Assembly: GCF_029814935.1 (NCBI RefSeq)
Contig: NZ_CP104582.1
Location: 2,108,001 to 2,172,000 of the forward strand
Length of the DNA stretch: 64,000 nt
Origin: Pseudomonas sp. GD03919
GTDB taxonomy: Bacteria; Pseudomonadota; Gammaproteobacteria; Pseudomonadales; Pseudomonadaceae
Direction: 5' to 3'
Below are positions 1 through 64,000 of the stretch, piece by piece. A program made the position numbers and the translations under genes. Each line of letters starts with the position of its first letter. Position 1 is the first letter of the stretch. The notes under the pieces are model-generated. The model searched no databases. It saw nothing but the letters and a program-made list of their open reading frames with translations, and was not told the DNA's origin.

Positions 1-378
1 CGCGGCGATGTCATCGCCGTTGACCGGCAGAATGACCAGGCCGGCCGCCGCCACCCGGATCCGCTCCAGGCTTGCCGCGTCGGCCACCTCCACGGCCAGG
101 CCGGCCGCGCCTATTGTCCGCAGCCGAGCGGCGTTATCGCGCAGCCAGGACAGCGAGCGAGGATCGCCGCCGACCAGGAAGAATGGCGGCAGCCCCGGCA
201 TGTCCAGGGCGCGTGGGGTGACGGCTCCAGGGCGCAGCAGGGAACTGCTGACCGGTAGCATCCAGGTCTCGTCCAGATGCTGGCTCAAGGGGGGAATGGG
301 GACGTCCCGTGCCGGCTCCGCCAGGACGGTGGAGGCCAGTGCCAGGGCGAGCGCAGCGGCGGCAAGTGGGACTTTCAT
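1..378 (-). CDS. ICE protein, PFL_4695 family (TIGR03765), C-terminus outside window
   Basis: 126 codons are visible and the frame is still open at the window edge. The protein begins with a clear signal peptide (MKVPLAAAALALALASTVLA) and continues with a soluble domain containing PRALDMPGLPPFFLVGGDP, which I recognise as the integrating-conjugative-element PFL_4695 family. These are exported proteins of the mating-pore/pilus cluster of ICEclc/PAPI-1-type elements; their biochemical role is unknown. Its ATG overlaps the stop of the lytic transglycosylase gene by four bases (ATGA), so it is probably translationally coupled. The family call is from memory of sequence pattern and context. Confidence 0.8.
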   Translation of the reverse strand, partial: MKVPLAAAALALALASTVLAEPARDVPIPPLSQHLDETWMLPVSSSLLRPGAVTPRALDMPGLPPFFLVGGDPRSLSWLRDNAARLRTIGAAGLAVEVADAASLERIRVAAAGLVILPVNGDDIAA

Positions 379-929
379 GGGGAACTGCTCCTGGTCGAGA
401 CGGGCGGGGCCCCCACGATCCCTTGCAGGTGCTGGGCGAAGCGGGCGCGGTAGCGCGCGGCCGGCGCACCGCCGGCCGGGCGGTGATAGCGTCCGGCGGC
501 CAGTACCCAGTCGCCCGTGGCGTCATGCTGCTCGCGCAGCAGTGCGGCGGTGACCGCGAGGTTGCGGTAGGGATCGAGTGCCTGGCAGGGGCTGGAGAAG
601 CGCTGGCCGTGATAGCCCAGATTGATCTGGCCGAGCCCGCTGTCGATGCGTTTGGCATCGTGTTCGGCCAGCGCCTGGAGCAGGGCCTGGCACGCTGCCC
701 GGCGGGTGGCGAAGCGTTGGCCCTGGCCGGCGATATTGAGGGTCCAGGGCCAGGGCAATAGCTGGCCGCGGATGCGCAGACCGCTTTCCTGCCGGGCGAT
801 CGCGAACAGCACCGCGGGCGGGATGCCGGCGCCCTGCGCCGCCAACTGGTAGGCGGGCGGGGGCCCCTCGGCCTGGGCGGCGAGCAGCGTCAGCAGGAGC
901 GCGAGCCCTACTGCTCCAGGCGCTGCCAT
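375..929 (-). CDS. ICE lytic transglycosylase (SLT domain)
   Basis: 184 residues. A signal peptide (MAAPGAVGLALLLTLLAAQAEG) is followed by an SLT domain: IARQESGLR carries the catalytic glutamate and SGLGQINLG is the conserved G-x-x-Q-I motif. It would cut peptidoglycan locally so that the conjugation pore/pilus can be assembled through the wall, as VirB1-like enzymes do. I chose the ATG at 929 because it gives an immediate signal peptide; the longer reading adds only arginine/proline-rich residues. It overlaps the preceding TIGR03759 gene by 22 bases and the following PFL_4695 gene by four, so all belong to one operon. Confidence 0.85.
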   Translation of the reverse strand: MAAPGAVGLALLLTLLAAQAEGPPPAYQLAAQGAGIPPAVLFAIARQESGLRIRGQLLPWPWTLNIAGQGQRFATRRAACQALLQALAEHDAKRIDSGLGQINLGYHGQRFSSPCQALDPYRNLAVTAALLREQHDATGDWVLAAGRYHRPAGGAPAARYRARFAQHLQGIVGAPPVSTRSSSP

Positions 930-1624
930 TGTCCATGTACCTGCTGGAAGAGGGCAGGGAGCGGGCCATGTGCGCCGAGGCCCAGCCACTGACCGCGATC
1001 ATGGTTCAGGGTGATCTGGCGCCGTTGTACCCGGGCCGGGTCGATACCCGCCTGCCGAGCCCAGGTCCGGATACGTGCGTCCTCGCCTTGGCTGCCGACC
1101 AGGTAGAGGTCGAACTCGGTATCCTGCTGTTGCAGGCGTTGGGCTTCGGCGGTGCACGCGGGGCATTGCACTTCCACGAACAGGGCAAGCCGCCGCGAGG
1201 TTGGCGAACTGGGTGAGCCTCCCAGCCCCTGGACGGGCAGCAGGCCGGGAAACAGCCTGGCCCAGGCCGCGTCATAGGCTCGCTGATAGGCCAGCTCGCG
1301 CTCGGCGCGCTGGGCTTCCAGCTTGACCTGTAGCTCCGCGTAGCGCCGGCGTTCCTGCTCGTTGCGCGCTTCGACCCCCAAGGTGGTGAGCGGGTCGAGG
1401 TGCGGGCTCCAGAAGCCACGCGGACCCGTCTGGATCTCCTCGAAGCGTGACCATTCCTGTTCCGTCAGCCCCCAGTCCGAGGCGCGCCCCGACTGGCGGT
1501 GTTCCAGTGGCGTGGGCTCGCTGCTGCGCACCTGCGACTGGGCGGTGTTGGTGTCGCCAGCCAGCGAGGCGGCGGCGACCAGCGCGGTGAGGCAGGCGGT
1601 GACGGTCGGCAGCGAGCAGTTCAT
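908..1624 (-). CDS. ICE protein, TIGR03759 (PFL_4693) family
   Basis: 238 residues: a signal peptide-like N-terminus, then DWGLTEQEWSRFEEIQTGPRG, a charged helical stretch, and a C-terminal thioredoxin-like half with FVEVQCPACTAEAQRL. The CPAC motif resembles a redox Cys-x-x-Cys site. This arrangement matches the TIGR03759 family of conjugative elements, which are exported and possibly involved in disulfide handling or pore assembly (inferred). GTG at 1630 is also possible; I prefer the ATG at 1624, which has an AGAAGTG-like ribosome site. It lies between the coiled-coil gene and the transglycosylase gene with which it overlaps. Confidence 0.8.
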   Translation of the reverse strand: MNCSLPTVTACLTALVAAASLAGDTNTAQSQVRSSEPTPLEHRQSGRASDWGLTEQEWSRFEEIQTGPRGFWSPHLDPLTTLGVEARNEQERRRYAELQVKLEAQRAERELAYQRAYDAAWARLFPGLLPVQGLGGSPSSPTSRRLALFVEVQCPACTAEAQRLQQQDTEFDLYLVGSQGEDARIRTWARQAGIDPARVQRRQITLNHDRGQWLGLGAHGPLPALFQQVHGQWQRLEQ

Positions 1625-1633
1625 CGTCACTTC

Positions 1634-2302
1634 TCAAGGCAGCGGGATGGTCTGGTCCGGCTGCTCGGGCACGGCGAAGATGGCGGTGCTGGCGCCCAGT
1701 GTTTTCAAGTGCCAGGTGCCGATCCGCTCGCCGTGATGCAGCAGGCGGACCTCCGCCAGAGAGCGGCTGCCAAGCGGCGCCGCCAGCAAAAAGCGCTCGC
1801 CGCCACGGGACTCGGTGCCCAGCACGGTGAAGGGCGGGGGCAGCGGTGCTGGGACGGGTGGTCGTAGGGGCTTTCTGGGCTTGGCGGGTGGTCGCGCTGT
1901 GGCGCGGCGGGGTTTGGCCTGGAGGGCCTGGAGCTGCTGCTCGGCCTGCTCGATGCGTGCCTGCAGGGCGGCCAGCTCCGTCCCGGTGGCGCGTGCCGCC
2001 AGTTCATTACGCAGCGCCTGTATTTCCTGGGTCCATTGATCCTGCTGAGAATCGAGGGTGTTGGCCTGGGCGCTGTTATCGACGGCGAGCCTCAGTGCAT
2101 CCAACTCCTGTCTCAGCGCCTCCTGTGCATCCAGCAGGCGGCTTGAGTCCTGCTGCAGGGATTCCAGGTGCTGCTCGGGTTTGGCGGTGGTGGTCTGCAG
2201 CTCGACGATACGCTGGTGCTGGTTGTATAGCGTGCCGGCCACACCGGCGACCACCAGGCACAACAAGCCGAGGATGAAAGCTTGGAAGGTCGAGGCTTTC
2301 AT
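1634..2302 (-). CDS. ICE membrane-anchored coiled-coil protein
   Basis: 222 residues. One N-terminal transmembrane helix (FILGLLCLVVAGVAGTLYNQ) is followed by about 90 residues of Glu/Gln/Leu-rich coiled coil, a Lys/Pro/Arg-rich linker (KPRRATARPPAKPRKPLRPP) and a small C-terminal domain ending in TIPLP. Shape and position (between the PilL-like lipoprotein and TIGR03759) are those of a periplasm-spanning component of the conjugative pore, but I do not recognise a named family. Its ATG overlaps the stop of the PilL-like gene by four bases, so it is co-translated. Confidence 0.7.
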   Translation of the reverse strand: MKASTFQAFILGLLCLVVAGVAGTLYNQHQRIVELQTTTAKPEQHLESLQQDSSRLLDAQEALRQELDALRLAVDNSAQANTLDSQQDQWTQEIQALRNELAARATGTELAALQARIEQAEQQLQALQAKPRRATARPPAKPRKPLRPPVPAPLPPPFTVLGTESRGGERFLLAAPLGSRSLAEVRLLHHGERIGTWHLKTLGASTAIFAVPEQPDQTIPLP

Positions 2303-2796
2303 GAGCGGGCCTCCATGGCACCGCTGCCCAGGCCCCGCTGCCTGAAGCAGACCGTGCGACCGATATCATCGGCCAGCAACTGCCAGGCTGGGCCGGCCAG
2401 TACCTCCAGCGCGTTGCGCAGCGTGAGCGGGCCGAGCCGGTAATGGGTCGCCGGCAGCGGTCGGGTGAACAACACCTTTACCGCCGAACTGACGGGACAC
2501 AGCGCATAGCCCGAGCGCTGTAGCACATGACGCATGGCGTCCTGCACCGTTGGGTTCAGCCCGGGTGGGATGCTCACCTCGATGATCTGGGCGAGCAGGT
2601 CCAGTTGTTCCGCCGTGGGTTCGGCGTTGACCAGGGTATAGCGCCCGTAACGAACGTTTTGCGCCGGAAGAGGTGGTGTTTCCGCTGGTTGCTCTGTCCT
2701 CGTTTCGTGGCCGTGTGGTCCGGGGGACGAGGACTGTTGTGTGGCACATGCTCCCAGCAGCGCCATCAGCGTGAGCAGTATGGAGGATCGGTACAC
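2299..2796 (-). CDS. PilL-like conjugative transfer lipoprotein (TIGR03748)
   Basis: 165 residues with a lipoprotein signal (MYRSSILLTLMALLGAC, lipobox LGAC with Cys17), a short low-complexity linker, then a secretin N-domain-like fold (RYGRYTLVNAEPTAEQLDLL ... GPLTLRNALEVLAGPAWQL). This is the conjugative-region PilL family, a truncated relative of type IVb pilus PilL/secretin proteins, probably in the outer membrane of the mating apparatus. The start is a GTG. Its Shine-Dalgarno (GAGGAA) is buried in the 3' arm of a long perfect hairpin directly upstream, which suggests translation control. It is the first gene of the overlapping block running leftwards. Confidence 0.8.
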   Translation of the reverse strand: MYRSSILLTLMALLGACATQQSSSPGPHGHETRTEQPAETPPLPAQNVRYGRYTLVNAEPTAEQLDLLAQIIEVSIPPGLNPTVQDAMRHVLQRSGYALCPVSSAVKVLFTRPLPATHYRLGPLTLRNALEVLAGPAWQLLADDIGRTVCFRQRGLGSGAMEARS

Positions 2797-2802
2797 GGCG
2801 TT

Positions 2803-2841
2803 TTCCTCATGCCAGGGATGGCATCACCCTGGCATGAGGAA
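2803..2841 (-). promoter_or_regulatory. 15-bp perfect hairpin covering the ribosome site of the PilL-like gene
   Basis: TTCCTCATGCCAGGG and its exact reverse complement are separated by nine bases. On the minus strand the 3' arm contains the GAGGAA ribosome-binding site of the GTG start at 2796. There is no T-run after the hairpin in the gene's direction, so it is not a simple terminator for the minus strand. An RNA switch or a protein-binding operator are both possible. Confidence 0.6.
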
Positions 2842-2980
2842 ATGGGTGTTACGGAGGGGAAAGCTGAAGCTGTGAGTGTCGCTTTTCGGGTGAGGTGTAT
2901 GTTCGCGGTCAGGAGTGGGGCAGGCATCGTCCAGTGCCGGTGCTGCCCGCCAGGAAACCCCCTGTGGCGGGCAGATGCCT

Positions 2981-3715
2981 TCACTCTTTGTAGACGGGCA
3001 GTCCCTCCAGCGTGCTGGCGCTGGGATCGAAGATCAGGAACCTGGTATCGGCCAGGGCGGCCAGATACAGGATATCCACGAGGGTTTCCGGCACGCCGGC
3101 GGCGAGTTGTTGCTGCCTGAGTTCACCGTAGGAGTGGCCTACAACCTGGAGAAGGTGCCGATTCGTCCAGGGTGTGCAGATCAATTTGCAGCCGAAGCCA
3201 TAGCAGTCCGGGAGCGCGAAGGGCTCGAACAGCAGACCTGTCTGTCTGGACGGCGATCTGCCTATCCAGTTCACCAGATAGCGGACGGCCTCTTCGGGAA
3301 GATGTAGCGTGCTGATCTCCCATGCCTGGCTGTAGCGCCCGGTCTCGAAGCTCAAGTGGCGGATCAGCGCCTGTGCCTGTTCCAGGGAGTGCAGGTCGGC
3401 GATGTGTTCACGCTCGTTGAACACGGCATAGACCACCTGGCGAACCAGTCCGTTACACGGGCAGCAGTCGTCCAGGTCGTCGGGGATGGAATGGCCTTCG
3501 CTGATCAGGGCGAAGTCGTCGTTGAAGATACAGGGGAACAGTTGCAGCTCATGATCCTGCAACTGGGCTTGCGACTCATGCACTGGACGGCAGCAGGGTG
3601 GACAGTCGTTTGCATAGGTGATCAGCAGCGACCGTTCGATGCGCAGGTTCTGGTAGCAGCGGGTGAACGGATTTTTGCTGGCCGCCGTGAGGGCGGTCTG
3701 GTGTGCCGGTTTCAT
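2981..3715 (-). CDS. ICE hypothetical protein, cysteine-rich N-terminus
   Basis: 244 residues, soluble, no signal peptide or membrane helix. Cysteine pairs occur near residues 38-42 (CPPCC) and 84-87 (CCPC), which could bind zinc. The rest (LFEPFALPDCYGFGCKLICTPW) is mixed alpha/beta. I believe similar proteins occur beside radC-like genes in PFGI-1-type elements, but I do not recognise a function. It stands alone between the radC-like gene and the pilus block; the 185-bp gap after it holds the hairpin described separately. Confidence 0.55.
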   Translation of the reverse strand: MKPAHQTALTAASKNPFTRCYQNLRIERSLLITYANDCPPCCRPVHESQAQLQDHELQLFPCIFNDDFALISEGHSIPDDLDDCCPCNGLVRQVVYAVFNEREHIADLHSLEQAQALIRHLSFETGRYSQAWEISTLHLPEEAVRYLVNWIGRSPSRQTGLLFEPFALPDCYGFGCKLICTPWTNRHLLQVVGHSYGELRQQQLAAGVPETLVDILYLAALADTRFLIFDPSASTLEGLPVYKE

Positions 3716-3759
3716 ATGGGATCTCCAGAAAGCAAGGGCGCCCGAAGGCGCCCGTGGGC

Positions 3760-4257
3760 TCAGAGCCAGCCGTTTTCGGCGAGGGACGTGGGTCGGCCTG
3801 CGCCGACGATGAAGTGGTCAAGAACACGCACCTCTACCAGAGCCAATGCTTCCTTCAGTCGTAGAGTCAAGGTGCGATCGGCTTGACTGGGAACCGTGCA
3901 GCCTGAGGGATGGTTGTGGCACAGGATCACCGCCCCGGCGTTATGGGCCAGGGCACGCTTGACCACCTGTCTGGGGTAGACACTGGCGCCGTCAATGCTG
4001 CCGTGAAACAGCACCTCGAACGCCAGCACCCGGTGTTTGGTATCGAGGAAAACCACCCCGAAGACCTCATGCTCCTCCTGGGCGAGCAGTACTTTCAGGT
4101 ACTCGGCGACTACGCCGGGTGAGGTCAGTTCGGGGCCGCGGCTGAAGACCCGTCGTTCGAGGATGAGCAGGGCTTCTTCGATCACCTGATCTTCCTGGTC
4201 GAGACGGGCGTGTTCGCTGGCGTTCGTGGTGCCAATCAGCGTGAGTGGTGAGTTCAT
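3760..4257 (-). CDS. RadC-like JAB-domain protein
   Basis: 165 residues, the short MPN/JAB form usual on plasmids and ICEs (chromosomal RadC is about 225 residues). [14 protein letters not shown] and the metal-binding motif CHNHPSG followed by PSQAD are intact (His/His/Asp zinc ligands). The biochemical role of RadC proteins is unsettled; mobile-element copies are often linked to anti-restriction or replication genes. A GGAGG ribosome site stands 8 bases before the ATG. A 9-bp hairpin lies about 35 bases further upstream. Confidence 0.85.
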
Positions 4258-4290
4258 GGTGGGTACCTCCGGTGAAATGGGGTACGCACT

Positions 4291-4314
4291 CCCTGGGGAG
4301 TGGTATCCCCAGGG
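4291..4314. repeat. Hairpin in the leader of the radC-like gene
   Basis: CCCTGGGGA and its exact reverse complement are separated by six bases, about 35 bp upstream of the radC-like start. It has no T-run on the minus strand. It may be a transcription pause or an operator. Confidence 0.4.
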
Positions 4315-4443
4315 TGGGTTGATAGGTGGCGTGCGCTGCGGACTTCATGTCTTCTGCGCGTGTGTGGATGTGTTCGAGTCGATCCTGACGTTGCTGACCG
4401 ACGTGCGTGACGAGCGGTGTGTTTGCTCTCTGGCGCTAATCGC

Positions 4444-4671
4444 TCAGCTATCGAGGAATTTTTCCAGCTCGTCGTGCAGTTCCTGGGCGCAGGCTCTCCA
4501 TGCGGCTTCGCTGATGAGTTTGTCCTCACCCATGAAACCCTTGGGCGCCTGAATCACTATCCTGCTGAATTGGATGAGGGCGTGGATCACCACGGCGTGC
4601 ATCAGCGGGCCGGATCTGGGCTGGGTCATCAGCCTGGTTACGAACTCGATATTGGTCTCTCGCCTGTCCAT
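4444..4671 (-). CDS. Small ICE hypothetical protein
   Basis: 75 residues, acidic C-terminus (EAAWRACAQELHDELEKFLDS), mostly helical by appearance, no recognisable domain. Its ATG overlaps the stop of the upstream 76-residue gene by one base (TGATG), so the two are translated together. The pair sits among the small accessory genes that follow the DUF3577 gene in this ICE class. Function unknown. Confidence 0.55.
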   Translation of the reverse strand: MDRRETNIEFVTRLMTQPRSGPLMHAVVIHALIQFSRIVIQAPKGFMGEDKLISEAAWRACAQELHDELEKFLDS

Positions 4672-4901
4672 CAGTCGGTCTCCAATTGGATGACGTATGG
4701 GTCGCCGGTCAGCGCCAGGGCGTTGTTCAGCGTGGTGCGGGTGGCCATGGCGTCGGTGCTCCCGAGCCGCTGGGCGAGAAGTTGTTCAGCGCCGATGGCG
4801 GCCATTCGCAACTCGGTCAGGTGCTCGACGGGGATCGCCACGTAGTGGACGTCGGGACGTGGGGTGTCGCGCTCAGCGACGGTGAAGGTGTGTTTGCTCA
4901 T
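4671..4901 (-). CDS. Small ICE hypothetical protein
   Basis: 76 residues from the ATG at 4901 (MSKHTFTVAERDTPRPD); a GTG four codons upstream is an alternative. It has a beta-like N-terminus (VHYVAIPVEHL) and a helical middle (LRMAAIGAEQLLAQRLG). No domain recognised. It is coupled to the next gene by a one-base stop/start overlap. Confidence 0.5.
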   Translation of the reverse strand: MSKHTFTVAERDTPRPDVHYVAIPVEHLTELRMAAIGAEQLLAQRLGSTDAMATRTTLNNALALTGDPYVIQLETD

Positions 4902-4952
4902 GGTAGTTACCACTCATAGTGGGGAAGGTGGCGCCTGGGGCCAGCTGGCATG

Positions 4953-5210
4953 TCACAGCCGGGTGAAGCGATGCCGTTGGCCGTGCAGCGGTGAGCCACA
5001 GCTCTCGCAAGGCGAGCGGGAAAAGGGGTCGATTCCCCAGCCGGTATCGGCATCGAAATCGACGCTGATGGGCATCAGCCGAACCAGCCCATCGCGGATG
5101 GCGGTGATGCGGGCATCGACTTCATCCGCCGGGTGGTGGAGTGACAGGGCGCTGTAGTCGTCATAAACGGCGGCAAACAGGCAGTCGTCGCAGAGCCAGA
5201 AGGATTCCAT
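4953..5210 (-). CDS. Small ICE protein with two Cys-x-x-Cys pairs
   Basis: 85 residues. CDDC near residue 7 and CESC near residue 69 look like the two knuckles of a zinc ribbon, with an acidic middle. It could be a small zinc-binding regulator or structural protein, but there is no family I can name. It lies between the DUF3577 gene and the 76-residue gene on the same strand. Confidence 0.55.
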   Translation of the reverse strand: MESFWLCDDCLFAAVYDDYSALSLHHPADEVDARITAIRDGLVRLMPISVDFDADTGWGIDPFSRSPCESCGSPLHGQRHRFTRL

Positions 5211-5283
5211 CGTCGGTTTCCCCTATGCAGGGATGAAGGAAAGGCGCTCAAAGGAGCGCCTTGTTCGGGAGGTCGCGCAGGGT

Positions 5284-5865
5284 TCAGGCGGGCTGAACGG
5301 TACGCTCGGTGTCACGGTTAACCGTGGGGGCAGACGGTTGTGCGTCCGGTGCGGTCGGTGCATCCGTCGTGGTTTCCGCTTTATCGGTCCCGGTGTCGGC
5401 CGATTCCTCAGCGGGCTCGTTACTCGGTGCCTGCTCGACAGGGGCTGTTGCCTGCTGCCTGGCGGGCGCCTTGTACAGCAGCTGGCCGTCGACCTTGATC
5501 CACTCGATGAAGAGCAGACGGCCTTTCAGGCTTGCACCTGGCTGGCCTTGTCTGTCGCCTTTCTCGTAGAGGAATGGATCGACCCACAGGTCGCCGATAC
5601 GGAAGGACAGCAGGACCTTTTTATCGGCCTGGACCGCATCCCAGTACTGGCGGATCAGCCGTTCGGCTTCACCACCGGCGACCTTGCAGTCGAAACGGGT
5701 GTATTCCACCGCATCGCTGGCGCCGTGCAGGGCGGCGATATCACAGGCCATGAATGGCGGGCCGCGATGCACCGGCACTTCACGAACGCGATTGAGGTAG
5801 CCGATGCCGCTGGTGTGCAGATTGAAGTAGGTGAGCGCTTCTTGGGTTTGGTTGGCGTGGGCCAT
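5284..5865 (-). CDS. DUF3577 / STY4534-family ICE replication-associated protein
   Basis: 193 residues. The N-terminal 130 residues (YFNLHTSGIGYLNRVREVPV, ACDIAALHG, YTRFDCKVAGGEAERLI) match the DUF3577 family found beside ssb in PAPI-1/PFGI-1-type ICEs. The last 60 residues are a low-complexity Ala/Pro/Thr/Glu tail, as in many ssDNA-associated proteins. An OB-fold role with single-stranded DNA is plausible but inferred. It is normally adjacent to ssb and a type IA topoisomerase gene; here it is separated from ssb by the abiE cargo and a 1-kb non-coding stretch, and no topoisomerase gene is in the window. Confidence 0.75.
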   Translation of the reverse strand: MAHANQTQEALTYFNLHTSGIGYLNRVREVPVHRGPPFMACDIAALHGASDAVEYTRFDCKVAGGEAERLIRQYWDAVQADKKVLLSFRIGDLWVDPFLYEKGDRQGQPGASLKGRLLFIEWIKVDGQLLYKAPARQQATAPVEQAPSNEPAEESADTGTDKAETTTDAPTAPDAQPSAPTVNRDTERTVQPA

Positions 5866-6831
5866 GGTGCTTCTCCTGTTTCAGGGGAAACGGAGACGCA
5901 CATCCCGGACGGGGAGGCGAGTCCCCGTCAGGGTGGGTGAGGTGCAAGCGAATCCAGAGCCGGCATCGGCAAGCCGACGACGGCCGGGGCAAAACGCCTG
6001 GGTATGGTGGAGGCGGTACGGCGAAAGGGAGCCTGGTGCGATGAAGCTGCCAGGGGAGGGGTAGTCGGCATTCATCACCACCGCAGTGGCGACCGTGCGA
6101 GCTTCCGAACGCTGATCGCACTTGGGTTGAACCACCACGCTGTGGCGTAGCCTCGAAGGTCCGAGCTACCTGGGCGGGAGCCGTCAACGACAGCGATCCA
6201 CGCCCTTTCTATAAGCCTGTGGTTAGATGGCGTCAAGGCGCCGCGGGTCGGTTTCTTAGCGTTGGAATCCAGTGGTAATCGCTGGTATGAAAAAAGTGAA
6301 GAGTCGGCCCGGCGCAGGGCCGGGCGAGGAACAGGAAAGCCACCTCCGAGGGTCCTGCGAAGTGAAACCGGCTCCTGGTAAGGCCTGGCTCACTATCGCC
6401 TGATCGTCAGCCGATCCTTGTCGTGGCCTGGATCGGAACAAGCTGGCACGCATCCGCGCACAAAGGGTGCCCGGTGTTTCGCCGGCGGGCTCCGGCGCTG
6501 AATATGGCCGCCGAAGCGGATGACCACCGGAGCCTGGACAGGCCGCAGTGGTCATCCGCCTCCACGATCCACTCGTGTGGGGAGCGGGAGCGATGTCCCG
6601 AGGAGGAGAAGGCTCCGAACCCGAAGGTCTGACCGAGCTGCCCGGAGCGAATCGGTCTTGGGGATGCCGGTGGCACTACAGCATTGCTGCCGGCGGAGTG
6701 TCAAGCCGAGGAACATTGCTTGCTCCACCCTGCTGCAACCTGAGTACAGATGATTGGGCAACAGGGACGAGATGGTTTTGGAGGCTCAGCCAGCATCGGA
6801 GGCTGTTGATGATTTGGAAGGTTTCATATTG
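5866..6831. other. About 1 kb without a convincing gene, rich in hairpins
   Basis: No reading frame here has Pseudomonas-like codon use together with a start and ribosome site. It contains several imperfect hairpins, for example CCGATCC/GGATCGG at 6411-6436, CACCACC...GGTGG-like pairs around 6075-6150, and the nested cruciform at 6516-6559. It lies between the DUF3577 gene (reading left) and abiEi (reading right), so it holds both promoters. The position in the replication/transfer half of an ICE makes an origin of transfer or a structured RNA possible. It may also mark where a gene such as topB was lost. Confidence 0.4.
6516..6559. repeat. Nested cruciform (12-bp outer and 5-bp inner perfect arms)
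   Basis: The outer arms GCGGATGACCAC and GTGGTCATCCGC are exact reverse complements. Inside them, separated by four bases on each side, is a second stem GCCTG/CAGGC with a two-base loop. The figure is almost perfectly symmetrical, as expected for a folded single-stranded DNA or RNA recognition element. Confidence 0.6.
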
Positions 6832-6848
6832 TCGTAGCCTGGCTACGA
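6832..6848. promoter_or_regulatory. abiE operator, upstream palindrome
   Basis: TCGTAGCC-T-GGCTACGA is a perfect palindrome with 8-bp arms. It shares the core TCGTAG...CTACGA with a second palindrome 66 bp downstream (centre to centre). AbiEi antitoxins of type IV systems are known to bind two inverted repeats upstream of their operon and repress it cooperatively. Confidence 0.7.
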
Positions 6849-6896
6849 TTCAGGCCATCAAGGGAAAATTTGCAAAAATTTGGAAAGGTGGTATTA

Positions 6897-6915
6897 GTCG
6901 TAGTATGGCTACGAC
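6897..6915. promoter_or_regulatory. abiE operator, palindrome overlapping the abiEi start codon
   Basis: GTCGTAG-TATGG-CTACGAC is a perfect 7-bp-arm palindrome whose centre contains the abiEi ATG. Occupation by AbiEi would block the start of the gene. It pairs with the copy at 6832-6848. Confidence 0.7.
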
Positions 6916-7642
6916 CAGTAGAAATAAACTAAACACCCTCTATACTCGTCTGTTGCCGGGGGCGCCGCTGACCTCGGAGGATCTGGCGGCGCTGGGCATT
7001 TCCGCCGACCTGGCCGTCCACTATGTGCGGGCGGGCTGGCTGACGCGCCTGGCGCGCGGGGTGTATTGCCGGCCCAACGAACCCTTGGCGCTGCATCCCA
7101 GCCTCGTCCTGTTGCAGCGCAGGTTCGAGGGCCTGCATGTGGGTGGTAAGTCGGCGCTCGATTGGTACGGTGTGCGCCACTACCTGCTGCAGCGACCGGT
7201 TCTGCAGTTGTACGGCTGGGCAACTGCCCGCCTGCCGGATTGGTTCTGCGAACGCTTTCCGGCCGAGTACCACCGCAAGCGTCTGTTCGACGAGCGCCCC
7301 GAGGCCCTGCTGCACGTCGGCCCCTTCGAGAAGCGCAGTGGCGCGCCGCAGGTATCGGCGCCGGAGCGCGCGTTGCTGGAGATGCTCAGCGAGGTCGGTA
7401 TACGCCAGTCGTTGCAGGAGGCGCGCGAACTCGTCGAGAGCGCCTACAGTCTGCGCGCCGACGTACTGCGCGAGCTGCTGCAGCACTGTACCAGCGTCAA
7501 GACCGTGCGGCTGTGCCTCCAGCTCGGCCGCGAACTGTCCCTGCCATGGGCGGCTAAGCTCGATCCATCCTCGCTGCCGACCGGCAGTGGCCGCCCATGG
7601 GTATCGAAGTCGACCGATGGCCTGCTGGTGCTCAAACCATGA
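6905..7642 (+). CDS. abiEi: AbiEi antitoxin, type IV toxin-antitoxin system
   Basis: 245 residues. The N-terminal winged helix (LLPGAPLTSEDLAALGISADLAVHYVRAGWLTRLARGVY) is the AbiEi DNA-binding domain, followed by the C-terminal antitoxin domain (LHVGGKSALDWYG, VSAPERALLEML). The protein represses its own promoter and neutralises the AbiEii toxin; the pair causes abortive infection or stabilises the mobile element. I chose the ATG inside the second operator because the family's helix-turn-helix begins just after it, although the ribosome site (GGAAAGG) is distant; in-frame upstream starts exist. It ends in a four-base ATGA overlap with abiEii. It is inserted in opposite orientation to the ICE backbone genes, so it is cargo. 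Confidence 0.88.
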   Translation: MATTSRNKLNTLYTRLLPGAPLTSEDLAALGISADLAVHYVRAGWLTRLARGVYCRPNEPLALHPSLVLLQRRFEGLHVGGKSALDWYGVRHYLLQRPVLQLYGWATARLPDWFCERFPAEYHRKRLFDERPEALLHVGPFEKRSGAPQVSAPERALLEMLSEVGIRQSLQEARELVESAYSLRADVLRELLQHCTSVKTVRLCLQLGRELSLPWAAKLDPSSLPTGSGRPWVSKSTDGLLVLKP

Positions 7643-8592
7643 ACCAACTCTACCTCGATATCGCGCGCCTGCTGACCCAGGTCGCACCGCTGGTGTTCGT
7701 GGACGACACCTTCGCTTTGAAGGGGGGCACGGCGATCAATCTTTTCGTGCGCGACATGCCGCGCCTGTCGGTTGATCTCGACCTGGCCTTTCCCGATCAC
7801 AGCTTTCCGCGTGAGCAGGCGCTGGCGCGTATCAACGAAGCCATCCGGCAAGCCGCCGAACGCCTGAACCGACGGGGGTTCCAGACCCATGCACCTGCCG
7901 CCGCCGCGGGCGAAACCAAACTGCTGGTGCGTCGCGACGGCATCGAGGTGAAGATCGAGGTCAACTTCGTGCTGCGTGGCACCGTGCAGCCCGTGCGCAT
8001 GGCCTCGCTCACCCCCAGCGCACGCGACGTGCTGTTGGCCGATTTGGACATCCCGGTGGTATCGCTGGAGGACATGTACGGCGGCAAGCTGATCGCCGCG
8101 CTGGATCGCCAGCACCCGCGCGATCTGTTCGACGTGATGCAGCTCTTCGCGCATGAAGGCATCACGCCCGGTATACGCCGTGCCTTCGTGGTCTACCTGG
8201 CCAGCCATAATCGCCCGGTACACGAAGTGCTGTTCCCGTCGCTGCGTGACATCCGGCAGGACTACGTGCACAACTTCCAGGGCATGACCGTCGAGCCAGT
8301 ATCGCTGGAGGCGCTGCTCGCCACGCGTGAGCGCATGGTCCTTGAGCTGCAGCAGGGGCTCGACGCCGATGAACGGCGTTTCCTGTTGTCCCTGGTCGCC
8401 GCTGCTCCCGAATGGTCGGCGCTGGGCATCGCCCATCTCGAACAGTTGCCGGGCATACGCTGGAAACTGCACAACCTGGTGCAATTGCAGAAGGTCAACG
8501 CGAAGAAGTTCGCCGAGCAGGCAGACGCGCTGGCAGATCGGCTGACTAGCGTATCCGATGCTACCGTGCCGCCGGTCAGGGGAGTGGATTGA
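7639..8592 (+). CDS. abiEii: AbiEii toxin, nucleotidyltransferase
   Basis: 317 residues, the usual AbiEii length. The nucleotidyltransferase motifs are present: KGGTAINLF (GGT/S motif), then SVDLDLAFPD (the D-x-D pair), and ALDRQHPRDLFDVMQL further on. AbiEii/MenT-type enzymes add nucleotides to tRNA or other acceptors and stop growth, bacteriostatically in the known AbiE systems. The ATG overlaps the abiEi stop by four bases, so synthesis is coupled to the antitoxin. No frameshift or motif loss is visible, so the pair looks functional. Confidence 0.9.
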   Translation: MNQLYLDIARLLTQVAPLVFVDDTFALKGGTAINLFVRDMPRLSVDLDLAFPDHSFPREQALARINEAIRQAAERLNRRGFQTHAPAAAAGETKLLVRRDGIEVKIEVNFVLRGTVQPVRMASLTPSARDVLLADLDIPVVSLEDMYGGKLIAALDRQHPRDLFDVMQLFAHEGITPGIRRAFVVYLASHNRPVHEVLFPSLRDIRQDYVHNFQGMTVEPVSLEALLATRERMVLELQQGLDADERRFLLSLVAAAPEWSALGIAHLEQLPGIRWKLHNLVQLQKVNAKKFAEQADALADRLTSVSDATVPPVRGVD

Positions 8593-8714
8593 GCCTGGAG
8601 GTTCTGTTCTTCCTCAAGGAACGCACGTGCCCCAACCCGGGGAGTTGGAGCACCGCTGAAACGACACGATGAGCCGTACCGTTTCACGGAAAACTCCACG
8701 AAGAGGCGCGGCTT

Positions 8715-9182
8715 TTATCCATCGACATCCATTGAGGTCTGCTGAGGTTGGCGCCGGCTGGACTTCTTGCCGCCCTTCGCTGTGGACGGCCGTTGCTCGG
8801 AGTCACTGGACTCGCTGGGCTTTTCCTTCATGGCGATGCTCTGCACGCGATGCGGCAGCACCCCGATCCGGCGTGCCTCGATCTTGAAGGTCACCCGCAT
8901 ATTGTCCTCGCTGTCCTCCCACTCGTCGCGCGCAGTGCGGCCCTCGACCAGGATGCGCATGCCCTTCTGGTACAGGGTGCTCCAGTGCTCTGCCTCGCGG
9001 TGCCAGAGTTCGACCGGCGCCCAGTAGCCGCCACGGTCTTCGTAGCCGCCGTCGCGGGGGATGGGGTTGTCGAAGTAGACGTTGAGGCGCAGCAGGCGTC
9101 TGGGCTCTTCGCTGCCCGAGTTGAACTCCTGGAATTCTGGCGCACTGCCGATATTGCCTTCGCCGAGGAAGAAGGTGCTCAT
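8715..9182 (-). CDS. ssb: ICE single-stranded DNA-binding protein
   Basis: 155 residues from the ATG at 9182. The OB-fold pattern is visible (MSTFFLGEGNIGSAPEFQEF, LLRLNVYFDNP, RGGYWAPVELWHREAE, KGMRILVEGRTARDEWED), followed by a Ser/Lys/Gln-rich tail ending SMDVDG. The tail lacks the typical DDDIPF tip of chromosomal SSB, as in other ICE-borne homologues. It protects ssDNA during ICE transfer and replication. Four-base overlap with the DUF3158 gene upstream. Confidence 0.85.
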   Translation of the reverse strand: MSTFFLGEGNIGSAPEFQEFNSGSEEPRRLLRLNVYFDNPIPRDGGYEDRGGYWAPVELWHREAEHWSTLYQKGMRILVEGRTARDEWEDSEDNMRVTFKIEARRIGVLPHRVQSIAMKEKPSESSDSEQRPSTAKGGKKSSRRQPQQTSMDVDG

Positions 9183-9691
9183 GGGTGATCCTCCACTGGG
9201 TGGGTGAGCTGGCGCAGCACCTGTTCGGCGCTGGCCATCTTGGCCGCGCAGGCCGTGGCTTGGCGGTACAGCGAATGCGTGACGCTCATCTGCAGGTTCA
9301 GAACGATGCGGTCGCATTCGATGCGGTACAGGCCCTCGCGAAGGGCTGGCGACAGGTTCGAGCGGCTCATCTGAAGCGCCCAGACCGCCACGCCCATCCG
9401 TGAGAAATCGCGCGTGCGCCAGCGCAGGAAGGTGCTGCCGGCGCTGGTGTTCTGCTGCACCAGGCGCAGGTCCAGCAGCGAGTAGGGCGGTCGTGCGGCC
9501 TGCCGGGTGACGCCAGCCATCAGCTGCCGTATCTGTGCCTCGACGACCTTCGCCAACTGCGCCAGGTGCTCCAGTTCCCCATTACCCTTAAAAGCCCTTA
9601 AAAAGGCTTTTAGCGAGGCGGCGTATTCGAGCGTCCGATAGGCATCCGTTGCCAAGGGTGCGTAGGCGGGCAGCGGCGGGTGCGGTCTCAT
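9179..9691 (-). CDS. DUF3158 family ICE protein
   Basis: 170 residues. A helical protein with the conserved stretch GSTFLRWRTRDFSRMGVAVW and a C-terminal helix pair; it matches what I know of DUF3158, found between PFL_4669 and ssb in ICEs of this class. Function unknown; its fixed position in the replication/maintenance block suggests a DNA-processing role. Overlaps both neighbours by four bases. Confidence 0.75.
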   Translation of the reverse strand: MRPHPPLPAYAPLATDAYRTLEYAASLKAFLRAFKGNGELEHLAQLAKVVEAQIRQLMAGVTRQAARPPYSLLDLRLVQQNTSAGSTFLRWRTRDFSRMGVAVWALQMSRSNLSPALREGLYRIECDRIVLNLQMSVTHSLYRQATACAAKMASAEQVLRQLTHPVEDHP

Positions 9692-10605
9692 GGCGCCTCC
9701 TCCCGATCGGTATCGGCTGCGGCTGGCGCACTCGCTTGTTCGTCCAGCTCTCCGGGGCTTTCCTCTGGCCCAGGCGCGCGGTGAATGATCGGCGGTGCGA
9801 ACTGGGAGCGGCGCGTGCCTTCGAGCACGTCCTGTGGTGGCAGGCCGAAGCGCTCGATGGCTTCATGGGCCCGGGCATTCTTCGCCGCCATGTCGTCGCG
9901 GGTGACGCCGGCCAGCCGGTAGCGCTGGGCCATGCCGAACAGGCTGCGCAGCAGGTGGGCGCCGTTGTCGATCCAGGTTTCCATGTCCACGCGGCCAATC
10001 AGGGCGGTGTGGTGGGCCAGCAGCGTTTGGCGTACCAGGGTGTCGTAGTCGGTGAGCAGGTAGACGGCGAGGAAACCCAGCTGGCTGCCGATGTAGAGCG
10101 GCAGGGTGACCGGGTGGATATTGAGGTTGTCGCCGATATCGATCTGTGCCGGCAGATCCTGCTTGACCCTATCCAGTTGTTGGGCCAGCGCAAGCATTCC
10201 GGCCTTGGCCTGCATCAGCTTTTCTTCCAGTTGCAGCATGGCCCAGTCGGCGTAGGGATCGTCCTGTGCCGAGGCTTGCTTGATCAGGTTGGTCACGCTG
10301 ATGTAGCCGGCCATGCCCATGATCGAGCGAACCCCTTCGCGCGCCGCCCGGCCTTGCCAGATGCGGGCGGCATGGTGCGTGTGCAGGGTCAGGCTGATGC
10401 TGCTGCGCAGTGAACCCAGGTTGAGCTGGTAGTGGTCGGCCACGGAGGGATCCTCGCCTGAGAGCTGGCGAGAACGGTGCGCCAGCCGGGGCTCTGGATC
10501 AGTCGAAAAGCTGAAGGTGGTCTGTTCGGTTTGGCCTGGCTGCTTGGCGCCGACGGCCTTCGCCACTCTGGTTGTGGAACTCCCTGGATTTGATGCCAGT
10601 GGCAT
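9688..10605 (-). CDS. ICE protein, PFL_4669 family (TIGR03761)
   Basis: 305 residues from the ATG at 10605; the longer frame upstream of it reads through the end of the replication gene in another frame and is not real. Diagnostic segments are LGSLRSSISLTLHTHHAARIW, PLYIGSQLGFLAVYLLTDYDTLVRQ and RDDMAAKNARAHEAIERFGLPP. The family is specific to ICEs of the ICEclc/PFGI-1 type and its role is unknown. The C-terminus is a Pro/Glu-rich tail. It begins 6 bases after the STY4528-type gene ends and overlaps the DUF3158 gene. Confidence 0.8.
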   Translation of the reverse strand: MPLASNPGSSTTRVAKAVGAKQPGQTEQTTFSFSTDPEPRLAHRSRQLSGEDPSVADHYQLNLGSLRSSISLTLHTHHAARIWQGRAAREGVRSIMGMAGYISVTNLIKQASAQDDPYADWAMLQLEEKLMQAKAGMLALAQQLDRVKQDLPAQIDIGDNLNIHPVTLPLYIGSQLGFLAVYLLTDYDTLVRQTLLAHHTALIGRVDMETWIDNGAHLLRSLFGMAQRYRLAGVTRDDMAAKNARAHEAIERFGLPPQDVLEGTRRSQFAPPIIHRAPGPEESPGELDEQASAPAAADTDREEAP

Positions 10606-10610
10606 CAAAT

Positions 10611-11804
10611 CTACTGACGGCCAGGGTGGTTGCCACGCAGCTGGCGCAGCTCGTCGAGGCACGCCTGGGCCAGGGGCGAAATGGGTTCGCCCTGTGTTCG
10701 GGGCGGACGTGGCGGGAGGGACGCGGCCGGGGTCACAGGAGGCTGCAGCGTCACCTGGCCCGCCCACGGATGAAACTCGCCGCGTAGCGCGCGCTGGATC
10801 AGGCCCATCAGGTAGGCGGCAGGCTTGCGGATGCCGCCGGCCGCGTAGCGGGCACCGATTTCATTGAGCACCGCCTGGCGGTCTGCCGGCTTGAGCTTGC
10901 TCAGCGCGATCGTGGCGGCATGCCGCTCGTTTGGGCTCAGCTGCAGCGCGTCCGGCCAGTGCAGGGGAGCGTTATCCACCGCTGGGCTCGCGCGCGGTAC
11001 GGTACAACTACTTGCTTCTAGTACGGTACAGGCCGCGTTCGGATGCCGAACGCCGTGGTCAATACGGGGCTGCAGCCCTGGTTCGGCATCCGAACCGGGC
11101 TCTGTCCGATTCCGAACGAGGTGATCGGAGCCCCGTTCGGATTCGTGCAAGGGGCCCTCGGGTTGGTCCAGCCCTTGCCGCGCCCAGCGCTCGACCCAGG
11201 TATCCAGCCGCGTGGGCAGTTGGCCCTGATCGATATCGGCGTCCTGGCGGATCTCCTCCAGGACGTGCTGGGCGACGATGCGCACGACTTTGCTGGCATG
11301 GCTGAGGCAGCGTCCCACCAGCTCCAGGTATTCCTGATCCAGCTCCATCGCCTCGGCGGGCGTCAGCGGCTCGTCGTGCAGCACATACAGGGAGCCCTGC
11401 ATCCGGCCGCTGACCTGGTCACGCCCACGCGCCACCAGGCTGAGCCAGCGGGTGAGCCTGAGCATGGTCAGCACGCGCGCCACGGTCTCACGCGAGGCGG
11501 TGGCGCCATAGGGCACTGTCGACAGGTAGGGCTGCAGATCTTCGTAGCGTGGGGTGACCAGGCCCTGGCCGTCCAGCAGCAGGCGGAAAACCTGCCAGGC
11601 GTTGCGCTCCAGTGGCGTCAACCGGTTATCCAGCAGCAGGCGTCGGGGCACGGTTTCATGGGATTGGCCGCTGAACAGAAAGCCGGCCTGCAGGCCGTAG
11701 GTGGAAGGTTTTTCGGCTGCGGGGCGGGATGGCCAGCGACCTTCCACATGGCGGGCGCACTGTTGCAGGACACGTTGCCAGCGGGAGGGCGCCGCCGTGT
11801 TCAT
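10611..11804 (-). CDS. STY4528-family pathogenicity-island/ICE replication protein
   Basis: 397 residues. The N-terminal half is a winged-helix-like domain (RLTPLERNAWQVFRLLLDGQ, GATASRETVARVLTMLRLTRW) that I recognise as the STY4528-type replication protein; the C-terminal domain (LSPNERHAATIALSKLKPADRQAVLNEIGARY ... YLMGLIQRAL) resembles a DNA-binding helical domain. Between them is an arginine-rich, variable linker whose DNA consists of repeated inverted motifs (10997-11145), a possible replication origin inside the gene. ICEs of this type are thought to replicate autonomously for a short time after excision. It is followed by the DUF2857 gene with a four-base overlap. Confidence 0.8.
   Translation of the reverse strand: MNTAAPSRWQRVLQQCARHVEGRWPSRPAAEKPSTYGLQAGFLFSGQSHETVPRRLLLDNRLTPLERNAWQVFRLLLDGQGLVTPRYEDLQPYLSTVPYGATASRETVARVLTMLRLTRWLSLVARGRDQVSGRMQGSLYVLHDEPLTPAEAMELDQEYLELVGRCLSHASKVVRIVAQHVLEEIRQDADIDQGQLPTRLDTWVERWARQGLDQPEGPLHESERGSDHLVRNRTEPGSDAEPGLQPRIDHGVRHPNAACTVLEASSCTVPRASPAVDNAPLHWPDALQLSPNERHAATIALSKLKPADRQAVLNEIGARYAAGGIRKPAAYLMGLIQRALRGEFHPWAGQVTLQPPVTPAASLPPRPPRTQGEPISPLAQACLDELRQLRGNHPGRQ
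10997..11145. repeat. Iteron-like repeats inside the replication gene
   Basis: Two copies of GTACGGTACA lie at 10997 and 11021, 24 bp apart. GTTCGGATGCCGAAC at 11037 and its exact reverse complement at 11081 are followed by two further related half sites, CCGATTCCGAAC at 11106 and GTTCGGATTCG at 11135. They coincide with the low-complexity linker of the encoded protein, where amino-acid constraint should be weak. Such a block could be the origin bound by the protein itself. Confidence 0.55.
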
Positions 11805-12349
11805 TTGCCGCCGCTGTAGTGGTTGATCTGCTGCCAGACCACGGCCAGGCTGATCTGCTGCTCCTCGGCCAGCAACATCATGGCATCGAGCTGATCATCC
11901 GCGCCGTCCCGTGCTCGCAGCTGACACCAGCGTTGCCAGAGTGCGTGTTCCTGTTCTTCGCTCAACTGATGAGGGCGGCCCTTGCGGCTTTCGATCCGCA
12001 GCAGGCGCCGGCGCATCGCGGTCTCCGAATGGGCCAGGCCGAAGCATCGATACATGATGGCGCTGCTGGCGCCGAGCTTGAGCGCCCGGTTGATCAGCCG
12101 TTCGTTCTGCTCATCACGCTCGGCCTGCTCGATCAGGCGCCGCAGCACCGGCGAGTCGATCCTGACCTCGACCCAGGACACGCTGGCATGCGCCAGGCGC
12201 GACAGGGTGGTGGGTGGCAACGATTGCAGCAGCTCGATATCGTCCTCGTCCAGGCCCAGGGCCTTGCAGCGTTGCAGATTGCCCTGGTGCAGCTCGTGCA
12301 GCACCTGGGTCAGCATGGCCTGGTTGAGCACGTTGAACGATAGGCTCAT
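11801..12349 (-). CDS. DUF2857 domain protein
   Basis: 182 residues from the ATG at 12349 (MSLSFNVLNQAMLTQVLHEL). It is entirely helical in appearance and contains VRIDSPVLRRLIEQAERDEQ and LGASSAIMYRCFGLAHSETAMRRRL, the DUF2857 signature of ICE maintenance clusters. A DNA-binding or partition-associated role is likely from the position between parB and the replication gene but unproven. It overlaps both by four bases. Frames reading further upstream are antisense-like shadows of parB. Confidence 0.78.
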   Translation of the reverse strand: MSLSFNVLNQAMLTQVLHELHQGNLQRCKALGLDEDDIELLQSLPPTTLSRLAHASVSWVEVRIDSPVLRRLIEQAERDEQNERLINRALKLGASSAIMYRCFGLAHSETAMRRRLLRIESRKGRPHQLSEEQEHALWQRWCQLRARDGADDQLDAMMLLAEEQQISLAVVWQQINHYSGGK

Positions 12350-13968
12350 GGCTGCGTCTCCGGTGAGTCCGGCACAGGCGCGAGCGTCAGCTCGATCAGC
12401 CGGCGCGCCAGGCGGATCAGGCGATACAGCTTGATCAGCAGCGCGTCGGGTAGGCGTTCCAGCCCGACATCCAGGGCCGGGCGATCCGCCAGGGGGAGCT
12501 GGTAGACGCCGAGCAGCAACTGGCCGAACAGGGCGGAGGGCAGCTGCCTGCGGTCTTCCCAGTCCACCCCGTCCTGGGCGCGCAGCAGGGCGGTGAGCAA
12601 CAGGTGGATGCCGGCGGCGCGCGGTGTGCCGAGGTCGAGTCGCTCCAGGCACAGGGTGAAGCCCAGCCCATCCTCCTGCTCGAGCACGCTGTCGGCATAG
12701 CCGGCATAGCTCGCCATTTCCCGCGCCAGACTGGCGATGGCCGCACGCAACCGCGGCGGCGTATCCAGCGCCTGCTCGATGTACCAGATGTCGCTGACCG
12801 GGTGGAGACCACCGGCCTGAACGGGAATGGCGGTGACCGCGCACTCCTCGAAGTTGGGCAGGTCTTCGCCGAAGACCTCGCGGGCGATCTGTTCGCGGAT
12901 CCGTTGCACCCGTGGCGTGCCGCCGACCGGGGCGACCACGTGGGCGTCAATCCGTGCCTGCCGCTCTTCCTGCGTAAGGGCTGGCTCGGCGAGGGAGAGG
13001 CCGTCTCCAGGCGAGGAGGGCGGTGGTGTTCCAGGCTCATGCTCCGCTGTGCCCACCGGTGGGCTGATTCCGGCCGCGCTATCGGTGACCAGGCCGGAGA
13101 CCTGTATGGCCCTCGGGCTATCCGTCAGCTCCAGGGCCAGCATGCGGTAGGACTGTCCGAGTCCCCGGCTCATGCGTTCGAGGAGTTCGTCCTGGATGCG
13201 CTCGATATCGAAGGCGTCGGGCCCTGCGTCGAAGCCGGCCAGCGTGTCGAGCCAGCACTCGGTGAAGGTGGTGCCGTCGGGCGAGTAGCGGTTCCAGGTC
13301 CGCACGGCCTGGCTGCGCAGAGCGATCAGACGCTCGATCTGGGGTTTGCCCAGGCCGGCATACAGGGTCTGCGGAATGGCCGGCAGCAGGTGCTCCAGGG
13401 TGTCGAGCATGCGGCTGATATGGGGTTGCGATACCGGATAGCCGCTGGCGCTCAGGCGTTTGGCCAGCTCGCGTTGTGACAGCGAGGCACCGTCGGCTTC
13501 AAGCATCGCCTTGAGCTTGGCCACCGCCAGGGCGCGCTCGATGAAAGTGAGCTGGCCGTGCAGGTCGCTTTCGGCCAGATGCCCCAGCAGGGCGGTGACC
13601 TCATCCGTCCACGGCCTGAACAGGCAGTGGATGCGAAAGAAGCGCTCCTCCCGGGTCTCCTGCCACAGCTCGCCCAGTATCGCCAGGCGGGTATTGCCGC
13701 CAGTGCGGACAACGAAATGCTGCTCGCCAGGTCGGCGGGTAATGGGCGGCGGATGATCCAGGCCGCGTTCGCGAATGGAGGCCTTGAGGTCATCGTAGAG
13801 CGGATTGCGGATGAAGCGTGGGTTGTGTTCATAGGGCCGCAGCTGCTCCAGTGTCACCAGCATGGGGGTATCGGCGAGTGGATCGGATGCCCGCTCCAGC
13901 TCCGGGCCTTGGGGGAAATGTCCCAGCAGGAGCTTGCCGGTGATGTCCTCCTGGGTGGGCTTTTTCAT
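12346..13968 (-). CDS. parB: ICE ParB-family partition protein (PFGI-1 class)
   Basis: 540 residues, longer than plasmid ParB as usual for this class. The N-terminal ParB/Srx nuclease-like domain is visible (VTLEQLRPYEHNPRFIRNPLYDDLKASI, VVRTGGNTRLAIL), followed by a helix-turn-helix (SQRELAKRLSASGYPVSQPHISRMLDTLE) and a large C-terminal ICE-specific region. With ParA it stabilises the excised element. It starts 13 bases after the small gene at 13982 and overlaps the DUF2857 gene by four bases. Confidence 0.88.
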   Translation of the reverse strand: MKKPTQEDITGKLLLGHFPQGPELERASDPLADTPMLVTLEQLRPYEHNPRFIRNPLYDDLKASIRERGLDHPPPITRRPGEQHFVVRTGGNTRLAILGELWQETREERFFRIHCLFRPWTDEVTALLGHLAESDLHGQLTFIERALAVAKLKAMLEADGASLSQRELAKRLSASGYPVSQPHISRMLDTLEHLLPAIPQTLYAGLGKPQIERLIALRSQAVRTWNRYSPDGTTFTECWLDTLAGFDAGPDAFDIERIQDELLERMSRGLGQSYRMLALELTDSPRAIQVSGLVTDSAAGISPPVGTAEHEPGTPPPSSPGDGLSLAEPALTQEERQARIDAHVVAPVGGTPRVQRIREQIAREVFGEDLPNFEECAVTAIPVQAGGLHPVSDIWYIEQALDTPPRLRAAIASLAREMASYAGYADSVLEQEDGLGFTLCLERLDLGTPRAAGIHLLLTALLRAQDGVDWEDRRQLPSALFGQLLLGVYQLPLADRPALDVGLERLPDALLIKLYRLIRLARRLIELTLAPVPDSPETQP

Positions 13969-13981
13969 CCACCACGCCTCG

Positions 13982-14224
13982 CTAGTTCCGCGGCCCCAGG
14001 TGATCGCCGACCTCGAACCTGACGATCTCGGCGGTACCCGAGCCTTCGAAATGCCGGGACAGTTCGGCCAGGAACCAGCCCATAGCCCTGCGACCGCCTT
14101 GCAGGTGGAACACTACGGTACAGTACTCCTCGTCGGGGGAAAGCGCCGGCAGGACGTTGGCTTCAGGAAAAGCAGTGCTGTGCTCTCCCACCTGGTAGCG
14201 CCTTGTTGCTCGACTGGGACTCAT
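13982..14224 (-). CDS. Small hypothetical protein between parA and parB
   Basis: 80 residues (EEYCTVVFHLQGGRRAMGWFLAELSRHFEG). It resembles the small genes found between parA and parB in ICEclc-like elements (for example shi in ICEclc), though I cannot confirm homology. Its ATG overlaps the parA stop by four bases. Probably a DNA-element maintenance accessory; function unknown. Confidence 0.6.
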   Translation of the reverse strand: MSPSRATRRYQVGEHSTAFPEANVLPALSPDEEYCTVVFHLQGGRRAMGWFLAELSRHFEGSGTAEIVRFEVGDHLGPRN

Positions 14225-15066
14225 CGCCGGATCTCCTTGGGGGCGTTAATCGTCAAGACGGCATCACGCCATTCGGGGAACAGCTCGATGGCCAGTGCCT
14301 GCATGGTTCCCAGGGCGGAGGGGGGACTACGGCCCGCGGGCGAGCGCATCTCGACTCGATGCACCGGCAGGCCGAGGGAGGCCGCGTTGAGATAGGCCAC
14401 CCGGTCGAGGATCATGGTGTCCAATATCCCGATGCCGGCTGCCCCGACGAAGGTATCGCGCAGGCTGCGCATAATCATGCGGCTGTCCCGTTTGATGGCG
14501 TTCACCTGGTTGAGCAGCAGGCGCAGCGGTGGCGTGACGATGCCCAGGTGGCGGAAGGGTTCGAGCTCACTGAGCAATTTCAAGGTGCCGCGGCGCAGTT
14601 CACGTGCGGCGAGCATTTCCGGGGTGACGGGCGAGAGTGCGAGGTCGCAGGCCAGGACCGCCATCTCCACGGTTACGCTACGTGCGCCTTGCGTATCGAT
14701 CAGCAGCAGGTCGTAGTGGGGACGAAAACCGTCCAGCAGATTGCGCAGACGCAAGCGTCCATCCGGAGCATGCAGCAACAGGTTGCCCAGCCGGCCCTGA
14801 TCGTCGTTGGAGGCAATCAGGTCGAGGCCGCTGATGGCGGTTGTAGAAACGACCTGCTCAGGTTCTGCCTGGTTGAGGGCGATCAGCTCGTACGCGCCTG
14901 CGACGGCCTTATGGCGCAGGGCGTAATAGCTGGACAAGGTGGGTTGGCTGTCCAGATCCAGGAGCAGGACCCGTAGGCCGGCATCGGCCAGCAGGCCACC
15001 CAGATTGGCTACCACCGTGGTCTTGCCCACGCCACCCTTGGTGGAAATCACCGCTACCGCGCGCAT
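14221..15066 (-). CDS. parA: ParA/Soj partition ATPase
   Basis: 281 residues. The deviant Walker A motif STKGGVGKTTVVANLG stands at residue 8 with the signature lysine, and Walker B is YDLLLIDTQGARS. This is a small-type ParA lacking an N-terminal helix-turn-helix. In PAPI-1 the homologous Soj is needed to keep the element in the cell, so loss of this gene would destabilise the ICE. First of the overlapping parA-small gene-parB-DUF2857-rep block, right after alpA (4 bp gap). Confidence 0.92.
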   Translation of the reverse strand: MRAVAVISTKGGVGKTTVVANLGGLLADAGLRVLLLDLDSQPTLSSYYALRHKAVAGAYELIALNQAEPEQVVSTTAISGLDLIASNDDQGRLGNLLLHAPDGRLRLRNLLDGFRPHYDLLLIDTQGARSVTVEMAVLACDLALSPVTPEMLAARELRRGTLKLLSELEPFRHLGIVTPPLRLLLNQVNAIKRDSRMIMRSLRDTFVGAAGIGILDTMILDRVAYLNAASLGLPVHRVEMRSPAGRSPPSALGTMQALAIELFPEWRDAVLTINAPKEIRR

Positions 15067-15070
15067 GGCA

Positions 15071-15301
15071 TCAGTCCTGGCGCGTCAAACGCTCGGCAAT
15101 CCACTGCTCGATTTCCAGCGAGTCCCAGCCAACGGCGCGTAGGCCGATGCGTTTGGCTTGGGGAAACTTGCCTTGCCGCATCAGGCTGTAGATGTGCGCG
15201 CGCTTGAAGCCGGTGAGGCGCTCCACTTCGTCGCGACGCATGATATGGCGCTCGACGGCTTGTGGAGCCGTGGCTGGTATAGGGGCGGTTTGTGCTTGCA
15301 T
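15071..15301 (-). CDS. alpA: AlpA-family excisionase/regulator
   Basis: 76 residues with the MerR-like helix-turn-helix of AlpA (MRRDEVERLTGFKRAHIYSL, GKFPQAKRIGLRAVGW, EIEQWIAERL). AlpA proteins activate integrase/excision genes of genomic islands; in ICEclc alpA is part of the regulatory/maintenance operon. It heads the operon with parA 4 bp downstream. Start choice is the ATG at 15301; an internal ATG at the helix-turn-helix is possible but shorter than the family. Confidence 0.85.
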   Translation of the reverse strand: MQAQTAPIPATAPQAVERHIMRRDEVERLTGFKRAHIYSLMRQGKFPQAKRIGLRAVGWDSLEIEQWIAERLTRQD

Positions 15302-15365
15302 GTCGTCACTCCTTGGCGTTAGGTGGCGCGGGATAGGAAGTGACAGCTAGTCAATAGCAGAAAAG

Positions 15366-15413
15366 AGAGGGCGTCATTGCACTGTAACTTTTACGGTTGC
15401 AGTGCAGCCCTCT
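15366..15413 (-). terminator. Terminator between the 15.4-kb hypothetical gene and alpA
   Basis: Outer arms AGAGGGC/GCCCTCT enclose inner arms GCACTG/CAGTGC with a partly paired AAC/GTT extension. On the minus strand the structure follows the stop codon directly and is trailed by CTCTCTTTT, so it fits a rho-independent terminator. Confidence 0.55.
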
Positions 15414-16157
15414 TCAGGGCTCGGAGAGGCTGCGCTTGGCCGCGGCGAATTTTTCGTCCAGGGTGCGCTTGGTTATTCCAGGCACGTTTTCATGGTGGGC
15501 GATGAGCGCGGAGACGATCGCCGATTGGCTGCGGAAAACCGAGTGCGGTTTGCCGGAGGGGGAGTGGCCCAGCAGCAGTTTGAGCAGGGCACCGATGATA
15601 TGGAGATAGACCTCTTCACTACGGTTGCTGAGCTTGCCCTGGGACTTGAGGAGCGTCTTGAGGCTCTCGCGTTCGAGCCCGGTGGCCTGGAGTTCATCCA
15701 GTAGTTCCTGATGGATCGTCTGGATACTCTTGACCTGCAGCTGGAGGGCGTCACGATCCGCCTGCAAGGCCAGGTAGGTACCGATGCTGAGTTCGCTGAA
15801 AAGCTCGGGGGATCGCTCGAAGAGAAATGCCGGTCGCTGATCGGGATAGTGGCAGGACATCCACTGCTTCAGGTCGGTATGGCGTACGGTCAACAGGGTA
15901 CAGTCGACCTCCGTTCCTAGGGGGACCGATATGCCGAGGCATCCATAAGGCAGTTCATGGTTGCGCACAGCGTCGAAGATTCGGTCTGTATTGGCATGCA
16001 AACACGGCCACTGAGGAAAGGCACGACTCAGCAAAAGAGGGCAGTCCCGGGACTTCTCCAGGATCTGCTCCTCGTATGCTATCAGGTTGCACCAGCGCAG
16101 GGCGGCCTCGATGGGACGGTAATAGACCTTAGCGAGCGGGTTGTGGTGAGCGTGCAT
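15414..16157 (-). CDS. ICE-terminal hypothetical protein
   Basis: 247 residues from the ATG at 16157, chosen for the strong ribosome site GGAGGAAGGAG 8 bases upstream; the ATG at 16178 overlaps that site and is unlikely. A soluble protein with a middle helical stretch (residues about 130-180, EELLDELQATGLE...LKTLLKSQGKL) and a C-terminal segment ending TKRTLDEKFAAAKRSL, which I associate with widespread Pseudomonas proteins of unknown function. It is the outermost ICE-type gene before the degraded cargo region; nothing shows its role. Confidence 0.55.
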   Translation of the reverse strand: MHAHHNPLAKVYYRPIEAALRWCNLIAYEEQILEKSRDCPLLLSRAFPQWPCLHANTDRIFDAVRNHELPYGCLGISVPLGTEVDCTLLTVRHTDLKQWMSCHYPDQRPAFLFERSPELFSELSIGTYLALQADRDALQLQVKSIQTIHQELLDELQATGLERESLKTLLKSQGKLSNRSEEVYLHIIGALLKLLLGHSPSGKPHSVFRSQSAIVSALIAHHENVPGITKRTLDEKFAAAKRSLSEP

Positions 16158-16492
16158 GCCGGCGGCTCCTTCCTCCATGGGTAGACCTTCCGCTGAGCAC
16201 TACGCCAGTCTCTGCTGTGCTTTTATGGGCTTCCGTGCGGTAGCTACCATGTTGTCATTAGTCGTTAAGGTCATTACATAAACGGCCTAGGTCGTGGCGC
16301 TAGACGGTTTTCGCTGATGGAGTGAGTACATCGCCCACTGACCTTAAAAGCCTCTGCCCGTGGGACTCTACGTTTCACTCAGGAGTGATCATGCGCACTC
16401 CTGATGATAAAGGATATGCATGGATACCATATTCTGTGATTCTAATATCTGGTGTGAGTTCCCAATAGATGATTTCTCTTGGAGCATGATCA
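16158..16492. other. Intergenic stretch without a visible gene
   Basis: About 335 bp, more AT-rich than its surroundings towards 16400-16500. It contains the promoter region of the 15.4-kb gene and the decayed 3' flank of the phosphatase remnant. No convincing coding frame or strong repeat seen. Confidence 0.5.
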
Positions 16493-17169
16493 TCAGCAAT
16501 AGACTTTGGGCGGAAGAAGGACCTGCAAGGTCTGGCTATTTGATGGGGTGGCCGGGGCCGTGCCGCGTAGTCGCTTGGGTGAGAGCAACTCTTTGCTTCG
16601 TGGGCCATGCCAGTGTTTGGCGGTCAGCAGATAGTCTTTCAGCACCTGCTCCCATGAGATGCCGAGGGTGCTGAGCAGTATGGCGGCGACGAAACCGGTG
16701 CGATCCTTGCCTGCGACGCAGTGGAACACCAGCAGCAGGCCGTCGCTGGCCAGCAGTCTGTCGAACAGCGGGGTCAGGCGCGGGGCAACGGCTGCTGGGA
16801 ACTGGTGATAGGAGAGCAGCATGGCCTGGGTAGCGTCTTGCTTCGATGGGGTGTCGAGCAGGGCTAGCCCCATAGCTTCATGCTCGCGCGCAAATCGGCC
16901 GATATATCTAGGTGCAAGGTGCTGACCGGGGGCGCCTCGGGCCAGCGGCTGGGGATCTGCCGTCTCTCATGACCACTGCGCAGATCGCAGATCAGGCGGA
17001 TTGAGGCTGGCTACGGTCGACAGGCCCTGATCGGTCAGCTCGGCCAGGCTCTCTGAGCGGTAGATCAGGCCCGGGGAATGTGTCTGCCGTCCACCGAGGT
17101 GTAGCCGCCCAAGTCGCGAAAATTCGGTGCGCCCGTGAGCCATGGGGCGGATGGAAGCTCAATAGACAT
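16493..17169 (-). pseudogene. Tyrosine phosphatase pseudogene (Y_phosphatase3-like)
   Basis: The start is intact at the ATG at 17169 (MSIELPSAPWLTGAPNFRDL, then GGYTSVDGR), but the frame stops about 35 codons in. A second frame continues GLIYRSESLAELTDQGLSTV, also broken, and a third carries the active-site loop HCVAGKDRTG with FVAAILLSTLGISWEQVLKDYLL. Together they reconstruct a protein-tyrosine phosphatase of the LMW/DSP-like PTP family with at least two frameshifts and a lost C-terminus. The catalytic Cys-x5-Arg is present but cannot be reached from the start. Next to an enoyl-CoA hydratase remnant on the same strand, so a chromosomal segment decayed as a block. Confidence 0.8.
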
Positions 17170-17192
17170 TACGGATTCTCCGGGGTGGCCGT

Positions 17193-17520
17193 TCAATCGA
17201 ACACGGCCGGCTTACGCTCCAGGATCGAGCGGATACCGCTGATGAAACCGTCGCAGGTCGCACAATGGGCGACCTGCACCGCCTCTTCCACCAACTGCTC
17301 GTTGAAGTTGCGGAAGGCGGCGTGGTTGAGCAGCGCCTTGTTCGCCGCCATGGCGGTAGTGGGGCCTGCGGCTAGGCGCTGGGCGAGTTTTTCAGTGGCT
17401 GCGGTCAACTCGTTGTCGGGCAGTACCAGGGTAACGATAGAGCCAGAGCTTCGTCGGGATCGATCCGCTCGTAGAGTAGGGCTAGGCATTTGGCGGCTTT
17501 GATCCTAGAAACGGCAGTTG
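17193..17520 (-). pseudogene. Enoyl-CoA hydratase C-terminal remnant
   Basis: One frame gives SRIKAAKCLALLYERIDPDEALAL and, after a frameshift near 17440, another gives LVLPDNELTAATEKLAQRLA...ALLNHAAF and ISGIRSILERKPAVF to a stop. This is the C-terminal third of a crotonase-fold enoyl-CoA hydratase; the N-terminal catalytic part is missing. It lies just upstream of the phosphatase pseudogene on the same strand, suggesting a former operon. Confidence 0.75.
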
Positions 17521-17901
17521 ACCGCGCATGATGACCTGCAAGCTTGTGCCACCAACTAGCTTTCCGGGTGCCTTCCCCGTCACCCAACAGGTACTGCTCC
17601 GCACTTGCCCATTTCGATCTCAAGCTGTTGTCAGCATTACAGTTTTCCGTGCCACGTGCCGTTTCAACTGCGGTTTCTAGGTTGATATCCATTGCGCCGG
17701 CCAGCAGGCCGCTGAGGAGTGTCAGGCCGGCACTGGTGATCGAGCTGCGGGTCTCGTTATTTCAGGTAGTTGCATGTGATATCCAGCTCGCTGGGAGCAC
17801 CGAGCAAGGGTTGGCTTGAATCCTGTTGCTTAATGTATTGATGGTAATGTTATGCATGAATACGTTATTGTATCAAGGCCATCACGGAGGTCGAGAGCGT
17901 C

Positions 17902-18165
17902 ATGCATAGCATCTCTATAAAAATAAGATTGGTTTTCCTGGCTCTGTTGTCTTTGCTCGGCATTCTTATCGCCGGGTTACCTCCGCGTTGCATGAACAGA
18001 GTCTGGCGGCCGGAGCCATTGCGCGGGAGGTGGGGCAGATAGCACGGATGAGTGAGGAAAGCAGCCGCATTGCCGTCGGCACGACATCCATCTCCCAGAC
18101 GCTGCAAGCATCCTCCAGCGTGCTACACGAGGCGGTCAGCCGCTTCAAGGTTTGGTTTTCCTGCC
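17902..18165 (+). pseudogene. Methyl-accepting chemotaxis protein, internally deleted
   Basis: The ATG at 17902 with a GGAGG-type site upstream begins MHSISIKIRLVFLALLSLLG, the first membrane helix of a chemoreceptor. Within 25 codons the sequence jumps, in another frame, to the last 60 residues of a chemoreceptor (VTSALHEQSLAAGAIAREVG ... VLHEAVSRFKV). About 1.5 kb must have been deleted between the two. The usual stop after RFKV is missing, so the tail frame runs on into the MFS gene. Confidence 0.8.
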
Positions 18166-18173
18166 GGGGTTAC

Positions 18174-19394
18174 ATGAACAGTCCGTCTCCTCTCCGTTAC
18201 CCGCTGTTCCGCGCCCTCTGGGTGGCCAGCCTGATCGCCAATACCTGCTTCTGGATGCAGAGTGTCGGGGCGGCCTGGTTGATGGTCACCCTGAGCGGCT
18301 CGGCATTAATGGTGGCTCTAATCCAGACCGCGATCAGCTTGCCGGCTTTTTTCTTCGGTTTGCCGGCAGGTGTGCTCGCGGATCTATTGAGCCGGCGTTG
18401 GCTGCTGGTGGCGATCCATGTCGGCATGCTGCTGGTCGGTATATTGCTGGTGCTGCTGGGCGATTTACTCGCCCCTTGGGGCTTGTTGGCCCTGGTCTTC
18501 CTGATGGGCGTCGGCACGGCTTTGAGCCTGCCGACCTGCCAGGCCTCTATAGCGGATACGGTGCCCAAGGCGGCACTAGTGCCAGCCATCGCCATCAACA
18601 GTGTGGCCTACAACGCCGCGCGCGCGTTGGGGCCAGCCATAGCTGGACTGGTCATCGTCCGGCTGGGCGTTGAGGCGGTGTTCATTCTCAATTTGGCCAT
18701 GCTGCTATTCGTGCTGGGCATTTTCATTTTCCGCTACAAGCCACGGCCTGTGCCGGTAATTGCGCCGGAACGGATGAGCGGAGCCATGGCCACTGGGCTG
18801 CGCTTTATCCGCCATGCCCAGCATCTGCATGGTTATCTCTACCGAGCGATTGCCTTCGTGGGGTGTGCCAGTGCGCTTTGGGCGTTGCTGCCGCTGCTGG
18901 CGGTAAGCGTTGCCGATGGTAGCAGTGCCGTCTATGGCTATCTGCTGGCTTGTCTGGGCCTGGGGGCGGTCGTCGGAGGGCTGCTGCTGAATCGGATGCG
19001 TGCTTGGTTTACCAGCTTCGACGCATTGTTGCGATTCGCCGCAGTGTCGTTCGCAGGTTGCATGCTGGCCGTGGCCTGGTTGCCGGTGTTACCCCTGGTG
19101 GGCTTGGCGCTGGTGGTTGCTGGCCTGGCCTGGATCGCGTTCAGTTCGACGCTCAATGCGGCGTTCCAAAGCCATCTGCCTAGCGCGCTGAGGGCGCGCT
19201 CGATCGCGGTGTTGTTGCTTGCTTTTCAGGGGGCTATGGCCCTGGGTGGGCTGCTCTGGGGAGGGCTGGCGGAAGCCGTTGGCGTCCCTCGTGCCTTGAG
19301 TGTTGCGGCCCTGTGTATTGGCCCAGGTCTGTTGTGGGCGCACCGTCATGGGATCGCCACGAGCCTGGGCGTGGAGAGCAGGGGCGGCGAATAG
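18174..19394 (+). CDS. MFS transporter (MFS_3/EntS-like)
   Basis: 406 residues from the ATG at 18174 (MNSPSPLRYPLFRALWVASL). About twelve membrane helices; motif A-like GLPAGVLADLLSRRWLL between helices 2 and 3; typical of the MFS_3 group of drug or siderophore exporters. The substrate cannot be told. The frame is open upstream into the tail of the chemoreceptor remnant, which could make a fusion, but the MFS family begins at the ATG chosen. It is the first of two intact genes in the decayed ICE end. Confidence 0.82.
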   Translation: MNSPSPLRYPLFRALWVASLIANTCFWMQSVGAAWLMVTLSGSALMVALIQTAISLPAFFFGLPAGVLADLLSRRWLLVAIHVGMLLVGILLVLLGDLLAPWGLLALVFLMGVGTALSLPTCQASIADTVPKAALVPAIAINSVAYNAARALGPAIAGLVIVRLGVEAVFILNLAMLLFVLGIFIFRYKPRPVPVIAPERMSGAMATGLRFIRHAQHLHGYLYRAIAFVGCASALWALLPLLAVSVADGSSAVYGYLLACLGLGAVVGGLLLNRMRAWFTSFDALLRFAAVSFAGCMLAVAWLPVLPLVGLALVVAGLAWIAFSSTLNAAFQSHLPSALRARSIAVLLLAFQGAMALGGLLWGGLAEAVGVPRALSVAALCIGPGLLWAHRHGIATSLGVESRGGE

Positions 19395-19460
19395 GCAGAA
19401 CCGTTGGGTTTATTGATCGGAAAACGACCGGAACAGGTCGCAAGAAGCGAGGAGTGTGTT

Positions 19461-21128
19461 GTGCTTGACCGTGAATTTATGGAGTTCGACGTCGTTATCG
19501 TCGGAGCTGGCCCGTCCGGCCTGTCCGCTGCCTGCCGACTGAAGCAGAAAGCCGCTGAAGCGGGCCAGAAGATCAGCATTTGCGTGGTCGACAAAGGCTC
19601 GGAAGTCGGCGCTCACATCCTCTCCGGCGCCGTGTTCGAGCCGCGTGCCCTGGACGAACTGTTCCCCGACTGGCAGGCACTGGGCGCCCCGCTCAACACG
19701 CAGGTGGTGCGCGACGATATCTACCTGCTGCAGGGGCCGGAAACCGCCACCCGGATGCCTGGCTTCTTCGTGCCGAAGACCATGCACAACGAGGGCAACT
19801 ACATCATCTCCCTGGGCAATCTGTGCCGCTGGCTGGCCCAGCAGGCGGAGAACCTGGGCGTGGAGATCTACCCGGGCTTCGCCGCCCAGGAAGCGCTGAT
19901 CGACGACAACGGCGTGGTGCGTGGCATCGTCACCGGCGATCTGGGCGTCGACCGCGAAGGCAACCCCAAGGAAGGCTACTACACCCCGGGCATGGAGCTG
20001 CGCGCCAAGTACACCCTGTTCGCCGAAGGCTGCCGCGGCCATATCGGCAAGCAACTGATCAAGAAGTACGACCTCGACAGCGAGGCCGACGCCCAGCACT
20101 ACGGCATCGGCATCAAGGAAATCTGGGACATCGACCCGGCCAAGCACGAGCAGGGCCTGGTGGTGCACACCGCCGGCTGGCCGATGGACATCATGGGCAC
20201 CGAGAACACCGGCGGCTCCTTCCTCTATCACCTGGAGAACAACCAGGTGGTGGTCGGCCTGATCGTCGACCTGTCCTATGCCAACCCGCACCTGTCGCCG
20301 TTCGACGAGTTCCAGCGCTACAAGCACCACCCGGTGATCGCCCAGTACCTGGAGGGCGGCAAGCGCGTGGCCTACGGCGCCCGCGCCATCTGCAAGGGCG
20401 GCCTCAACTCGCTGCCGAAGATGGTCTTCCCCGGCGGCGCGCTGATCGGCTGCGACCTCGGCACCCTGAACTTCGCCAAGATCAAGGGCAGCCACACCGC
20501 GATGAAATCCGGCATGCTCGCCGCCGAGGCCATCGCCGAAGCCCTGGCTGCCGGCCGTGAAGGCGGCGACGAGCTGACCAATTACGTCGATGGCTTCAAG
20601 GCCAGCTGGCTGTACGACGAGCTGTTCCGCAGCCGCAACTTCGGCGCGGCGATCCACAAGTACGGCGCCATCGTCGGCGGCGGCATCAACTGGCTGGATC
20701 AGAACCTCTTCGGCGGCAAGCTCCCCTTCACCCTGCACGACAACAAGCCGGATTACGCCTGCCTCAAGCCGGCCGCCGAGAGCAAGAAGATCGCCTACCC
20801 GAAACCGGACGGCAAACTGAGCTTCGACAAGCTCTCCTCGGTGTTCCTCTCCAACACCAACCACGAGGAAGAGCAGCCCTGCCACCTCAAGCTCACCGAC
20901 CCGAGTATCCCGCTGGCGAAGAACCTGCCGCTGTACGACGAGCCGGCGCAGCGCTACTGCCCGGCCGGCGTCTACGAGGTGGTGACCCAGGAGGATGGCG
21001 AGAAGAAGTTCCAGATCAACGCGCAGAACTGCGTGCACTGCAAGACCTGCGACATCAAGGATCCGGCGCAGAACATCACCTGGGTGGCGCCGGAAGGCAC
21101 CGGCGGGCCTAACTACCCCAATATGTAA
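19461..21128 (+). CDS. etfD: Electron transfer flavoprotein-ubiquinone oxidoreductase
   Basis: 555 residues, family length. FAD-binding VVIVGAGPSGLSAACRL near the N-terminus, the membrane-surface region LGNLCRWLAQQAENLGVEIY, and the C-terminal 4Fe-4S cluster CVHCKTCDIKDP with Cys earlier in RYCPAGVYE. It passes electrons from acyl-CoA dehydrogenases via ETF to ubiquinone at the inner membrane. I chose GTG at 19461 because GAGGAG lies 6-7 bases before it and relatives start at the same place; upstream starts would add an unrelated leader. Its codons are strongly Pseudomonas-like, unlike the decayed neighbours. It lies inside the ICE boundary, so may be a second copy in the genome. etfB follows only as a remnant. 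Confidence 0.93.
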   Translation: MLDREFMEFDVVIVGAGPSGLSAACRLKQKAAEAGQKISICVVDKGSEVGAHILSGAVFEPRALDELFPDWQALGAPLNTQVVRDDIYLLQGPETATRMPGFFVPKTMHNEGNYIISLGNLCRWLAQQAENLGVEIYPGFAAQEALIDDNGVVRGIVTGDLGVDREGNPKEGYYTPGMELRAKYTLFAEGCRGHIGKQLIKKYDLDSEADAQHYGIGIKEIWDIDPAKHEQGLVVHTAGWPMDIMGTENTGGSFLYHLENNQVVVGLIVDLSYANPHLSPFDEFQRYKHHPVIAQYLEGGKRVAYGARAICKGGLNSLPKMVFPGGALIGCDLGTLNFAKIKGSHTAMKSGMLAAEAIAEALAAGREGGDELTNYVDGFKASWLYDELFRSRNFGAAIHKYGAIVGGGINWLDQNLFGGKLPFTLHDNKPDYACLKPAAESKKIAYPKPDGKLSFDKLSSVFLSNTNHEEEQPCHLKLTDPSIPLAKNLPLYDEPAQRYCPAGVYEVVTQEDGEKKFQINAQNCVHCKTCDIKDPAQNITWVAPEGTGGPNYPNM

Positions 21129-21804
21129 GCGTTATGTTGTGTATGCTGTCTTGCGCAGTATGTATGCATATGTTGTCGGTGTAAGCGCTACTGGAGAATG
21201 AGCTCAATAGAAATCGGATTATGCGGACGGCTTATAAGGTTCGCGTCAGGGCGGACAATCGCGGTGTCGACCTAGTCAACGTCAAGATGTCCAGGGACCC
21301 CTTCTGCGACATCGCCGCGGAAGAAGCCGTACGCCTGAAGGAGAAGGGCGTGGCGAGCGAATCGTCGTCTCCGTCGGCCCGGCCACCGCCCAGGAGCAAC
21401 TGCGCGCCTCACTGGCTCTGGGGGCTGACCGCGCCATCCTGATGGAAAGCAACGACGAACTGAACTCCCCGCAGGTTGCTCAATACCGTGTAAGCAGTAC
21501 AGCGCTTGCGGTGAATGCCTCAGGCGCTTGTTATCAAGCCGAAGAGGCAGGAAAGCCACGACTCTGCAGATGCCCTTTTCAAACCCCTTCGGGAAGGAGC
21601 CTCAGCGCAGTAGTCCAGATCGTCGACAGTCTGGGGGAAGGATAGTCTCCCGACCGAGCGGTAGCAGCGGTTGATGGATGCCGATAGAATTTTCTGGAAC
21701 ACAGTGCTTGACGGGACAGGGAAATGAGTCCAGAATTGCGTCCATTCCGAAACAGGGAATGGCGAAAAACCCTTTTTAATCAAAAGGTTAGAGGCTAGAT
21801 TAAA
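21129..21804. other. ICE tip between ETF-QO and the attachment site
   Basis: Apart from the etfB remnant, this stretch holds no gene I can support. The last 300 bp (about 21500-21804) become less GC-rich and probably contain the recombinase-binding end of the element, since they directly adjoin the tRNA-Gly-derived site. No clear arm-type repeats were found by eye. Confidence 0.45.
21221..21490 (+). pseudogene. etfB: etfB remnant (electron transfer flavoprotein beta subunit)
   Basis: [20 protein letters not shown] and [14 protein letters not shown] match the N-terminal region of EtfB, but the real start is replaced. After the GVASE position the reading continues in another frame ([35 protein letters not shown]) and then ends abruptly in unrelated DNA. 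In Pseudomonas etfB-etfA normally follow the ETF-QO gene, so this locus has lost the rest. Confidence 0.85.
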
Positions 21805-21822
21805 GTCTCGTTTCCCGCTCCA
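21805..21822 (+). other. att: ICE attachment site (3' end of tRNA-Gly)
   Basis: GTCTCGTTTCCCGCTCCA is identical to the last 18 bases I know for Pseudomonas tRNA-Gly(GCC), including the encoded CCA. The 60 bases before it are not tRNA, while the DNA after it is a strong terminator at the distance expected behind a tRNA gene. This is what remains at the integrase-distal end when an ICEclc-type element integrates into the tRNA-Gly 3' end. Everything to the left is therefore ICE, everything to the right old chromosome. Confidence 0.82.
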
Positions 21823-21828
21823 AACAAA

Positions 21829-21860
21829 CGAAAACGCCGCTCAATTGAGCGGCGTTTTCG
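21829..21860. terminator. Bidirectional terminator, formerly of tRNA-Gly
   Basis: A perfect 32-base palindrome (CGAAAACGCCGCTCAA and its complement) with A-run and T-run on its two sides. It serves the rightward tRNA-Gly transcript before ICE insertion and the leftward ybgE end. Confidence 0.8.
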
Positions 21861-21876
21861 TTTCTGTCGTTTGCGT

Positions 21877-22176
21877 TCAGGCTGCCCGTGCCAGATACAG
21901 CATGGTATAGCCCAGCCCGCACAATCCCCAGCCCAACCAGGGTGAGAATATGGCGCGCCACAGCCAGTGGCGCGGGGCGAAGCCGACGCCGTGGATGAAG
22001 GCGTTGGATACGCCCCACATCACCAGCATCAGTAACGAATGGCTGTAGCGGCCCTGGCTGTCGAGCATGGCGCCGGGGTGGATCAACAGCAGCAGCGCCA
22101 GCGGTGTAGCCAGCAGCCAGGAGAGCGCGCGCAAGGGCGTACGCTCGCTCAGGGCGATATCACACATTTTCGCCAT
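21877..22176 (-). CDS. ybgE: cyd operon protein YbgE
   Basis: 99 residues with three membrane helices (ALSWLLATPLALLLLIHPG, SLLMLVMWGVSNAFIHGVGF, IFSPWLGWGLCGLGYTMLYL). The GVSNAFIHGVGF motif is characteristic of the YbgE family of cytochrome bd operons. Role unknown; probably assembly or stability of the oxidase. Start at 22176 lies inside the end of cydX (17-base overlap). Confidence 0.85.
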   Translation of the reverse strand: MAKMCDIALSERTPLRALSWLLATPLALLLLIHPGAMLDSQGRYSHSLLMLVMWGVSNAFIHGVGFAPRHWLWRAIFSPWLGWGLCGLGYTMLYLARAA

Positions 22177-22273
22177 TGCTATCGAGATCCTGCGTGGTTT
22201 CCAGCCATAGTGCGTTGATGATGCCGAAGCTGCAGGCCAGCAGCACGCCAAGAATCCAGGTGAAGTACCACAT
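22160..22273 (-). CDS. cydX: Cytochrome bd oxidase small subunit CydX
   Basis: 37 residues: MWYFTWILGVLLACSFGIIN is the single membrane helix of CydX, followed by ALWLE and a polar tail. CydX binds the CydA/CydB core and stabilises the haems. It starts 11 bases after cydB ends and overlaps ybgE. It is too short for ordinary gene callers. Confidence 0.92.
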   Translation of the reverse strand: MWYFTWILGVLLACSFGIINALWLETTQDLDSNGENV

Positions 22274-22284
22274 CGCGTTTCTCC

Positions 22285-23145
22285 TCAATACAGGCCGTGG
22301 GGGTTGGCTTCGATGCTGCGGTCGTTGAGCTTGCCCCACATCTTCACGTAGCCCCAGAGGGTGTAGATGAGGATGATCGGTACGAAGATGCAGGCGACGA
22401 CGAACATGATCCCGAGGGTCTTTTGGCTCGATACCGCGTCCCACACCGTCAGGCTGGAGGCCGCATCAAGGCTCGACGGGAAGACGAAGGGGAACAGGGC
22501 GAAGCCGGCGGTGCAGATGGTGCCGACGATCATCAGGCTACTGCCGATGAAGGTCAGGCCGGCGCGACGCCAGGTGCAGGCGAGGATGGCCAGCAGTGCT
22601 CCGACCACACCCAGCACGGGGGCGCCCATTGTCAGTGGGTAGCGACTGTAATTGCCGAGCCAGCCGGCATTGTCGGCGAGCACCTGCTTGTGCAGCGGGT
22701 TCAGTGCCGCGCTAGCATCGAACGCACCCGCCAGACTCATGCCCTTGATACCCAGTGCCAGCCAACTGCCGGCCAGCAGGAAACCGATCAGGAATACCAG
22801 CGCACTGAGGTAAGTGGCCGTGCGCGAGCGTGCGGCCAGGTCACCTTCGGTGCGCATCACCAGCCAGGCGCCGCCGTGGGCGCAGAGCATGCTCAGGCTG
22901 ACCACGCCGCAGAGCAGGGCGAAGGGGTTGAGCAGGGCGAAGAAGGAGCCGTGGTAGCTCGAGCGCATCATGTCATCGAGCTGGAACGGCAGGCCGAGGA
23001 ACAGGTTGCCGAAGGCCACGCCGAAAACCAGCGCCGGTACCGCGCCGCCAACGAACAGGGCCCAGTCCCAGGCGTTGCGCCAGCGGGTGTTTTCCAGTTT
23101 GCTGCGGTAGTCGAAACCCACCGGGCGGCAGAACAGGGCGAACAG
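22285..23145 (-). pseudogene. cydB: cydB, C-terminal three quarters, split by transposon
   Basis: The frame reads LFALFCRPVGFDYRSKLENT onward through ANPHGLY to the stop, covering membrane helices 3-8 of cytochrome bd subunit II. Its N-terminal part is 13.6 kb away on the far side of the composite transposon. Removing the element and one copy of the AACAG duplication restores an uninterrupted 379-residue CydB, the length of the E. coli bd-I subunit. As it stands, the oxidase lacks a functional subunit II here; an internal ATG (MGFDYRSK) could give a fragment at most. Confidence 0.93.
23141..23145. repeat. Target-site duplication AACAG, left copy
   Basis: Identical to 36738-36742 on the other side of the composite. 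Five-base duplications are the rule for Tn3-family insertion. Confidence 0.9.
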
Positions 23146-23407
23146 GGGGTTTGGGGAGCAGTGGAACCAAAAACCAACGTAAGGCTTAGCTAGAGTTCAC
23201 CGCTGCCGAAAATAGGGGCGGTTATCCAGACTTTGTTTTACTGAACGACTTTTCTGCACTGCTTTTCATGCGTTTGGACGGCCTGGCGTCAGTGCCTGCC
23301 AGGGTTCGACAAAAGGATGGTTTTCCCGAACTAACCAGACGCCACAAGGGTTTGCGGGCAGGCGCTGGGCTTAAGTGCACTTTCTGTTCCGTTGCTCCCC
23401 AAACCCC
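23146..23407. mobile_element. 262-bp Tn3-derived miniature element (TIME-like MITE)
   Basis: Two 38-bp ends in inverted orientation bound it. The inner end (23370-23407) starts GGGGTTTGGGGAGCAACGGA and ends CTTAAG, sharing its first 15 bases with the outer end but differing more in the second half. There is no gene inside. It carries a resolvase-site-like palindrome 86% identical to the one before tnpR in the Tn5563-like unit. These are the hallmarks of Tn3-derived inverted-repeat miniature elements known from Pseudomonas. It supplies the left end of the composite. Confidence 0.85.
23303..23332. other. res-like resolvase site inside the MITE
   Basis: The 30 bases starting GGTTCGACAAAAGG match 26 of 30 positions with 35627-35656, in the same orientation. 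Both are palindromes with 12-bp half sites (GTTCG.CAAAA / TTTTG.CGAAC type), as expected for the crossover subsite of a serine resolvase. Confidence 0.7.
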
Positions 23408-23582
23408 CATTTCAAATTAAAAATCTTTACGCGTAAAAAACAGCAATAAAAAACAAGCAACTTGAAAGCTTTAATTATCCACGAAAAAATTAAATTAATC
23501 GCCAGCCAGCCTAATCGCGACAGGGCTCTGGAAACATCAGGAACCCCGCCGACGACCAAGAAGCTATATTGTTTTAAGCCAC

Positions 23583-24962
23583 TTAACGTTTCTCTACTTG
23601 GCAAGGAACTGCCGTCTCGAACGAAGAAACTGTGGTGTAGCGAGCACGCGGGAAGTAGTCGCCCATATCCTGCTGGATAGTTTCTTGCGACTTAATATTC
23701 TGCACTGCGTGTTTGAACTCACCACGGCCCAGCATGTTGCGCAGAACCAGGAAACTCAGATCCGGATCACCGGTACCGTCGCCCACATCCGCGATTGGCA
23801 ACCAGGACACACCACACTCGTTGATTGCATTGCGTGGGCGGTCACTTTCGCGACTAAGTACCAAGGTGTAGTAGCCGTTAGCGTCCACCGGAATCTGCTC
23901 ATCGAACAGACACTTATTGACCCGACCAGATGCGTAGCCCTGCTGAGAGCACCACGACCAGTAGCGCAGATCACCATCTTCAAACTTGGTGTTGCCGTTA
24001 TAGGTCTTTGGCGTAGTTGGTGCTTTGGCGCGGATTACGAAAACCTCGCCGTGCTTACGGTTGATAAAGGTGCGCACATACTGGTTGTCGAGGTTGGCAA
24101 AGAAGGTCCCGTCTTTCTTATTGGTACCACTCGCCACTGTGTTGTCGCCGGTGTAAATGGCATAACGCGACATGCTTTCCGAACTCTTGCTCCAGGTCGG
24201 CGGGTTACTGGCCGGCATGGCCGGACCGCCACGCGCCTTGGCCACCTCCGTCAGTTTATTGAGGTACTCACGCGGGGTCGCCAGGGCTGCCTGATCAAAC
24301 GACAATGGCTGGAAGCTACTCAAGCTGGCACAAACATCCTGTCCGCGCAGCTCCTTGCCATCAGCGAGAGTGAGTACCGGAGTTGGCAGACCGGAACCTG
24401 CTGTTTCGTCGGTATTTTTGTCCCCTGCGTAGATCCGATAAATCAGTTGCTGCTGGCCGTTTTCGGCTTGACCAGGCGCATGGATCTTGTCGCGGGTCTT
24501 GGCTTCTTGGTAAACGCCCCATGGAATAGGAGTGCTCAACGGCTCGCTAACCACTTCGATTTTATAGCCGCGCTGTTTACTGTTGCGGTCTGCACCGAAG
24601 AGATATGGGTTGCTAGCACCTGGCTTCGGCGCGATCAGGTAGTCGGCCACTGAGTCGAGAGGAGCACCCAAACGGTCATAGCTGATTAGGGACATATAGC
24701 GAGCATGCGGAAAACTGCCCTCTAAATGCAGCTTCGCGCCCTTCGGCACCGAGAAAGCTGCTCCCCAATAGAATGTTCCGGCGTCAGGGAAGGCGATGTT
24801 GATGTAGGGGTCACCACTGACCGGGCCGTAGCGCCAAAAACACGAACGAGGGCCTGGCATTGGATCCTTACCGATGGCAACACGCTGCTGGCCTTCCTCG
24901 AAGGCATTCGCCTGATCCCAGTTAGCCTGAGAAGGCGAGGCCGCCAGGATTAGAGTGGTCAT
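23583..24962 (-). CDS. Exported protein of unknown function, start probably frameshifted
   Basis: 459 residues from the ATG at 24962. The N-terminus (MTTLILAASPSQANWDQ) looks like the second half of a signal peptide. A better start, TTG at 25002 with AAGGAG six bases before it, reads LKPSYLANVTSF but in a frame shifted by one base, so a single-base change near 24965 may have broken the gene. The mature protein (FYWGAAFSVPKGAKLHLEGS, HARYMSLISYDRLGAPLDS) is all-beta-like, with about six cysteines. I have seen similar sequences only as hypothetical proteins. It belongs to the captured segment of the composite. Confidence 0.6.
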   Translation of the reverse strand: MTTLILAASPSQANWDQANAFEEGQQRVAIGKDPMPGPRSCFWRYGPVSGDPYINIAFPDAGTFYWGAAFSVPKGAKLHLEGSFPHARYMSLISYDRLGAPLDSVADYLIAPKPGASNPYLFGADRNSKQRGYKIEVVSEPLSTPIPWGVYQEAKTRDKIHAPGQAENGQQQLIYRIYAGDKNTDETAGSGLPTPVLTLADGKELRGQDVCASLSSFQPLSFDQAALATPREYLNKLTEVAKARGGPAMPASNPPTWSKSSESMSRYAIYTGDNTVASGTNKKDGTFFANLDNQYVRTFINRKHGEVFVIRAKAPTTPKTYNGNTKFEDGDLRYWSWCSQQGYASGRVNKCLFDEQIPVDANGYYTLVLSRESDRPRNAINECGVSWLPIADVGDGTGDPDLSFLVLRNMLGRGEFKHAVQNIKSQETIQQDMGDYFPRARYTTVSSFETAVPCQVEKR

Positions 24963-25373
24963 CGCTAAAACTTGTGACGTTAGCCAAATATGAGGGCTTC
25001 AAGGTCATCTCCTTATCGGTGGATTCAAACCTTATTTTGGATACCGTATCCAGGCAGCGAAATAGTGTGGGCACCACAAGGGATAGGGCGGTTTTCTAGC
25101 GCGTATTTTTCTAATGTTGTCGCTTACAACTGCTGCGGACACACGCCTTGGCAAAGTATGTGGTGGTCGACCCTAAGGACTTGGGACCTGCTACCGAGGG
25201 CTGCTAGCTCTCCGCCGGCAACACCAGTCAGTTCCCCACGCATAGGCCACGCATGCCGCATTAGGATCATTAGGATCATTAGGATCATTAGGATCATTAG
25301 GATCGGGCGAACCCTGGGTGAGAAGAACGGCTCTAGGCAGCCACTCTGCTATGTCGACAGCCGGCCTAATAAA
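24963..25373. other. Intergenic stretch with tandem repeat
   Basis: About 400 bp between two minus-strand genes. It holds the possible true start and ribosome site of the exported-protein gene and the ATTAGGATC tandem array. No gene seen. Confidence 0.5.
25260..25304. repeat. Tandem repeat, 5 x 9 bp
   Basis: Five perfect copies of ATTAGGATC in a row. A short-unit array like this can change copy number by slippage; it is not within a gene. Confidence 0.95.
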
Positions 25374-26066
25374 TTAGCACCGCCCATTTACAGCGATAGC
25401 TGCACCTGTGATTGCACTAGCCTCCTGAGAGGCTAAAAATACGATCACATTAGCGACCTGCTCTGGCGTAACCCAGCGGGTGGCATCCGCATCAGGCATA
25501 TCGAGGCGGTTCTGCGGGGTATCGATGATCGATGGCATGATCGCATTGACCGTGATGCGCTGATCTTTCAACTCTTCGGCCAACGCCTCCGTAAGGCGCA
25601 TCACCCCGGACTTTGCTGCAGCATAGGCCCCCATGCCTAGGCTGGCCTTACTGGCCGCTCCGGCTGCAATGTTGATAATGCGCCCGGCTTCGGCTTTCTT
25701 CAGGTGTGTCAGCGCGGCCATGCTAGCCGTTGCGGCAGTGCGCACGTTCATTTGATACATCAAATCCCAGGTCGCAAGATCGCCGCCCTCGATGGTCTCC
25801 CAGCGAAAACCACCCGCCACGTTGATGAGCGCATCTAATCCTTGAAAATGCTGCTGCACCTGCTGCATTGCACAATTTGCCATGTGCAGATCGGTTAGAT
25901 CGACCGCGCCGATAAGCAGTTTTTCAGAGCGCGCCGTGTCGGCCAGGGGTCGCGGCACGCTGGCCTGATCAATCAGGGCCACCCGCCAACCATTGGCCGC
26001 GAACGCCTCGCCTACCGCTATACCTAGACAACCGAATCCACCGCTAATTGCGACTACTTTACTCAC
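25374..26066 (-). CDS. Short-chain dehydrogenase/reductase
   Basis: 230 residues, classical SDR length. The cofactor loop is GGFGCLGIAVGEAF (variant of TGxxxGxG), then NVAGG, and the catalytic Tyr-Lys pair YAAAKSG with Ser in INIAAGAASKAS upstream. The C-terminal ITGAAIAVNGRC is the usual substrate-lid end. Substrate unknown. It is divergent from the membrane hydroxylase gene, so the 212-bp gap holds two promoters and the two may act on the same lipid-like compound (inferred). Confidence 0.82.
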   Translation of the reverse strand: MSKVVAISGGFGCLGIAVGEAFAANGWRVALIDQASVPRPLADTARSEKLLIGAVDLTDLHMANCAMQQVQQHFQGLDALINVAGGFRWETIEGGDLATWDLMYQMNVRTAATASMAALTHLKKAEAGRIINIAAGAASKASLGMGAYAAAKSGVMRLTEALAEELKDQRITVNAIMPSIIDTPQNRLDMPDADATRWVTPEQVANVIVFLASQEASAITGAAIAVNGRC

Positions 26067-26278
26067 GCTTATTCTCCTTGAAGTGGACTACACCAGGGCT
26101 GCACTGAGCACTGAGCCCCGGCACGAGTGGTCAGCTAGGTTGCCACTATTGCCGTGCAGAACCTGTCGCCGAGCCGACAAGTGGGCACAGTCAAGAGTGC
26201 TAACTTGCCTGGTCGCTGAGTCGCTGAAAGCCATCAGCCGCTCAACTTTCTTGAGTCGAGAGAAAAGGATCGCGCGCA

Positions 26279-27505
26279 ATGAATCTGATCGTGTTTGCCA
26301 TACCGATTTTTTTAACCACCACCTTGCTGGAAGCATGGCTGGCGCACCGCCGCGGGCTAGCGGCGTATTCCATACCTGATGCCATCAGCAGCTACCAATA
26401 TGGTCTATTGAGCCAGGTGGTTGGGGCGTTCACCAAGTTGGCGAAACTGGGCGTTTACACTCTGGTATTCGAAGCCTACCGCGCCACGACCTTGCCTAGC
26501 GATAGCCTGTGGGTATGGGTCGGAGCCCTTGTGGCCTACGACTTTTTCTACTACTGGCATCACCGTATGAACCATGAAATTGGCTTGCTGTGGGCCGGGC
26601 ACGTATCGCATCACTCTTCCGAGTACTTCAACCTGGCAACAGCCTTACGCCAGTCCTCGACGAGCGCACTTCTGGGCTGGATATTCTATCTACCGATGGC
26701 AGTGGCCGGTGTGCCGCCCAGCGTGTTTGCCGGGGTGTTGCTGATCGACTTGCTTTACCAGTACTGGGTGCATACCGAGGTAATTGGTCGTTTGGGCTGG
26801 CTTGATCGCATCTTCGTCACACCCTCAAACCATCGCGTCCATCATGGGCAAAATGACTACTGCATGGACACAAACTACGGGGGCATTCTGATTCTCTGGG
26901 ATCGCCTATTCGGTACCTTCGCCGAGGAGCGCAAGGACGAGAAGGTCATCTACGGCGTGCGCACACCGTTGCAGAGCCTTAACCCATTCTGGGGCAACAT
27001 GCATTACTACATTGAGCTCTGGCAGAAATCCAAAGCCACCCCGGGCTGGCGGGCTAAACTTGGCGTCTGGCTGGCACCACCTGGTGGCTGGCACGATGAG
27101 GCGAGCGAGCCTTACGAGCCGTCGCAGTTTAAGTATTACGATCCGTGTACACCCGATGCGGTCAAACGCTATGCGGTAGTGCATCAGGTGCTTGCAATGT
27201 TGTTCCTCATGCATTTTCTGACGCTAGTCAACACCTTGCCGAAGACCTTACTGGCACTCTACGCCGCTGGCTTTGCCATTTCGGCAATCTCTCTCACGTC
27301 ACTATTGGAAGGACGTGCCAATGCACGGCGTTTTGAGCAGTGCCGTGTCATAGGACTGGGCATTGCCTTTGCTGCTCTACCTGACTGGTTCGGTTTTAGT
27401 ATGCCCATCGCACTCAAGCTGATGTTATTGGTTGTAATGCTAGGCAGCGCTGCATGGCTCAGCCGCACTTCCTTCAAACCTGCTGCTTTGTGGACTTCCC
27501 AATGA
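26279..27505 (+). CDS. Membrane fatty acid hydroxylase / sterol desaturase family
   Basis: 408 residues with at least six membrane helices. The di-iron histidine clusters are intact: HHRMNH, HVSHHSSEYFN and HRVHHGQND, followed by LFGTFAEE, which is typical of the alkylglycerol-monooxygenase/sterol-desaturase branch. It would hydroxylate or desaturate a membrane lipid using oxygen. AAAAGGA precedes the ATG by 10 bases. It overlaps the next gene by four bases; a Crp-family regulator follows. Confidence 0.85.
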   Translation: MNLIVFAIPIFLTTTLLEAWLAHRRGLAAYSIPDAISSYQYGLLSQVVGAFTKLAKLGVYTLVFEAYRATTLPSDSLWVWVGALVAYDFFYYWHHRMNHEIGLLWAGHVSHHSSEYFNLATALRQSSTSALLGWIFYLPMAVAGVPPSVFAGVLLIDLLYQYWVHTEVIGRLGWLDRIFVTPSNHRVHHGQNDYCMDTNYGGILILWDRLFGTFAEERKDEKVIYGVRTPLQSLNPFWGNMHYYIELWQKSKATPGWRAKLGVWLAPPGGWHDEASEPYEPSQFKYYDPCTPDAVKRYAVVHQVLAMLFLMHFLTLVNTLPKTLLALYAAGFAISAISLTSLLEGRANARRFEQCRVIGLGIAFAALPDWFGFSMPIALKLMLLVVMLGSAAWLSRTSFKPAALWTSQ

Positions 27506-28074
27506 ATGCCGATGCCATTTCCGACTTGATCTTGGCTGTGGTTGCCTTTTCCATTGCCTTTGTCCAGCTGCGCCAGCGCCCTGCTCTAGCCATTGGTTGC
27601 GGCCTGATCGGCCTGGCGGCAGCGATTGGTACACTGCATTACCAGTATGGTGAGTTGTTCGCCGGCCCACATCGCTTTACCGGCCTGGTTGCCGCCAGCG
27701 CAGGTTTCCCGCTGCTGGTCATTGCACTGCGCTGGCCAGATGACTCTGTTGCTCAGCGCATCACGGCCGCAGGGCGCTTCGCGCTCTTGGTTGGGAGCTT
27801 CGGGGTGGTGATTAGCGTGTCGGGATTTGACACCTGGCGCATGCTGGTGCCTCTTGGCTCTGTCTTGTTAATCTGTGCCACAGCCTTAGTGACGCGGCGG
27901 GTAATGCCACTCGGGGCGGCGCTAGTGTTCATCGTTAGTCTAGCGGCCGGTGCAACCGGTGAAGAGATGCTCGGACCGCTATCTGGCATCCAATGGCTGC
28001 ACTACTTGCTGTCTTTAGCCCTGCTGCTGCTGCACCGGGATAGGGTGGTGCCGCTGTTAGCTGCGAGCCGTTAA
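27502..28074 (+). CDS. Multi-pass membrane protein coupled to the hydroxylase
   Basis: 190 residues from the ATG at 27502 (MNADAISDLILAVVAFSIAF), which overlaps the hydroxylase stop. About six membrane helices, few charged loops, one conserved-looking GATGEEMLGPLSG segment. No family recognised. The tight overlap suggests a partner or accessory of the hydroxylase, perhaps a haem or electron-transfer membrane protein, but no haem ligands stand out. Confidence 0.65.
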   Translation: MNADAISDLILAVVAFSIAFVQLRQRPALAIGCGLIGLAAAIGTLHYQYGELFAGPHRFTGLVAASAGFPLLVIALRWPDDSVAQRITAAGRFALLVGSFGVVISVSGFDTWRMLVPLGSVLLICATALVTRRVMPLGAALVFIVSLAAGATGEEMLGPLSGIQWLHYLLSLALLLLHRDRVVPLLAASR

Positions 28075-28155
28075 TTCGGCTTCCCCTGCATCCCATATCT
28101 TGGGAAACTGTCGAATGTGGTTAAGACCCAACATCGATGTTTCCAAGGTTTCCAA

Positions 28156-28863
28156 ATGCAAAACATAGATGACGCAGCCCATCAGACAATCTACCGCCTG
28201 CGCGAGGCAGATGACTGGTTCGCAAGCTTGCCGGGGGAAGTGCAAGACAAAATCATCCAGTCTTCCGTATTGCGCCACTATCGCAAAGGGCAGGTGATCA
28301 CTGCCCAAGGCAGCCGACCGACTGCAGCCTCAGTAGTGCTTGAGGGGCGCGTGCGGGTTTCGCGGCTGCTATTCGAGGGTGAGGAGAAGCTTTATATGAT
28401 TGGCGAGAGAGGATTTTGGTTCAACTTCCTCGCCCTGATTACAGGCGAAAAGGCCGATGTGGCTGTGATCGCCGATACCAATGTGCAATTACTAATGCTG
28501 CCTCTGCAGCAATTCGAGCGAATCCTTGAAGAGGAACCTCTCTATTGCAAGGCAATTACACTTTTTATTGCCAAGCGCTATGCCGCTTTTATGCGGCACT
28601 TTGCCGATGGCCAGATGATCGTGCCGCTGCAACGGCTGCGTACAGGTTTAGCAGAACTGTTGTTGCTGCAACCACAGGCAACAGGCTCTGAGGAAGTTAT
28701 TTTGAATGTTTCTCAGGCGGATTTAGCCTCCATACTTGGTTCTTCCCGCCAGACTATCAACGGGCTGCTAAAACAACTGGAAAAGGCGGGACTGATTAAG
28801 ATCGGTTTTCGGCATATTCGAGTAATTGATCCAGCTGGGCTTTCTGAGCACGCGGCTAACTGA
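28156..28863 (+). CDS. Crp/Fnr-family transcription regulator
   Basis: 235 residues from the ATG at 28156; a GTG/ATG about 13 codons upstream is also possible. The cyclic-nucleotide-binding-like beta barrel (YRKGQVITAQGSRPTAASVV, EGRVRVSRLLFEGEEKLYMI) lacks the Arg/Ser pair of true CRP. The C-terminal helix-turn-helix is clear (VSQADLASILGSSRQTINGLLKQLEKAG). No N-terminal iron-sulphur cysteines, so not Fnr/Anr. It probably senses a small molecule and controls the neighbouring SDR/hydroxylase genes. Confidence 0.82.
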   Translation: MQNIDDAAHQTIYRLREADDWFASLPGEVQDKIIQSSVLRHYRKGQVITAQGSRPTAASVVLEGRVRVSRLLFEGEEKLYMIGERGFWFNFLALITGEKADVAVIADTNVQLLMLPLQQFERILEEEPLYCKAITLFIAKRYAAFMRHFADGQMIVPLQRLRTGLAELLLLQPQATGSEEVILNVSQADLASILGSSRQTINGLLKQLEKAGLIKIGFRHIRVIDPAGLSEHAAN

Positions 28864-29458
28864 GCCGGCACTAATCTCGATGTAATTTTCGCAGGGCCGA
28901 GTGCATCGCTGTTGATCATGAGTGGACTCACCACCTGACTTCATCAGTACCACCTGACCACAATGCTAGAGGTGAACCGGCCCTATCAATAGCCCCGGCT
29001 TTCCTAGAGACCTTTGGGCCTAATAACTGCCCCCGCACGAGGGCCGCTTGGTCACCAATCAAAGACTGCTTTTGGCCGAGTCCGGTCTATCGCGTCAGGC
29101 TTGAATCGGCCAAAAGCGGCCGGTCGACAATGGTGTGTCCGACCCATTGCTGTCGCTCGCAAAAGCTGATGGACAAGAAGGCGTTGTCTACCCTACAAAG
29201 CCATCAAGTCCCTGTAGGGTGGAAAACTGCGGAGCATTTTCCACCAGTGGTCATCCAGGCTACCGCGCTGAGAATGCGTAGTGATGTATTACGTCCTCAG
29301 CCACAATGTTAATATCAAGCTGCAACATATCGACAGCCGCCTGCTTCAACACATGACATTAATGGAGCTGGGCAGGCTTGAAGTGAATAATAAATTTTAC
29401 AAGCTAAAAAACTAACGAATATATTATATTTCGAGAATCAAAAGGAAATTGATCAGCA
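28864..29458. other. Non-coding stretch with an inverted repeat
   Basis: About 600 bp; GC drops sharply after 29300. A 12-bp perfect inverted repeat, GCTTTTGGCCGA (29068) and TCGGCCAAAAGC (29106), 26-base loop, lies in the middle, without a T-run. No convincing gene. The last 100 bp are AT-rich and hold the promoter of the next cluster. Confidence 0.55.
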
Positions 29459-29821
29459 ATGTTCACTGTTAAAAACTACGGCGTCTCCTTTTCAACAAAA
29501 AAAAGCGACATCGCGCTAACTAATTTCTTCGTGTCATTAGTAGGAGCCGATATTGACTTTCCAATCCGCACTGATAGTGCGAGAAAAATAATAATTGACC
29601 AAGATGAAAAATATATCTATGGCACAGTTATAACCATAAAAAACCAGAAAAAATTCACATCATTAGTAGGGAAAGGAAGCAATCTTGAAATTAAGGTCTC
29701 GGATCTATCAAAACTTGAAAAAATAGCTGAATTCAATTTTTTAATTATCAATAAAAAAATGGCTTTGGGATTTACCAGTATCATCATGGGTCGTGTACCG
29801 CCCCTAATTTTGGATCAATGA
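29459..29821 (+). pseudogene. N-terminal part of an AT-rich gene, possibly RexA-like, frameshifted
   Basis: 120 residues to the stop, but after KKMALG the sense continues in another frame as YQYHHGSCTAPNFGSM and runs straight into the next reading frame (29818-30396). Inserting one base in GGATTTACC (29768-29776) would give one protein of about 312 residues. The region FNFLIINKKMALG...YQYHHGSC has the same layout as phage lambda RexA around its FPSFLFVEGDTIGF stretch. RexA senses phage infection and opens RexB; this identity is inferred only. Low GC marks it as foreign to both transposon and host. Confidence 0.55.
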
Positions 29822-30396
29822 TAACCACGCTTTATAGGCGAAAATTAGAGGCTAAGCGAGATGCAGAGATATTAGCTCTCGGTGGTAGAGATTCCGTACC
29901 AAGAAAACAATTAAAAGCTATTAATAGTCGTTTTTTTCATGGAATTGAATTTGACATGATTGCTCAGTCAAAAGACATTAAAAAAGTTTTAGAAAAATAC
30001 AAATCCATACGTTCTTTCAGATACGAAGTGTCTTCTCTCGAAGCGTCTTTACGTGAAGAGTCGCCGCTGCAAGGCCTAATTGAAAAGGTAAGACATCACG
30101 TACGCTTTGATAGCTCAGTAGATTCAAGTCTGATCATAAGTGGTATTCAAAGTATGATACCTACCATTAAACAAGCAACGGCTAGAGTTGAAGTGCTTGA
30201 CGATCAGGATGAGCCGGTCTCTGTGAAAGTAATGGATGTGCCTGCGAATTTTGGCGAAATGGGCTATGATGATTTCATCAAGAATTTGCTAACATTTAAA
30301 ATGACAGACATTAAAGGCTGTAGTTTGTTTCAAGATCTTAAAGGCAAATGCGAAAAGGATTATAAGCATGTCTTCACAAAAACATCCTCTAACTAA
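29818..30396 (+). pseudogene. C-terminal part of the same frameshifted gene
   Basis: 192 residues as an open frame (MITTLYRRKLEAKRDAEILA), but better explained as the continuation of the gene starting at 29459. It could still be translated on its own from the ATG, which overlaps the upstream stop (ATGA). Helical start, then mixed fold (IRSFRYEVSSLEASLREESP, TIKQATARVEVLDDQDEPVS). No named domain recognised. It overlaps the following small membrane-protein gene by 29 bases. Confidence 0.55.
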
Positions 30397-30484
30397 TAGC
30401 AAGGAATGCTGGACATTTGTTGTGGCGGCGGCAATCACTGCCTTACTCTATGTGGCCCTGATAATCACGATTTCTAAAGAGGTA
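30368..30484 (+). pseudogene. Membrane-protein gene cut by the Tn5563-like end
   Basis: The ATG at 30368 has AAAAGGA ten bases upstream. It encodes 39 residues with one strong membrane helix (WTFVVAAAITALLYVALIIT) and then runs into the transposon's inverted repeat, where the reading continues as vector-like [10 protein letters not shown]. The original gene was longer. A membrane protein encoded after a RexA-like sensor is what lambda rexB would be, so the cluster may be the wreck of a RexAB-type abortive infection system. Confidence 0.6.
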
Positions 30485-30522
30485 GGGGTTTGGGGAGCAA
30501 TGGAACCAAAAACCAACGTAAG
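30485..30522 (+). repeat. Tn5563-like left inverted repeat
   Basis: 38 bp starting GGGGTTTGGGGAGCAATGGA and ending ACGTAAG; exact reverse complement of 36700-36737. It truncates the membrane-protein gene on its left. Confidence 0.95.
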
Positions 30523-30575
30523 CTCTGAATCCCACCGTAAAGGGGCTTTCCGATCTCCAGCTCACCCGCCAGGCA

Positions 30576-30974
30576 TTACTCTCTGATCAGTGCCTCGATG
30601 ATCGGGCAGATCGTTCCGCCGTCTCCCGCATCACATTGCTGCACCAGTTCGCCTAACAGTTGCTGCATGACGACCAAGTCGGCCATCTTCTGCTCGATCA
30701 ACGCGAGCTTGCGTGCAGCCCGTGCTCGCGTTTCGGCACAGGCGCACGACTCATCCAGCGTCAGCAGTCCACCGACTTCCGAGAGCGTGAAACCCAGCGC
30801 CTGAGCCCGCTTGATGAAACGCAGTCGCTTCACCATGTCCACCGGATAGCGCCGATGGCCACCCAAGGGTTTGGCTGGTTCATCCAGCAGCCCGCGTCGC
30901 TGGTAGTAGCGGATCGTCTCGACGTTCACCCCGGCGGCGTCTGCCAGCTTGCCAATGGTCAGCTCTGTGGCCAT
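30576..30974 (-). CDS. merR: MerR mercury-responsive regulator
   Basis: 132 residues from the ATG at 30974 (AAGGAG six bases upstream; a GTG one codon earlier is less well spaced). The N-terminal winged helix (LTIGKLADAAGVNVETIRYYQRRGLL), the dimer helix, and the mercury-binding cysteines are visible: CAC in LDESCACAE, then QQCDAGDGGTICP. The spacing matches MerR. It represses and, with Hg(II), activates the divergent merT promoter by untwisting its 20-bp spacer. Confidence 0.92.
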   Translation of the reverse strand: MATELTIGKLADAAGVNVETIRYYQRRGLLDEPAKPLGGHRRYPVDMVKRLRFIKRAQALGFTLSEVGGLLTLDESCACAETRARAARKLALIEQKMADLVVMQQLLGELVQQCDAGDGGTICPIIEALIRE

Positions 30975-30984
30975 CACTTTCTCC

Positions 30985-31016
30985 TTGATTCCGTACTTTG
31001 GTACGGAGTTTAGAAT
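30985..31016 (+). promoter_or_regulatory. merT promoter and MerR operator
   Basis: A -35 element TTGATT (30985-30990) and a -10 element TAGAAT (31011-31016) are 20 bp apart, the overlong spacer typical of MerR promoters. The palindrome TCCGTAC-TTTG-GTACGGA fills the spacer. Confidence 0.9.
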
Positions 31017-31048
31017 AGCACCTAGGCAATCAGGCTCAGGAGATGGGA

Positions 31049-31399
31049 ATGGGGATGCAACTCACCGGGAAAGGCTCGCTGGTCGCGAGTTCGCTGACCG
31101 CCATCGGTGCGTCGGTGTGCTGTGTCGGGCCACTGGTGCTGTTGGCACTCGGTGTCGGCGGTACGTGGGTGGGCGCTCTGACCATGATGGAGCCACTACG
31201 CCCCCTCTTCATCGGGTTGACTCTACTGTTCCTGGGATTGGCATTCCGCAAGCTCTACCTGGTGCCACAGGTTTGTACGCCAGGTACACCCTGCGCCGAT
31301 CCGCGCACGCTCGTGCGACAGCGACTCGTGTTCTGGATCGTCAGCGTGCTGCTGCTCGGCCTATTGGCCGTGCCGTGGCTCGCCCCGCTGTTCTACTGA
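31049..31399 (+). CDS. merT: Mercuric ion transport protein MerT
   Basis: 116 residues from the ATG at 31049, six bases after AGGAG; ATGs at 31043 and 31055 are alternatives. Three membrane helices; helix 1 holds the vicinal cysteine pair SVCCVGPLVLLALGVGG, and a second pair lies in the loop (QVCTPGTPCADP). It moves Hg(II) from MerP across the inner membrane. There is no merA in the element, so the ion would not be reduced by enzymes encoded here. Confidence 0.92.
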   Translation: MGMQLTGKGSLVASSLTAIGASVCCVGPLVLLALGVGGTWVGALTMMEPLRPLFIGLTLLFLGLAFRKLYLVPQVCTPGTPCADPRTLVRQRLVFWIVSVLLLGLLAVPWLAPLFY

Positions 31400-31411
31400 A
31401 GGAGATTAACC

Positions 31412-31687
31412 ATGCGCAAACTGCTGATCGCCGTGCTTTTCGCCTTGCCCTTCGTGGCGCTGGCGGCTCCCCCGAAAACCGTCACGCTCGACGTGCAGAA
31501 CATGACGTGCGGACTCTGTCCGATCACGGTCAAGAAGTCGCTGGAGAAGGTGTCCGGCGTGAGTGACGTCCAGGTCAATTTCGACCAGAAGACGGCGACC
31601 GTCACCTACGATCCCGATAAGGCCCAGCCCGAGGCACTGACTGAGGCGACCGCGAACGCGGGATACCCCTCCACAGTGCAGAAGTGA
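31412..31687 (+). CDS. merP: Periplasmic mercury-binding protein MerP
   Basis: 91 residues: signal peptide MRKLLIAVLFALPFVALA, then a heavy-metal-associated domain with the metal site NMTCGLCPITVKKSL. Mature size of about 72 residues is typical. It captures Hg(II) in the periplasm and hands it to MerT. GGAG lies 8 bases before the ATG. Confidence 0.93.
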   Translation: MRKLLIAVLFALPFVALAAPPKTVTLDVQNMTCGLCPITVKKSLEKVSGVSDVQVNFDQKTATVTYDPDKAQPEALTEATANAGYPSTVQK

Positions 31688-31694
31688 GGTCACG

Positions 31695-31907
31695 ATGAGC
31701 GCCATTGTCCTTGAGTCCGTGCTGACTTGCCCGCGCTGCGGCTTCGCCAAGCCGGAAACCATGCCCACGGACGCCTGCCAGTTCTATTACGAGTGCAGCA
31801 ACTGCAAGGCGCTGCTGCGCCCCAACCCAGGGGATTGCTGCGTTTTCTGTTCGTTCGGCTCGGTGAAGTGCCCGCCGATCCAGCAGCAGCTTGGGTGTTG
31901 CTCATAG
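31695..31907 (+). CDS. GDCCVxC-domain protein of mer module
   Basis: 70 residues with ten cysteines, including CPRCG and the name-giving GDCCVFCSFGSVKCPP. No membrane helix. Such small cysteine-rich proteins are common downstream of merP in partial mer operons. Probably binds mercury or another soft metal in the cytoplasm; the role is inferred. Confidence 0.85.
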   Translation: MSAIVLESVLTCPRCGFAKPETMPTDACQFYYECSNCKALLRPNPGDCCVFCSFGSVKCPPIQQQLGCCS

Positions 31908-31919
31908 CGTTTAGGGGGA

Positions 31920-34913
31920 TCACAGGTCGTCGTCTGGATTACGCAGTGGCCGCAGCTCGCCGCGCGCAACTTCTTCCGGTACCGCAAAGGAATACCGCCC
32001 GAGCATGTTGATGTGCTCGTAGATCAGCGGCGATAGCCGGGCCAAATCCTCTTCCAGCACTGGATAGCCGTGCTGCTTGAGCCGTTCCACGGCCGCCGTC
32101 ATGTAGAGGGTGTTCCACAGCACGATGATGTTCACCACCAGGCCCAGAGCACCGAGCTGGTCTTCCTGGCCTTCGCGGTAGCGCTGGCGGAGCTCGCCGC
32201 GTTTGCCGTGGAACACGGCGCGGGCCAGGCTGTGCCGGCCTTCGCCTCGGTTCAACTGGGTCAGGGTGGCGCGGCGCTTGGACTCGTCGTCGATATAGGT
32301 CAACGTGTGCAGAGTCTTTTCGATCCGCCCGAATTCGGCCAGCGCCTGGGCCAGCCGGGTGGGTCTATCTCCCGTTTGCAGCGTGCGCATGATGCCAGTC
32401 GCCGGCACCCGGCCGAGTTTGAGCGAGCCGGCCAGGCGCAGCAGGTCGTCCCAGTGCTCGGCGATCAGGTCGAGTTTGACCGACTGGCGGGCCAGCCCGT
32501 TGAGCTTGCCGTAGTCCGCGTCCGGGCGCGTGCGCCAGAAGCGGGTACCGCCGACATCGGCCAGCCGCGGACTGAAGTGGTAGCCAAGTAGGCGGAAGAG
32601 CCCGAACACCACATCGCTGTAGGCCCCGGTGTCGGTCATGATTTGCGTCGGCTGCAACTCGGTCTGCTGTTCCAGCACGACCGCCAGCAACACCAGGCTG
32701 TCGCGCAGCGTGCCGGGCACGGTGATGGCGTTGAGGCCGGAGAATTGGTCGGAAATCAGGTTGTACCAGGTGACACCCCGGCCGGTGCCGAAATACTTCG
32801 GATTGGGGCCGGCATGCACGGTGCGCACCGGTACGACGAAGCGCATGCCATCGGCGGAGGCGACCTCGCCGCCACCCCAGACTTGGGCCAGTTCCAGTTG
32901 GCTTTGCGCTCCGACCAGGATGGCGTTAGCCGCTGACAGGGTGTCGTCGCGGATATAATTCTGGCTGACCCAGGACAGCCGGTCACGGCGCAGCGCCGGG
33001 TTGTCGGTGCGGATCAAGGGCTCCAGGCCGGTGTTGCAGGCCCCGCCCAACAGCACCGCGCAGAGGCTGGTGACCAGGTTGTCGGCGCGTGCATTGCGTT
33101 CGGAGACATGGGTGAAGGCCTCGGAAAAGCCAGTGCGGGCGGCGATTTCCAAGAGGATTTCCGGCAGATCGACACGCGGCATCAGGTCAGACACGGCCGC
33201 CCGCAGTTGCAGCAACGAGCAGGGCTCGTCCAGCTTGTCCAGCGCCCCGAGCGACAGTTCGGTCTTGCCCTCGGTGTTCTCGCTCAGTTGAATCGCCGGG
33301 TTGTCGGGCAGGCGCGCGGCTACTGCCAGCCAGGTTGCATCCAGCTCGACGGACAAGGCGTCCAGGGTGGTTTTGGCGTCGATGGTCAGGCCCAGTGACC
33401 GGCAGATGATCGGTCGCGCCGCCAGCCATTCGGCACCGTCGAGCAGGCCAAGGCGCGGGTCGGCATAGCGCCAACTGGGCGAGACGAAGACATCGCGGCG
33501 GCGCAGGGCCGTGCGCAGCGCATCGAGCGTGCAGAACACATAGGCACCCATGTCGAGGGAGCCATCTTCGCGGGTGATGTGCTTCTGCCAAGCCTTGGCC
33601 ACGATCTCCTGCGGCGCGTCATCCTCTGGCTTCCGGCGCGGCAGGTTCAGTTGCAGCCACTCCAGACTAGCCGCCACGCCCTTGCCGGCCGGGCTGAAGC
33701 CGAAGCGGATGTGCTTGAGCAGGTCGGGCAGGAAGCGGCGCACGCTGCGGTAGCGCGCTTCCAATGCAAGAAAATAGACGTCATCTACCGGGCGGATCAG
33801 CGCGTTGACCTCTTCCAGGGCCTTTTCCAGGGTGGTCCTCGGCAGGTCGTTGAACAGCCGGGCGCGCACGTTGTCATCGCTGATCGAGCTGTCCAGCACG
33901 ACCTTGCACGCGGCGGCGAGCGTCGCGGCCGACCGATCCAGGTCTTTCAGGCTGCGCATGCGGGCTTTCTTGTCGGCCTTCTCCGCGTTGCTGAACAGGT
34001 CGCGCAGCAAGGCCTCCAGGACTTCCAGTGCGTCGTCGTGCGCAGTCGCCTCCAGGCAGAGTGCGAAGGCCACCAGTGTCGCCATCCGCCGCGACGCCGG
34101 CAGCCGATTAATCGCGGTGACCTTGGCCGTGTTGGCGAAGCGGGCCAGGGCGGCGATACGGCTGGGAGGGATGTGCGCCGCCGCCGGCAAGGTGATGCCG
34201 ATGCCGCGCACGTCATCGAGCCGGCGCAGTGCCCGAATCAACGCGGGGCCACTGACCATGACCGGGCCGGAGCGCAATTGATCCAGCCGGGAGCTGCGGT
34301 TGCCTTCGGCCACCGTCAGCAAGTCTTGCAGTTGCAATCGCTGTTCCTCAGTCACGCTGCGGCCCAGCGTAAACCAGAGGCGTTCTTCGACCCGACTGCG
34401 CAACTGGGCGATAAAGCGCTCTAGTTGAGACACACCAGGCAGGAGGACTTTCTGTGTGAACAGCCACGAGGTGGCTCGCTCAAACAGCACTCCCGGCCGG
34501 TCGGTGCCCGTCCAGCAGAGGGCATACAGCCAGCGGCTCAAGCGAAAGCCGATGCCCGGATCGGTGAAATGACGATAGCCAAAGCGGTTCTGAATATCGG
34601 TGGCATGTATCCAGCGGCGATGATCGCTATAGCGCTGGAGGCAGTCGGGGTCTGGAATCGCCAGTTGTCGGCAAAGCACCTGCAGGACTTCCACCGGCAC
34701 GGCGGCGGGCTTGTCCGGCAGAACGCCAACGAAGCGGACGGTGGTCAGCAGAACGGCATAACCCAGACGGTTATGGCTACCCCGCAGCACCTGGATGGCT
34801 TCACGGTCTTCATCGCTCAGGTGGAAGTAACGTTCCAGCTCTTCACGGCTGGGCGAATCAACATAGCGGCCAAAACCGTCGCGTTGCTCTTGAGTCAGAA
34901 AACCGACCGGCAT
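31920..34913 (-). CDS. tnpA: Tn3-family transposase TnpA
   Basis: 997 residues, full Tn3 TnpA length. N-terminal DNA-binding part (MPVGFLTQEQRDGFGRYVDS), C-terminal DDE catalytic part including MTDTGAYSDVVFGLFRLLGY (Asp) and the terminal NIIVLWNTLYMTAAVERLKQ (Glu region WNT), all uninterrupted. Acts on the 38-bp ends by replicative transposition and leaves cointegrates. It can also mobilise the MITE and the whole composite. Stop lies 12 bases from the convergent GDCCVxC gene. Confidence 0.96.
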   Translation of the reverse strand: MPVGFLTQEQRDGFGRYVDSPSREELERYFHLSDEDREAIQVLRGSHNRLGYAVLLTTVRFVGVLPDKPAAVPVEVLQVLCRQLAIPDPDCLQRYSDHRRWIHATDIQNRFGYRHFTDPGIGFRLSRWLYALCWTGTDRPGVLFERATSWLFTQKVLLPGVSQLERFIAQLRSRVEERLWFTLGRSVTEEQRLQLQDLLTVAEGNRSSRLDQLRSGPVMVSGPALIRALRRLDDVRGIGITLPAAAHIPPSRIAALARFANTAKVTAINRLPASRRMATLVAFALCLEATAHDDALEVLEALLRDLFSNAEKADKKARMRSLKDLDRSAATLAAACKVVLDSSISDDNVRARLFNDLPRTTLEKALEEVNALIRPVDDVYFLALEARYRSVRRFLPDLLKHIRFGFSPAGKGVAASLEWLQLNLPRRKPEDDAPQEIVAKAWQKHITREDGSLDMGAYVFCTLDALRTALRRRDVFVSPSWRYADPRLGLLDGAEWLAARPIICRSLGLTIDAKTTLDALSVELDATWLAVAARLPDNPAIQLSENTEGKTELSLGALDKLDEPCSLLQLRAAVSDLMPRVDLPEILLEIAARTGFSEAFTHVSERNARADNLVTSLCAVLLGGACNTGLEPLIRTDNPALRRDRLSWVSQNYIRDDTLSAANAILVGAQSQLELAQVWGGGEVASADGMRFVVPVRTVHAGPNPKYFGTGRGVTWYNLISDQFSGLNAITVPGTLRDSLVLLAVVLEQQTELQPTQIMTDTGAYSDVVFGLFRLLGYHFSPRLADVGGTRFWRTRPDADYGKLNGLARQSVKLDLIAEHWDDLLRLAGSLKLGRVPATGIMRTLQTGDRPTRLAQALAEFGRIEKTLHTLTYIDDESKRRATLTQLNRGEGRHSLARAVFHGKRGELRQRYREGQEDQLGALGLVVNIIVLWNTLYMTAAVERLKQHGYPVLEEDLARLSPLIYEHINMLGRYSFAVPEEVARGELRPLRNPDDDL

Positions 34914-34916
34914 TGA

Positions 34917-35327
34917 TCACAGCACCTCGACGCAGAACACGGCGGGCGTGACGATCCGCGTGCGTTCGATGTGCCCGCGTTGCAGCAGGCCGGCGCGGCG
35001 ATCACCGGTTACCAGGTAGTCCGCATCGCCCGCCAAGGCCATGGCCAGCAAAAACGAGTCATCCGGATCATCGGCTTCGACCTCGATGGTCAGGCGCTCC
35101 AGTACCACAGCCCGTTGCAGGTTATTGATCATGGCGCCCACCTTGGCGGGCTGTAGGATGGCCTGAAGCTTGGGATAGCGGCTGGCTCGACGAATTTCAT
35201 CGAGTTGCATCCGCGAGGTCACCACCTCGAAACGCGCCGCCCGCCAGGCACGGTAGATCGCATCGGGCGCGCCATGTGGCGAGATCAGGGCGCTGAACAG
35301 GATGTTGGTATCCAACACGACCCGCAT
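34917..35327 (-). CDS. PIN-domain toxin of the transposon
   Basis: 136 residues. PIN nuclease acids are visible: VVLDTNILFSALI (Asp), the middle glutamate in SRMQLDEIRRAS, and DPDDSFLLAMALAGDADYLVTGD (Asp pair). COG1569-type toxins cut RNA. It is encoded directly before tnpA on the same strand, with one base shared with the antitoxin's stop. This pair is a regular part of several Tn3-family transposition modules, Tn5563 among them. Confidence 0.88.
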   Translation of the reverse strand: MRVVLDTNILFSALISPHGAPDAIYRAWRAARFEVVTSRMQLDEIRRASRYPKLQAILQPAKVGAMINNLQRAVVLERLTIEVEADDPDDSFLLAMALAGDADYLVTGDRRAGLLQRGHIERTRIVTPAVFCVEVL

Positions 35328-35566
35328 CAGCGCTTACGTGCCCAGTCGAGCGCTTCGTCAACCGCGTTGGTCAATTCTGCCTCACTCAGATGGGCGTTAG
35401 CGGCCTTGGCCTGCTCAGCGCTCAGCTCCAGGATGTGTGCCCGTACCGCTTCTTCGATGAAGCGCGACAGGTCGCCCTTACGGCCGCCGCCCTGGCTGGC
35501 CAGAAACATCCGAAGCGACTGGTCGGTGTCGGCCGAGACGGCGACATTCCAGCGAATGGTATTCAT
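35327..35566 (-). CDS. RHH-type antitoxin
   Basis: 79 residues: a ribbon-helix-helix-like start (TIRWNVAVSADTDQSLRMFL), then GRKGDLSRFIEEAVRAHILE and an acidic C-terminal tail that would cover the toxin. It probably represses the promoter in the 200-bp res region shared with tnpR. One-base overlap with the PIN gene. Confidence 0.85.
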   Translation of the reverse strand: MNTIRWNVAVSADTDQSLRMFLASQGGGRKGDLSRFIEEAVRAHILELSAEQAKAANAHLSEAELTNAVDEALDWARKR

Positions 35567-35767
35567 AGCGTTCTCCGCTAATAGGTGTTTGTGTGTTTAT
35601 ACGCCAATCACAAAGGGCGATGCAATGGTTCGACAAAACGAAGGTTTTGCCGAACTCTATCGAGGAATGGCTCGGTTCGTTAAGCTCCCCGCGCTACGGT
35701 TCAAATAACTGGTATGCTTAATCAAAGTTCAACTATTACTAACGTAGTCGAGTAAACAGTACTTTTG
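35567..35767. promoter_or_regulatory. res region with divergent promoters
   Basis: The 200 bp between the antitoxin and tnpR genes become AT-rich (ATAACTGGTATGCTTAATCA) and hold several palindromic half sites. The best is the 30-bp site at 35627-35656. This is the expected place of the resolution site and of promoters for both directions. Confidence 0.7.
35627..35656. other. res crossover subsite candidate
   Basis: GGTTCGACAAAACGAAGG followed by TTTTGCCGAACT: half sites GTTCG.CAAAAC and GTTTTG.CGAAC face each other. The same site, 26/30 identical, is in the MITE at 23303. Confidence 0.7.
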
Positions 35768-36697
35768 ATGAAGATCGGTTATGCGCGAGTGAGCACTCGG
35801 GATCAGAAAGCCGACCTACAAGTCGATGCCCTGAAACAGGCCGGGTGCGAACGCATCTACCAAGACATCGCCAGCGGCGCGAAAAGCGCCCGGCCGGAGT
35901 TGGACAAACTGCTGGCCAACGTGCGGCCGGGTGATGCCGTGGTGATCTGGAAGCTGGATCGCCTTGGGCGTTCCCTCAAGCACCTGGTCGAGTTGGTCGG
36001 CGAGCTGGCAGAGCGCAAGGTCGGCTTACAGAGCCTGAATGACCCCATCGACACCACCCACGCCCAAGGCCGCCTGGTGTTCAACCTGTTCGCCTCGCTG
36101 GCGGAGTTCGAGCGCGAGCTGATCCGCGAGCGGACTCAGGCGGGTCTGTCGGCCGCACGGGCGCGTGGCCGGATCGGTGGCCGTCCCAAGGGCCTGCCAG
36201 CCAAGGCTGAGGCCACCGCCATGGCGGCCGAAACCCTCTACCGCGAAGGTCGCCTGAGCGTCAGCGCGATCGGCGAGAAGCTGCACATCTCCAAGAGCAC
36301 GCTGTACAGCTACCTGCGCCACCGTGGTGTCGAGATCGGCGCGTACCAGAAGAGCGCCAGGTCACGCGACCAGCAGCCTTCGGCCGCGTCGCCGGCAGAG
36401 CCGCCCGCCGCCGAGCGGGTGGCCACCGTCACCCTGCGCCTCGCGGTGGTGAATAACAGCAAGTTCGTGCGCGGCCGGAAGCGGGCCACGGAGAACATTG
36501 AGCGCTACTGCCTGGAGCCCTATGGCATGAAGCGGCTGGATGCCGGCCACTATGAGTTGACCATTCCGTATCGGAGCGACGATGAGCTGGACAAGAGCGT
36601 GCATGACCTGCTGACCGAGATCAGCCAGGAGGCCGACATGCGCAACTGTTTTGTCGAGATGGGCGCCTGGGAAGAAGACACCGAAAAGCGTTGGTAG
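35768..36697 (+). CDS. tnpR: Serine recombinase / resolvase TnpR, long form
   Basis: 309 residues from the ATG at 35768. The catalytic serine is in GYARVSTRDQ, followed by KLDRLGRSLKHLVELV and the E-helix region LVFNLFASLAEFERELIRER; the helix-turn-helix (LSVSAIGEKLHISKSTLYSY) ends near residue 190. An extra 110-residue C-terminal domain (VATVTLRLAVVNNSKFVRGR ... MGAWEEDTEKRW) is not found in Tn3/Tn21 resolvases (about 185 residues) and is typical of the Tn5563 group. Resolves cointegrates at res. Confidence 0.92.
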   Translation: MKIGYARVSTRDQKADLQVDALKQAGCERIYQDIASGAKSARPELDKLLANVRPGDAVVIWKLDRLGRSLKHLVELVGELAERKVGLQSLNDPIDTTHAQGRLVFNLFASLAEFERELIRERTQAGLSAARARGRIGGRPKGLPAKAEATAMAAETLYREGRLSVSAIGEKLHISKSTLYSYLRHRGVEIGAYQKSARSRDQQPSAASPAEPPAAERVATVTLRLAVVNNSKFVRGRKRATENIERYCLEPYGMKRLDAGHYELTIPYRSDDELDKSVHDLLTEISQEADMRNCFVEMGAWEEDTEKRW

Positions 36698-36699
36698 GG

Positions 36700-36737
36700 C
36701 TTACGTTGGTTTTTGGTTCCATTGCTCCCCAAACCCC
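36700..36737 (-). repeat. Right inverted repeat, shared by transposon and composite
   Basis: 38 bp, begins CTTACGTTGGTTTTTGGTTC on the plus strand. It pairs perfectly with 30485-30522 and with one mismatch with 23146-23183, so TnpA can use either left end. Confidence 0.95.
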
Positions 36738-36742
36738 AACAG
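36738..36742. repeat. Target-site duplication AACAG, right copy
   Basis: Matches 23141-23145. It lies within cydB codons and shows the precise insertion point. Confidence 0.9.
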
Positions 36743-37021
36743 CACCAGTAACATGGCCCAGTACAGCCCGGAGAAGGCCACCGCGTAGACCATCGGCCAG
36801 GCGGCGAACAGCGCGCCGCCAGCGGTGATGAACCACACCTGGTTGCCGTCCCAGTGCGGGGCGATGGTGTTGATGGCGACGCGACGCTCGTTGTCGGTCT
36901 TGCCGACGAAGGGCATCAGCGCCATGGCGCCCATGTCGAAGCCATCGGTGAGGGCGAAACCGATCAGCAGCACGCCGATCAGCACCCACCAGACGAGTTT
37001 CAGGGTTTCGTAGTCGAACAT
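36738..37021 (-). pseudogene. cydB: cydB, N-terminal quarter, split by transposon
   Basis: [20 protein letters not shown] through [20 protein letters not shown] and [10 protein letters not shown], then into the transposon end. It contains the first two membrane helices and the conserved [11 protein letters not shown] and WDGNQVW motifs of subunit II. A truncated product would read 10 more residues into the inverted repeat. Its start is 10 bases after the cydA stop. Confidence 0.93.
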
Positions 37022-37031
37022 GACGAAGTCC

Positions 37032-38597
37032 TCAGGCGTGGGCCGGCTGCTGTTGCTCGAAGTGGTAGCGTCCGCTGTGCAGGCTCGATGGGCCAAGGCG
37101 GGCGAACTTGATCATCAGGTACATCTCTACCACCAGCAGCAGGCTGTAGAAGGCGATCAGAGCGATCAGCGAACCCCAGACGTCACCGGCCGACAGGCTG
37201 GAGGCAGACAGATGGGTCGGCAGCACTTCACCGATCGACCAGGGCTGGCGTCCGTGTTCAGCGACGTACCAGCCGGTCTGCGCGGCGATCCAGGGCAGTG
37301 GCAGGCTCCACAGCGCCCACTTGAGCAGCCAGGGTTTGCTTTCTTCGTTCTTCTTCGCCGAGGCCCAGAAGGCGCAGGCGAACAGCGCCAGCATGAGGAA
37401 GCCGCTGGCGACCATGATGCGGAAGGTCCAGAACAGACTGAATACGTTGGGAATGGTGTCCAGCGCCGCCTGCTTGATCTGCGCCTCGCTGGCATCGACC
37501 ACGTTCGCCGTGTACTTCTTCAGCAGCAGGCCATAACCCAGGTCGCTCTTCACCTCGTTGAAGGCGGCGATGGTCTCGGCCGACTTGTCGCCGCCACGCA
37601 GGCGCTCCAGCAGGCCATAAGCGATCATGCCGGTGCGGATGCGCGCCTCGTGCTCGATGAGCAGGTCCTTGATGCCCTTGACCTCCTTGTCCAGCGAACG
37701 GGTGGCGATCAGGCCCAGGGCGTAGGGGATCTTCACCGCGTAGTCAGTGCGTTGCTCCTGCTGATTGGGCAGGCCGAACAGGGTGAAGCCGGCCGGTGCC
37801 GGATGGGTGTCCCATTCGGCCTCGATGGCGGCCAGCTTGGTCTTCTGTACGTCACCGATCTCGTAACCGGACTCGTCGCCGAGGATGATCACCGAGAGAA
37901 TCGAGGCCAGACCGAAGGCCGAGGCGATGGCGAAGGAGCGACGGGCGAAACCCTGATCGTGTTTCTTCAGCAGGTAGTAGCTGGAGATGGCCAGGACGAA
38001 GATCGAACCGGTGACATAGCCCGCCGCCACGGTATGCACGAACTTGACCTGCGCCACCGGGTTGAACAGCAGGGCACCGAAATCGGTCAGTTCCATGCGC
38101 ATGGTCTCGAAGTTGAACTCGGCACCCACCGGGTTCTGCATCCAGCCATTGGCGATGAGGATCCACAGCGCCGAAAGGTTCGAGCCAATTGCCACCAGCC
38201 AGGTCACGGTCAGGTGCTGCAGCTTGCTTAGGCGGTCCCAGCCGAAGAAGAACAGGCCGATGAAGGTGGATTCGAGGAAGAACGCCATCAGCCCCTCGAT
38301 GGCCAGCGGCGCACCGAAGATGTCACCGACATAGTGGCTGTAGTAGGCCCAGTTGGTGCCGAACTGGAACTCCATGGTCAGCCCGGTGGTGACGCCCAGG
38401 GCGAAGTTGATGCCGAACAGCTTGCCCCAGAACTTGACCATGTCCTTGTAGACCTGTTTGCCGGTCATCACGTAGACCGACTCCATGATTGCCAGGAGGA
38501 AGGCCAGGCCCAGGGTCAGGGGGACGAAGATGAAGTGATACATCGCTGTCATGGCGAACTGCAGGCGTGACAGGTCGACGACTGATTCCGAGATCAT
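37032..38597 (-). CDS. cydA: Cytochrome bd-I oxidase subunit I
   Basis: 521 residues with the long Q-loop of the E. coli-like bd-I type, unlike the shorter CioA of P. aeruginosa. Haem ligands are visible: His in [12 protein letters not shown], the Met/His pair further on, GRQPW-type motif [15 protein letters not shown], and GWYVAE. It oxidises ubiquinol and reduces oxygen with high affinity and is resistant to sulfide, cyanide and NO in related enzymes. Its ATG overlaps the cydP stop by four bases. With cydB broken the complex cannot form from this locus. Confidence 0.96.
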
Positions 38598-38809
38598 CTC
38601 GGTGTCCCCTCGGTAGTGACAGAAGGCGGGGTGGCGGGCTTGCCGAGCAGGTGCGTTTCGATACGCTGCTGGCCGTCCCTGGGAACGGTGGGTTCGTTGA
38701 ACCAGATGGCCTTGATGCCGAGCAGCAAGGTCAGCTTGATCAGCAGGACCACGGCTATCTCGCGGACCAGCGGGATTCGCCAGGGGGAGGTGGGGGTGCG
38801 TTCGGGCAT
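38594..38809 (-). CDS. cydP: Cytochrome bd accessory small subunit CydP
   Basis: 71 residues with one membrane helix ([20 protein letters not shown]) and the FNEPTVP motif after it, the pattern of the CydP proteins encoded before cydA in proteobacteria. Function not established; likely assembly of the oxidase. It is the first gene of the cyd operon; two regulatory sites lie 75-115 bp upstream. Confidence 0.85.
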
Positions 38810-38882
38810 CTCGACGCTCCGGTTTTGCCGGCGCTCACCCGCAAGCGGCGCCGGCAGAATAGATGTGTCTTAATGTTACGCG

Positions 38883-38898
38883 GTACCCGGGGGAGTAT
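38883..38898. promoter_or_regulatory. CsoR/CstR-type operator before cydP
   Basis: GTACCCGGGGGAGTAT matches 14 of 16 bases with the site before the metallohydrolase gene (42001) and has the same end-AT, G-tract layout as the site at 43013. It overlaps the best -10-like sequence (TATACT on the minus strand). Confidence 0.65.
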
Positions 38899-38911
38899 AT
38901 AGAGGCGGGCA

Positions 38912-38925
38912 TTGATGCAGATCAG
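38912..38925. promoter_or_regulatory. Anr/Fnr-like box before cydP
   Basis: TTGATGCAGATCAG differs by one base from the consensus TTGAT-N4-ATCAA. It lies 103 bp upstream of the cydP start and next to the CsoR-type site, as expected for a bd oxidase induced at low oxygen. Confidence 0.65.
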
Positions 38926-38973
38926 GGGAATGTCGATTTGTAGCAGCTTTGCCCTTTCGAGCCGCCCTGGTGC

Positions 38974-39341
38974 TCAGTCGAATGCCGGCAATGCAGGTGT
39001 CCGCACGTCACGACCGGCTGCCTGCCAGGCTTCAATACCGCCGACCAGGGACACCACGTTGCGATAACCCATGTCTTGCAGGGCGAGTGTGGCCAGGGCC
39101 GAGCGTCCGCTGTTCTTGCAATACAGCACCAGCTTGAGCTCTGGGTCGGCGAGTTGCGGGTCATTGCTCAGCTTGAATTCCAGCAGGCCGCGAGGAATGT
39201 TGATGGCGCCGGGAATGTGTGCGTTGTGGAACTCGTCCGCTTCGCGAACATCGATCAGTAGATCGGCCTGTCGAATGGCGGGTTCGGCTTCCAGCAGGTC
39301 GATTTCGGTGATCTTCGCTTTGGCCGCGACTACCAGGTCAT
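38974..39341 (-). pseudogene. Rhodanese-domain sulfurtransferase, apparent frameshift at start
   Basis: The body is intact: DLVVAAKAKITEIDLLEAEP, LIDVREADEFHNAHIPGAIN, and the active-site loop YCKNSGRSALA with the persulfide cysteine, to FD and stop (about 120 residues). The expected ATG overlaps the sulP stop (ATGA), but it reads M-T-W-stop; the rhodanese frame is shifted by one base. No ATG, GTG or TTG in the right frame lies near. Adding one base after ATGACC would give MTLVVAAK, like relatives. Either a real mutation or a sequence error. It would pass sulfane sulfur to acceptors. Confidence 0.75.
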
Positions 39342-41098
39342 GAGCGCTTTTCGTGGGGGGTTCCTTGCATGGACAGTGGTTGGGAGGAGAGCGCGAGGGC
39401 GAGGTGCTTGAGCGCCTCGAACTGGCTGATGAACACCTGGCCGCCGAAGGTCTGCAGGAAGTCGGAGCGGCGCAGTTGGTCCATCACCGGGCCCTTGACC
39501 TCGGAGAGGTGCAACTGCACGCCGGCCGTCCGCAGGCGCTCGACTATCGTCTGCAGCGAGTCAAGGGCGCTGGCGTCGATCAGATTGACCCCCGAGCACA
39601 TCAGCACCAGGTGGCGCACCTGGGGGCGTGCGGTCACCAGCTCGCCGACGCGTTCTTCGAGATAGCGGGCATTGGGGAAGTACAGGCTTTCATCGACGCG
39701 CAGGGACAGAACGCTGGGTGATTCGATCACGGCAAAGCGCTCGACATTGCGAAAGTGTTCGCTGCCGGGTACTTGGCCGACCACGGCGATATGCGGTCGG
39801 CTGGTGCGCCAGAGAAACAGCAGCAGCGACAGGCCGACACCGAGCAGGATGCCGGTTTCAACGCCGATCAGCAGCACGCCGAGCAGAGTGGCGAGCTGCG
39901 CGGCACCGTCCTGGTGCGAGTAGCGCCAGGTATGGCGCAGCGACTTGAGGTCGACCAGGCTGAGTACGGCGACGATGATGGTGGCCGCCAGCACGGCCTG
40001 CGGCAGGTCGTGCAGCAGGGGCGTCAGCAGCATCAGGCTGAGGCCGATGCCCAAGGCGGTGAATACCCCGGCCATCGGCGTCTGCGCGCCGGCATCGTAA
40101 TTGACCACCGAACGGGCGAAACCGCCGGTCACAGGGAAGCCGCCACTGAAGGATGCGGCGATGTTCGCCGCGCCAAGGCCGAGCAGCTCGTTGTCCGGGT
40201 GGATGCGCTGGCGACGCTTGGCGGCCAGGGTCTGGCCGACGGAGACCGATTCGACGAACCCGACCAGGCTTATAAGCAGCGCCGCCGGCAACAGCTGCAC
40301 GGCCAGGTCGAGATCCAGGGTCGGTAGGGTCAGCCCCGGCAGACCCTGGGGCACCACGCCTACGACTCTCACGCCTGCCTGCTCCAGCTGCAGCAGGGCG
40401 ACAGCGGCGATGGCCGCGATGATCGCCATTATCGGTCCGGCCTTGGCCAGGTTGCTCGCCAGTGGCGCCGACAGACCAAGGCGTTGCAACAGCGGTTTGA
40501 GGCGGGTTCTTGCCCACCACAGCCATGCCAGGCTGAATACGCCGATGAGCAGGGTAGGCCAGTGTGTGCCAGGTAGTGCCTCGATCAGCTGTGGCAGCAA
40601 CTGCGGCAAGTTCTCGCCAGAGGCCGAGACACCGAGCAGGTGCTTGAGCTGGCCGACGGCGATGAGAATGCCTGAGGCGCTGATGAAACCGGACACCACC
40701 GGATGGCTGAGAAAGTTGGCGATGAAGCCCAGGCGCAGCATGGCCATCGCGGCCAGGAGCATGCCGGACAGCAGCGCCAGAAGCATGGCCGCGCCGACGT
40801 ATTGCGGGCTGCCGGCAGGGAACAATGGCGCCAGGCTGGCGGCGGTCATCAGCGACACCACCGCCACCGGGCCGACGGCCAGCGTGCGGCTGGAGCCGAA
40901 CAGGGCATAGGCCAGAAGCGGCAGGATGCTGGCATACAGGCCGGTTACCGGGGGCAGGCCTGCGAGCATGGCGTAGGCCAGGCTCTGTGGAATCAGCATC
41001 AGGGTGACGATCAGCGCGGCTAGGCCATCCTGCGCAGCGCTGCTGCGGTCATAGCGCCGGCCCCAATCCAGGCAGGGCAGCCAGTGACTCCACTTCAT
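39338..41098 (-). CDS. SulP-family anion transporter with STAS domain
   Basis: 586 residues from the ATG at 41098 (GGAG five bases upstream). About ten to twelve membrane helices, with the SulP signatures LMLIPQSLAYAMLAGLPPVT, SFSGGFPVTGGFARSVVNYD, and a C-terminal STAS domain (residues about 455-560, LVLMCSGVNLIDASALDSLQ). It likely carries sulfate, sulfite or bicarbonate. Its place between a persulfide dioxygenase-like enzyme and a rhodanese suggests export of sulfite, but substrate cannot be read from sequence. Four-base overlap with the rhodanese gene. Confidence 0.9.
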   Translation of the reverse strand: MKWSHWLPCLDWGRRYDRSSAAQDGLAALIVTLMLIPQSLAYAMLAGLPPVTGLYASILPLLAYALFGSSRTLAVGPVAVVSLMTAASLAPLFPAGSPQYVGAAMLLALLSGMLLAAMAMLRLGFIANFLSHPVVSGFISASGILIAVGQLKHLLGVSASGENLPQLLPQLIEALPGTHWPTLLIGVFSLAWLWWARTRLKPLLQRLGLSAPLASNLAKAGPIMAIIAAIAAVALLQLEQAGVRVVGVVPQGLPGLTLPTLDLDLAVQLLPAALLISLVGFVESVSVGQTLAAKRRQRIHPDNELLGLGAANIAASFSGGFPVTGGFARSVVNYDAGAQTPMAGVFTALGIGLSLMLLTPLLHDLPQAVLAATIIVAVLSLVDLKSLRHTWRYSHQDGAAQLATLLGVLLIGVETGILLGVGLSLLLFLWRTSRPHIAVVGQVPGSEHFRNVERFAVIESPSVLSLRVDESLYFPNARYLEERVGELVTARPQVRHLVLMCSGVNLIDASALDSLQTIVERLRTAGVQLHLSEVKGPVMDQLRRSDFLQTFGGQVFISQFEALKHLALALSSQPLSMQGTPHEKRS

Positions 41099-41119
41099 GC
41101 TCCGACCCTGGCGCAAGCC

Positions 41120-41983
41120 TTACAGCACATTCAGGGGAATTTTCAGGTAGTGGATGCCGTTGTCTTCGGCCGGCGGCAGCTGTCCAGCACGCATGTTCAC
41201 CTGTACCGAGGGCAGGATCAGGGCAGGCATATCCAGGCCGGCATCGCGTTCGCGGCGCATGGCGACGAAGTCGGCTTCGGCGATGCCCTGGTGCACATGT
41301 ACGTTGTGTGCGCGCTGTTCGGCCACGTTGGTCTGGTAGTGAAAATCATCGCGTCCTGGTGCCTTGTAGTCATGGCACATGAACAGGCGGGTTTCGCCAG
41401 GCAGGGCGAACAGTTTTTGAATCGACCGGAACAGGGTGCTTGCGTCTCCGCCGGGGAAGTCACAGCGGGCAGTGCCGTAGTCAGGCATGAACAGGGTATC
41501 GCCGACGAAGCCGGCATCGCCGATCAGGTAGGTCATACAGGCCGGGGTATGGCCGGGGGTATGCATGGCTTGCGCGCGGATTTCGCCGATATGGAACTCG
41601 TCGCCATCGGCGAACAGCCGATCGAACTGGCTGCCATCGGTGGCGAAATCGCTTCCGGCGTTGAACAGCTTGCCGAAGGTGTTCTGTACCACGGTGATGT
41701 TCTCGCCGATACCCAGCTGGCCGCCAAGCTCGCGCTTGAGGTAGGGCGCGGCCGAGAGGTGGTCAGCATGCACATGGGTCTCGAGCAACCATTCCACCTG
41801 CAGGCCGCGACTCCTCACGTAGGCGATGATGCGATCGGCGCTGTCGCATGAAGTCCGCCCCGAGGCTGGGTCGTAATCCAGAACCGAGTCGACGATGGCG
41901 CAGTGGCGGGTAGCGGGGTCTGCTACCACATAGCTATAGGTGTAGGTGGCGGGATCGAAGAATTCTCTGACATCGGCTTGCAT
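41120..41983 (-). CDS. Metallo-beta-lactamase-fold hydrolase, persulfide dioxygenase-like (Blh type)
   Basis: 287 residues. Metal ligands: THVHADHLSA, HTPGHTPACMTYL, VGDTLFMPDYGTARCDFPGG, and LFMCHDYK. The sequence HADHLSAAPYLKRELGG and DYGTARCDFPGGDA are typical of the persulfide dioxygenase/Blh branch, which turns glutathione persulfide into sulfite. A GAGGAG site lies 7 bases before the ATG, and a CsoR-type operator 18 bp further upstream. First of the operon with sulP and rhodanese. Confidence 0.88.
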   Translation of the reverse strand: MQADVREFFDPATYTYSYVVADPATRHCAIVDSVLDYDPASGRTSCDSADRIIAYVRSRGLQVEWLLETHVHADHLSAAPYLKRELGGQLGIGENITVVQNTFGKLFNAGSDFATDGSQFDRLFADGDEFHIGEIRAQAMHTPGHTPACMTYLIGDAGFVGDTLFMPDYGTARCDFPGGDASTLFRSIQKLFALPGETRLFMCHDYKAPGRDDFHYQTNVAEQRAHNVHVHQGIAEADFVAMRRERDAGLDMPALILPSVQVNMRAGQLPPAEDNGIHYLKIPLNVL

Positions 41984-42000
41984 GAGGGTGCTCCTCGCAT

Positions 42001-42016
42001 ATACCCGTGGGAGTAT
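42001..42016. promoter_or_regulatory. CsoR/CstR-type operator before the metallohydrolase gene
   Basis: ATACCCGTGGGAGTAT, a near-palindrome with a G-tract, 18 bp upstream of the start codon. One of three matching sites in this 4-kb cluster. Confidence 0.7.
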
Positions 42017-42167
42017 TTAGTTGGGAGCAATCGTAACTGTTTTTTGGTTCTATGCTTATATTTAAATAGAATAAAAAATGGAATGCCTTTCAGGTGGGCT
42101 ATAACCGCAGCAGGGCCGGACTCCAGGCGAAAGGCTACGTGACGCTGCGTGCCGCCCTCGAGCGGCA

Positions 42168-42452
42168 TCAGGTGTACTTGGTGAAGATCTCGCGCACACG
42201 CTGCAGCGAGTCCTCGGGGTTCTGCTCTGGGTCGAGCATGGCCTCTTCGATCAGGCAGGTGAGCATCAGGCGATAGGACTTATCCAGCGCGCTTCGGGCG
42301 GCGGAAAACTGCTGAGCGATGGCGGCGCAGTCCTCGCCGCGCCTGATCATCGCCTGGATGCCGCGGATCTGGCCCTCGACCCGGGCCAGGCGCTTGAGCA
42401 TCGCTTGCTGCTGTTCGAGCATGCGTGCTTGCAGGTCGGTACTCTGGGTCAT
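42168..42452 (-). CDS. CsoR/CstR/FrmR-family repressor, probably sulfane-sulfur sensing
   Basis: 94 residues: the all-helical CsoR fold (KRLARVEGQIRGIQAMIRRG, then CAAIAQQFSAARSALDKSYR). Two cysteines, in EDCAAIAQQ and MLTCLIEEA, stand where CstR forms its di- or tetrasulfide link; the His and second ligand of copper-sensing CsoR are not obvious. With the surrounding persulfide genes this favours CstR-type sensing. It overlaps the DUF3365 gene by four bases and would repress its own operon through the site at 43013. Confidence 0.85.
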   Translation of the reverse strand: MTQSTDLQARMLEQQQAMLKRLARVEGQIRGIQAMIRRGEDCAAIAQQFSAARSALDKSYRLMLTCLIEEAMLDPEQNPEDSLQRVREIFTKYT

Positions 42453-42997
42453 GGGGTTTCCTGTGCAAGGGGTCGACTGAGAGTAAAGGCGCCGCGAAGT
42501 TCGCCGACCTGATAACCGCGGGCCTGATCATGTGGATAGTACTGGTCAATGGCTTCTCGTATCTCCGTCTTGATCGCCTTGCCGTGACACGCCAGGCAGG
42601 GTTCGCCAACGGCGATGGCCTGCATGTAGCGATACTGGCCGTCGACCTCTTCACCATGGCGCAGGTCTTTCACCGGCGTACCCGCTGCGGCGGCGCTGGC
42701 GAAGCGTTCGAGCACGGCTCGTTCCCAGGCATCGGGAGCGTTGTCCGGATTGCGTACCTTGAGTGAAGTGCGGCCTACCTGCCAGGCGTGCTGGCTGTGC
42801 TCGCTGGCAATCTGCGGCGCCAGTGACTGGCAGGCCCGTACAGCTGCAGTCGGGCCGCCCTCGGCGCTGGCCTGGCGCACGGTACCTAGCAGCTGTTCGG
42901 CGAACGGCGGGATCTGCGCAGCAGCTTCTTCCTGCCAGAGGGGGGCAGCGTTGACTGTTGTAGAGACGAGCAGGGCGGTGAGCAATAGGGAGCGCAT
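42449..42997 (-). CDS. DUF3365 (Tll0287-like) periplasmic haem protein
   Basis: 182 residues. Signal peptide MRSLLLTALLVSTTVNAAPL, then a helical sensor-like domain (LKVRNPDNAPDAWERAVLER) and a single c-type haem motif EPCLACHGKAIK near the C-terminus. Such proteins are thought to be redox or gas sensors in the periplasm. Together with the repressor gene (four-base overlap) it forms the first operon of the sulfur cluster, preceded by the operator at 43013. Confidence 0.85.
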   Translation of the reverse strand: MRSLLLTALLVSTTVNAAPLWQEEAAAQIPPFAEQLLGTVRQASAEGGPTAAVRACQSLAPQIASEHSQHAWQVGRTSLKVRNPDNAPDAWERAVLERFASAAAAGTPVKDLRHGEEVDGQYRYMQAIAVGEPCLACHGKAIKTEIREAIDQYYPHDQARGYQVGELRGAFTLSRPLAQETP

Positions 42998-43012
42998 TAT
43001 CGGATCTCATAA

Positions 43013-43028
43013 ATACTGGTGGGGGTAT
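43013..43028. promoter_or_regulatory. CsoR/CstR-type operator before the DUF3365-repressor operon
   Basis: ATACTGGTGGGGGTAT, 16 bp upstream of the start codon, agrees with 13 of 16 bases of the site at 42001. It implies autoregulation. Confidence 0.65.
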
Positions 43029-43101
43029 TTATGCCCGAAACCCAAGGCGCTGTCATCGCAGTTGCCTGCGACATTCTGACCAATGGCTCGTCAGGTGCGA
43101 A

Positions 43102-43509
43102 TCAATGCTTGGCGCCGTCTGTGGGCAGGGCCAGCAGCTGTTTTTCCTGGTTCCAGTCGAACGGCTCGTCGTTCTCTTCAGCTTCGAAGCGACGCTCGTC
43201 GAGGGCCTGGTAGAGGGCGATTTCTTCGTCCGGCATGAAGTGCAGGCAGTCGCCGCCGAAGAACCACAGCAGGTCGCGCGGTACCAGATGGGCGATCTGC
43301 GGATAGCGATGGAATACCTGGCTGATAAGGTCCTGGCCGAGGTATTGGCTGGACACCGGATCACGCGGCAGTTCGGCGAGCAGTTCGTCGTAGCGCTCGA
43401 GGAACAGGGCGTGGCTGTCGTCGAGCACCTGTTCGGCTTCGCCCAGGGCGACGAGAATATCGCGCAGGTGATTGAGCAGGGCGAGGTGATGTTCGAGATG
43501 GCTGGCCAT
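43102..43509 (-). CDS. PA2817-like conserved hypothetical protein
   Basis: 135 residues from the ATG at 43509. Helical, acidic (HLALLNHLRDILVALGEAEQ, LVPRDLLWFFGGDCLHFMPD, ALDERRFEAEENDEPFDW). It resembles the conserved Pseudomonas protein encoded beside fadE (PA2817 in PAO1 as I recall). No catalytic motif seen; role unknown. The longer frame upstream is not supported by a start site. Confidence 0.75.
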   Translation of the reverse strand: MASHLEHHLALLNHLRDILVALGEAEQVLDDSHALFLERYDELLAELPRDPVSSQYLGQDLISQVFHRYPQIAHLVPRDLLWFFGGDCLHFMPDEEIALYQALDERRFEAEENDEPFDWNQEKQLLALPTDGAKH

Positions 43510-43569
43510 GTTGCAGTGTCCTGAAAGGTAAAACGGGCGCAGGAGTATAGAGCTCCTGGCGCCCGCTGT

Positions 43570-43690
43570 CCTGCATGGGTGGCTTTCGTGGGTGGGGCTT
43601 TCGGCTCGGGCATCCTGCTTCGCTCTACCTCCTGCATCCCTGCAGTCGCGACCAAAGAGAATCGCGGCTAAAGCCCCTCCCACGAAGCGC
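43570..43690. repeat. REP-like repeat after fadE
   Basis: Facing copies of the Pseudomonas REP motif: GGTGGGGCTTTCGGCTCGGG and ATCGCGGCTAAAGCCCCTCC, separated by about 40 bp. They lie in the gap between fadE and the PA2817-like gene. Confidence 0.6.
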
Positions 43691-43694
43691 TGGG

Positions 43695-46148
43695 TTAGCG
43701 CACCTTGCCAATGCCCAGTTCGAGCTCTTCCTTGGCAAAATCGTCGACATCGATCACCCGGCGACGTGCCGCCTCGGCCGCCTGCAGGCGTTGACCCTGC
43801 TCGCCATCGAGAATACCGGCAGCAATCGCCGCCTCGATGGCGTCCTGGCCCGGAGCCGGTTGCAGGCTGCCGTCCTTGAGTGCCTGCTGCAGGCGTTTAC
43901 GTGCGTCCTGGCTGGCCTGCACCAGGTTCAGCGCATGCTGCAGGGCGCCGACCGAGTCCTGATCGGCCTGCGGGCGATAGCAGCCTTCCAGCACCGACTC
44001 CAGACCGGGATCGCCGGCCTGGCGGCCGATGATCGCGGCCACCTCGGCGTCCAGTTCATCGCTCGGGCCGTGATGGCGGCGACCCAGCGGGAACACCAGC
44101 ACTTTCAGCAGACAACCGAACAGGCGGTTGGGGAAGTTGCTCAGCAGATCATCGAGTGCCTGCTCGGCGTGGTAGAGGTTTTCCTCCATGGCCCAGCGCA
44201 GCAGCGGTCTGACGGATTCCTGATAGTCCAGATCGTGGTAGCGCTTGAGTGCCGCCGAGCCCAGGTAGAGATAGCTGAGCACATCACCCAGGCGCGCAGA
44301 CAGGCGTTCGCGACGCTTCAGGTCACCGCCGAGCAGCATCATGCTGCTGTCGGCGCACAGGGCGAAGGCGGCGGCCAGACGGTTGAGAGCACGGTAGTAG
44401 GGCTGGCTGAGGTCGTCACCTGGGACGGTGCCCAGGCGGTTCAGCGTCAGGCCCAGCAGCAAGCTGCTGGCGGCATTGCTGACGGCGAAACCGATATGAC
44501 TCATCAGCAGCGAGTCGAACTCGACCTGTGCCTGATCCTTGTCCTCGCGCTCAGCCAGGGCCATCTCCTTGAGCACATAGGGATGGCAGCGGATGGCGCC
44601 CTGGCCGAAGATCATCAGGTTGCGCGAAAGGATGTTGGCGCCCTCGACGGTGATGAAGATCGGCGCACCCTGCCAGGAGCGGGCCAGGTAGTTGTTCGGG
44701 CCCATGATGATGCCCTTGCCGCCGTGCACGTCCATGGCGTGGCTGATGCACTCGCGACCGCGCTCGGTGAGGTGGTACTTGAGGATTGCCGACAGCACCG
44801 AGGGCTTCTCGCCCAGGTCGACGGCATTGGCGGTGAGGATCCGCGCGCTGTCCATCAGCCAGGCGTTACCGCCGATGCGCGCCAGGGCTTCCTGGATGCC
44901 TTCGAAGGCCGCCAGCGGTACGTTGAACTGCTCGCGCAACTGGGCGTACTGGCCGGTAGCGAGGCTGGTGAACTTGGCCGCGCCCGTGCCGACTGCGGGC
45001 AGCGAGATGGAGCGGCCGACCGACAGGCAGTTCATCAGCATCATCCAGCCCTTGCCGAGATACTCCTGGCCGCCGATCAGGTAGTCGAGCGGAATGAATA
45101 CGTCCTTGCCCGAGTTCGGCCCGTTCATGAAGGCCGCGCCCAGCGGCAGGTGACGCCGACCGATTTCCACGCCGGGGGTATCGGTGGGGATCAGTGCCAG
45201 GCTGATGCCGAGGTCTTCCTGGTCGCCCAGCAGATGATCCGGGTCGTAAGCCTTGAAGGCCAGGCCGAGCAGGGTAGCCACCGGGGCGAGGGTGATGTAG
45301 CGCTTCTCCCAGTTCAGGCGCAGGCCGATCACTTCCTCGCCGTTGAACTGGCCCTTGCAGACGACACCGGTGTCCGGCATGGCGCCGGCGTCGGAGCCGG
45401 CCAGCGGGCCGGTGAGGGCGAAGCAGGGGATGTCATCGCCGCGCGCTAGGCGTGGCAGGTAGTGGTTGCGCTGTTCCTCGGTGCCGTAGTGCAGCAGCAG
45501 TTCGGCCGGGCCGAGGGAATTGGGCACCATCACGGTGGAGGCCAGGTCGCCGCTGCGTGTGGCCAGCTTCATCGCCACCTGCGAGTGGGCGTAGGCGGAA
45601 AAACCTTTGCCGCCATATTCCTTGGGAATGATCAGGGCGAAGAAGCCATGCTGCTTGATGTGCTCCCAGGCTTTCTCCGGCAGGTCCATCTCCTGGCCGA
45701 CCTGCCAGTCGCTGATCATCGCGCAGAGTTCTTCGGTGGGGCCGTCGATGAAGGCCTGTTCCTCCTCGGTCAGCCTGGCCTTGGGGTAGGCCAGCAGCTT
45801 GTCCCAGTCTGGCTTGCCACTGAACAGCTCGCCATCCCACCACACCGTGCCGGCTTCGATGGCGTCTCGCTCGGTGGCCGACATCGGCGGCAACACACGC
45901 TGGAACCAGGCGAACAAGGGGCGGGTGAAGAGCTGCCGGCGCAGATCGCCAAGCAGGATGAAGGCGGCGACTGCGCCGGTGATGATCCACAGCAGCAGTT
46001 GCAGCCAGCCGGGTACCGGGCTGAACAGGGCCATGGCCACCAGATAGGCCGCGGTGATGCCGAGGGCGGGGAGGGCGGCGGTACGACTATGGGCCAGGTA
46101 GATGACCCCGAGCAGCAGCACCAGCAACCAGATGACGAGCATGTGCAT
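43695..46148 (-). CDS. fadE: Acyl-CoA dehydrogenase FadE
   Basis: 817 residues, the long FadE type. Two N-terminal membrane helices (MLVIWLLVLLLGVIYLAHSR and the next 20-residue stretch), then the acyl-CoA dehydrogenase fold: SQVAMKLATRSGDLASTVMV, CFALTGPLAGSDAGAMPDTG, MDVHGGKGIIMGPNNYLARS with the C-terminal DUF1974 region. Catalyses the first step of beta-oxidation and hands electrons to ETF. It connects functionally with the ETF-QO gene of the ICE end. Monocistronic. Confidence 0.95.
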   Translation of the reverse strand: MHMLVIWLLVLLLGVIYLAHSRTAALPALGITAAYLVAMALFSPVPGWLQLLLWIITGAVAAFILLGDLRRQLFTRPLFAWFQRVLPPMSATERDAIEAGTVWWDGELFSGKPDWDKLLAYPKARLTEEEQAFIDGPTEELCAMISDWQVGQEMDLPEKAWEHIKQHGFFALIIPKEYGGKGFSAYAHSQVAMKLATRSGDLASTVMVPNSLGPAELLLHYGTEEQRNHYLPRLARGDDIPCFALTGPLAGSDAGAMPDTGVVCKGQFNGEEVIGLRLNWEKRYITLAPVATLLGLAFKAYDPDHLLGDQEDLGISLALIPTDTPGVEIGRRHLPLGAAFMNGPNSGKDVFIPLDYLIGGQEYLGKGWMMLMNCLSVGRSISLPAVGTGAAKFTSLATGQYAQLREQFNVPLAAFEGIQEALARIGGNAWLMDSARILTANAVDLGEKPSVLSAILKYHLTERGRECISHAMDVHGGKGIIMGPNNYLARSWQGAPIFITVEGANILSRNLMIFGQGAIRCHPYVLKEMALAEREDKDQAQVEFDSLLMSHIGFAVSNAASSLLLGLTLNRLGTVPGDDLSQPYYRALNRLAAAFALCADSSMMLLGGDLKRRERLSARLGDVLSYLYLGSAALKRYHDLDYQESVRPLLRWAMEENLYHAEQALDDLLSNFPNRLFGCLLKVLVFPLGRRHHGPSDELDAEVAAIIGRQAGDPGLESVLEGCYRPQADQDSVGALQHALNLVQASQDARKRLQQALKDGSLQPAPGQDAIEAAIAAGILDGEQGQRLQAAEAARRRVIDVDDFAKEELELGIGKVR

Positions 46149-46355
46149 TCCTCCATGATTCGAGCGGGCAACGCCCCGAGCATAGCCATAAAAAATGGCC
46201 GGGAGCCATTTTTAACGTCGCGTAGCGACGGCCCGCAGGGTGGCAGCCAGGGGTGGCGGGCCATAAATGGCGCGAGGGGCGGTGAGCTTGGCCGGATCGT
46301 CGTAAGCATCGCGCAACTGGCGGATTAGACTGAAGCGAACTTCAGGAGCCCCGTC

Positions 46356-47018
46356 ATGCAGATCTATCTTCGCCCCGGCCGCTTCATTGACAGTGACCAT
46401 CCATTGGTAGTCGAGTTCGCCGAACGTTGGCGTGGTGCCTCACGAGAACCGATCAGTCAGGCCGTGGCTCTGTATTCGGCAGTGCGCGACGAGATTCGCT
46501 ACAACCCCTATGCCTTCAGCCTCGATGCGCAGACGCTGAAGGCCAGCCACGCGCTGACGGCCGGGGAGTCCTACTGCGTGCCCAAGGCCAATCTGCTCGC
46601 CGCATGCGCAAGGCATTGCGGCATTCCTGCGCGTATCGGCCTGGCCGATGTGCGCAATCACCTGTCGACGCCGCGCCTGCTGGAGCTGCTGCGCAGCGAG
46701 GTGTTCGCCATGCACGGCTACACCGAGCTGTATCTGGACGGGCGCTGGGTCAAGGCCACGCCAGCGTTCAACGAGGCGCTGTGCCGCGTATTCAAGGTGG
46801 CGCCGCTGGAGTTCGATGGTGTGCACGACAGCGTCTTTCATCCCTACAACGAGCGCGGCGAGCGCTGCATGGAATACCTGCAGGACCACGGCCAGTTCGA
46901 GGATCTGCCGCAGCAGCTGTTCTTCGCGCACCTGCGCAATTGCTATCCACATCTGTTCGAGGCCGGGGGCTTGGAAGTGAGCGGCGACATGCAGCGCGAA
47001 GCCAGTGTTATCGACTGA
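46356..47018 (+). CDS. Transglutaminase-like domain protein
   Basis: 220 residues. The catalytic Cys-His-Asp arrangement is present: GESYCVPKANLLAACARHCG (Cys), FAMHGYTELYLDGRWVKATP (His and Asp). This type is a cytoplasmic transglutaminase/protease-like enzyme of unknown substrate. It starts close behind the fadE promoter, divergently. Monocistronic; a terminator-like stem is not obvious after it. Confidence 0.85.
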   Translation: MQIYLRPGRFIDSDHPLVVEFAERWRGASREPISQAVALYSAVRDEIRYNPYAFSLDAQTLKASHALTAGESYCVPKANLLAACARHCGIPARIGLADVRNHLSTPRLLELLRSEVFAMHGYTELYLDGRWVKATPAFNEALCRVFKVAPLEFDGVHDSVFHPYNERGERCMEYLQDHGQFEDLPQQLFFAHLRNCYPHLFEAGGLEVSGDMQREASVID

Positions 47019-47172
47019 GTCGATAATCAAGATCGCCAGGACGGCCTTTTCTCCGCGCGTCAGGGTCGGTAGGGTGCATGCCAGCAATGAGCGGACGAAA
47101 CACGCAGTTGCAATCGAGCGTCTGTGCCCTCATCTATGACAACCTCACCTTCGCGCGGGAAACCCCATCTTC

Positions 47173-48105
47173 ATGAGCTCCGCCCTGACCATTCGCCAGT
47201 TGACCAAGACCTACGGAAACGGCTTCCAGGCCCTGCACGGCATCGATCTGGACGTTGCCGAAGGGGACTTCTTCGCTTTGCTCGGCCCCAACGGTGCCGG
47301 CAAATCCACCACCATCGGCGTGCTTTCCACACTGGTGAACAAGAGCAGCGGCACGGTCAGCGTATTTGGCCATGACCTCGACCGCGAGCCCTACGCGCTC
47401 AAGCGCTGCCTGGGCGTGGTGCCGCAGGAATTCAACTTCAACCAGTTCGAGAAAGTGTTCGACATCGTCGTCACCCAGGCCGGCTACTACGGCATCCCGC
47501 GCGCCATCGCCAAGGAGCGCGCCGAGCAGTACCTGACCGAGCTCGGCCTGTGGGACAAACGCGACGTGGCTTCACGCGAGCTGTCCGGTGGCATGAAGCG
47601 CCGCCTGATGATCGCCCGCGCCCTGGTGCACCAGCCGCGCCTGCTGATTCTCGACGAGCCCACCGCCGGCGTGGATATCGAGTTGCGCCGGTCGATGTGG
47701 AGCTTTCTCACCGAGCTGAACAACCAGGGCATCACCATCATCCTCACCACCCATTACCTGGAAGAGGCCGAGCAGCTGTGCCGCAACATCGGCATCATCG
47801 ATCACGGCCGCATCGTCGAGCTGAGCAGCATGAAGGACCTGCTTAAAAAGCTGCATGTCGAGACCTTCCTGCTCGATCTGAAGGACTCCTACAGCGTGGC
47901 GCCGAAGCTGATTGGCTATCCGGCGCGCCTGCTCGATCACCACACCCTGGAAGTGCAGGTGGAGAAGAGTCAGGGGCTCAATGCGCTGTTCCAGCAGTTG
48001 GCCCAGCAGCAGGTGCAGGTGCTTAGCCTGCGCAACAAGACCAATCGCCTGGAGGAGCTGTTCGTCTCTCTGGTGGAAAAGAACCTGGCCAAGGTGGCGC
48101 AATGA
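47173..48105 (+). CDS. ABC transporter ATP-binding protein (YadG-like)
   Basis: 310 residues. Walker A GPNGAGKSTTIG, signature LSGGMKRRLMIARAL, Walker B LLILDEPTAGVD, H-loop LTTHYLEEAEQ. The C-terminal 70 residues are the extension of the YadG/CcmA-like exporters. It pairs with the permease next to it by a four-base overlap. Likely exports a drug, polysaccharide or lipid; substrate unknown. Confidence 0.93.
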   Translation: MSSALTIRQLTKTYGNGFQALHGIDLDVAEGDFFALLGPNGAGKSTTIGVLSTLVNKSSGTVSVFGHDLDREPYALKRCLGVVPQEFNFNQFEKVFDIVVTQAGYYGIPRAIAKERAEQYLTELGLWDKRDVASRELSGGMKRRLMIARALVHQPRLLILDEPTAGVDIELRRSMWSFLTELNNQGITIILTTHYLEEAEQLCRNIGIIDHGRIVELSSMKDLLKKLHVETFLLDLKDSYSVAPKLIGYPARLLDHHTLEVQVEKSQGLNALFQQLAQQQVQVLSLRNKTNRLEELFVSLVEKNLAKVAQ

Positions 48106-48896
48106 ATACCCAGTACCTCAACAGCGAGTTTGCCGCCAACCTGGTGGCGCTACGTACCATCGTTCATCGCGAGGTGCGCCGTTTCGTGCGTATCTGGCCG
48201 CAGACCCTGCTGCCGCCGGCGATCACCATGGTTCTGTACTTCGTCATCTTCGGTAACCTGATTGGCCGGCAGATCGGCGACATGGGCGGCTTCAGCTACA
48301 TGGAATACATCGTGCCGGGGCTGATCATGATGTCGGTGATCACCAACAGCTACGGCAACGTGGTGTCGAGCTTCTTCGGCAGCAAGTTCCAGCGCAACGT
48401 CGAGGAACTGCTGGTGTCGCCAGTGTCGCCGCACACCATCCTCATCGGCTTCGTCGTCGGTGGTGTGCTGCGCGGGCTGGCGGTGGGGGTGATCGTCACC
48501 ATCCTGTCGCTGTTCTTCACCCATCTACAGGTGCATCACCTGGGTGTGACCGTGCTGGTGGTGTTGCTGACGGCGACCATCTTTTCTCTCGGTGGCTTCG
48601 TCAACGCTGTGTTCGCGCGCAACTTCGACGACATTTCGATCATCCCCACCTTCGTGCTGACGCCTTTGACCTACCTGGGCGGGGTGTTCTATTCCATCAC
48701 GCTGTTGCCGCCATTCTGGCAGACGGTATCGCTGGGCAACCCCGTCCTGCATATGGTCAATGCCTTTCGTTACGGCATTCTCGGGGTGTCCGACATTCGC
48801 ATTGGCGTGGCCATTGGCTTCATGCTGCTGGCCACCGCCGTGCTCTACACGCTGTGCATCCGTCTGCTGATCAGCGGTCGCGGCATGCGCCAGTGA
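48102..48896 (+). CDS. ABC-2 type permease (YadH-like)
   Basis: 264 residues, six membrane helices, ABC-2 signature GGVLRGLAVGVIVTILSLFF and FGNLIGRQIGDMGGFSYMEY. Forms the membrane channel with the ATPase encoded just upstream. Start overlaps the ATPase stop (ATGA). Followed by REP elements. Confidence 0.92.
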   Translation: MNTQYLNSEFAANLVALRTIVHREVRRFVRIWPQTLLPPAITMVLYFVIFGNLIGRQIGDMGGFSYMEYIVPGLIMMSVITNSYGNVVSSFFGSKFQRNVEELLVSPVSPHTILIGFVVGGVLRGLAVGVIVTILSLFFTHLQVHHLGVTVLVVLLTATIFSLGGFVNAVFARNFDDISIIPTFVLTPLTYLGGVFYSITLLPPFWQTVSLGNPVLHMVNAFRYGILGVSDIRIGVAIGFMLLATAVLYTLCIRLLISGRGMRQ

Positions 48897-48902
48897 CGGT
48901 TT

Positions 48903-49045
48903 TGTGGGAGCGGATTCATCCGCGATTTTCGCGGCGCAGGCCGCGCCGGTAGCTTGGATGAAATCCGGGGTATGGCTGCTGTGTTCCCGGGGTTTCATCC
49001 GGGCTACCGTTGAGTGGTCGCGGCTGAAGCCGCTCCTACAGAATG
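48903..49045. repeat. Pair of REP elements
   Basis: GTGGGAGCGGATTCATCCGCG and, facing it, GTCGCGGCTGAAGCCGCTCC, about 90 bp apart. Both are typical Pseudomonas REP sequences; the sequence between has a direct GGATGAAAT-CCGGG repeat pair. Confidence 0.75.
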
Positions 49046-49142
49046 TGGCGGCGAGCGAAAAACATAGCGAAATAACTTGCGCACCTTTCAGTAACGCAGC
49101 AGCCGGTTAGACTCCGCTTCTACCAAGAAGAAGGGGCTGATC

Positions 49143-50165
49143 ATGAGCGGGCTGTTGCGTGCGCTTCCGTGGCTGTTGCTGGGCTTTTACGCGTTGCCTG
49201 CGGTGGCTGCCGAAGGCCCAATGGTCGAGGTGGTGCCGGTGCGGCAGATGGAGGTGCGCGACGAGCTGATCACCTTCGGTTCGCTGCGTTCCGACGAGTC
49301 GGTGATGATTCGCCCGGAAGTGGAAGGGCGCCTGGCCACCCTGCATTTTCGTGAAGGCCAGGCGGTGACTGCCGGCGATCTGCTGGTCAGTCTCGACGAC
49401 GCCATTGCCCGTGCCGAGTTCGCCCAGGCTCGGGCCAACCTCGACCTCGCCGAGAAAAACTACCAGCGTGCGCAGATGCTGTTTCAGCGTGGCGCCAGCA
49501 ACGCCCAGGCGCGAGACGAGGCGCAAAGCCAGCTCCAGGCCGCACGTGCCAGTCAGGCGCTGGCCCAGGCGCGGCTCGACAAGACCCAGATCAAGGCGCC
49601 CTACGATGGCACGCTCGGCCTGCGCCAGGCCAGCGTCGGCGACTACCTCAGCGCCGGGCAGAACATCGTCAACCTGGAAGAGCTCGACCCGCTCAAGGTC
49701 GACTTCCGTATTCCGCAGAAGGCCGTGGCTCAGGTGCGCCTGGGGCAGACCGTGGAAATCACCCTCGATACATACCCGGATGAACGTTTCCGTGGCGAAA
49801 TCTTCGCCATCAACCCGCGCCTGGATGAAGCCGGGCGTAGCCAGGCCATCCGTGCACATATCGCCAACGATGACCGCCGCCTGCGTCCGGGGCAGTTCGT
49901 GCGTGTCTCGGTGATTCTCGAAGAACGGCCCAACGCGCTGGTAATTCCCGAAGAGGCGGTGATGCCGCAGGGCGACAAGCTGCTGGTCAATCTGTTGGTC
50001 GATGGCAAGGTCGAGCGCCGTGAAGTGACGCTGGGCAAGCGTTTCGACGGCTTGGTCGAGGTGCGTGAAGGTTTGCAAGGCGACGAAACCATTATCAGCG
50101 CCGGTTGGCAGCGTGTACGCGAAGGGCTGGCCGTGCGCAGCAAGAGTGGGGAGCGCCAGCCGTGA
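49143..50165 (+). CDS. RND efflux periplasmic adaptor (MFP)
   Basis: 340 residues: signal peptide MSGLLRALPWLLLGFYALPA, a lipoyl-like domain (VEGRLATLHFREGQAVTAGD), an alpha-hairpin (residues about 85-140, LDLAEKNYQRAQMLFQRGAS), then the beta-barrel and membrane-proximal domains. It links the inner-membrane pump to an outer-membrane channel not encoded here. It overlaps the pump gene by four bases (GTGA). Confidence 0.93.
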   Translation: MSGLLRALPWLLLGFYALPAVAAEGPMVEVVPVRQMEVRDELITFGSLRSDESVMIRPEVEGRLATLHFREGQAVTAGDLLVSLDDAIARAEFAQARANLDLAEKNYQRAQMLFQRGASNAQARDEAQSQLQAARASQALAQARLDKTQIKAPYDGTLGLRQASVGDYLSAGQNIVNLEELDPLKVDFRIPQKAVAQVRLGQTVEITLDTYPDERFRGEIFAINPRLDEAGRSQAIRAHIANDDRRLRPGQFVRVSVILEERPNALVIPEEAVMPQGDKLLVNLLVDGKVERREVTLGKRFDGLVEVREGLQGDETIISAGWQRVREGLAVRSKSGERQP

Positions 50166-53100
50166 CACTCTCTGACGTCTGCATTCGCCGGCCGGTATTC
50201 GCCACCGTCCTGTCGCTGATTGTGGTGCTGTTGGGGCTGATGGCCTACGACCGCCTCAATGTGCGTGAATACCCCAATATCGACGTGCCCATCGTCACCG
50301 TGCAGGTCACCTATCCCGGTGCCAGCCCGGAGATCATGGAGTCGCAGGTGGCGCAGCCAGTGGAAGACGTGCTGTCGGGTATCGAAGGGTTGGATTTAGT
50401 CACCTCCATCAGCCGTGCGGAAAACACCCAGATCACCGCGCAGTTCCGTCTTGGCCGCAGTGCCGATGAGGCGGCCAACGATGTGCGTGACCGCCTTGGG
50501 CGGGTGCGTAACCTGCTGCCCGACGAAGTCGACGAGCCCATCGTGCAGAAGGTCGAGGCCGATGCCCAGCCAGTGGTGTGGATTGCCTTCCATAGCCAGC
50601 AACACAGCGCCATGGAAATCACCGATGTGCTGGAACGGGTGATCAAGGATCGCCTGCAGACCATTCCCGGTGTCTCCGAAGTGCAGGTGCGCGGTGCGCG
50701 TACCTTCTCCATGCGTATCTGGCTCGATCCGGAGAAACTCGCCGCGCACAACCTCACCGTGCAGGACGTGGAAGATGCCCTGCGCCGGCAGAACGTGGAA
50801 ATCCCGGCCGGGCGCATCGAGTCGCGCGAGCGCGAGTTCAGCGTGCTGTCGGAAACCGACTTGCGCACGCCGGAGCAGTTCAACGAGCTGATTCTCGATG
50901 ATTCGCAAGGCTATCTGCTGCGCCTGTCCGATGTTGGCCGCGCCGAAGTGGGGCCGCGCGATGAGCGCACCGTGGTGCGCTTCAACGGTCTGCCGGCGGT
51001 GACCCTGGGCCTGGTCAAGCAGGCCACGGCCAACCCGCTGGATATTTCCGATGGGCTCGAAGCGGCCTGGGACGACGTTCAGGCCTTGTTGCCCGACGGC
51101 ATGAACATGACCGTGGCCAACGACAACTCGCAGTTCATCCGCGAATCCATCGACAACGTCTTTACTACCATCTGGGAAGCCGTGGCGCTGGTCATCCTGA
51201 TCATCTTCATCTTCCTGCGCTCGTTGCGCGCGACGCTGATCCCGCTGGTGACCATTCCGGTGTCGCTGATCGGCGCCTTCGCCCTGATGTCGCTGATGGG
51301 CTTCACCATAAACACCCTGACCCTGCTGGCCATGGTGCTGGCCATCGGTCTGGTGGTGGACGACGCTATCGTCATGCTGGAAAACATCCATCGCCATATC
51401 GAGGCGGGGATGAAACCCATGCAGGCGGCCTTCAAGGGGAGTCGCGAGATCGCCTTCGCGGTGATCGCCATGACCCTGACCCTGGCTGCGGTATTCGCCC
51501 CCATCGGCTTCATGCAGGGGACTACCGGCAAGCTCTTCACCGAGTTCGCCTGGACCCTGGCCGGCTCGGTACTGGTCTCCGGGTTCGTCGCCCTGACGCT
51601 GACGCCGATGATGTGCGCGGTGATGCTCAAACCTCACTCGCACGAGCAGCGCCATGGTCGCGTGTACAACCTGATCGAAGGTTTCCTCAATGGCCTGACC
51701 TACAGCTACAAGCACAGCCTGGATCGCGCCCTGCGCGCCTGGCCGCTGGTGCTCGCTGTACTGCTGGGGGCTTTCGTGCTGTGCGCCTGGCTGTTCGGCG
51801 GCTTGCGCTCCGAGCTGGCGCCAACCGAGGACACCGGCACCATCGTCGGCGTGTTCAATGGCCCGGACGGTGCCACCATCGATTACACGGCGCGCTACGC
51901 CCGTGAGGTGGAGGCCGCTTACGCGAGCATTCCCGAGACTAATCGCTATCTGGTCATTGCGGGTTTTCCGACCGTGGCCCAGGGCATTTCCTTCATGAAG
52001 CTGGAAGACTGGGGCGATCGTGCGCGTAACCAGTTCGAGATTCGCAACGAGTTGCTGCCGCAGTTGCAGGATATCGCCGGTATGCGCGTCACTCCGGTCA
52101 ACCGCCCGCCGCTGGGGCAGAGTGCGCGTAACCAGCCGATCAACTTCGTCGTGCGCTCGTCCATGGAGTACGCCGAACTGCAGGGTTACGTCGATCAACT
52201 GATGGAGCGCATGCGCGACTATCCGGGGGTCGAGGGCCTGGACAGCGACCTCAAGCTCAACTCGCCGCAGTTGCAGATTACCGTCAACCGTGAGCAGGCC
52301 GCTGCTGTTGGCACCGATGTGTCGGTGATCGGCCGCAGCCTGGAAAGTCTGTTCGGCAGCCGTCAGGTGACCCGCTTCAAGCAGAATGGCGAGCAGTATG
52401 ACGTGCTGGTGCAGTTGCAGCACGTCGACCGCAGCAACCCGCAGGATTTGGATCGCGTCTACGTGCGTGACCGCGACGGTGGCATGGTGCAGCTGTCCAA
52501 CCTGATCGAGGTACGTGAAACGGTGGCGCCGCGCGAGCTCAATCACTTCAACCAGCTGCGTGCTGTGACTATCAGTGCCAACGTCGGCACCGGATACACC
52601 CTGGGCGAGGCGCTCAATCACCTGGAAAGCGTGGCGCGCGAGGTGTTCCCGCCGGAAACGCAGTATGACTACACCGGCACGTCGCGTGATTTCAAGGAAT
52701 CCAGTTCGGGCATCCTGCTGATCTTCGCCCTGGCCCTGGCCTTCATCTTCCTGGTGCTGGCAGCGCAGTTTGAAAGCTTCAGCGATCCGCTGATCATTCT
52801 CTTCAGCGTGCCGCTGTCGATGGCCGGTGCCTTGCTGGCGCTGAAGCTGTTCGGTGGCACCTGGAATATCTATTCGCAGATTGGTTTGGTGACCCTGATC
52901 GGTCTGATCACCAAACACGGCATCCTCATCGTCGAGTTCGCCAATCATCTGTTACGTGAGGGCAAGGCCCTGCGCGAGGCGGTGATCGAGGCTTCGGTGC
53001 AGCGCTTGCGGCCGATCCTGATGACCACCGGCGCCATGGTGCTGGGTTCGTTGCCGCTGGCCATTGCCACTGGCGCCGGTGCGGAAAGTCGTCAGCAGAT

Positions 53101-53230
53101 CGGCCTGGTGATCGTTGGCGGGCTCATAGTCGGTACCTTCTTCACCCTGTATGTGATCCCGACGCTGTACCTGCTGCTGCGCCGCTGGGCGCCGCTGCGC
53201 AAGATTGAGGAGGAGCCGGTGGCGGTCTGA
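50162..53230 (+). CDS. RND multidrug efflux permease (HAE1/AcrB-like)
   Basis: 1022 residues from the GTG at 50162. Twelve membrane helices; helix 1 VFATVLSLIVVLLGLMAYDR. The proton relay is in helix 4: IGLVVDDAIVMLENIHRHIE (Asp-Asp) with Lys further on (GLITKHGILIVEFANHLLRE). The two large periplasmic loops are complete. No outer-membrane gene follows, so it probably uses OprM. Substrates unknown; no regulator is adjacent. Confidence 0.94.
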   Translation: MTLSDVCIRRPVFATVLSLIVVLLGLMAYDRLNVREYPNIDVPIVTVQVTYPGASPEIMESQVAQPVEDVLSGIEGLDLVTSISRAENTQITAQFRLGRSADEAANDVRDRLGRVRNLLPDEVDEPIVQKVEADAQPVVWIAFHSQQHSAMEITDVLERVIKDRLQTIPGVSEVQVRGARTFSMRIWLDPEKLAAHNLTVQDVEDALRRQNVEIPAGRIESREREFSVLSETDLRTPEQFNELILDDSQGYLLRLSDVGRAEVGPRDERTVVRFNGLPAVTLGLVKQATANPLDISDGLEAAWDDVQALLPDGMNMTVANDNSQFIRESIDNVFTTIWEAVALVILIIFIFLRSLRATLIPLVTIPVSLIGAFALMSLMGFTINTLTLLAMVLAIGLVVDDAIVMLENIHRHIEAGMKPMQAAFKGSREIAFAVIAMTLTLAAVFAPIGFMQGTTGKLFTEFAWTLAGSVLVSGFVALTLTPMMCAVMLKPHSHEQRHGRVYNLIEGFLNGLTYSYKHSLDRALRAWPLVLAVLLGAFVLCAWLFGGLRSELAPTEDTGTIVGVFNGPDGATIDYTARYAREVEAAYASIPETNRYLVIAGFPTVAQGISFMKLEDWGDRARNQFEIRNELLPQLQDIAGMRVTPVNRPPLGQSARNQPINFVVRSSMEYAELQGYVDQLMERMRDYPGVEGLDSDLKLNSPQLQITVNREQAAAVGTDVSVIGRSLESLFGSRQVTRFKQNGEQYDVLVQLQHVDRSNPQDLDRVYVRDRDGGMVQLSNLIEVRETVAPRELNHFNQLRAVTISANVGTGYTLGEALNHLESVAREVFPPETQYDYTGTSRDFKESSSGILLIFALALAFIFLVLAAQFESFSDPLIILFSVPLSMAGALLALKLFGGTWNIYSQIGLVTLIGLITKHGILIVEFANHLLREGKALREAVIEASVQRLRPILMTTGAMVLGSLPLAIATGAGAESRQQIGLVIVGGLIVGTFFTLYVIPTLYLLLRRWAPLRKIEEEPVAV

Positions 53231-53234
53231 ATCC

Positions 53235-53345
53235 TCCAGGAGGGGCTTTAGCGGCAGTCGCGTCTACGACTGCAGGGATGCAGGGTGCCCGAGCTGAAAG
53301 CCCCTCTCACGGATTACCGTTCAGCTTCGGTCGGCGGATGCAGTA
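53235..53345. repeat. REP-like repeat after the RND operon
   Basis: AGGAGGGGCTTTAGCGGCAG and a facing copy CTGAAAGCCCCTCTCACGG about 60 bp on; the same motif as after fadE. Confidence 0.6.
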
Positions 53346-53399
53346 GGACGGCCAACCCGCTAAACTCGCCCGGTTTTTCGCCACCCTGGATTGCGCCCC

Positions 53400-54230
53400 A
53401 TGCAGCACCCCGCCGAACATTCCCCGCTGGGCAAGTCCAGCCAGTACATCGCCGCATACAGCCCCGAGCTGCTGTTCCCCATCTCGCGCACCACCAAGTG
53501 GGCGGAGCTGGGGCTGGATGGTGCCAGTCTGCCGTATCAGGGGGTGGACTACTGGAACTGCTACGAACTGTCCTGGTTGCTGCCGTCCGGCAAGCCGGTG
53601 GTGGCCATCGGTGAGTTCGCCATCCCGGCTGACTCGCCGAACATCATCGAGTCGAAGTCGTTCAAGCTGTACCTCAATTCGTTGAATCAGTCGGTTTTCA
53701 CCTGTTGGGATGAGGTGCAGGCGACGCTGGTGCGTGATTTGTCGGCGGTGGCCGGCAAGCCAGTGGCGGTGCGTCTGCGCTCTCTGGCTGAGGTTTCCGA
53801 GGAAGGAGTGGCGACGCTACCCGGTCAGTGCATCGATGATCTGGACATCAGCGTCAGCCAGTACGATCACCCGCAGCCCGAGTTGCTGCGTTGCGACGCC
53901 GCGCGTGTGGTGCAGGAGCGTCTGCACAGCCATCTGCTCAAGTCCAACTGCCCGGTTACCGGTCAGCCGGACTGGGGCAGCCTGGTCGTCGAGTACCGCG
54001 GCGCGGCGCTGGATCATGCCAGTCTGCTGGCGTATCTGGTGAGTTTTCGCCAGCATGCCGATTTTCACGAGCAGTGCGTCGAGCGTATCTTCCTCGATCT
54101 GCAGCGCCTGCTGCAGCCGCAGTCGCTGACCGTCTACGCGCGCTACGTGCGCCGCGGCGGACTGGATATCAACCCCTACCGCAGCACTGGGGCGATCACG
54201 CCGGAAAATGGCCGCCTGGCGCGGCAGTGA
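53400..54230 (+). CDS. queF: NADPH-dependent 7-cyano-7-deazaguanine reductase (preQ0 reductase)
   Basis: 276 residues from the ATG at 53400, the length of the two-domain type II Que[15 protein letters not shown] is the NADPH/substrate motif; the catalytic cysteine lies in [20 protein letters not shown]. It makes preQ1 for queuosine in tRNA. A start three codons earlier (TTG) is possible but less likely. Monocistronic, followed by REP-like DNA. Confidence 0.94.
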
Positions 54231-54427
54231 TCCTTGAAAAATGCCGCTTGGACAATGCGGCCGTTGTAGGAGCCCCGCCCCGGGGCGAAGCTTTTCGCGT
54301 CAGCCCCGCCCAGGTTCGCGGTGGGGCGCCGCTCCCACACGTTCGATGCATCGACGCTTGGCTAAGTGGCATTGGCCAAGCGGCGACATTTTGCTTGAAA
54401 CGCCGGGCCTGAGCCGGGGCAGGGCAT
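54231..54427. repeat. REP-like element after queF
   Basis: TTGTAGGAGCCCCGCCCCGG and a facing CGCGGTGGGGCGCCGCTCCC form an imperfect pair of the kind common between Pseudomonas genes. Confidence 0.5.
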
Positions 54428-54694
54428 TCAGATGCCCATGTTGGCCAGGCTCTGCATGATGTTGCGCAGGGTGCCGGCAAGCGTGGGATGGCTGGCTTCG
54501 AAGCGTTCCACTGCCAGATTGACGCCATCGACCAGCGTTGCATCAGGTGCAGCAGCGGCTTCTCGTGCCAGTTGTACTTCGATTTCCTGAGTCAGCAGGT
54601 AAAGCGATGCGCGTTCTTCCTCGCTGAGCGGGGTGTCCTGAGCCAGATGTTGATGGAGGGCTTCCAATTGCTGCTGCAGGTCACTTGCGGGCAT
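54428..54694 (-). CDS. DUF4404 family protein
   Basis: 88 residues from the ATG at 54694 (AAGGAG-like site upstream). Two helices with a hydrophobic heptad pattern (LQQQLEALHQHLAQDTPLSE, FEASHPTLAGTLRNIMQSLA), the DUF4404 form. Function unknown. The same neighbour order with queF and the HAD gene occurs in other Pseudomonas. Confidence 0.85.
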   Translation of the reverse strand: MPASDLQQQLEALHQHLAQDTPLSEEERASLYLLTQEIEVQLAREAAAAPDATLVDGVNLAVERFEASHPTLAGTLRNIMQSLANMGI

Positions 54695-54813
54695 GGCGTT
54701 TTCTCCTTGTGGAATCGGCATAGGCATTGACTCCCGGCATGGCCGGAAGTTTTCAATCACATAGCTGAAGGTTAATCCATGCGGGGCGGCTTTGCCTGAT
54801 TCGAGTCAATGGC

Positions 54814-55530
54814 TCAGGGCTTTTCGCCCTTGCTGCGGCGTACGCCGATATCATCCAGGCTGGCCTCGATTTCCCCGAGGTGATCGACGACCGAATGAAC
54901 GCCCAGGCGATAGAGTTGCAGCGTGGCCCTGGCGCGCAAATGCTCCTGTGCGCTCGCCCCCAGTGTCTGCCAGTCGGCCAGGCTGTAGCCGCACAGTGGC
55001 CCGCTAGCGGCCAGGCCGATGGTCCAGCAGCCGGCATTGAGTCCGGCTTGCAGCAGCAGCGGATTCGCGCTGACGACCACGCAGCCATCGAGACGCTCGA
55101 CCTTCAGCTGGCTCAATGCCTGCCAGCAACTGTCTGGCGCAGGCCATGGCCTGGCCTGACGCATCAGTACCGCTTCGATGGTGGTGGGCAACGCTTCTGC
55201 CAGGCGCAGGCTGATATCGGCGGGCAGGTTATCCAGCCAGGCGCAGGACATGCCGGTGGCATGCAGGGTGTGCAGCAACTGTGCAGCACCGGGAGTCAAC
55301 TCGGCATGCTCGCCGGCGACCTCGCTCATTGCCTGCAGCAGCGCTTGCAGCTGTGCTGCGCTTGCCGGCTTGCCGAGCCAGGCGTCAAGTGCCTGTTGCG
55401 GGGTAGCCGCCAGGCTCGCAGTGGTGTCGCGGGGATGCAGCCGTTGCAGGGTGCCGGGCAGCAAGCGGGCGCCGAAGTCGACCAGGCAGCCGGACAGTTG
55501 AAAGATCAGGGCAGTGCAGGGAGCGGGCAT
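54814..55530 (-). CDS. HAD-like (phosphonatase-like) protein lacking the nucleophile
   Basis: 238 residues with the PhnX-like HAD layout. At motif 1, normally D-x-D-G, the sequence is FQLSGCLVDFG: both aspartates are replaced (Gln and Ser). The later loop (CVVVSANPLLLQAGLNAGCW) keeps the fold but not a clear acid pair. A phosphatase or phosphonatase using an aspartyl intermediate seems impossible, so it may be a binding or regulatory protein. Frame and codon use are intact. Confidence 0.75.
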   Translation of the reverse strand: MPAPCTALIFQLSGCLVDFGARLLPGTLQRLHPRDTTASLAATPQQALDAWLGKPASAAQLQALLQAMSEVAGEHAELTPGAAQLLHTLHATGMSCAWLDNLPADISLRLAEALPTTIEAVLMRQARPWPAPDSCWQALSQLKVERLDGCVVVSANPLLLQAGLNAGCWTIGLAASGPLCGYSLADWQTLGASAQEHLRARATLQLYRLGVHSVVDHLGEIEASLDDIGVRRSKGEKP

Positions 55531-55581
55531 GGGATCATCCGTGGCATTGGTCTAGGCCAATCTAATGCTCGAGGGTGACCG

Positions 55582-55992
55582 TTAGATGACGTTGAACGGG
55601 GTGCGTACATGCTCCGGCAGGGCCACCGATCGGCCGCTTTGATAATCGATCCACACCAGTTTGCAGTAACCCTCGCCGTAGAGTGTGTGCGGGTCTTCGC
55701 TCGTGGTCAGTCGGTGTTCGATCACCAGGCTGTTGCGTCCCGCCGCGCCGGCCCTCAGCTCCACTACCACGGTGGCCGGGTGAACCACCGGTTTCAGGTA
55801 GGTATGTTGGGTTTGCAGGACCACCGGGCCGAAGGGTACGTTGCTCATCGGCACGCCAATCTGCTTGAACCAGGCAATACGCGCTTCTTCCAGATACTGT
55901 ATGTAAATGATGTTGTTGACATGCCCGTAGCTGTCCATGTCGCCCCAGCGTACGCCGATATGTGCCGTGTGCAGCAGGATTTTCTCGGTCAT
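55582..55992 (-). CDS. Acyl-CoA thioesterase, hotdog fold (YbgC/FadM-like)
   Basis: 136 residues: VRWGDMDSYGHVNNIIYIQY with the catalytic aspartate and the hotdog helix, EEARIAWFKQIGVPMSNVPF and VVVELRAGAAGRNSLVIEHR. Single-domain 4HBT family. Likely cleaves acyl-CoA; near mlaA and fadE by genus-wide synteny, not operon. Confidence 0.9.
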   Translation of the reverse strand: MTEKILLHTAHIGVRWGDMDSYGHVNNIIYIQYLEEARIAWFKQIGVPMSNVPFGPVVLQTQHTYLKPVVHPATVVVELRAGAAGRNSLVIEHRLTTSEDPHTLYGEGYCKLVWIDYQSGRSVALPEHVRTPFNVI

Positions 55993-56095
55993 CGCTTTTC
56001 TTCGCTATGCTGCCCAATCAGGGCTCCAGGCTTTATACTACGCGGCATTCGGCCCGCTGGCGGTGGCCATATTGGTTCCTCAAGGAGAGATTTAA

Positions 56096-56800
56096 ATGCA
56101 TGTGATCGGTGCTCGCTGGATCGCGCGTCTGAGTGGCCTGATGGCCCTCGTCGGCCTGAGCCTGCTGCCTGCGATGAGTCAGGCCGCTTCGGAAGAAGAT
56201 CCCTGGGAAAGTTTCAATCGCCCCATCTTCCGTTTCAACGATACCGTTGATACCTATGCGCTGAAGCCGATCGCGCAGGGTTATCGCGCGGTTACCCCGC
56301 AGTTTCTCGAAGATGGCGTGCATAACGTCTTCGGCAATATCGGCGATGTTGGCAACCTGGCCAACAACCTGCTGCAGGGCAAGCTGCACAACGCGGGTGT
56401 CGATACCGGGCGCCTGATCTTCAACACCACCTTCGGCCTGTTGGGCTTTTTCGACGTGGCCAAGCATATGGGCTTGCGCAAGAACGATGAAGACTTTGGT
56501 CAGACCCTCGGTGTATGGGGCCTAAACAGCGGTCCTTACCTGGTGATTCCATTCCTCGGCCCGAGCACCGTGCGTGATGCCGGTGGGCGCATCCCGGACA
56601 GTTTTCTGGCTCCCTATGGGTACATGGATCATGTCCCGACCCGTAATGTCACCCGCGGCGTTCAGGTCGTCGATACTCGCGCCAAGCTGTTGCAGGCCGA
56701 GCGCCTGATCAGTGGCGACAAGTACATCTTCATCCGCAATGCCTACCTGCAGAACCGCGAGTTCAAGGTCAGGGACGGGCAGGTGGAAGACGATTTCTAA
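56096..56800 (+). CDS. mlaA: MlaA/VacJ, outer-membrane lipid asymmetry protein
   Basis: 234 residues. Signal peptide ending AMSQA, without a lipobox cysteine (as in other Pseudomonas MlaA), then EDPWESFNRPIFRFNDTVDT, VGNLANNLLQGKLHNAGVDT and GPYLVIPFLGPSTVRDAGGR. It takes misplaced phospholipids from the outer leaflet for transport inward by the Mla system. AAGGAGAGA is 6-7 bases before the ATG. Its terminator is split by an IS. Confidence 0.94.
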   Translation: MHVIGARWIARLSGLMALVGLSLLPAMSQAASEEDPWESFNRPIFRFNDTVDTYALKPIAQGYRAVTPQFLEDGVHNVFGNIGDVGNLANNLLQGKLHNAGVDTGRLIFNTTFGLLGFFDVAKHMGLRKNDEDFGQTLGVWGLNSGPYLVIPFLGPSTVRDAGGRIPDSFLAPYGYMDHVPTRNVTRGVQVVDTRAKLLQAERLISGDKYIFIRNAYLQNREFKVRDGQVEDDF

Positions 56801-56814
56801 GCCCTGAGAAATGT

Positions 56815-56834
56815 GAAAAAGGCGGCCCTGGGCC
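56815..56834 (+). terminator. mlaA terminator, split by IS4-family insertion (left part)
   Basis: AAAAAGGCGGCCCTGGGCC is followed by the IS; its other half (58261-58276, GCCCTGGGCCGCCTTTTT) lies on the far side. Without the IS and one 10-bp duplicate, the two join into a perfect stem AAAAAGGCGGCC/GGCCGCCTTTTT with a three-base loop. Confidence 0.85.
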
Positions 56835-56884
56835 TAATGCCAGTCAGTTAAGCGCTACAGCTTGACCTTCTGCGCGCTGAAACG

Positions 56885-56917
56885 AAAATCCGATGCTTGT
56901 TTGGAGCATCGGATTTT
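56885..56917 (+). terminator. Terminator hairpin just before the transposase start
   Basis: AAAATCCGATGC and its exact reverse complement, loop of nine, end in six Ts directly followed by the ATG at 56920. It would stop transcription entering from mlaA, limiting transposase synthesis. Confidence 0.75.
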
Positions 56918-56919
56918 TT

Positions 56920-58251
56920 ATGCGACTTTCCCGCGCCTTGGCACTGACTCACGAAGCGGCTTCTGCCACCCACTCCCTTGACGAGCTGGGGGTGCTGCTT
57001 GATCCAGACCTAGTTAGCACCGCACTGGAAACGGCGGGAGTGGCGACCCTGCGTAAGCGACGTCTCCCTCTTGAAGCCATGATCTGGTGCGTGATCGCCA
57101 TGGCGTTGTTTCGCCGGATGTCGGCCTGGGATGCCGCGAGCCGTATGGGCATCATGCTGCCTGGGCAGAAGCCATTGGTAGCACCCAGTGCAATCGTGCA
57201 AGGTCGCCAGCGTTTGGGCAGCGCTGCGGTGCGAGAAGTCTTTTCCCTGACTCAACAACGCTGGCATGCCAGCGCCAATCACCCCACTTGGGCCGGTTTG
57301 CGCCTGCTCAGTGTCGATGGCGTGGTCTGGCGCACGCCGGATACGGATGACAACCGCAAGCACTATGGCAGCGCCAGTAATCAGCATGGCGATACCGGCT
57401 ATCCCCAAGTTCGCATGGTCTGCCAGATGGAGCTGACCAGCCACATGCTGGTGAGTAGTGCTTTTGCCGGCTACCACAGCAACGAGATGAAACTGGCCGA
57501 ACAACTGATCGACAGTACACCCGATCACTCGCTGACCTTGTTCGACCGTGGCTTCTATTCACTGGGGTTACTTCATCGCTGGCAACAGACAGGCACTCAG
57601 CGCCATTGGTTACTGCCGCTGCGCAAGGATGCTCAATACGAGGTGCTGCGTAAGTTAGGGCGCCACGATGCCATCGTCTCGCTAAAGACCTCGCCGCAGG
57701 CGCGTAAACAATGGCCCGATCTGCCAGACACGCTACAGGCTCGGTTATTAAGCAAGACCATCAAGGGCAAAGTGCGGCAGGTACTGACCTCAATGATCGA
57801 TCCTCTGCGCTTCCCTCCAGACGAAATCGTGGATCTGTACAGCCAGCGTTGGGAAATCGAACTGGGCTATCGAGAAATGAAGCAAGGCATGCTCGCGGGT
57901 CACTACACACTGCGTAGTAAAACGCCGGAGATGATTGAACAAGAACTGTGGGGCGTACTACTGGGGTACAACCTGCTGCGTTATCAAATGCTGGAAATGA
58001 GCCGCCACTGCCCTGGCATCTACCCCTGCGAAATGAGTTTTACCGCTTGCACCTGGGCGATTCTGGGCTTCTTGAACGGGGTCTCTTTGAATCATCCAGG
58101 CAACATCCCTCGCTACCTGGCCGAACTACAGGCCTCGGCCATGCACTACGTCCTACCTCATCGTCGTGAGGATCGCAGTTATCCACGAGCGGTCAAACCC
58201 AAGCCGTCCAAGTATCCGACCAGAAATAAAAATGCCAGTCAGCTTAACTGA
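56920..58251 (+). CDS. IS4-family transposase
   Basis: 443 residues from the ATG at 56920. DDE residues: [13 protein letters not shown] (Asp), [14 protein letters not shown] (Asp) and the YREMK motif in [20 protein letters not shown] (Glu). DUF4372-like N-terminal region ([20 protein letters not shown]). The stop codon lies inside the right inverted repeat. Gene appears intact. Starts 27 bases upstream would be inside the terminator hairpin and are unlikely. Confidence 0.93.
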
Positions 58252-58292
58252 CTGGCATTAGCCCTGGGCCGCCTTTTTCGTAAATGCTGATG

Positions 58293-58592
58293 TCAGCTCA
58301 TGGAAATGATCGCCAGGCCCAGTGATTGTCGGCCATCGCCCAGATCACTGATCCGAACCACCTCCGCATGGGCATCCAGGCCTGCCAGTTCACTGTGTTC
58401 CGAGGGGATGTGAACCTTGACCTTGTCGCCGGTGCTCAGTGCGACTTCAGCCTCGATCTGCATGCCAGTGCTCGACAGATCCAGGCACAGTGCAGGAATT
58501 TCCTGGCCAGCATGATGGAGGATGACTGCAGTTTCCAATCGCATGCGGATGTAGTCGCGCTTCTCGCTGTACGCTCGATCATTCTGACTCAT
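58293..58592 (-). CDS. PilZ-domain protein
   Basis: 99 residues. The c-di-GMP site is there: RDYIRMRLE (R-x3-R) and LDLSSTGMQIEAE (D/N-x-S-x-x-G). A stand-alone PilZ protein that can bind c-di-GMP and affect motility or biofilm. It is convergent with the IS and divergent from the response regulator gene, which may be partner in signalling. Confidence 0.88.
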   Translation of the reverse strand: MSQNDRAYSEKRDYIRMRLETAVILHHAGQEIPALCLDLSSTGMQIEAEVALSTGDKVKVHIPSEHSELAGLDAHAEVVRISDLGDGRQSLGLAIISMS

Positions 58593-58804
58593 AGACCCTG
58601 TCCTCTTCTTATGAGCTGTTCTGCGGCCCTTATAACTCCCGCCGATTTGACCTGTAAAGCCGCCGGGCGACCACCGGTTCCAGCTTGAATCGGGCGGCAG
58701 ATGGGAGTACCGTCTGCCCCTGAAATCGCCCTGGCACCCTGATGAGGTGCCGCGCCACGGGCAGTGATCATAAATTGCCCCGGCGCAGTTTGCCTGGATA
58801 TCCC

Positions 58805-59989
58805 ATGCACAAAACCAGTGCCACTTTGCTGATCATCGACGACGACGATGTCGTGCGTGCAAGCCTCGCGGCCTATCTCGAAGACAGTGGCTTCAAGGTG
58901 TTGCAGGCCAACAACGGTTTGCAGGGGCTGGAAGTGTTCCAGCAGGAAAGTCCGGAGCTGATGATCTGTGACTTGCGCATGCCTCAGGTCGATGGTCTTG
59001 AACTGATTCGGCGTATCAATGCTCTGGGTGTGGAGGTGCCGGTGATCATCCTCTCCGGTGCCGGGGTGATGAACGATGCCGTCGAGGCATTGCGCCTGGG
59101 GGCTGCCGACTACCTGATCAAGCCACTCGAAGACCTTGCCGTACTGGAGCATTCGGTGCGTCGTGCGCTGGATCGCTCGCGCCTACGGGTCGAGAACCAG
59201 CGCTATCGCGAGAAGCTGGAAGCCGCCAACCGTGAGTTGCAGGCGAGCCTGCATCTGCTGCAGGAAGACCAGAATGCCGGTCGCCAGGTGCAGATGAACA
59301 TGCTCCCGGAGACACCCTGGCAGGTCGATGACCTCACCTTTGCACACCAGATTATCCCGTCGCTGTACCTGTCTGGTGACTTCGTCGACTACTTCCGTAT
59401 CGATGAGCGGCGTATCGCCTTTTACCTGGCCGATGTTTCCGGGCATGGCGCGTCCTCGGCGTTCGTCACCGTGCTGCTGAAGTTCATGACCACGCGCCTG
59501 CTCTACGAGTGGCGACGTGGCGGCACGCTGCCGGAATTCAAGCCTTCTGACGTGCTCGGGCATATCAATCGCGGGCTGATCAATTGCAAGCTGGGCAAGC
59601 ACGTGACCATGCTCGGTGGTGTCATCGATCAGGCAAAGGGCACGCTGACTTACAGCATTGGCGGGCATCTGCCACTGCCGGTGCTGTTCGAGAGCGGACA
59701 GGCGCGGTATCTGCAAGGTCGTGGTTTGCCGGTTGGCCTGTTCGAAGAGGCCGAATACGGTGATTTGCTCATGGACTTGCCGGCATCCTTTAGCCTGACC
59801 CTGCTCTCGGACGGTATTCTCGATCTGTTGCCAGGCGACACTCTGAAAGAAAAGGAACTGGCGTTGCCACAACTGGTTAGCCAGGCTGGCGGTACGCTGA
59901 GTGGTTTGCGTCAAGTTCTCGGTCTGGCCAATCTGGGCGAGATGCCGGATGATATCGCCTTGCTGGTGTTGAGCAGGAACCTTGCATGA
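58805..59989 (+). CDS. Response regulator with PP2C/SpoIIE phosphatase output
   Basis: 394 residues from the ATG at 58805. Receiver domain: LLIIDDDDVVRASL (acidic pocket), LMICDLRMPQVDGLEL (phospho-Asp), IILSGAGV, DYLIKPLED (Lys). Then a short coiled coil (residues about 125-160) and a PP2C phosphatase domain: LSGDFVDYFRIDERRIAFYL, ADVSGHGASSAFVTVLL, SDGILDL. It probably dephosphorylates the STAS protein encoded next, with which it overlaps by four bases. Confidence 0.92.
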   Translation: MHKTSATLLIIDDDDVVRASLAAYLEDSGFKVLQANNGLQGLEVFQQESPELMICDLRMPQVDGLELIRRINALGVEVPVIILSGAGVMNDAVEALRLGAADYLIKPLEDLAVLEHSVRRALDRSRLRVENQRYREKLEAANRELQASLHLLQEDQNAGRQVQMNMLPETPWQVDDLTFAHQIIPSLYLSGDFVDYFRIDERRIAFYLADVSGHGASSAFVTVLLKFMTTRLLYEWRRGGTLPEFKPSDVLGHINRGLINCKLGKHVTMLGGVIDQAKGTLTYSIGGHLPLPVLFESGQARYLQGRGLPVGLFEEAEYGDLLMDLPASFSLTLLSDGILDLLPGDTLKEKELALPQLVSQAGGTLSGLRQVLGLANLGEMPDDIALLVLSRNLA

Positions 59990-60480
59990 ACCCTGGGATT
60001 AGCCCCGGTCGCATCCAATTTGCCGAGCAGGATGGAACATTCGTCCTGAAGTTCGTCGGTGAAGTCCGTCTGACCCTGTGTTCAGCGCTGGATGCCACGA
60101 TTGAAAAGATTTTTACCGCGTTGAATTTTTCGGCCATCGTTATCGACCTGACCGAAACTCGCAGTATCGACAGTACTACCCTTGGTTTGCTGGCGAAATT
60201 GTCCATTTTGTCGCGGCAGAAGGTTGGCCTGTTGCCGACCGTTGTCACCACTCACGACGACATCACGCGCCTGCTGGAGTCCATGGGCTTCGATCAGGTG
60301 TTCAATATCGTCGATCGGCCAATCCCGTGCCCGGATTGCCTGGATGATCTGCCGTCGCAGGATCAATCCGAAGAAGTGGTCAAGGCCAAGGTGCTGGAGG
60401 CGCACCGCATTCTGATGGGGCTCAACGATTCCAATCGCGAAGCCTTTCGCGATCTGGTCAGCGCACTCGAGCGGCACTGA
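59986..60480 (+). CDS. STAS-domain anti-sigma factor antagonist
   Basis: 164 residues. STAS domain with the phosphorylatable serine in TRSIDSTTLGLLAKLS (residues about 60-75), then a longer C-terminal tail (CPDCLDDLPSQDQSEEVVKA) with a CPDC pair. It works with the PP2C regulator in a partner switch. The anti-sigma kinase is not in the window. Confidence 0.9.
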   Translation: MNPGISPGRIQFAEQDGTFVLKFVGEVRLTLCSALDATIEKIFTALNFSAIVIDLTETRSIDSTTLGLLAKLSILSRQKVGLLPTVVTTHDDITRLLESMGFDQVFNIVDRPIPCPDCLDDLPSQDQSEEVVKAKVLEAHRILMGLNDSNREAFRDLVSALERH

Positions 60481-60493
60481 TCGAGTGCATTGC

Positions 60494-60556
60494 GTAGGGT
60501 GCGCTGTGCGCACCGATATCTGCCGAGAAATCCTGGGTGCGTACAGCGCACCCTAC
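60494..60556. repeat. Inverted repeat of the GTAGGGTGCGC type
   Basis: GTAGGGTGCGCTGTGCGCAC and a facing GTGCGTACAGCGCACCCTAC with 25 bp between. It is a common intergenic repeat of Pseudomonas and may serve as the terminator of the STAS gene. Confidence 0.7.
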
Positions 60557-60609
60557 CTTCGAACTCGCAATGAATGGGGGGGTCAGCCAGGCTGACGCCC
60601 CTTTGTCAT

Positions 60610-61536
60610 TCAGGCCTTGGCAGCCAGCAGGGCTTCGAGTTTTTCCTGGTCGCGGGCGAACAGACGGATGCCCTCGGCCAGTTTCTCGGTGGCCATGGCA
60701 TCCTCATTCAGGGCCCAGCGGAAGGCACCTTCGTCCAGGCTTTGGCGAGGCTCGCCGCTTGCGCCGGGCTGTAGCTGACGACTTAGTTGGCCATCGTCCT
60801 CGGCCAGCCTCTGCAGCAGGTCGGGTGAGATGGTCAGGCGGTCGCAGCCGGCCAGTGCTTCGATCTGGCCGAGGTTGCGGAAGCTCGCCCCCATCACCAC
60901 GGTGTCGTAGCCGTTGGACTTGTAGTAGTCATAGATACGCGTGACCGATTGCACGCCTGGATCTTCGCTGCCCACGAAATCGCGGCCCTCGGCTTTCTTG
61001 TACCAGTCGTAGATGCGCCCCACGAACGGCGAAATGAGGAACACACCGGCATCGGCGCAGGCCTGGGCCTGGGCGAAGGCGAACAACAGGGTCAGGTTGG
61101 TCTGTACGCCGGCTTTTTCCAGCTGCTCGGCGGCGCGGATGCCTTCCCAGGTCGAGGCGATCTTGATCAGTACGCGGTCGCGGCCGATGCCGGCCTTTTC
61201 ATACAGACCGATCAGGCGCTCGGCGCGGCGTAGCGTGGCGTCGGTGTCGAACGACAGACGCGCATCGACCTCGGTGGAAATCCGTCCCGGAATGACCTTG
61301 AGAATTTCCTGGCCTACGGCGACTGCGAAATGATCGCAGGCCAGCCCCAGATCACCCTGGCCGGCGCTCACCGCCTGGCCCAGCAGGTCGGCGTAACGGG
61401 GCAGGGTGGCGGCCTTGAGCAGCAGCGAAGGGTTGGTGGTGGCATCCACCGGTTGCAGGCGGGCGATGGCGTCGAGGTCGCCGGTATCGGCGACTACGGT
61501 GGTGAACTGCTTGAGTTGTTCCAGCTTGGAGGTCAT
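60610..61536 (-). CDS. tal: Transaldolase
   Basis: 308 residues, family length. Catalytic lysine in [20 protein letters not shown], start motif [14 protein letters not shown], and [16 protein letters not shown]. It transfers the dihydroxyacetone unit in the pentose phosphate pathway. Monocistronic; followed by GC-rich stem (GGCTGACGCCCC). Confidence 0.95.
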
Positions 61537-61810
61537 GACGTAGCCTTGTCGTTACAGATGGCATGACCTTACCCGAGGCGCAGCGGGCGCTCAACGGTCG
61601 GATCACTGACAATATTTAGCGATTCAGGGCTGCGCTTTTCTCGGGTTCATTCGTCTTGACCAACGGCACGCGCCGCAGTATCTGGAATGCGTCTGTCAGC
61701 GTTCGCTCGACTCCGCCTGCTTGTTCACTTGCAGCCGCATCGGCAGCGCGGTCAGTGTCGACAGTGGCTGCGGGCATGGGACGCGGCCACTATCGCCTCA
61801 GTGCGCCGGA

Positions 61811-62803
<993 letters not shown>

Positions 62804-62987
62804 GGGACGCTGTGACGGGCTGGAAAATGGCTGCGTATTCTAACAGCAAGCCCGCGTGGCCCGGGCTTTTGTTGCTGGCCGGTCAGCGGCTTTGCATCAG
62901 GCTGTCGGCCCGGTCTCGGTCCAAAGCAGCATTGCCGGACCGAGGGGCAAGAGGCAAGCTGGCGACAAGCTGCCCAGAGAACCGACG

Positions 62988-64000
62988 ATGTCCAATCAAG
63001 CTCCCGTTACCCGGCGCCTGGCCAATGGTGCCGAACTGTGCGCGCAGCAACAGCCCTGGGCGCAGCAGGCAGGGGTGTGCCTGCGGGTGGCGGCGGGCAG
63101 TCACGATGAGCCGCCAGCCTATCCGGGCCTGGCGCACTTTCTCGAACACCTGCTGTTTCTCGGTAGCCGCAATTACGCGCCTGATCAGGGGCTGATGGCG
63201 TTCGTCCAGCGCCACGGTGGCCTGGTCAATGCCTCGACCCAGGCGCGCCACACCGATTTCGTCTGCGAGGTGCCGGCCGAGTTGCTGCAGCCAGCGCTGA
63301 CACGTCTGTTGGATATGCTTGGCCAGCCCTTGCTGGCGATCGACGCGCAGCTGCGTGAGCGCGAGGTGCTGCACGCCGAATATCAGGCGCGCAGCCAGGA
63401 TGCCGACAGTCGCATCGATCATGCGCTGGGCCAGGCGCTCGCCGCCGGGCATCGCTGCGGCGCATTCCTGGCTGGGGATCGCAGCACCCTGGCGGTGGAG
63501 TCTGCGGAGTTTCAGCAGGCGCTGCGTGATTATCATCAACGCCACTACCAGGCTCGGCATATGAGCCTGACTCTGGTCGGGCCACAACCGACCGAACAGT
63601 TGCTGGATATCGCCGAGGCGCTATTTAAGGCATTGCCGGTAGACGAGGGCGACGCCTGTCACGCGCCGACGCTCGACCTGCTGCCACTGCGAGCGCCCCG
63701 TCTGTGTCTGCAACACAGTCGTCCCGGGATACATCTGGGTGTTGCCGTGCAGCTCCAGACGCGCAATCTGCGCGCTTCTCTGGATGTGTTGCTGGATACC
63801 TTGCACGACCCTGCGCCCGGCGGCCTGCTGGCGGGTTTGCGTGAGTTGCAGCTGTGCCGACAGTTGCAGGCGCGGGTGTTGTATCAGCACGCGGGGCAAT
63901 GCCTGCTGCGCCTGGACTTTACCGGCGCCAGCCCGGAGCAGAGCGCCGCGTTGCGCGCTGCCGTGCAGCGTTGGGCTGCGCAATTGCAGGGCGATGCAGC
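62988..64000 (+). CDS. pqqF: PqqF-like M16 zinc peptidase, C-terminus outside window
   Basis: 337 codons visible, frame open at the edge. The inverted zinc motif AHFLEHLLFLGSRNYAPDQG (H-x-x-E-H) and the distal glutamate region (LREREVLHAEYQARSQDADS) are intact. The sequence LANGAELCAQQQPWAQQAGV fits PqqF, which trims PqqA in PQQ biosynthesis and in several Pseudomonas lies next to dusA. A general M16 protease (pitrilysin) is the alternative; pqqA-E are not visible. Confidence 0.82.
   Translation, partial: MSNQAPVTRRLANGAELCAQQQPWAQQAGVCLRVAAGSHDEPPAYPGLAHFLEHLLFLGSRNYAPDQGLMAFVQRHGGLVNASTQARHTDFVCEVPAELLQPALTRLLDMLGQPLLAIDAQLREREVLHAEYQARSQDADSRIDHALGQALAAGHRCGAFLAGDRSTLAVESAEFQQALRDYHQRHYQARHMSLTLVGPQPTEQLLDIAEALFKALPVDEGDACHAPTLDLLPLRAPRLCLQHSRPGIHLGVAVQLQTRNLRASLDVLLDTLHDPAPGGLLAGLRELQLCRQLQARVLYQHAGQCLLRLDFTGASPEQSAALRAAVQRWAAQLQGDA

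Follow-up and report, generated by a model that had tools for sequence, protein, structure and literature searches.

A candidate CsoR-family regulon linking persulfide removal to a cytochrome bd oxidase in Pseudomonas

Introduction

Cytochrome bd oxidases withstand sulfide and are sulfide-induced in several bacteria, but to our knowledge few studies have traced the sulfur signal at their promoters to a dedicated sensor. A 64,000-nucleotide stretch of Pseudomonas sp. GD03919 (contig NZ_CP104582.1, positions 2,108,001 to 2,172,000; hereafter the window) carries persulfide-related genes, a CsoR-family gene, and bd oxidase genes side by side, raising the question of whether one repressor serves them all. 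A preliminary description had proposed a single CsoR-family regulon over persulfide removal and the bd oxidase, and the comparison across a genus sample reported here supports that core proposal. Such a regulon is well supported by comparative sequence evidence: in some Pseudomonas, a repressor acting on shared operators appears to control reactive-sulfur-destroying enzymes together with an oxidase of sulfide-tolerant type.

Gene content of the locus

Along the minus strand, the locus comprises a PA2817-family gene, site 3, a Tll0287-like gene, the CsoR-family gene, site 2, a persulfide dioxygenase-like gene, sulP, a rhodanese gene, site 1, cydP, and cydA (Table 1). The persulfide dioxygenase-like protein matched NF040641 with 396.1 bits (cut-off 625) over profile positions 141–423 only, and the profile search left the sulfurtransferase half of this model unmatched. 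PRK15097 was the best NCBIfam match of CydA (911.3 bits; cut-off 968). No in-frame upstream ATG, GTG, or TTG start is listed for the rhodanese, and ACG occupies the position of the ATG in relatives, in which the protein begins MKSAHDLV or MKTAHDLV. The DUF442-SQR fusion found in the operon of relatives gave no match in this genome in a search run without a positive control, and window positions 21000–23500, checked for the block edge, yielded no tRNA.

Table 1. Predicted genes, operators, and other features of the locus (window coordinates)
Feature	Position	Strand	Evidence or remark
cydB, 3' part, far side of insertion	22285..23121	-	PF02322 positions 88-301 at G000:C1:2130342-2131145
Tn3-type composite insertion in cydB, 13.6 kb	23146..36740	.	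three terminal-repeat copies
cydB, 5' part, broken off by insertion	36741..37018	-	PF02322 profile positions 1-91; inverted repeat ends 36740
cydA, bd oxidase subunit I, E. coli type	37032..38597	-	PF01654, E 1.4e-174
cydP, putative small bd oxidase subunit	38594..38809	-	NF045611, 60.8 bits, cut-off 29.6
Operator 1	38883..38898	.	begins 89 bp before cydP start, 301 bp before cydA
Anr/FNR-like box CTGAT-CTGC-ATCAA	38912..38925	-	13 bp before operator 1 in transcription direction
Single-domain rhodanese	38974..39378	-	PF00581, E 9.9e-22; 5' end uncertain
SulP-family transporter with STAS domain	39338..41101	-	TIGR00815, 444.8 bits, cut-off 380.45
Persulfide dioxygenase-like metallo-beta-lactamase-fold protein (dioxygenase half of Blh)	41120..41983	-	NF040641
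Operator 2	42001..42016	.	18-33 bp before ATG of persulfide dioxygenase-like gene
CsoR/DUF156-family repressor (CstR-like), Cys42 and Cys66	42168..42452	-	PF02583, E 5.1e-20
Tll0287-like protein, CxxCH haem motif, first gene of repressor operon	42449..42997	-	PF11845, E 8.8e-25; motif from translation
Operator 3	43013..43028	.	16-31 bp before ATG of Tll0287-like/csoR operon; autoregulation predicted

Operator sites

The preliminary description had placed three 16-mers before cydP-cydA, before the persulfide dioxygenase-like operon, and before the repressor's own operon, starting at 38883, 42001, and 43013. Read directly from the window, all three are present there (GTACCCGGGGGAGTAT, ATACCCGTGGGAGTAT, and ATACTGGTGGGGGTAT for operators 1, 2, and 3), and the gene order agrees with the placement. 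Their claimed agreement at 13–14 of 16 bases held for sites 1 and 2 (14/16) and sites 2 and 3 (13/16) but not for sites 1 and 3, which share only 11/16; all three fit the palindrome ATACCC-N4-GGGTAT. Operator 2 was found at the same place in L039, L040, L054, L055, and L056, the last being a locus of P. alcaliphila JCM 10630, and ATACTGGTGGG[GA]GTAT precedes the Tll0287-like gene in these five loci with the same gene set. An RNA element was set aside as a reading of the sites, since they are palindromic, precede several unrelated genes, and occur in step with a protein that binds DNA.

Repressor protein

The repressor matched PF02583 with 72.1 bits, above the gathering cut-off of 22.8, which places it in the CsoR/DUF156 family. 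The conserved first cysteine of this family lies at the start of helix 2; Cys42 aligned with the first cysteine of 5fmn, 7mq3, and 6ahx, and of the 80 other sequences in the alignment, 79 carry a cysteine in its column. Cys42 and Cys66 were both invariant across 13 aligned orthologues, the second following the first by 24 residues in 27/27 Pseudomonas-type sequences as against a CstR spacing of 29. The two cysteines of CstR, with which the repressor had been credited, are thus half present: the first matches, whereas the second sits five residues before the canonical last-ligand position (here Ala71) and immediately precedes the position of the family His. As expected of a CstR-type protein, the middle ligand position is Leu67 rather than His, and a CsoR-type palindromic operator precedes sulfur-detoxification genes. 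This genome contains three paralogous CsoR-family matches, for which similar sites could be binding targets.

The altered cysteine pair bears on the signal to which the repressor would respond. Release from the same operators by a metal, formaldehyde, or another electrophile, as in CsoR, RcnR, and FrmR, is unlikely but is the alternative that we take most seriously. The CsoR family senses many ligands, as the partial text of one report also indicates (PMC10318464), the pair differs from that of CstR, and weak NCBIfam matches were obtained to RicR (36 bits, cut-off 175), FrmR (30, cut-off 133), and RcnR (26.5, cut-off 138). All three matches nevertheless fell below their cut-offs; the copper-sensor Cys-His-Cys site reads Cys42-Leu67-Ala71 here and is therefore lacking, with Leu67 at the CsoR His position and Ala71 at the third ligand position, and Leu67 likewise replaces the middle His of FrmR and RcnR. 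In addition, the identified operator-bearing genes and their conserved neighbours are mostly sulfur-oxidation or respiratory genes, which likewise tells against such a signal.

Distribution across Pseudomonas

To evaluate conservation of the cydP site, we drew 398 genomes, 31 of them repressor-bearing, and obtained 58 cydA loci in 57 Pseudomonas genomes. The 600 bp before cydA were searched at each locus for ATACCC-N4-GGGTAT with at most 2 of 12 mismatches, all 58 loci being counted, even those three whose upstream region fell short of this length (L154, 452 bp; L162, 489 bp; L184, 223 bp). The operator was present at 12/12 loci of repressor-bearing genomes versus 0/46 others. Relatives that carry the cluster have kept the cydP site, a point on which the preliminary description had staked its proposal. 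Five of the 12 sites (those of the window, G064, G113, G133, and G270) were known before the palindrome was fixed; the other seven served as a fresh test and gave 7/7. An earlier count over 400 bp before the extrapolated cydP start at 41 loci had yielded 10/12, the misses in G224 and G288 being a cutting artefact. Permuted half-sites (59 tried) reached at most 2/12, and random half-sites (200 tried) at most 9/12, with 1/46.

The association between operator and repressor gave a Fisher p of 1.1e-12 with ancestry ignored. On the CydA tree, the label needs only three changes, and two independent pairs on well-supported branches (three on all branches) were concordant, with a sign test p of 0.5. 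This scarcity of independent pairs favours a hitch-hiking account, in which the cyd site is a non-functional ancestral relic of a co-transferred gene block. So does the arrangement of the repressor, persulfide dioxygenase operon, and cyd genes as one block in near relatives, as well as G255, a genome labelled as the same species in which neither cydA nor cstR was detected and a short stretch resembling that beyond the window's cydB comes after the PA2817 gene. We nonetheless regard a relic as improbable, because the operator is kept in G148, G224, G288, G317, and G378, where the flanks have diverged and the repressor gene lies on another contig (the first four) or approximately 23 kb off (G378). 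Conversely, G008, G284, and G297, which sit between repressor-bearing genomes on the CydA tree, have neither a repressor match nor the operator, the repressor's absence in G284 being read from an 86%-complete genome. In G008, the flanks, the Anr-like box, and a downstream GTAACATTAAGACA are conserved at the cyd promoter, yet the operator is missing.

Also against a relic, the operator precedes a different oxidase, cioAB. Within a separate cioAB clade it was found in 3/3 genomes, just downstream of cstR in L049 and L077 and divergent from cstR in L050. An oxidase operator was thus found in 15 of the 31 repressor-bearing genomes (12 cyd, 3 cio), and none was found in the other 16. Neighbouring genes in relatives include those for the DUF442-SQR fusion, persulfide dioxygenase, TauE, rhodanese, and an octaheme tetrathionate-reductase-family cytochrome. 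Among 49 cioA matches, 40 upstream regions were used, namely 27/27 in repressor-bearing genomes and 13/22 in others. Ordinary cioA was unsupported as a target in repressor-bearing genomes (operator in 0/24); one 2-mismatch palindrome, ATGCCCGCCCGGGCAT, before cioA of G017, which is among the 13, was taken as chance.

When the window was searched with site 2 at up to three mismatches, exactly three matches were returned, operators 1–3, against 0.12 expected, and three matches were reached in 0/100 window shuffles. In the 4.66-Mb genome, a pattern derived from the three sites themselves, and hence circular by construction, matched only those three at 0–1 mismatch and 22 further places at two, the reversed-pattern control matching 13 places at up to two mismatches. 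The looser ATACCC-N4-GGGTAT at up to two mismatches occurred at 90 places versus 59 in the control, so the cydP site by itself is not striking and the case rests on conservation; with 2 mismatches and a shuffle p of 0.003, the window's copy before cyd ranks with the weaker operators. Although such abundance would suit chance look-alikes of G-rich sequence, or sites bound by another factor, the shuffles, the conservation of the operator in the genus sample, and the failure of permuted half-sites make this reading barely credible.

Proposed regulation and known systems

We consider it quite probable that a sulfur-released CsoR-family repressor acts on its own promoter and on those of the persulfide dioxygenase and cydP-cydA-cydB operons. 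While reactive sulfur is scarce, the repressor would sit on the 16-bp palindromes (ATACCC-N4-GGGTAT and relatives) and hold down these three promoters; the persulfide dioxygenase operon here also includes the SulP and rhodanese genes. Sulfane sulfur (persulfide or polysulfide) would then modify Cys42, aided by Cys66, and the modified repressor would leave the DNA, so that persulfide-oxidising enzymes and a sulfide-proof quinol oxidase would be made together. The Anr/FNR-like box, which resembles the Anr/FNR consensus TTGAT-N4-ATCAA, suggests joint control of the cyd promoter by oxygen and sulfur. Since the operator follows just after this box, at the expected core promoter, cyd expression probably requires both low oxygen and reactive sulfur.

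The closest counterpart is Streptomyces coelicolor ScCsoR, described in the partial text of its report as a sulfane-sulfur sensor over its own gene, PDO, rhodanese, and a sulfite transporter, with a 16-bp operator ATACC-n6-GGTAT and both cysteines (37 and 66) needed for the response (PMC7533328). For Cys37 of ScCsoR, modification to a persulfide only has been reported. The Pseudomonas system shares with it a CsoR-like repressor, predicted control of the repressor's own gene, persulfide dioxygenase, and rhodanese, and a palindrome that fits the same operator; it differs in the cysteine spacing (24 here, 29 in ScCsoR), in having SulP and the Tll0287-like protein (and, in relatives, the DUF442-SQR fusion), and in its terminal oxidase, of which that partial text makes no mention (PMC7533328). 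CstR of Staphylococcus aureus and Enterococcus is, in the portions of the reports at hand, likewise a DUF156 repressor with the first cysteine in the same place and control over sulfide/persulfide genes (PMC5480029, PMC9405070), in S. aureus most likely with one directly regulated operon, cst (PMC5480029). Thermus thermophilus TTHA1953 is another CsoR-family sulfur-oxidation regulator, whose DNA binding drops on thiol oxidation, but according to the same kind of partial source its Cys39 and Cys68 are 29 apart, its targets are sox genes and c-type cytochromes, and its gene lies far from them (PMC10318464). Unlike the Pseudomonas repressor, Enterococcus CstR has the canonical last-position cysteine in 6/6 sequences (L097, L099, L111, L114, L116, and L117). 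The shifted pair raises the question of whether reactive sulfur can be read in different ways within the CsoR-type sensors.

For the idea of a sulfur-sensing oxidase repressor, Escherichia coli YgaV, a sulfide-responsive regulator of another family, ArsR, is a precedent as far as its partly available description goes, and BigR is one of the sensors of Acinetobacter baumannii. YgaV reportedly represses the genes for cytochrome bd oxidase, with no operator common with a persulfide dioxygenase operon mentioned in the partial text (PMC11858517). In A. baumannii, cydAB rises with sulfide beside persulfide-detoxifying genes, but another of its sensors is FisR, and the available part of the report mentions no CsoR-type operator at cydAB (PMC7315123). 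Chromobacterium violaceum CioR, also known from part of its report, is similarly a dedicated repressor of a bd oxidase (CioAB) protective against sulfide, but belongs to the MarR family; five compounds, sulfide not included, were tried as inducers, and only cyanide induced (PMC11837568). The parts are known, and the wiring of one CsoR-family repressor to both persulfide removal and a bd oxidase was not found described in the open-access papers searched, in line with the earlier statement that a link between persulfide removal and the bd oxidase had not been described for CsoR-family regulators in Pseudomonas. Because repressor and 16-bp operator are each specific, and the operator tracks the repressor across a genus sample, the sulfur-to-oxidase link becomes directly testable in non-pathogenic Pseudomonas.

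A broader proposal, on which we are evenly divided, is that a distinct proteobacterial CsoR-type branch (Cys-x23-Cys) governs a portable sulfide-respiration module, in which the SQR fusion, persulfide dioxygenase, and sulfide-proof quinol oxidase would be switched on together, low oxygen would be a second input, and the oxidase would be swappable (cydPAB or cioAB) through the same operator.

Interrupted cydB

The window also shows an interruption of cydB that was absent from the preliminary description. Terminal-repeat copies of the Tn3-type insertion lie at 23146–23188, 30482–30526, and 36696–36740, and its open reading frames include a transposase-like (31920–34913) and a resolvase-like one (35765–36697), both named from their translations. 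Of the CydABP set, CydA and CydP were found and CydB is split, leaving the set without an intact CydB; the cyd branch in this isolate is therefore probably not productive. In L054, L055, L056, and L071, cydB was covered by one match of approximately 1,080 bases.

Candidate operator sites and gene order in the window

Sequence comparison placed the three 16-bp candidate operators exactly at the positions assigned to them in the preliminary description, where they precede cydP-cydA (site 1), the operon of the persulfide dioxygenase (PDO)-like gene (site 2), and the operon of the CsoR-family repressor itself (site 3). The 13–14 of 16 shared bases that had been claimed held for sites 1 and 2 (14/16) and sites 2 and 3 (13/16), but not for sites 1 and 3 (11/16). 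With site 2 as query and three mismatches allowed, the window yielded these three sites alone (0.12 expected; 0/100 shuffles reached three), and a pattern fitted to all three had no other place at 0–1 mismatch in the 4.66-Mb genome.

Features of the window
Feature	Position	Strand	Remarks
PA2817-family gene	43102-43512	minus	
Site 3	43013-43028		between PA2817-family and Tll0287-like genes
Tll0287-like gene	42449-42997	minus	CxxCH motif
CsoR-family gene	42168-42452	minus	
Site 2	42001-42016		between CsoR-family and PDO-like genes
PDO-like gene	41120-41983	minus	
sulP	39338-41101	minus	
Rhodanese gene	38974 to about 39378	minus	standard start codon missing
Site 1	38883-38898		between rhodanese gene and cydP
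cydP	38594-38809	minus	
cydA	37032-38597	minus	followed by first part of cydB
cydB, first part	stops at 36741		insertion edge
Tn3-type composite insertion inside cydB	23146-36740		13.6 kb; three terminal-repeat copies
cydB, remainder	22285-23121		

From relatives, the three sites could be recognised as forms of a palindrome, ATACCC-N4-GGGTAT; it occurs without mismatch before cstR operons (those of the repressor's orthologues) or PDO genes in loci L057, L066, L071, L072, L078, L080, and L096, among others. A CsoR-type sulfane-sulfur sensor of S. coelicolor is reported to have a 16-bp operator, ATACC-n6-GGTAT (PMC7533328). With up to two mismatches the palindrome is not rare, occurring at 90 places in this genome versus 59 for the control. 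In L061-L063, GTACCC-N4-GGGTAT palindromes were seen near position 180, some 3.3 kb upstream of PDO and inside or beside an ORF preceding transporter-like genes. In the window's rhodanese gene, ACG replaces the relatives' ATG of MKSAHDLV; the gene may use a non-standard start or be impaired.

Conservation of the operator before cydA

Among 398 sampled Pseudomonas genomes, 31 had the repressor (bearers) and 57 had a window-like cydA, with both present in 12. For every one of the 58 cydA loci (one genome contributing two), the preceding 600 bp were examined. The site before cydP, which the preliminary description had assigned to one CsoR-family sulfur-sensing regulon over persulfide removal and the bd oxidase, proved conserved in relatives: the palindrome, with 0–2 of 12 mismatches and starting 214–306 bp upstream, was found in 12/12 bearers and at 0/46 other loci, where the closest had three mismatches (Fisher p 1.1e-12, kinship ignored). 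Five cyd sites (the window, G064 = L040, G113 = L039, G133 = L044, and G270 = L055) were known before the palindrome was fixed; the fresh test on G148, G177, G224, G288, G317, G369, and G378 gave the operator in 7/7. Half-site permutations (n=59) matched at most 2/12 bearers, and random half-sites (n=200) at most 9/12 (with 1/46 others). The repressor lies on a different contig from cyd in the draft assemblies of G148, G224, G288, and G317, and about 23 kb from cyd in G378.

One close group, with CydA identity of 96–100%, accounts for six of the 12 bearers, including the window. A CydA tree with 39 rows requires three changes of the repressor/operator label, and two independent pairs on well-supported branches (three on all) were concordant (p 0.5). 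The contrast is striking, yet with so few independent pairs and such close kinship it falls short of an ancestry-corrected proof. G008, G284 (86% complete), and G297 fall among the bearers on this tree, with neither a repressor match nor the operator. The CydA of G008 is 94% identical to the window's, and a search of its genome for the repressor gave no match. G008 shares the promoter surroundings of the window group, CTGACCTGCATCAA followed by GTAACATTAAGACA; the operator is absent between these two stretches, and the spacing from the Anr/FNR-like box to TAACAT is 21 bp versus 33 bp in the window group (12 bp shorter).

This box (CTGAT-CTGC-ATCAA in the window), upstream of the cyd operator, resembles the Anr/FNR consensus TTGAT-N4-ATCAA. 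It lies 10–34 bp before the operator in 10/12 bearers, with 1–2 of 10 mismatches. In G378 and G317 the best-scoring box is downstream of the operator, and in G378 TTGAC-ATCA-GTCAA (two mismatches) can be seen 9 bp upstream of the operator. Of the 46 non-bearer loci, 12 were scanned, and 10 of these had a box (0–2 mismatches) 260–263 bp before cydA. Judged from these sequences, cyd would be under joint control of low oxygen and reactive sulfur. Anr boxes are reported before cioA in Pseudomonas (PMC6588701).

A second oxidase with the same operator

The operator also preceded the cioAB of a separate clade (CioA at least 90% identical to that of L050) in 3/3 sampled genomes (G012, G014, and G069) and in L077 (P. 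toyotomiensis); thus, the same operator stands before two different bd oxidases. This cioAB is directly downstream of cstR in G012 and L077, divergent from it in G014, and on another contig in G069. Before the ordinary cioA of repressor-bearing genomes, the operator was found in 0/24. No oxidase operator was found in 16 of the 31 bearers, making the oxidase a frequent but not constant regulon member.

Elsewhere, cydAB is reported to be induced by sulfide in A. baumannii (PMC7315123), bd oxidase genes to be repressed by E. coli YgaV when sulfide is absent (PMC11858517), cioAB to be under a MarR-type repressor in C. violaceum (PMC11837568), and sulfide tolerance of P. aeruginosa respiration to come from CIO (PMC10968556). 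In the open-access literature, judged by titles and abstract openings, we found no description of a CsoR-family regulator of bd oxidase in Pseudomonas.

The proposed sensor and its cysteines

Cys42 and Cys66 of the repressor were invariant in 13 aligned orthologues. In three alignments to solved CsoR-family chains, Cys42 matched their first Cys, their last Cys corresponded to Ala71, and Cys66 fell one residue before the His position. Among 81 aligned sequences, the Pseudomonas/Stutzerimonas type (window, L054-L078, and L096) had Cys42 and Cys66 without a Cys at 71 in 27/27, and Enterococcus sequences had the canonical arrangement in 6/6. Of the two CstR cysteines attributed to this repressor, the first therefore matches but the second does not, its canonical position being held by Ala71, and for this reason the protein is better called a member of a CstR-like branch of the CsoR family. 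Its cysteine spacing is 24, whereas a spacing of 29 is given for ScCsoR (Cys37, Cys66; PMC7533328) and TTHA1953 (Cys39, Cys68; PMC10318464). Gene company, operator, and cysteines together suggest that the repressor senses reactive sulfur, and we think that it acts like CstR or ScCsoR. The Cys-x23-Cys arrangement extends beyond Pseudomonas, to 14/17 of L079-L095 (among them Rhodoferax, Moraxellaceae, and Zhongshania), and six of these 14 have the palindrome (at most one mismatch) within 150 bp before the repressor match.

Genes accompanying the repressor

The PDO operon includes a DUF442-sulfide:quinone reductase (SQR) fusion in L050, L054, L056-L059, and L061-L065; in L041, L067-L069, and L072, the genes that come after cstR encode a different kind of rhodanese, TauE, and PDO. 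The fusion is missing from the PDO operon in the window, L040, L055, and L071, where PDO adjoins sulP, and as a query it gave no match in this whole genome (a search without positive control). L039 carries, between PDO and cstR (8093-12093), genes for an octaheme tetrathionate-reductase-family cytochrome and TsoY- and SLAC1-family proteins. This cluster is a possible further regulon member; the L039 palindrome at 12863-12878 (ATACCCCTGGGGGTAT), at least 0.8 kb upstream of its first called gene, is too distant to count as showing this. In the Stutzerimonas cluster of L062, an ArsR-type-looking gene (9470-9787), by eye perhaps BigR/SqrR-like, lies near the CsoR-type repressor; two sulfur sensors perhaps stand together here.

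The interrupted cydB and a possible block edge

In this isolate cydB is split by the insertion. The genome also encodes, at another place, a further bd oxidase; it is cio-type and lacks the operator. G255 (L308), labelled the same species, matched neither cydA nor the repressor. About 60 bp after its PA2817 gene, 70 bp match window 21804-21873, beyond cydB, at 97% identity, as if the block between PA2817 and the far side of cydB had been gained or lost as a unit. Because the window stretch matches itself inverted, it may not mark a real junction but be a repeat or a terminator. Translations of ORFs between the insertion's terminal repeats resemble a short-chain dehydrogenase, a sterol-desaturase-like protein, and a Crp/Fnr-like regulator.
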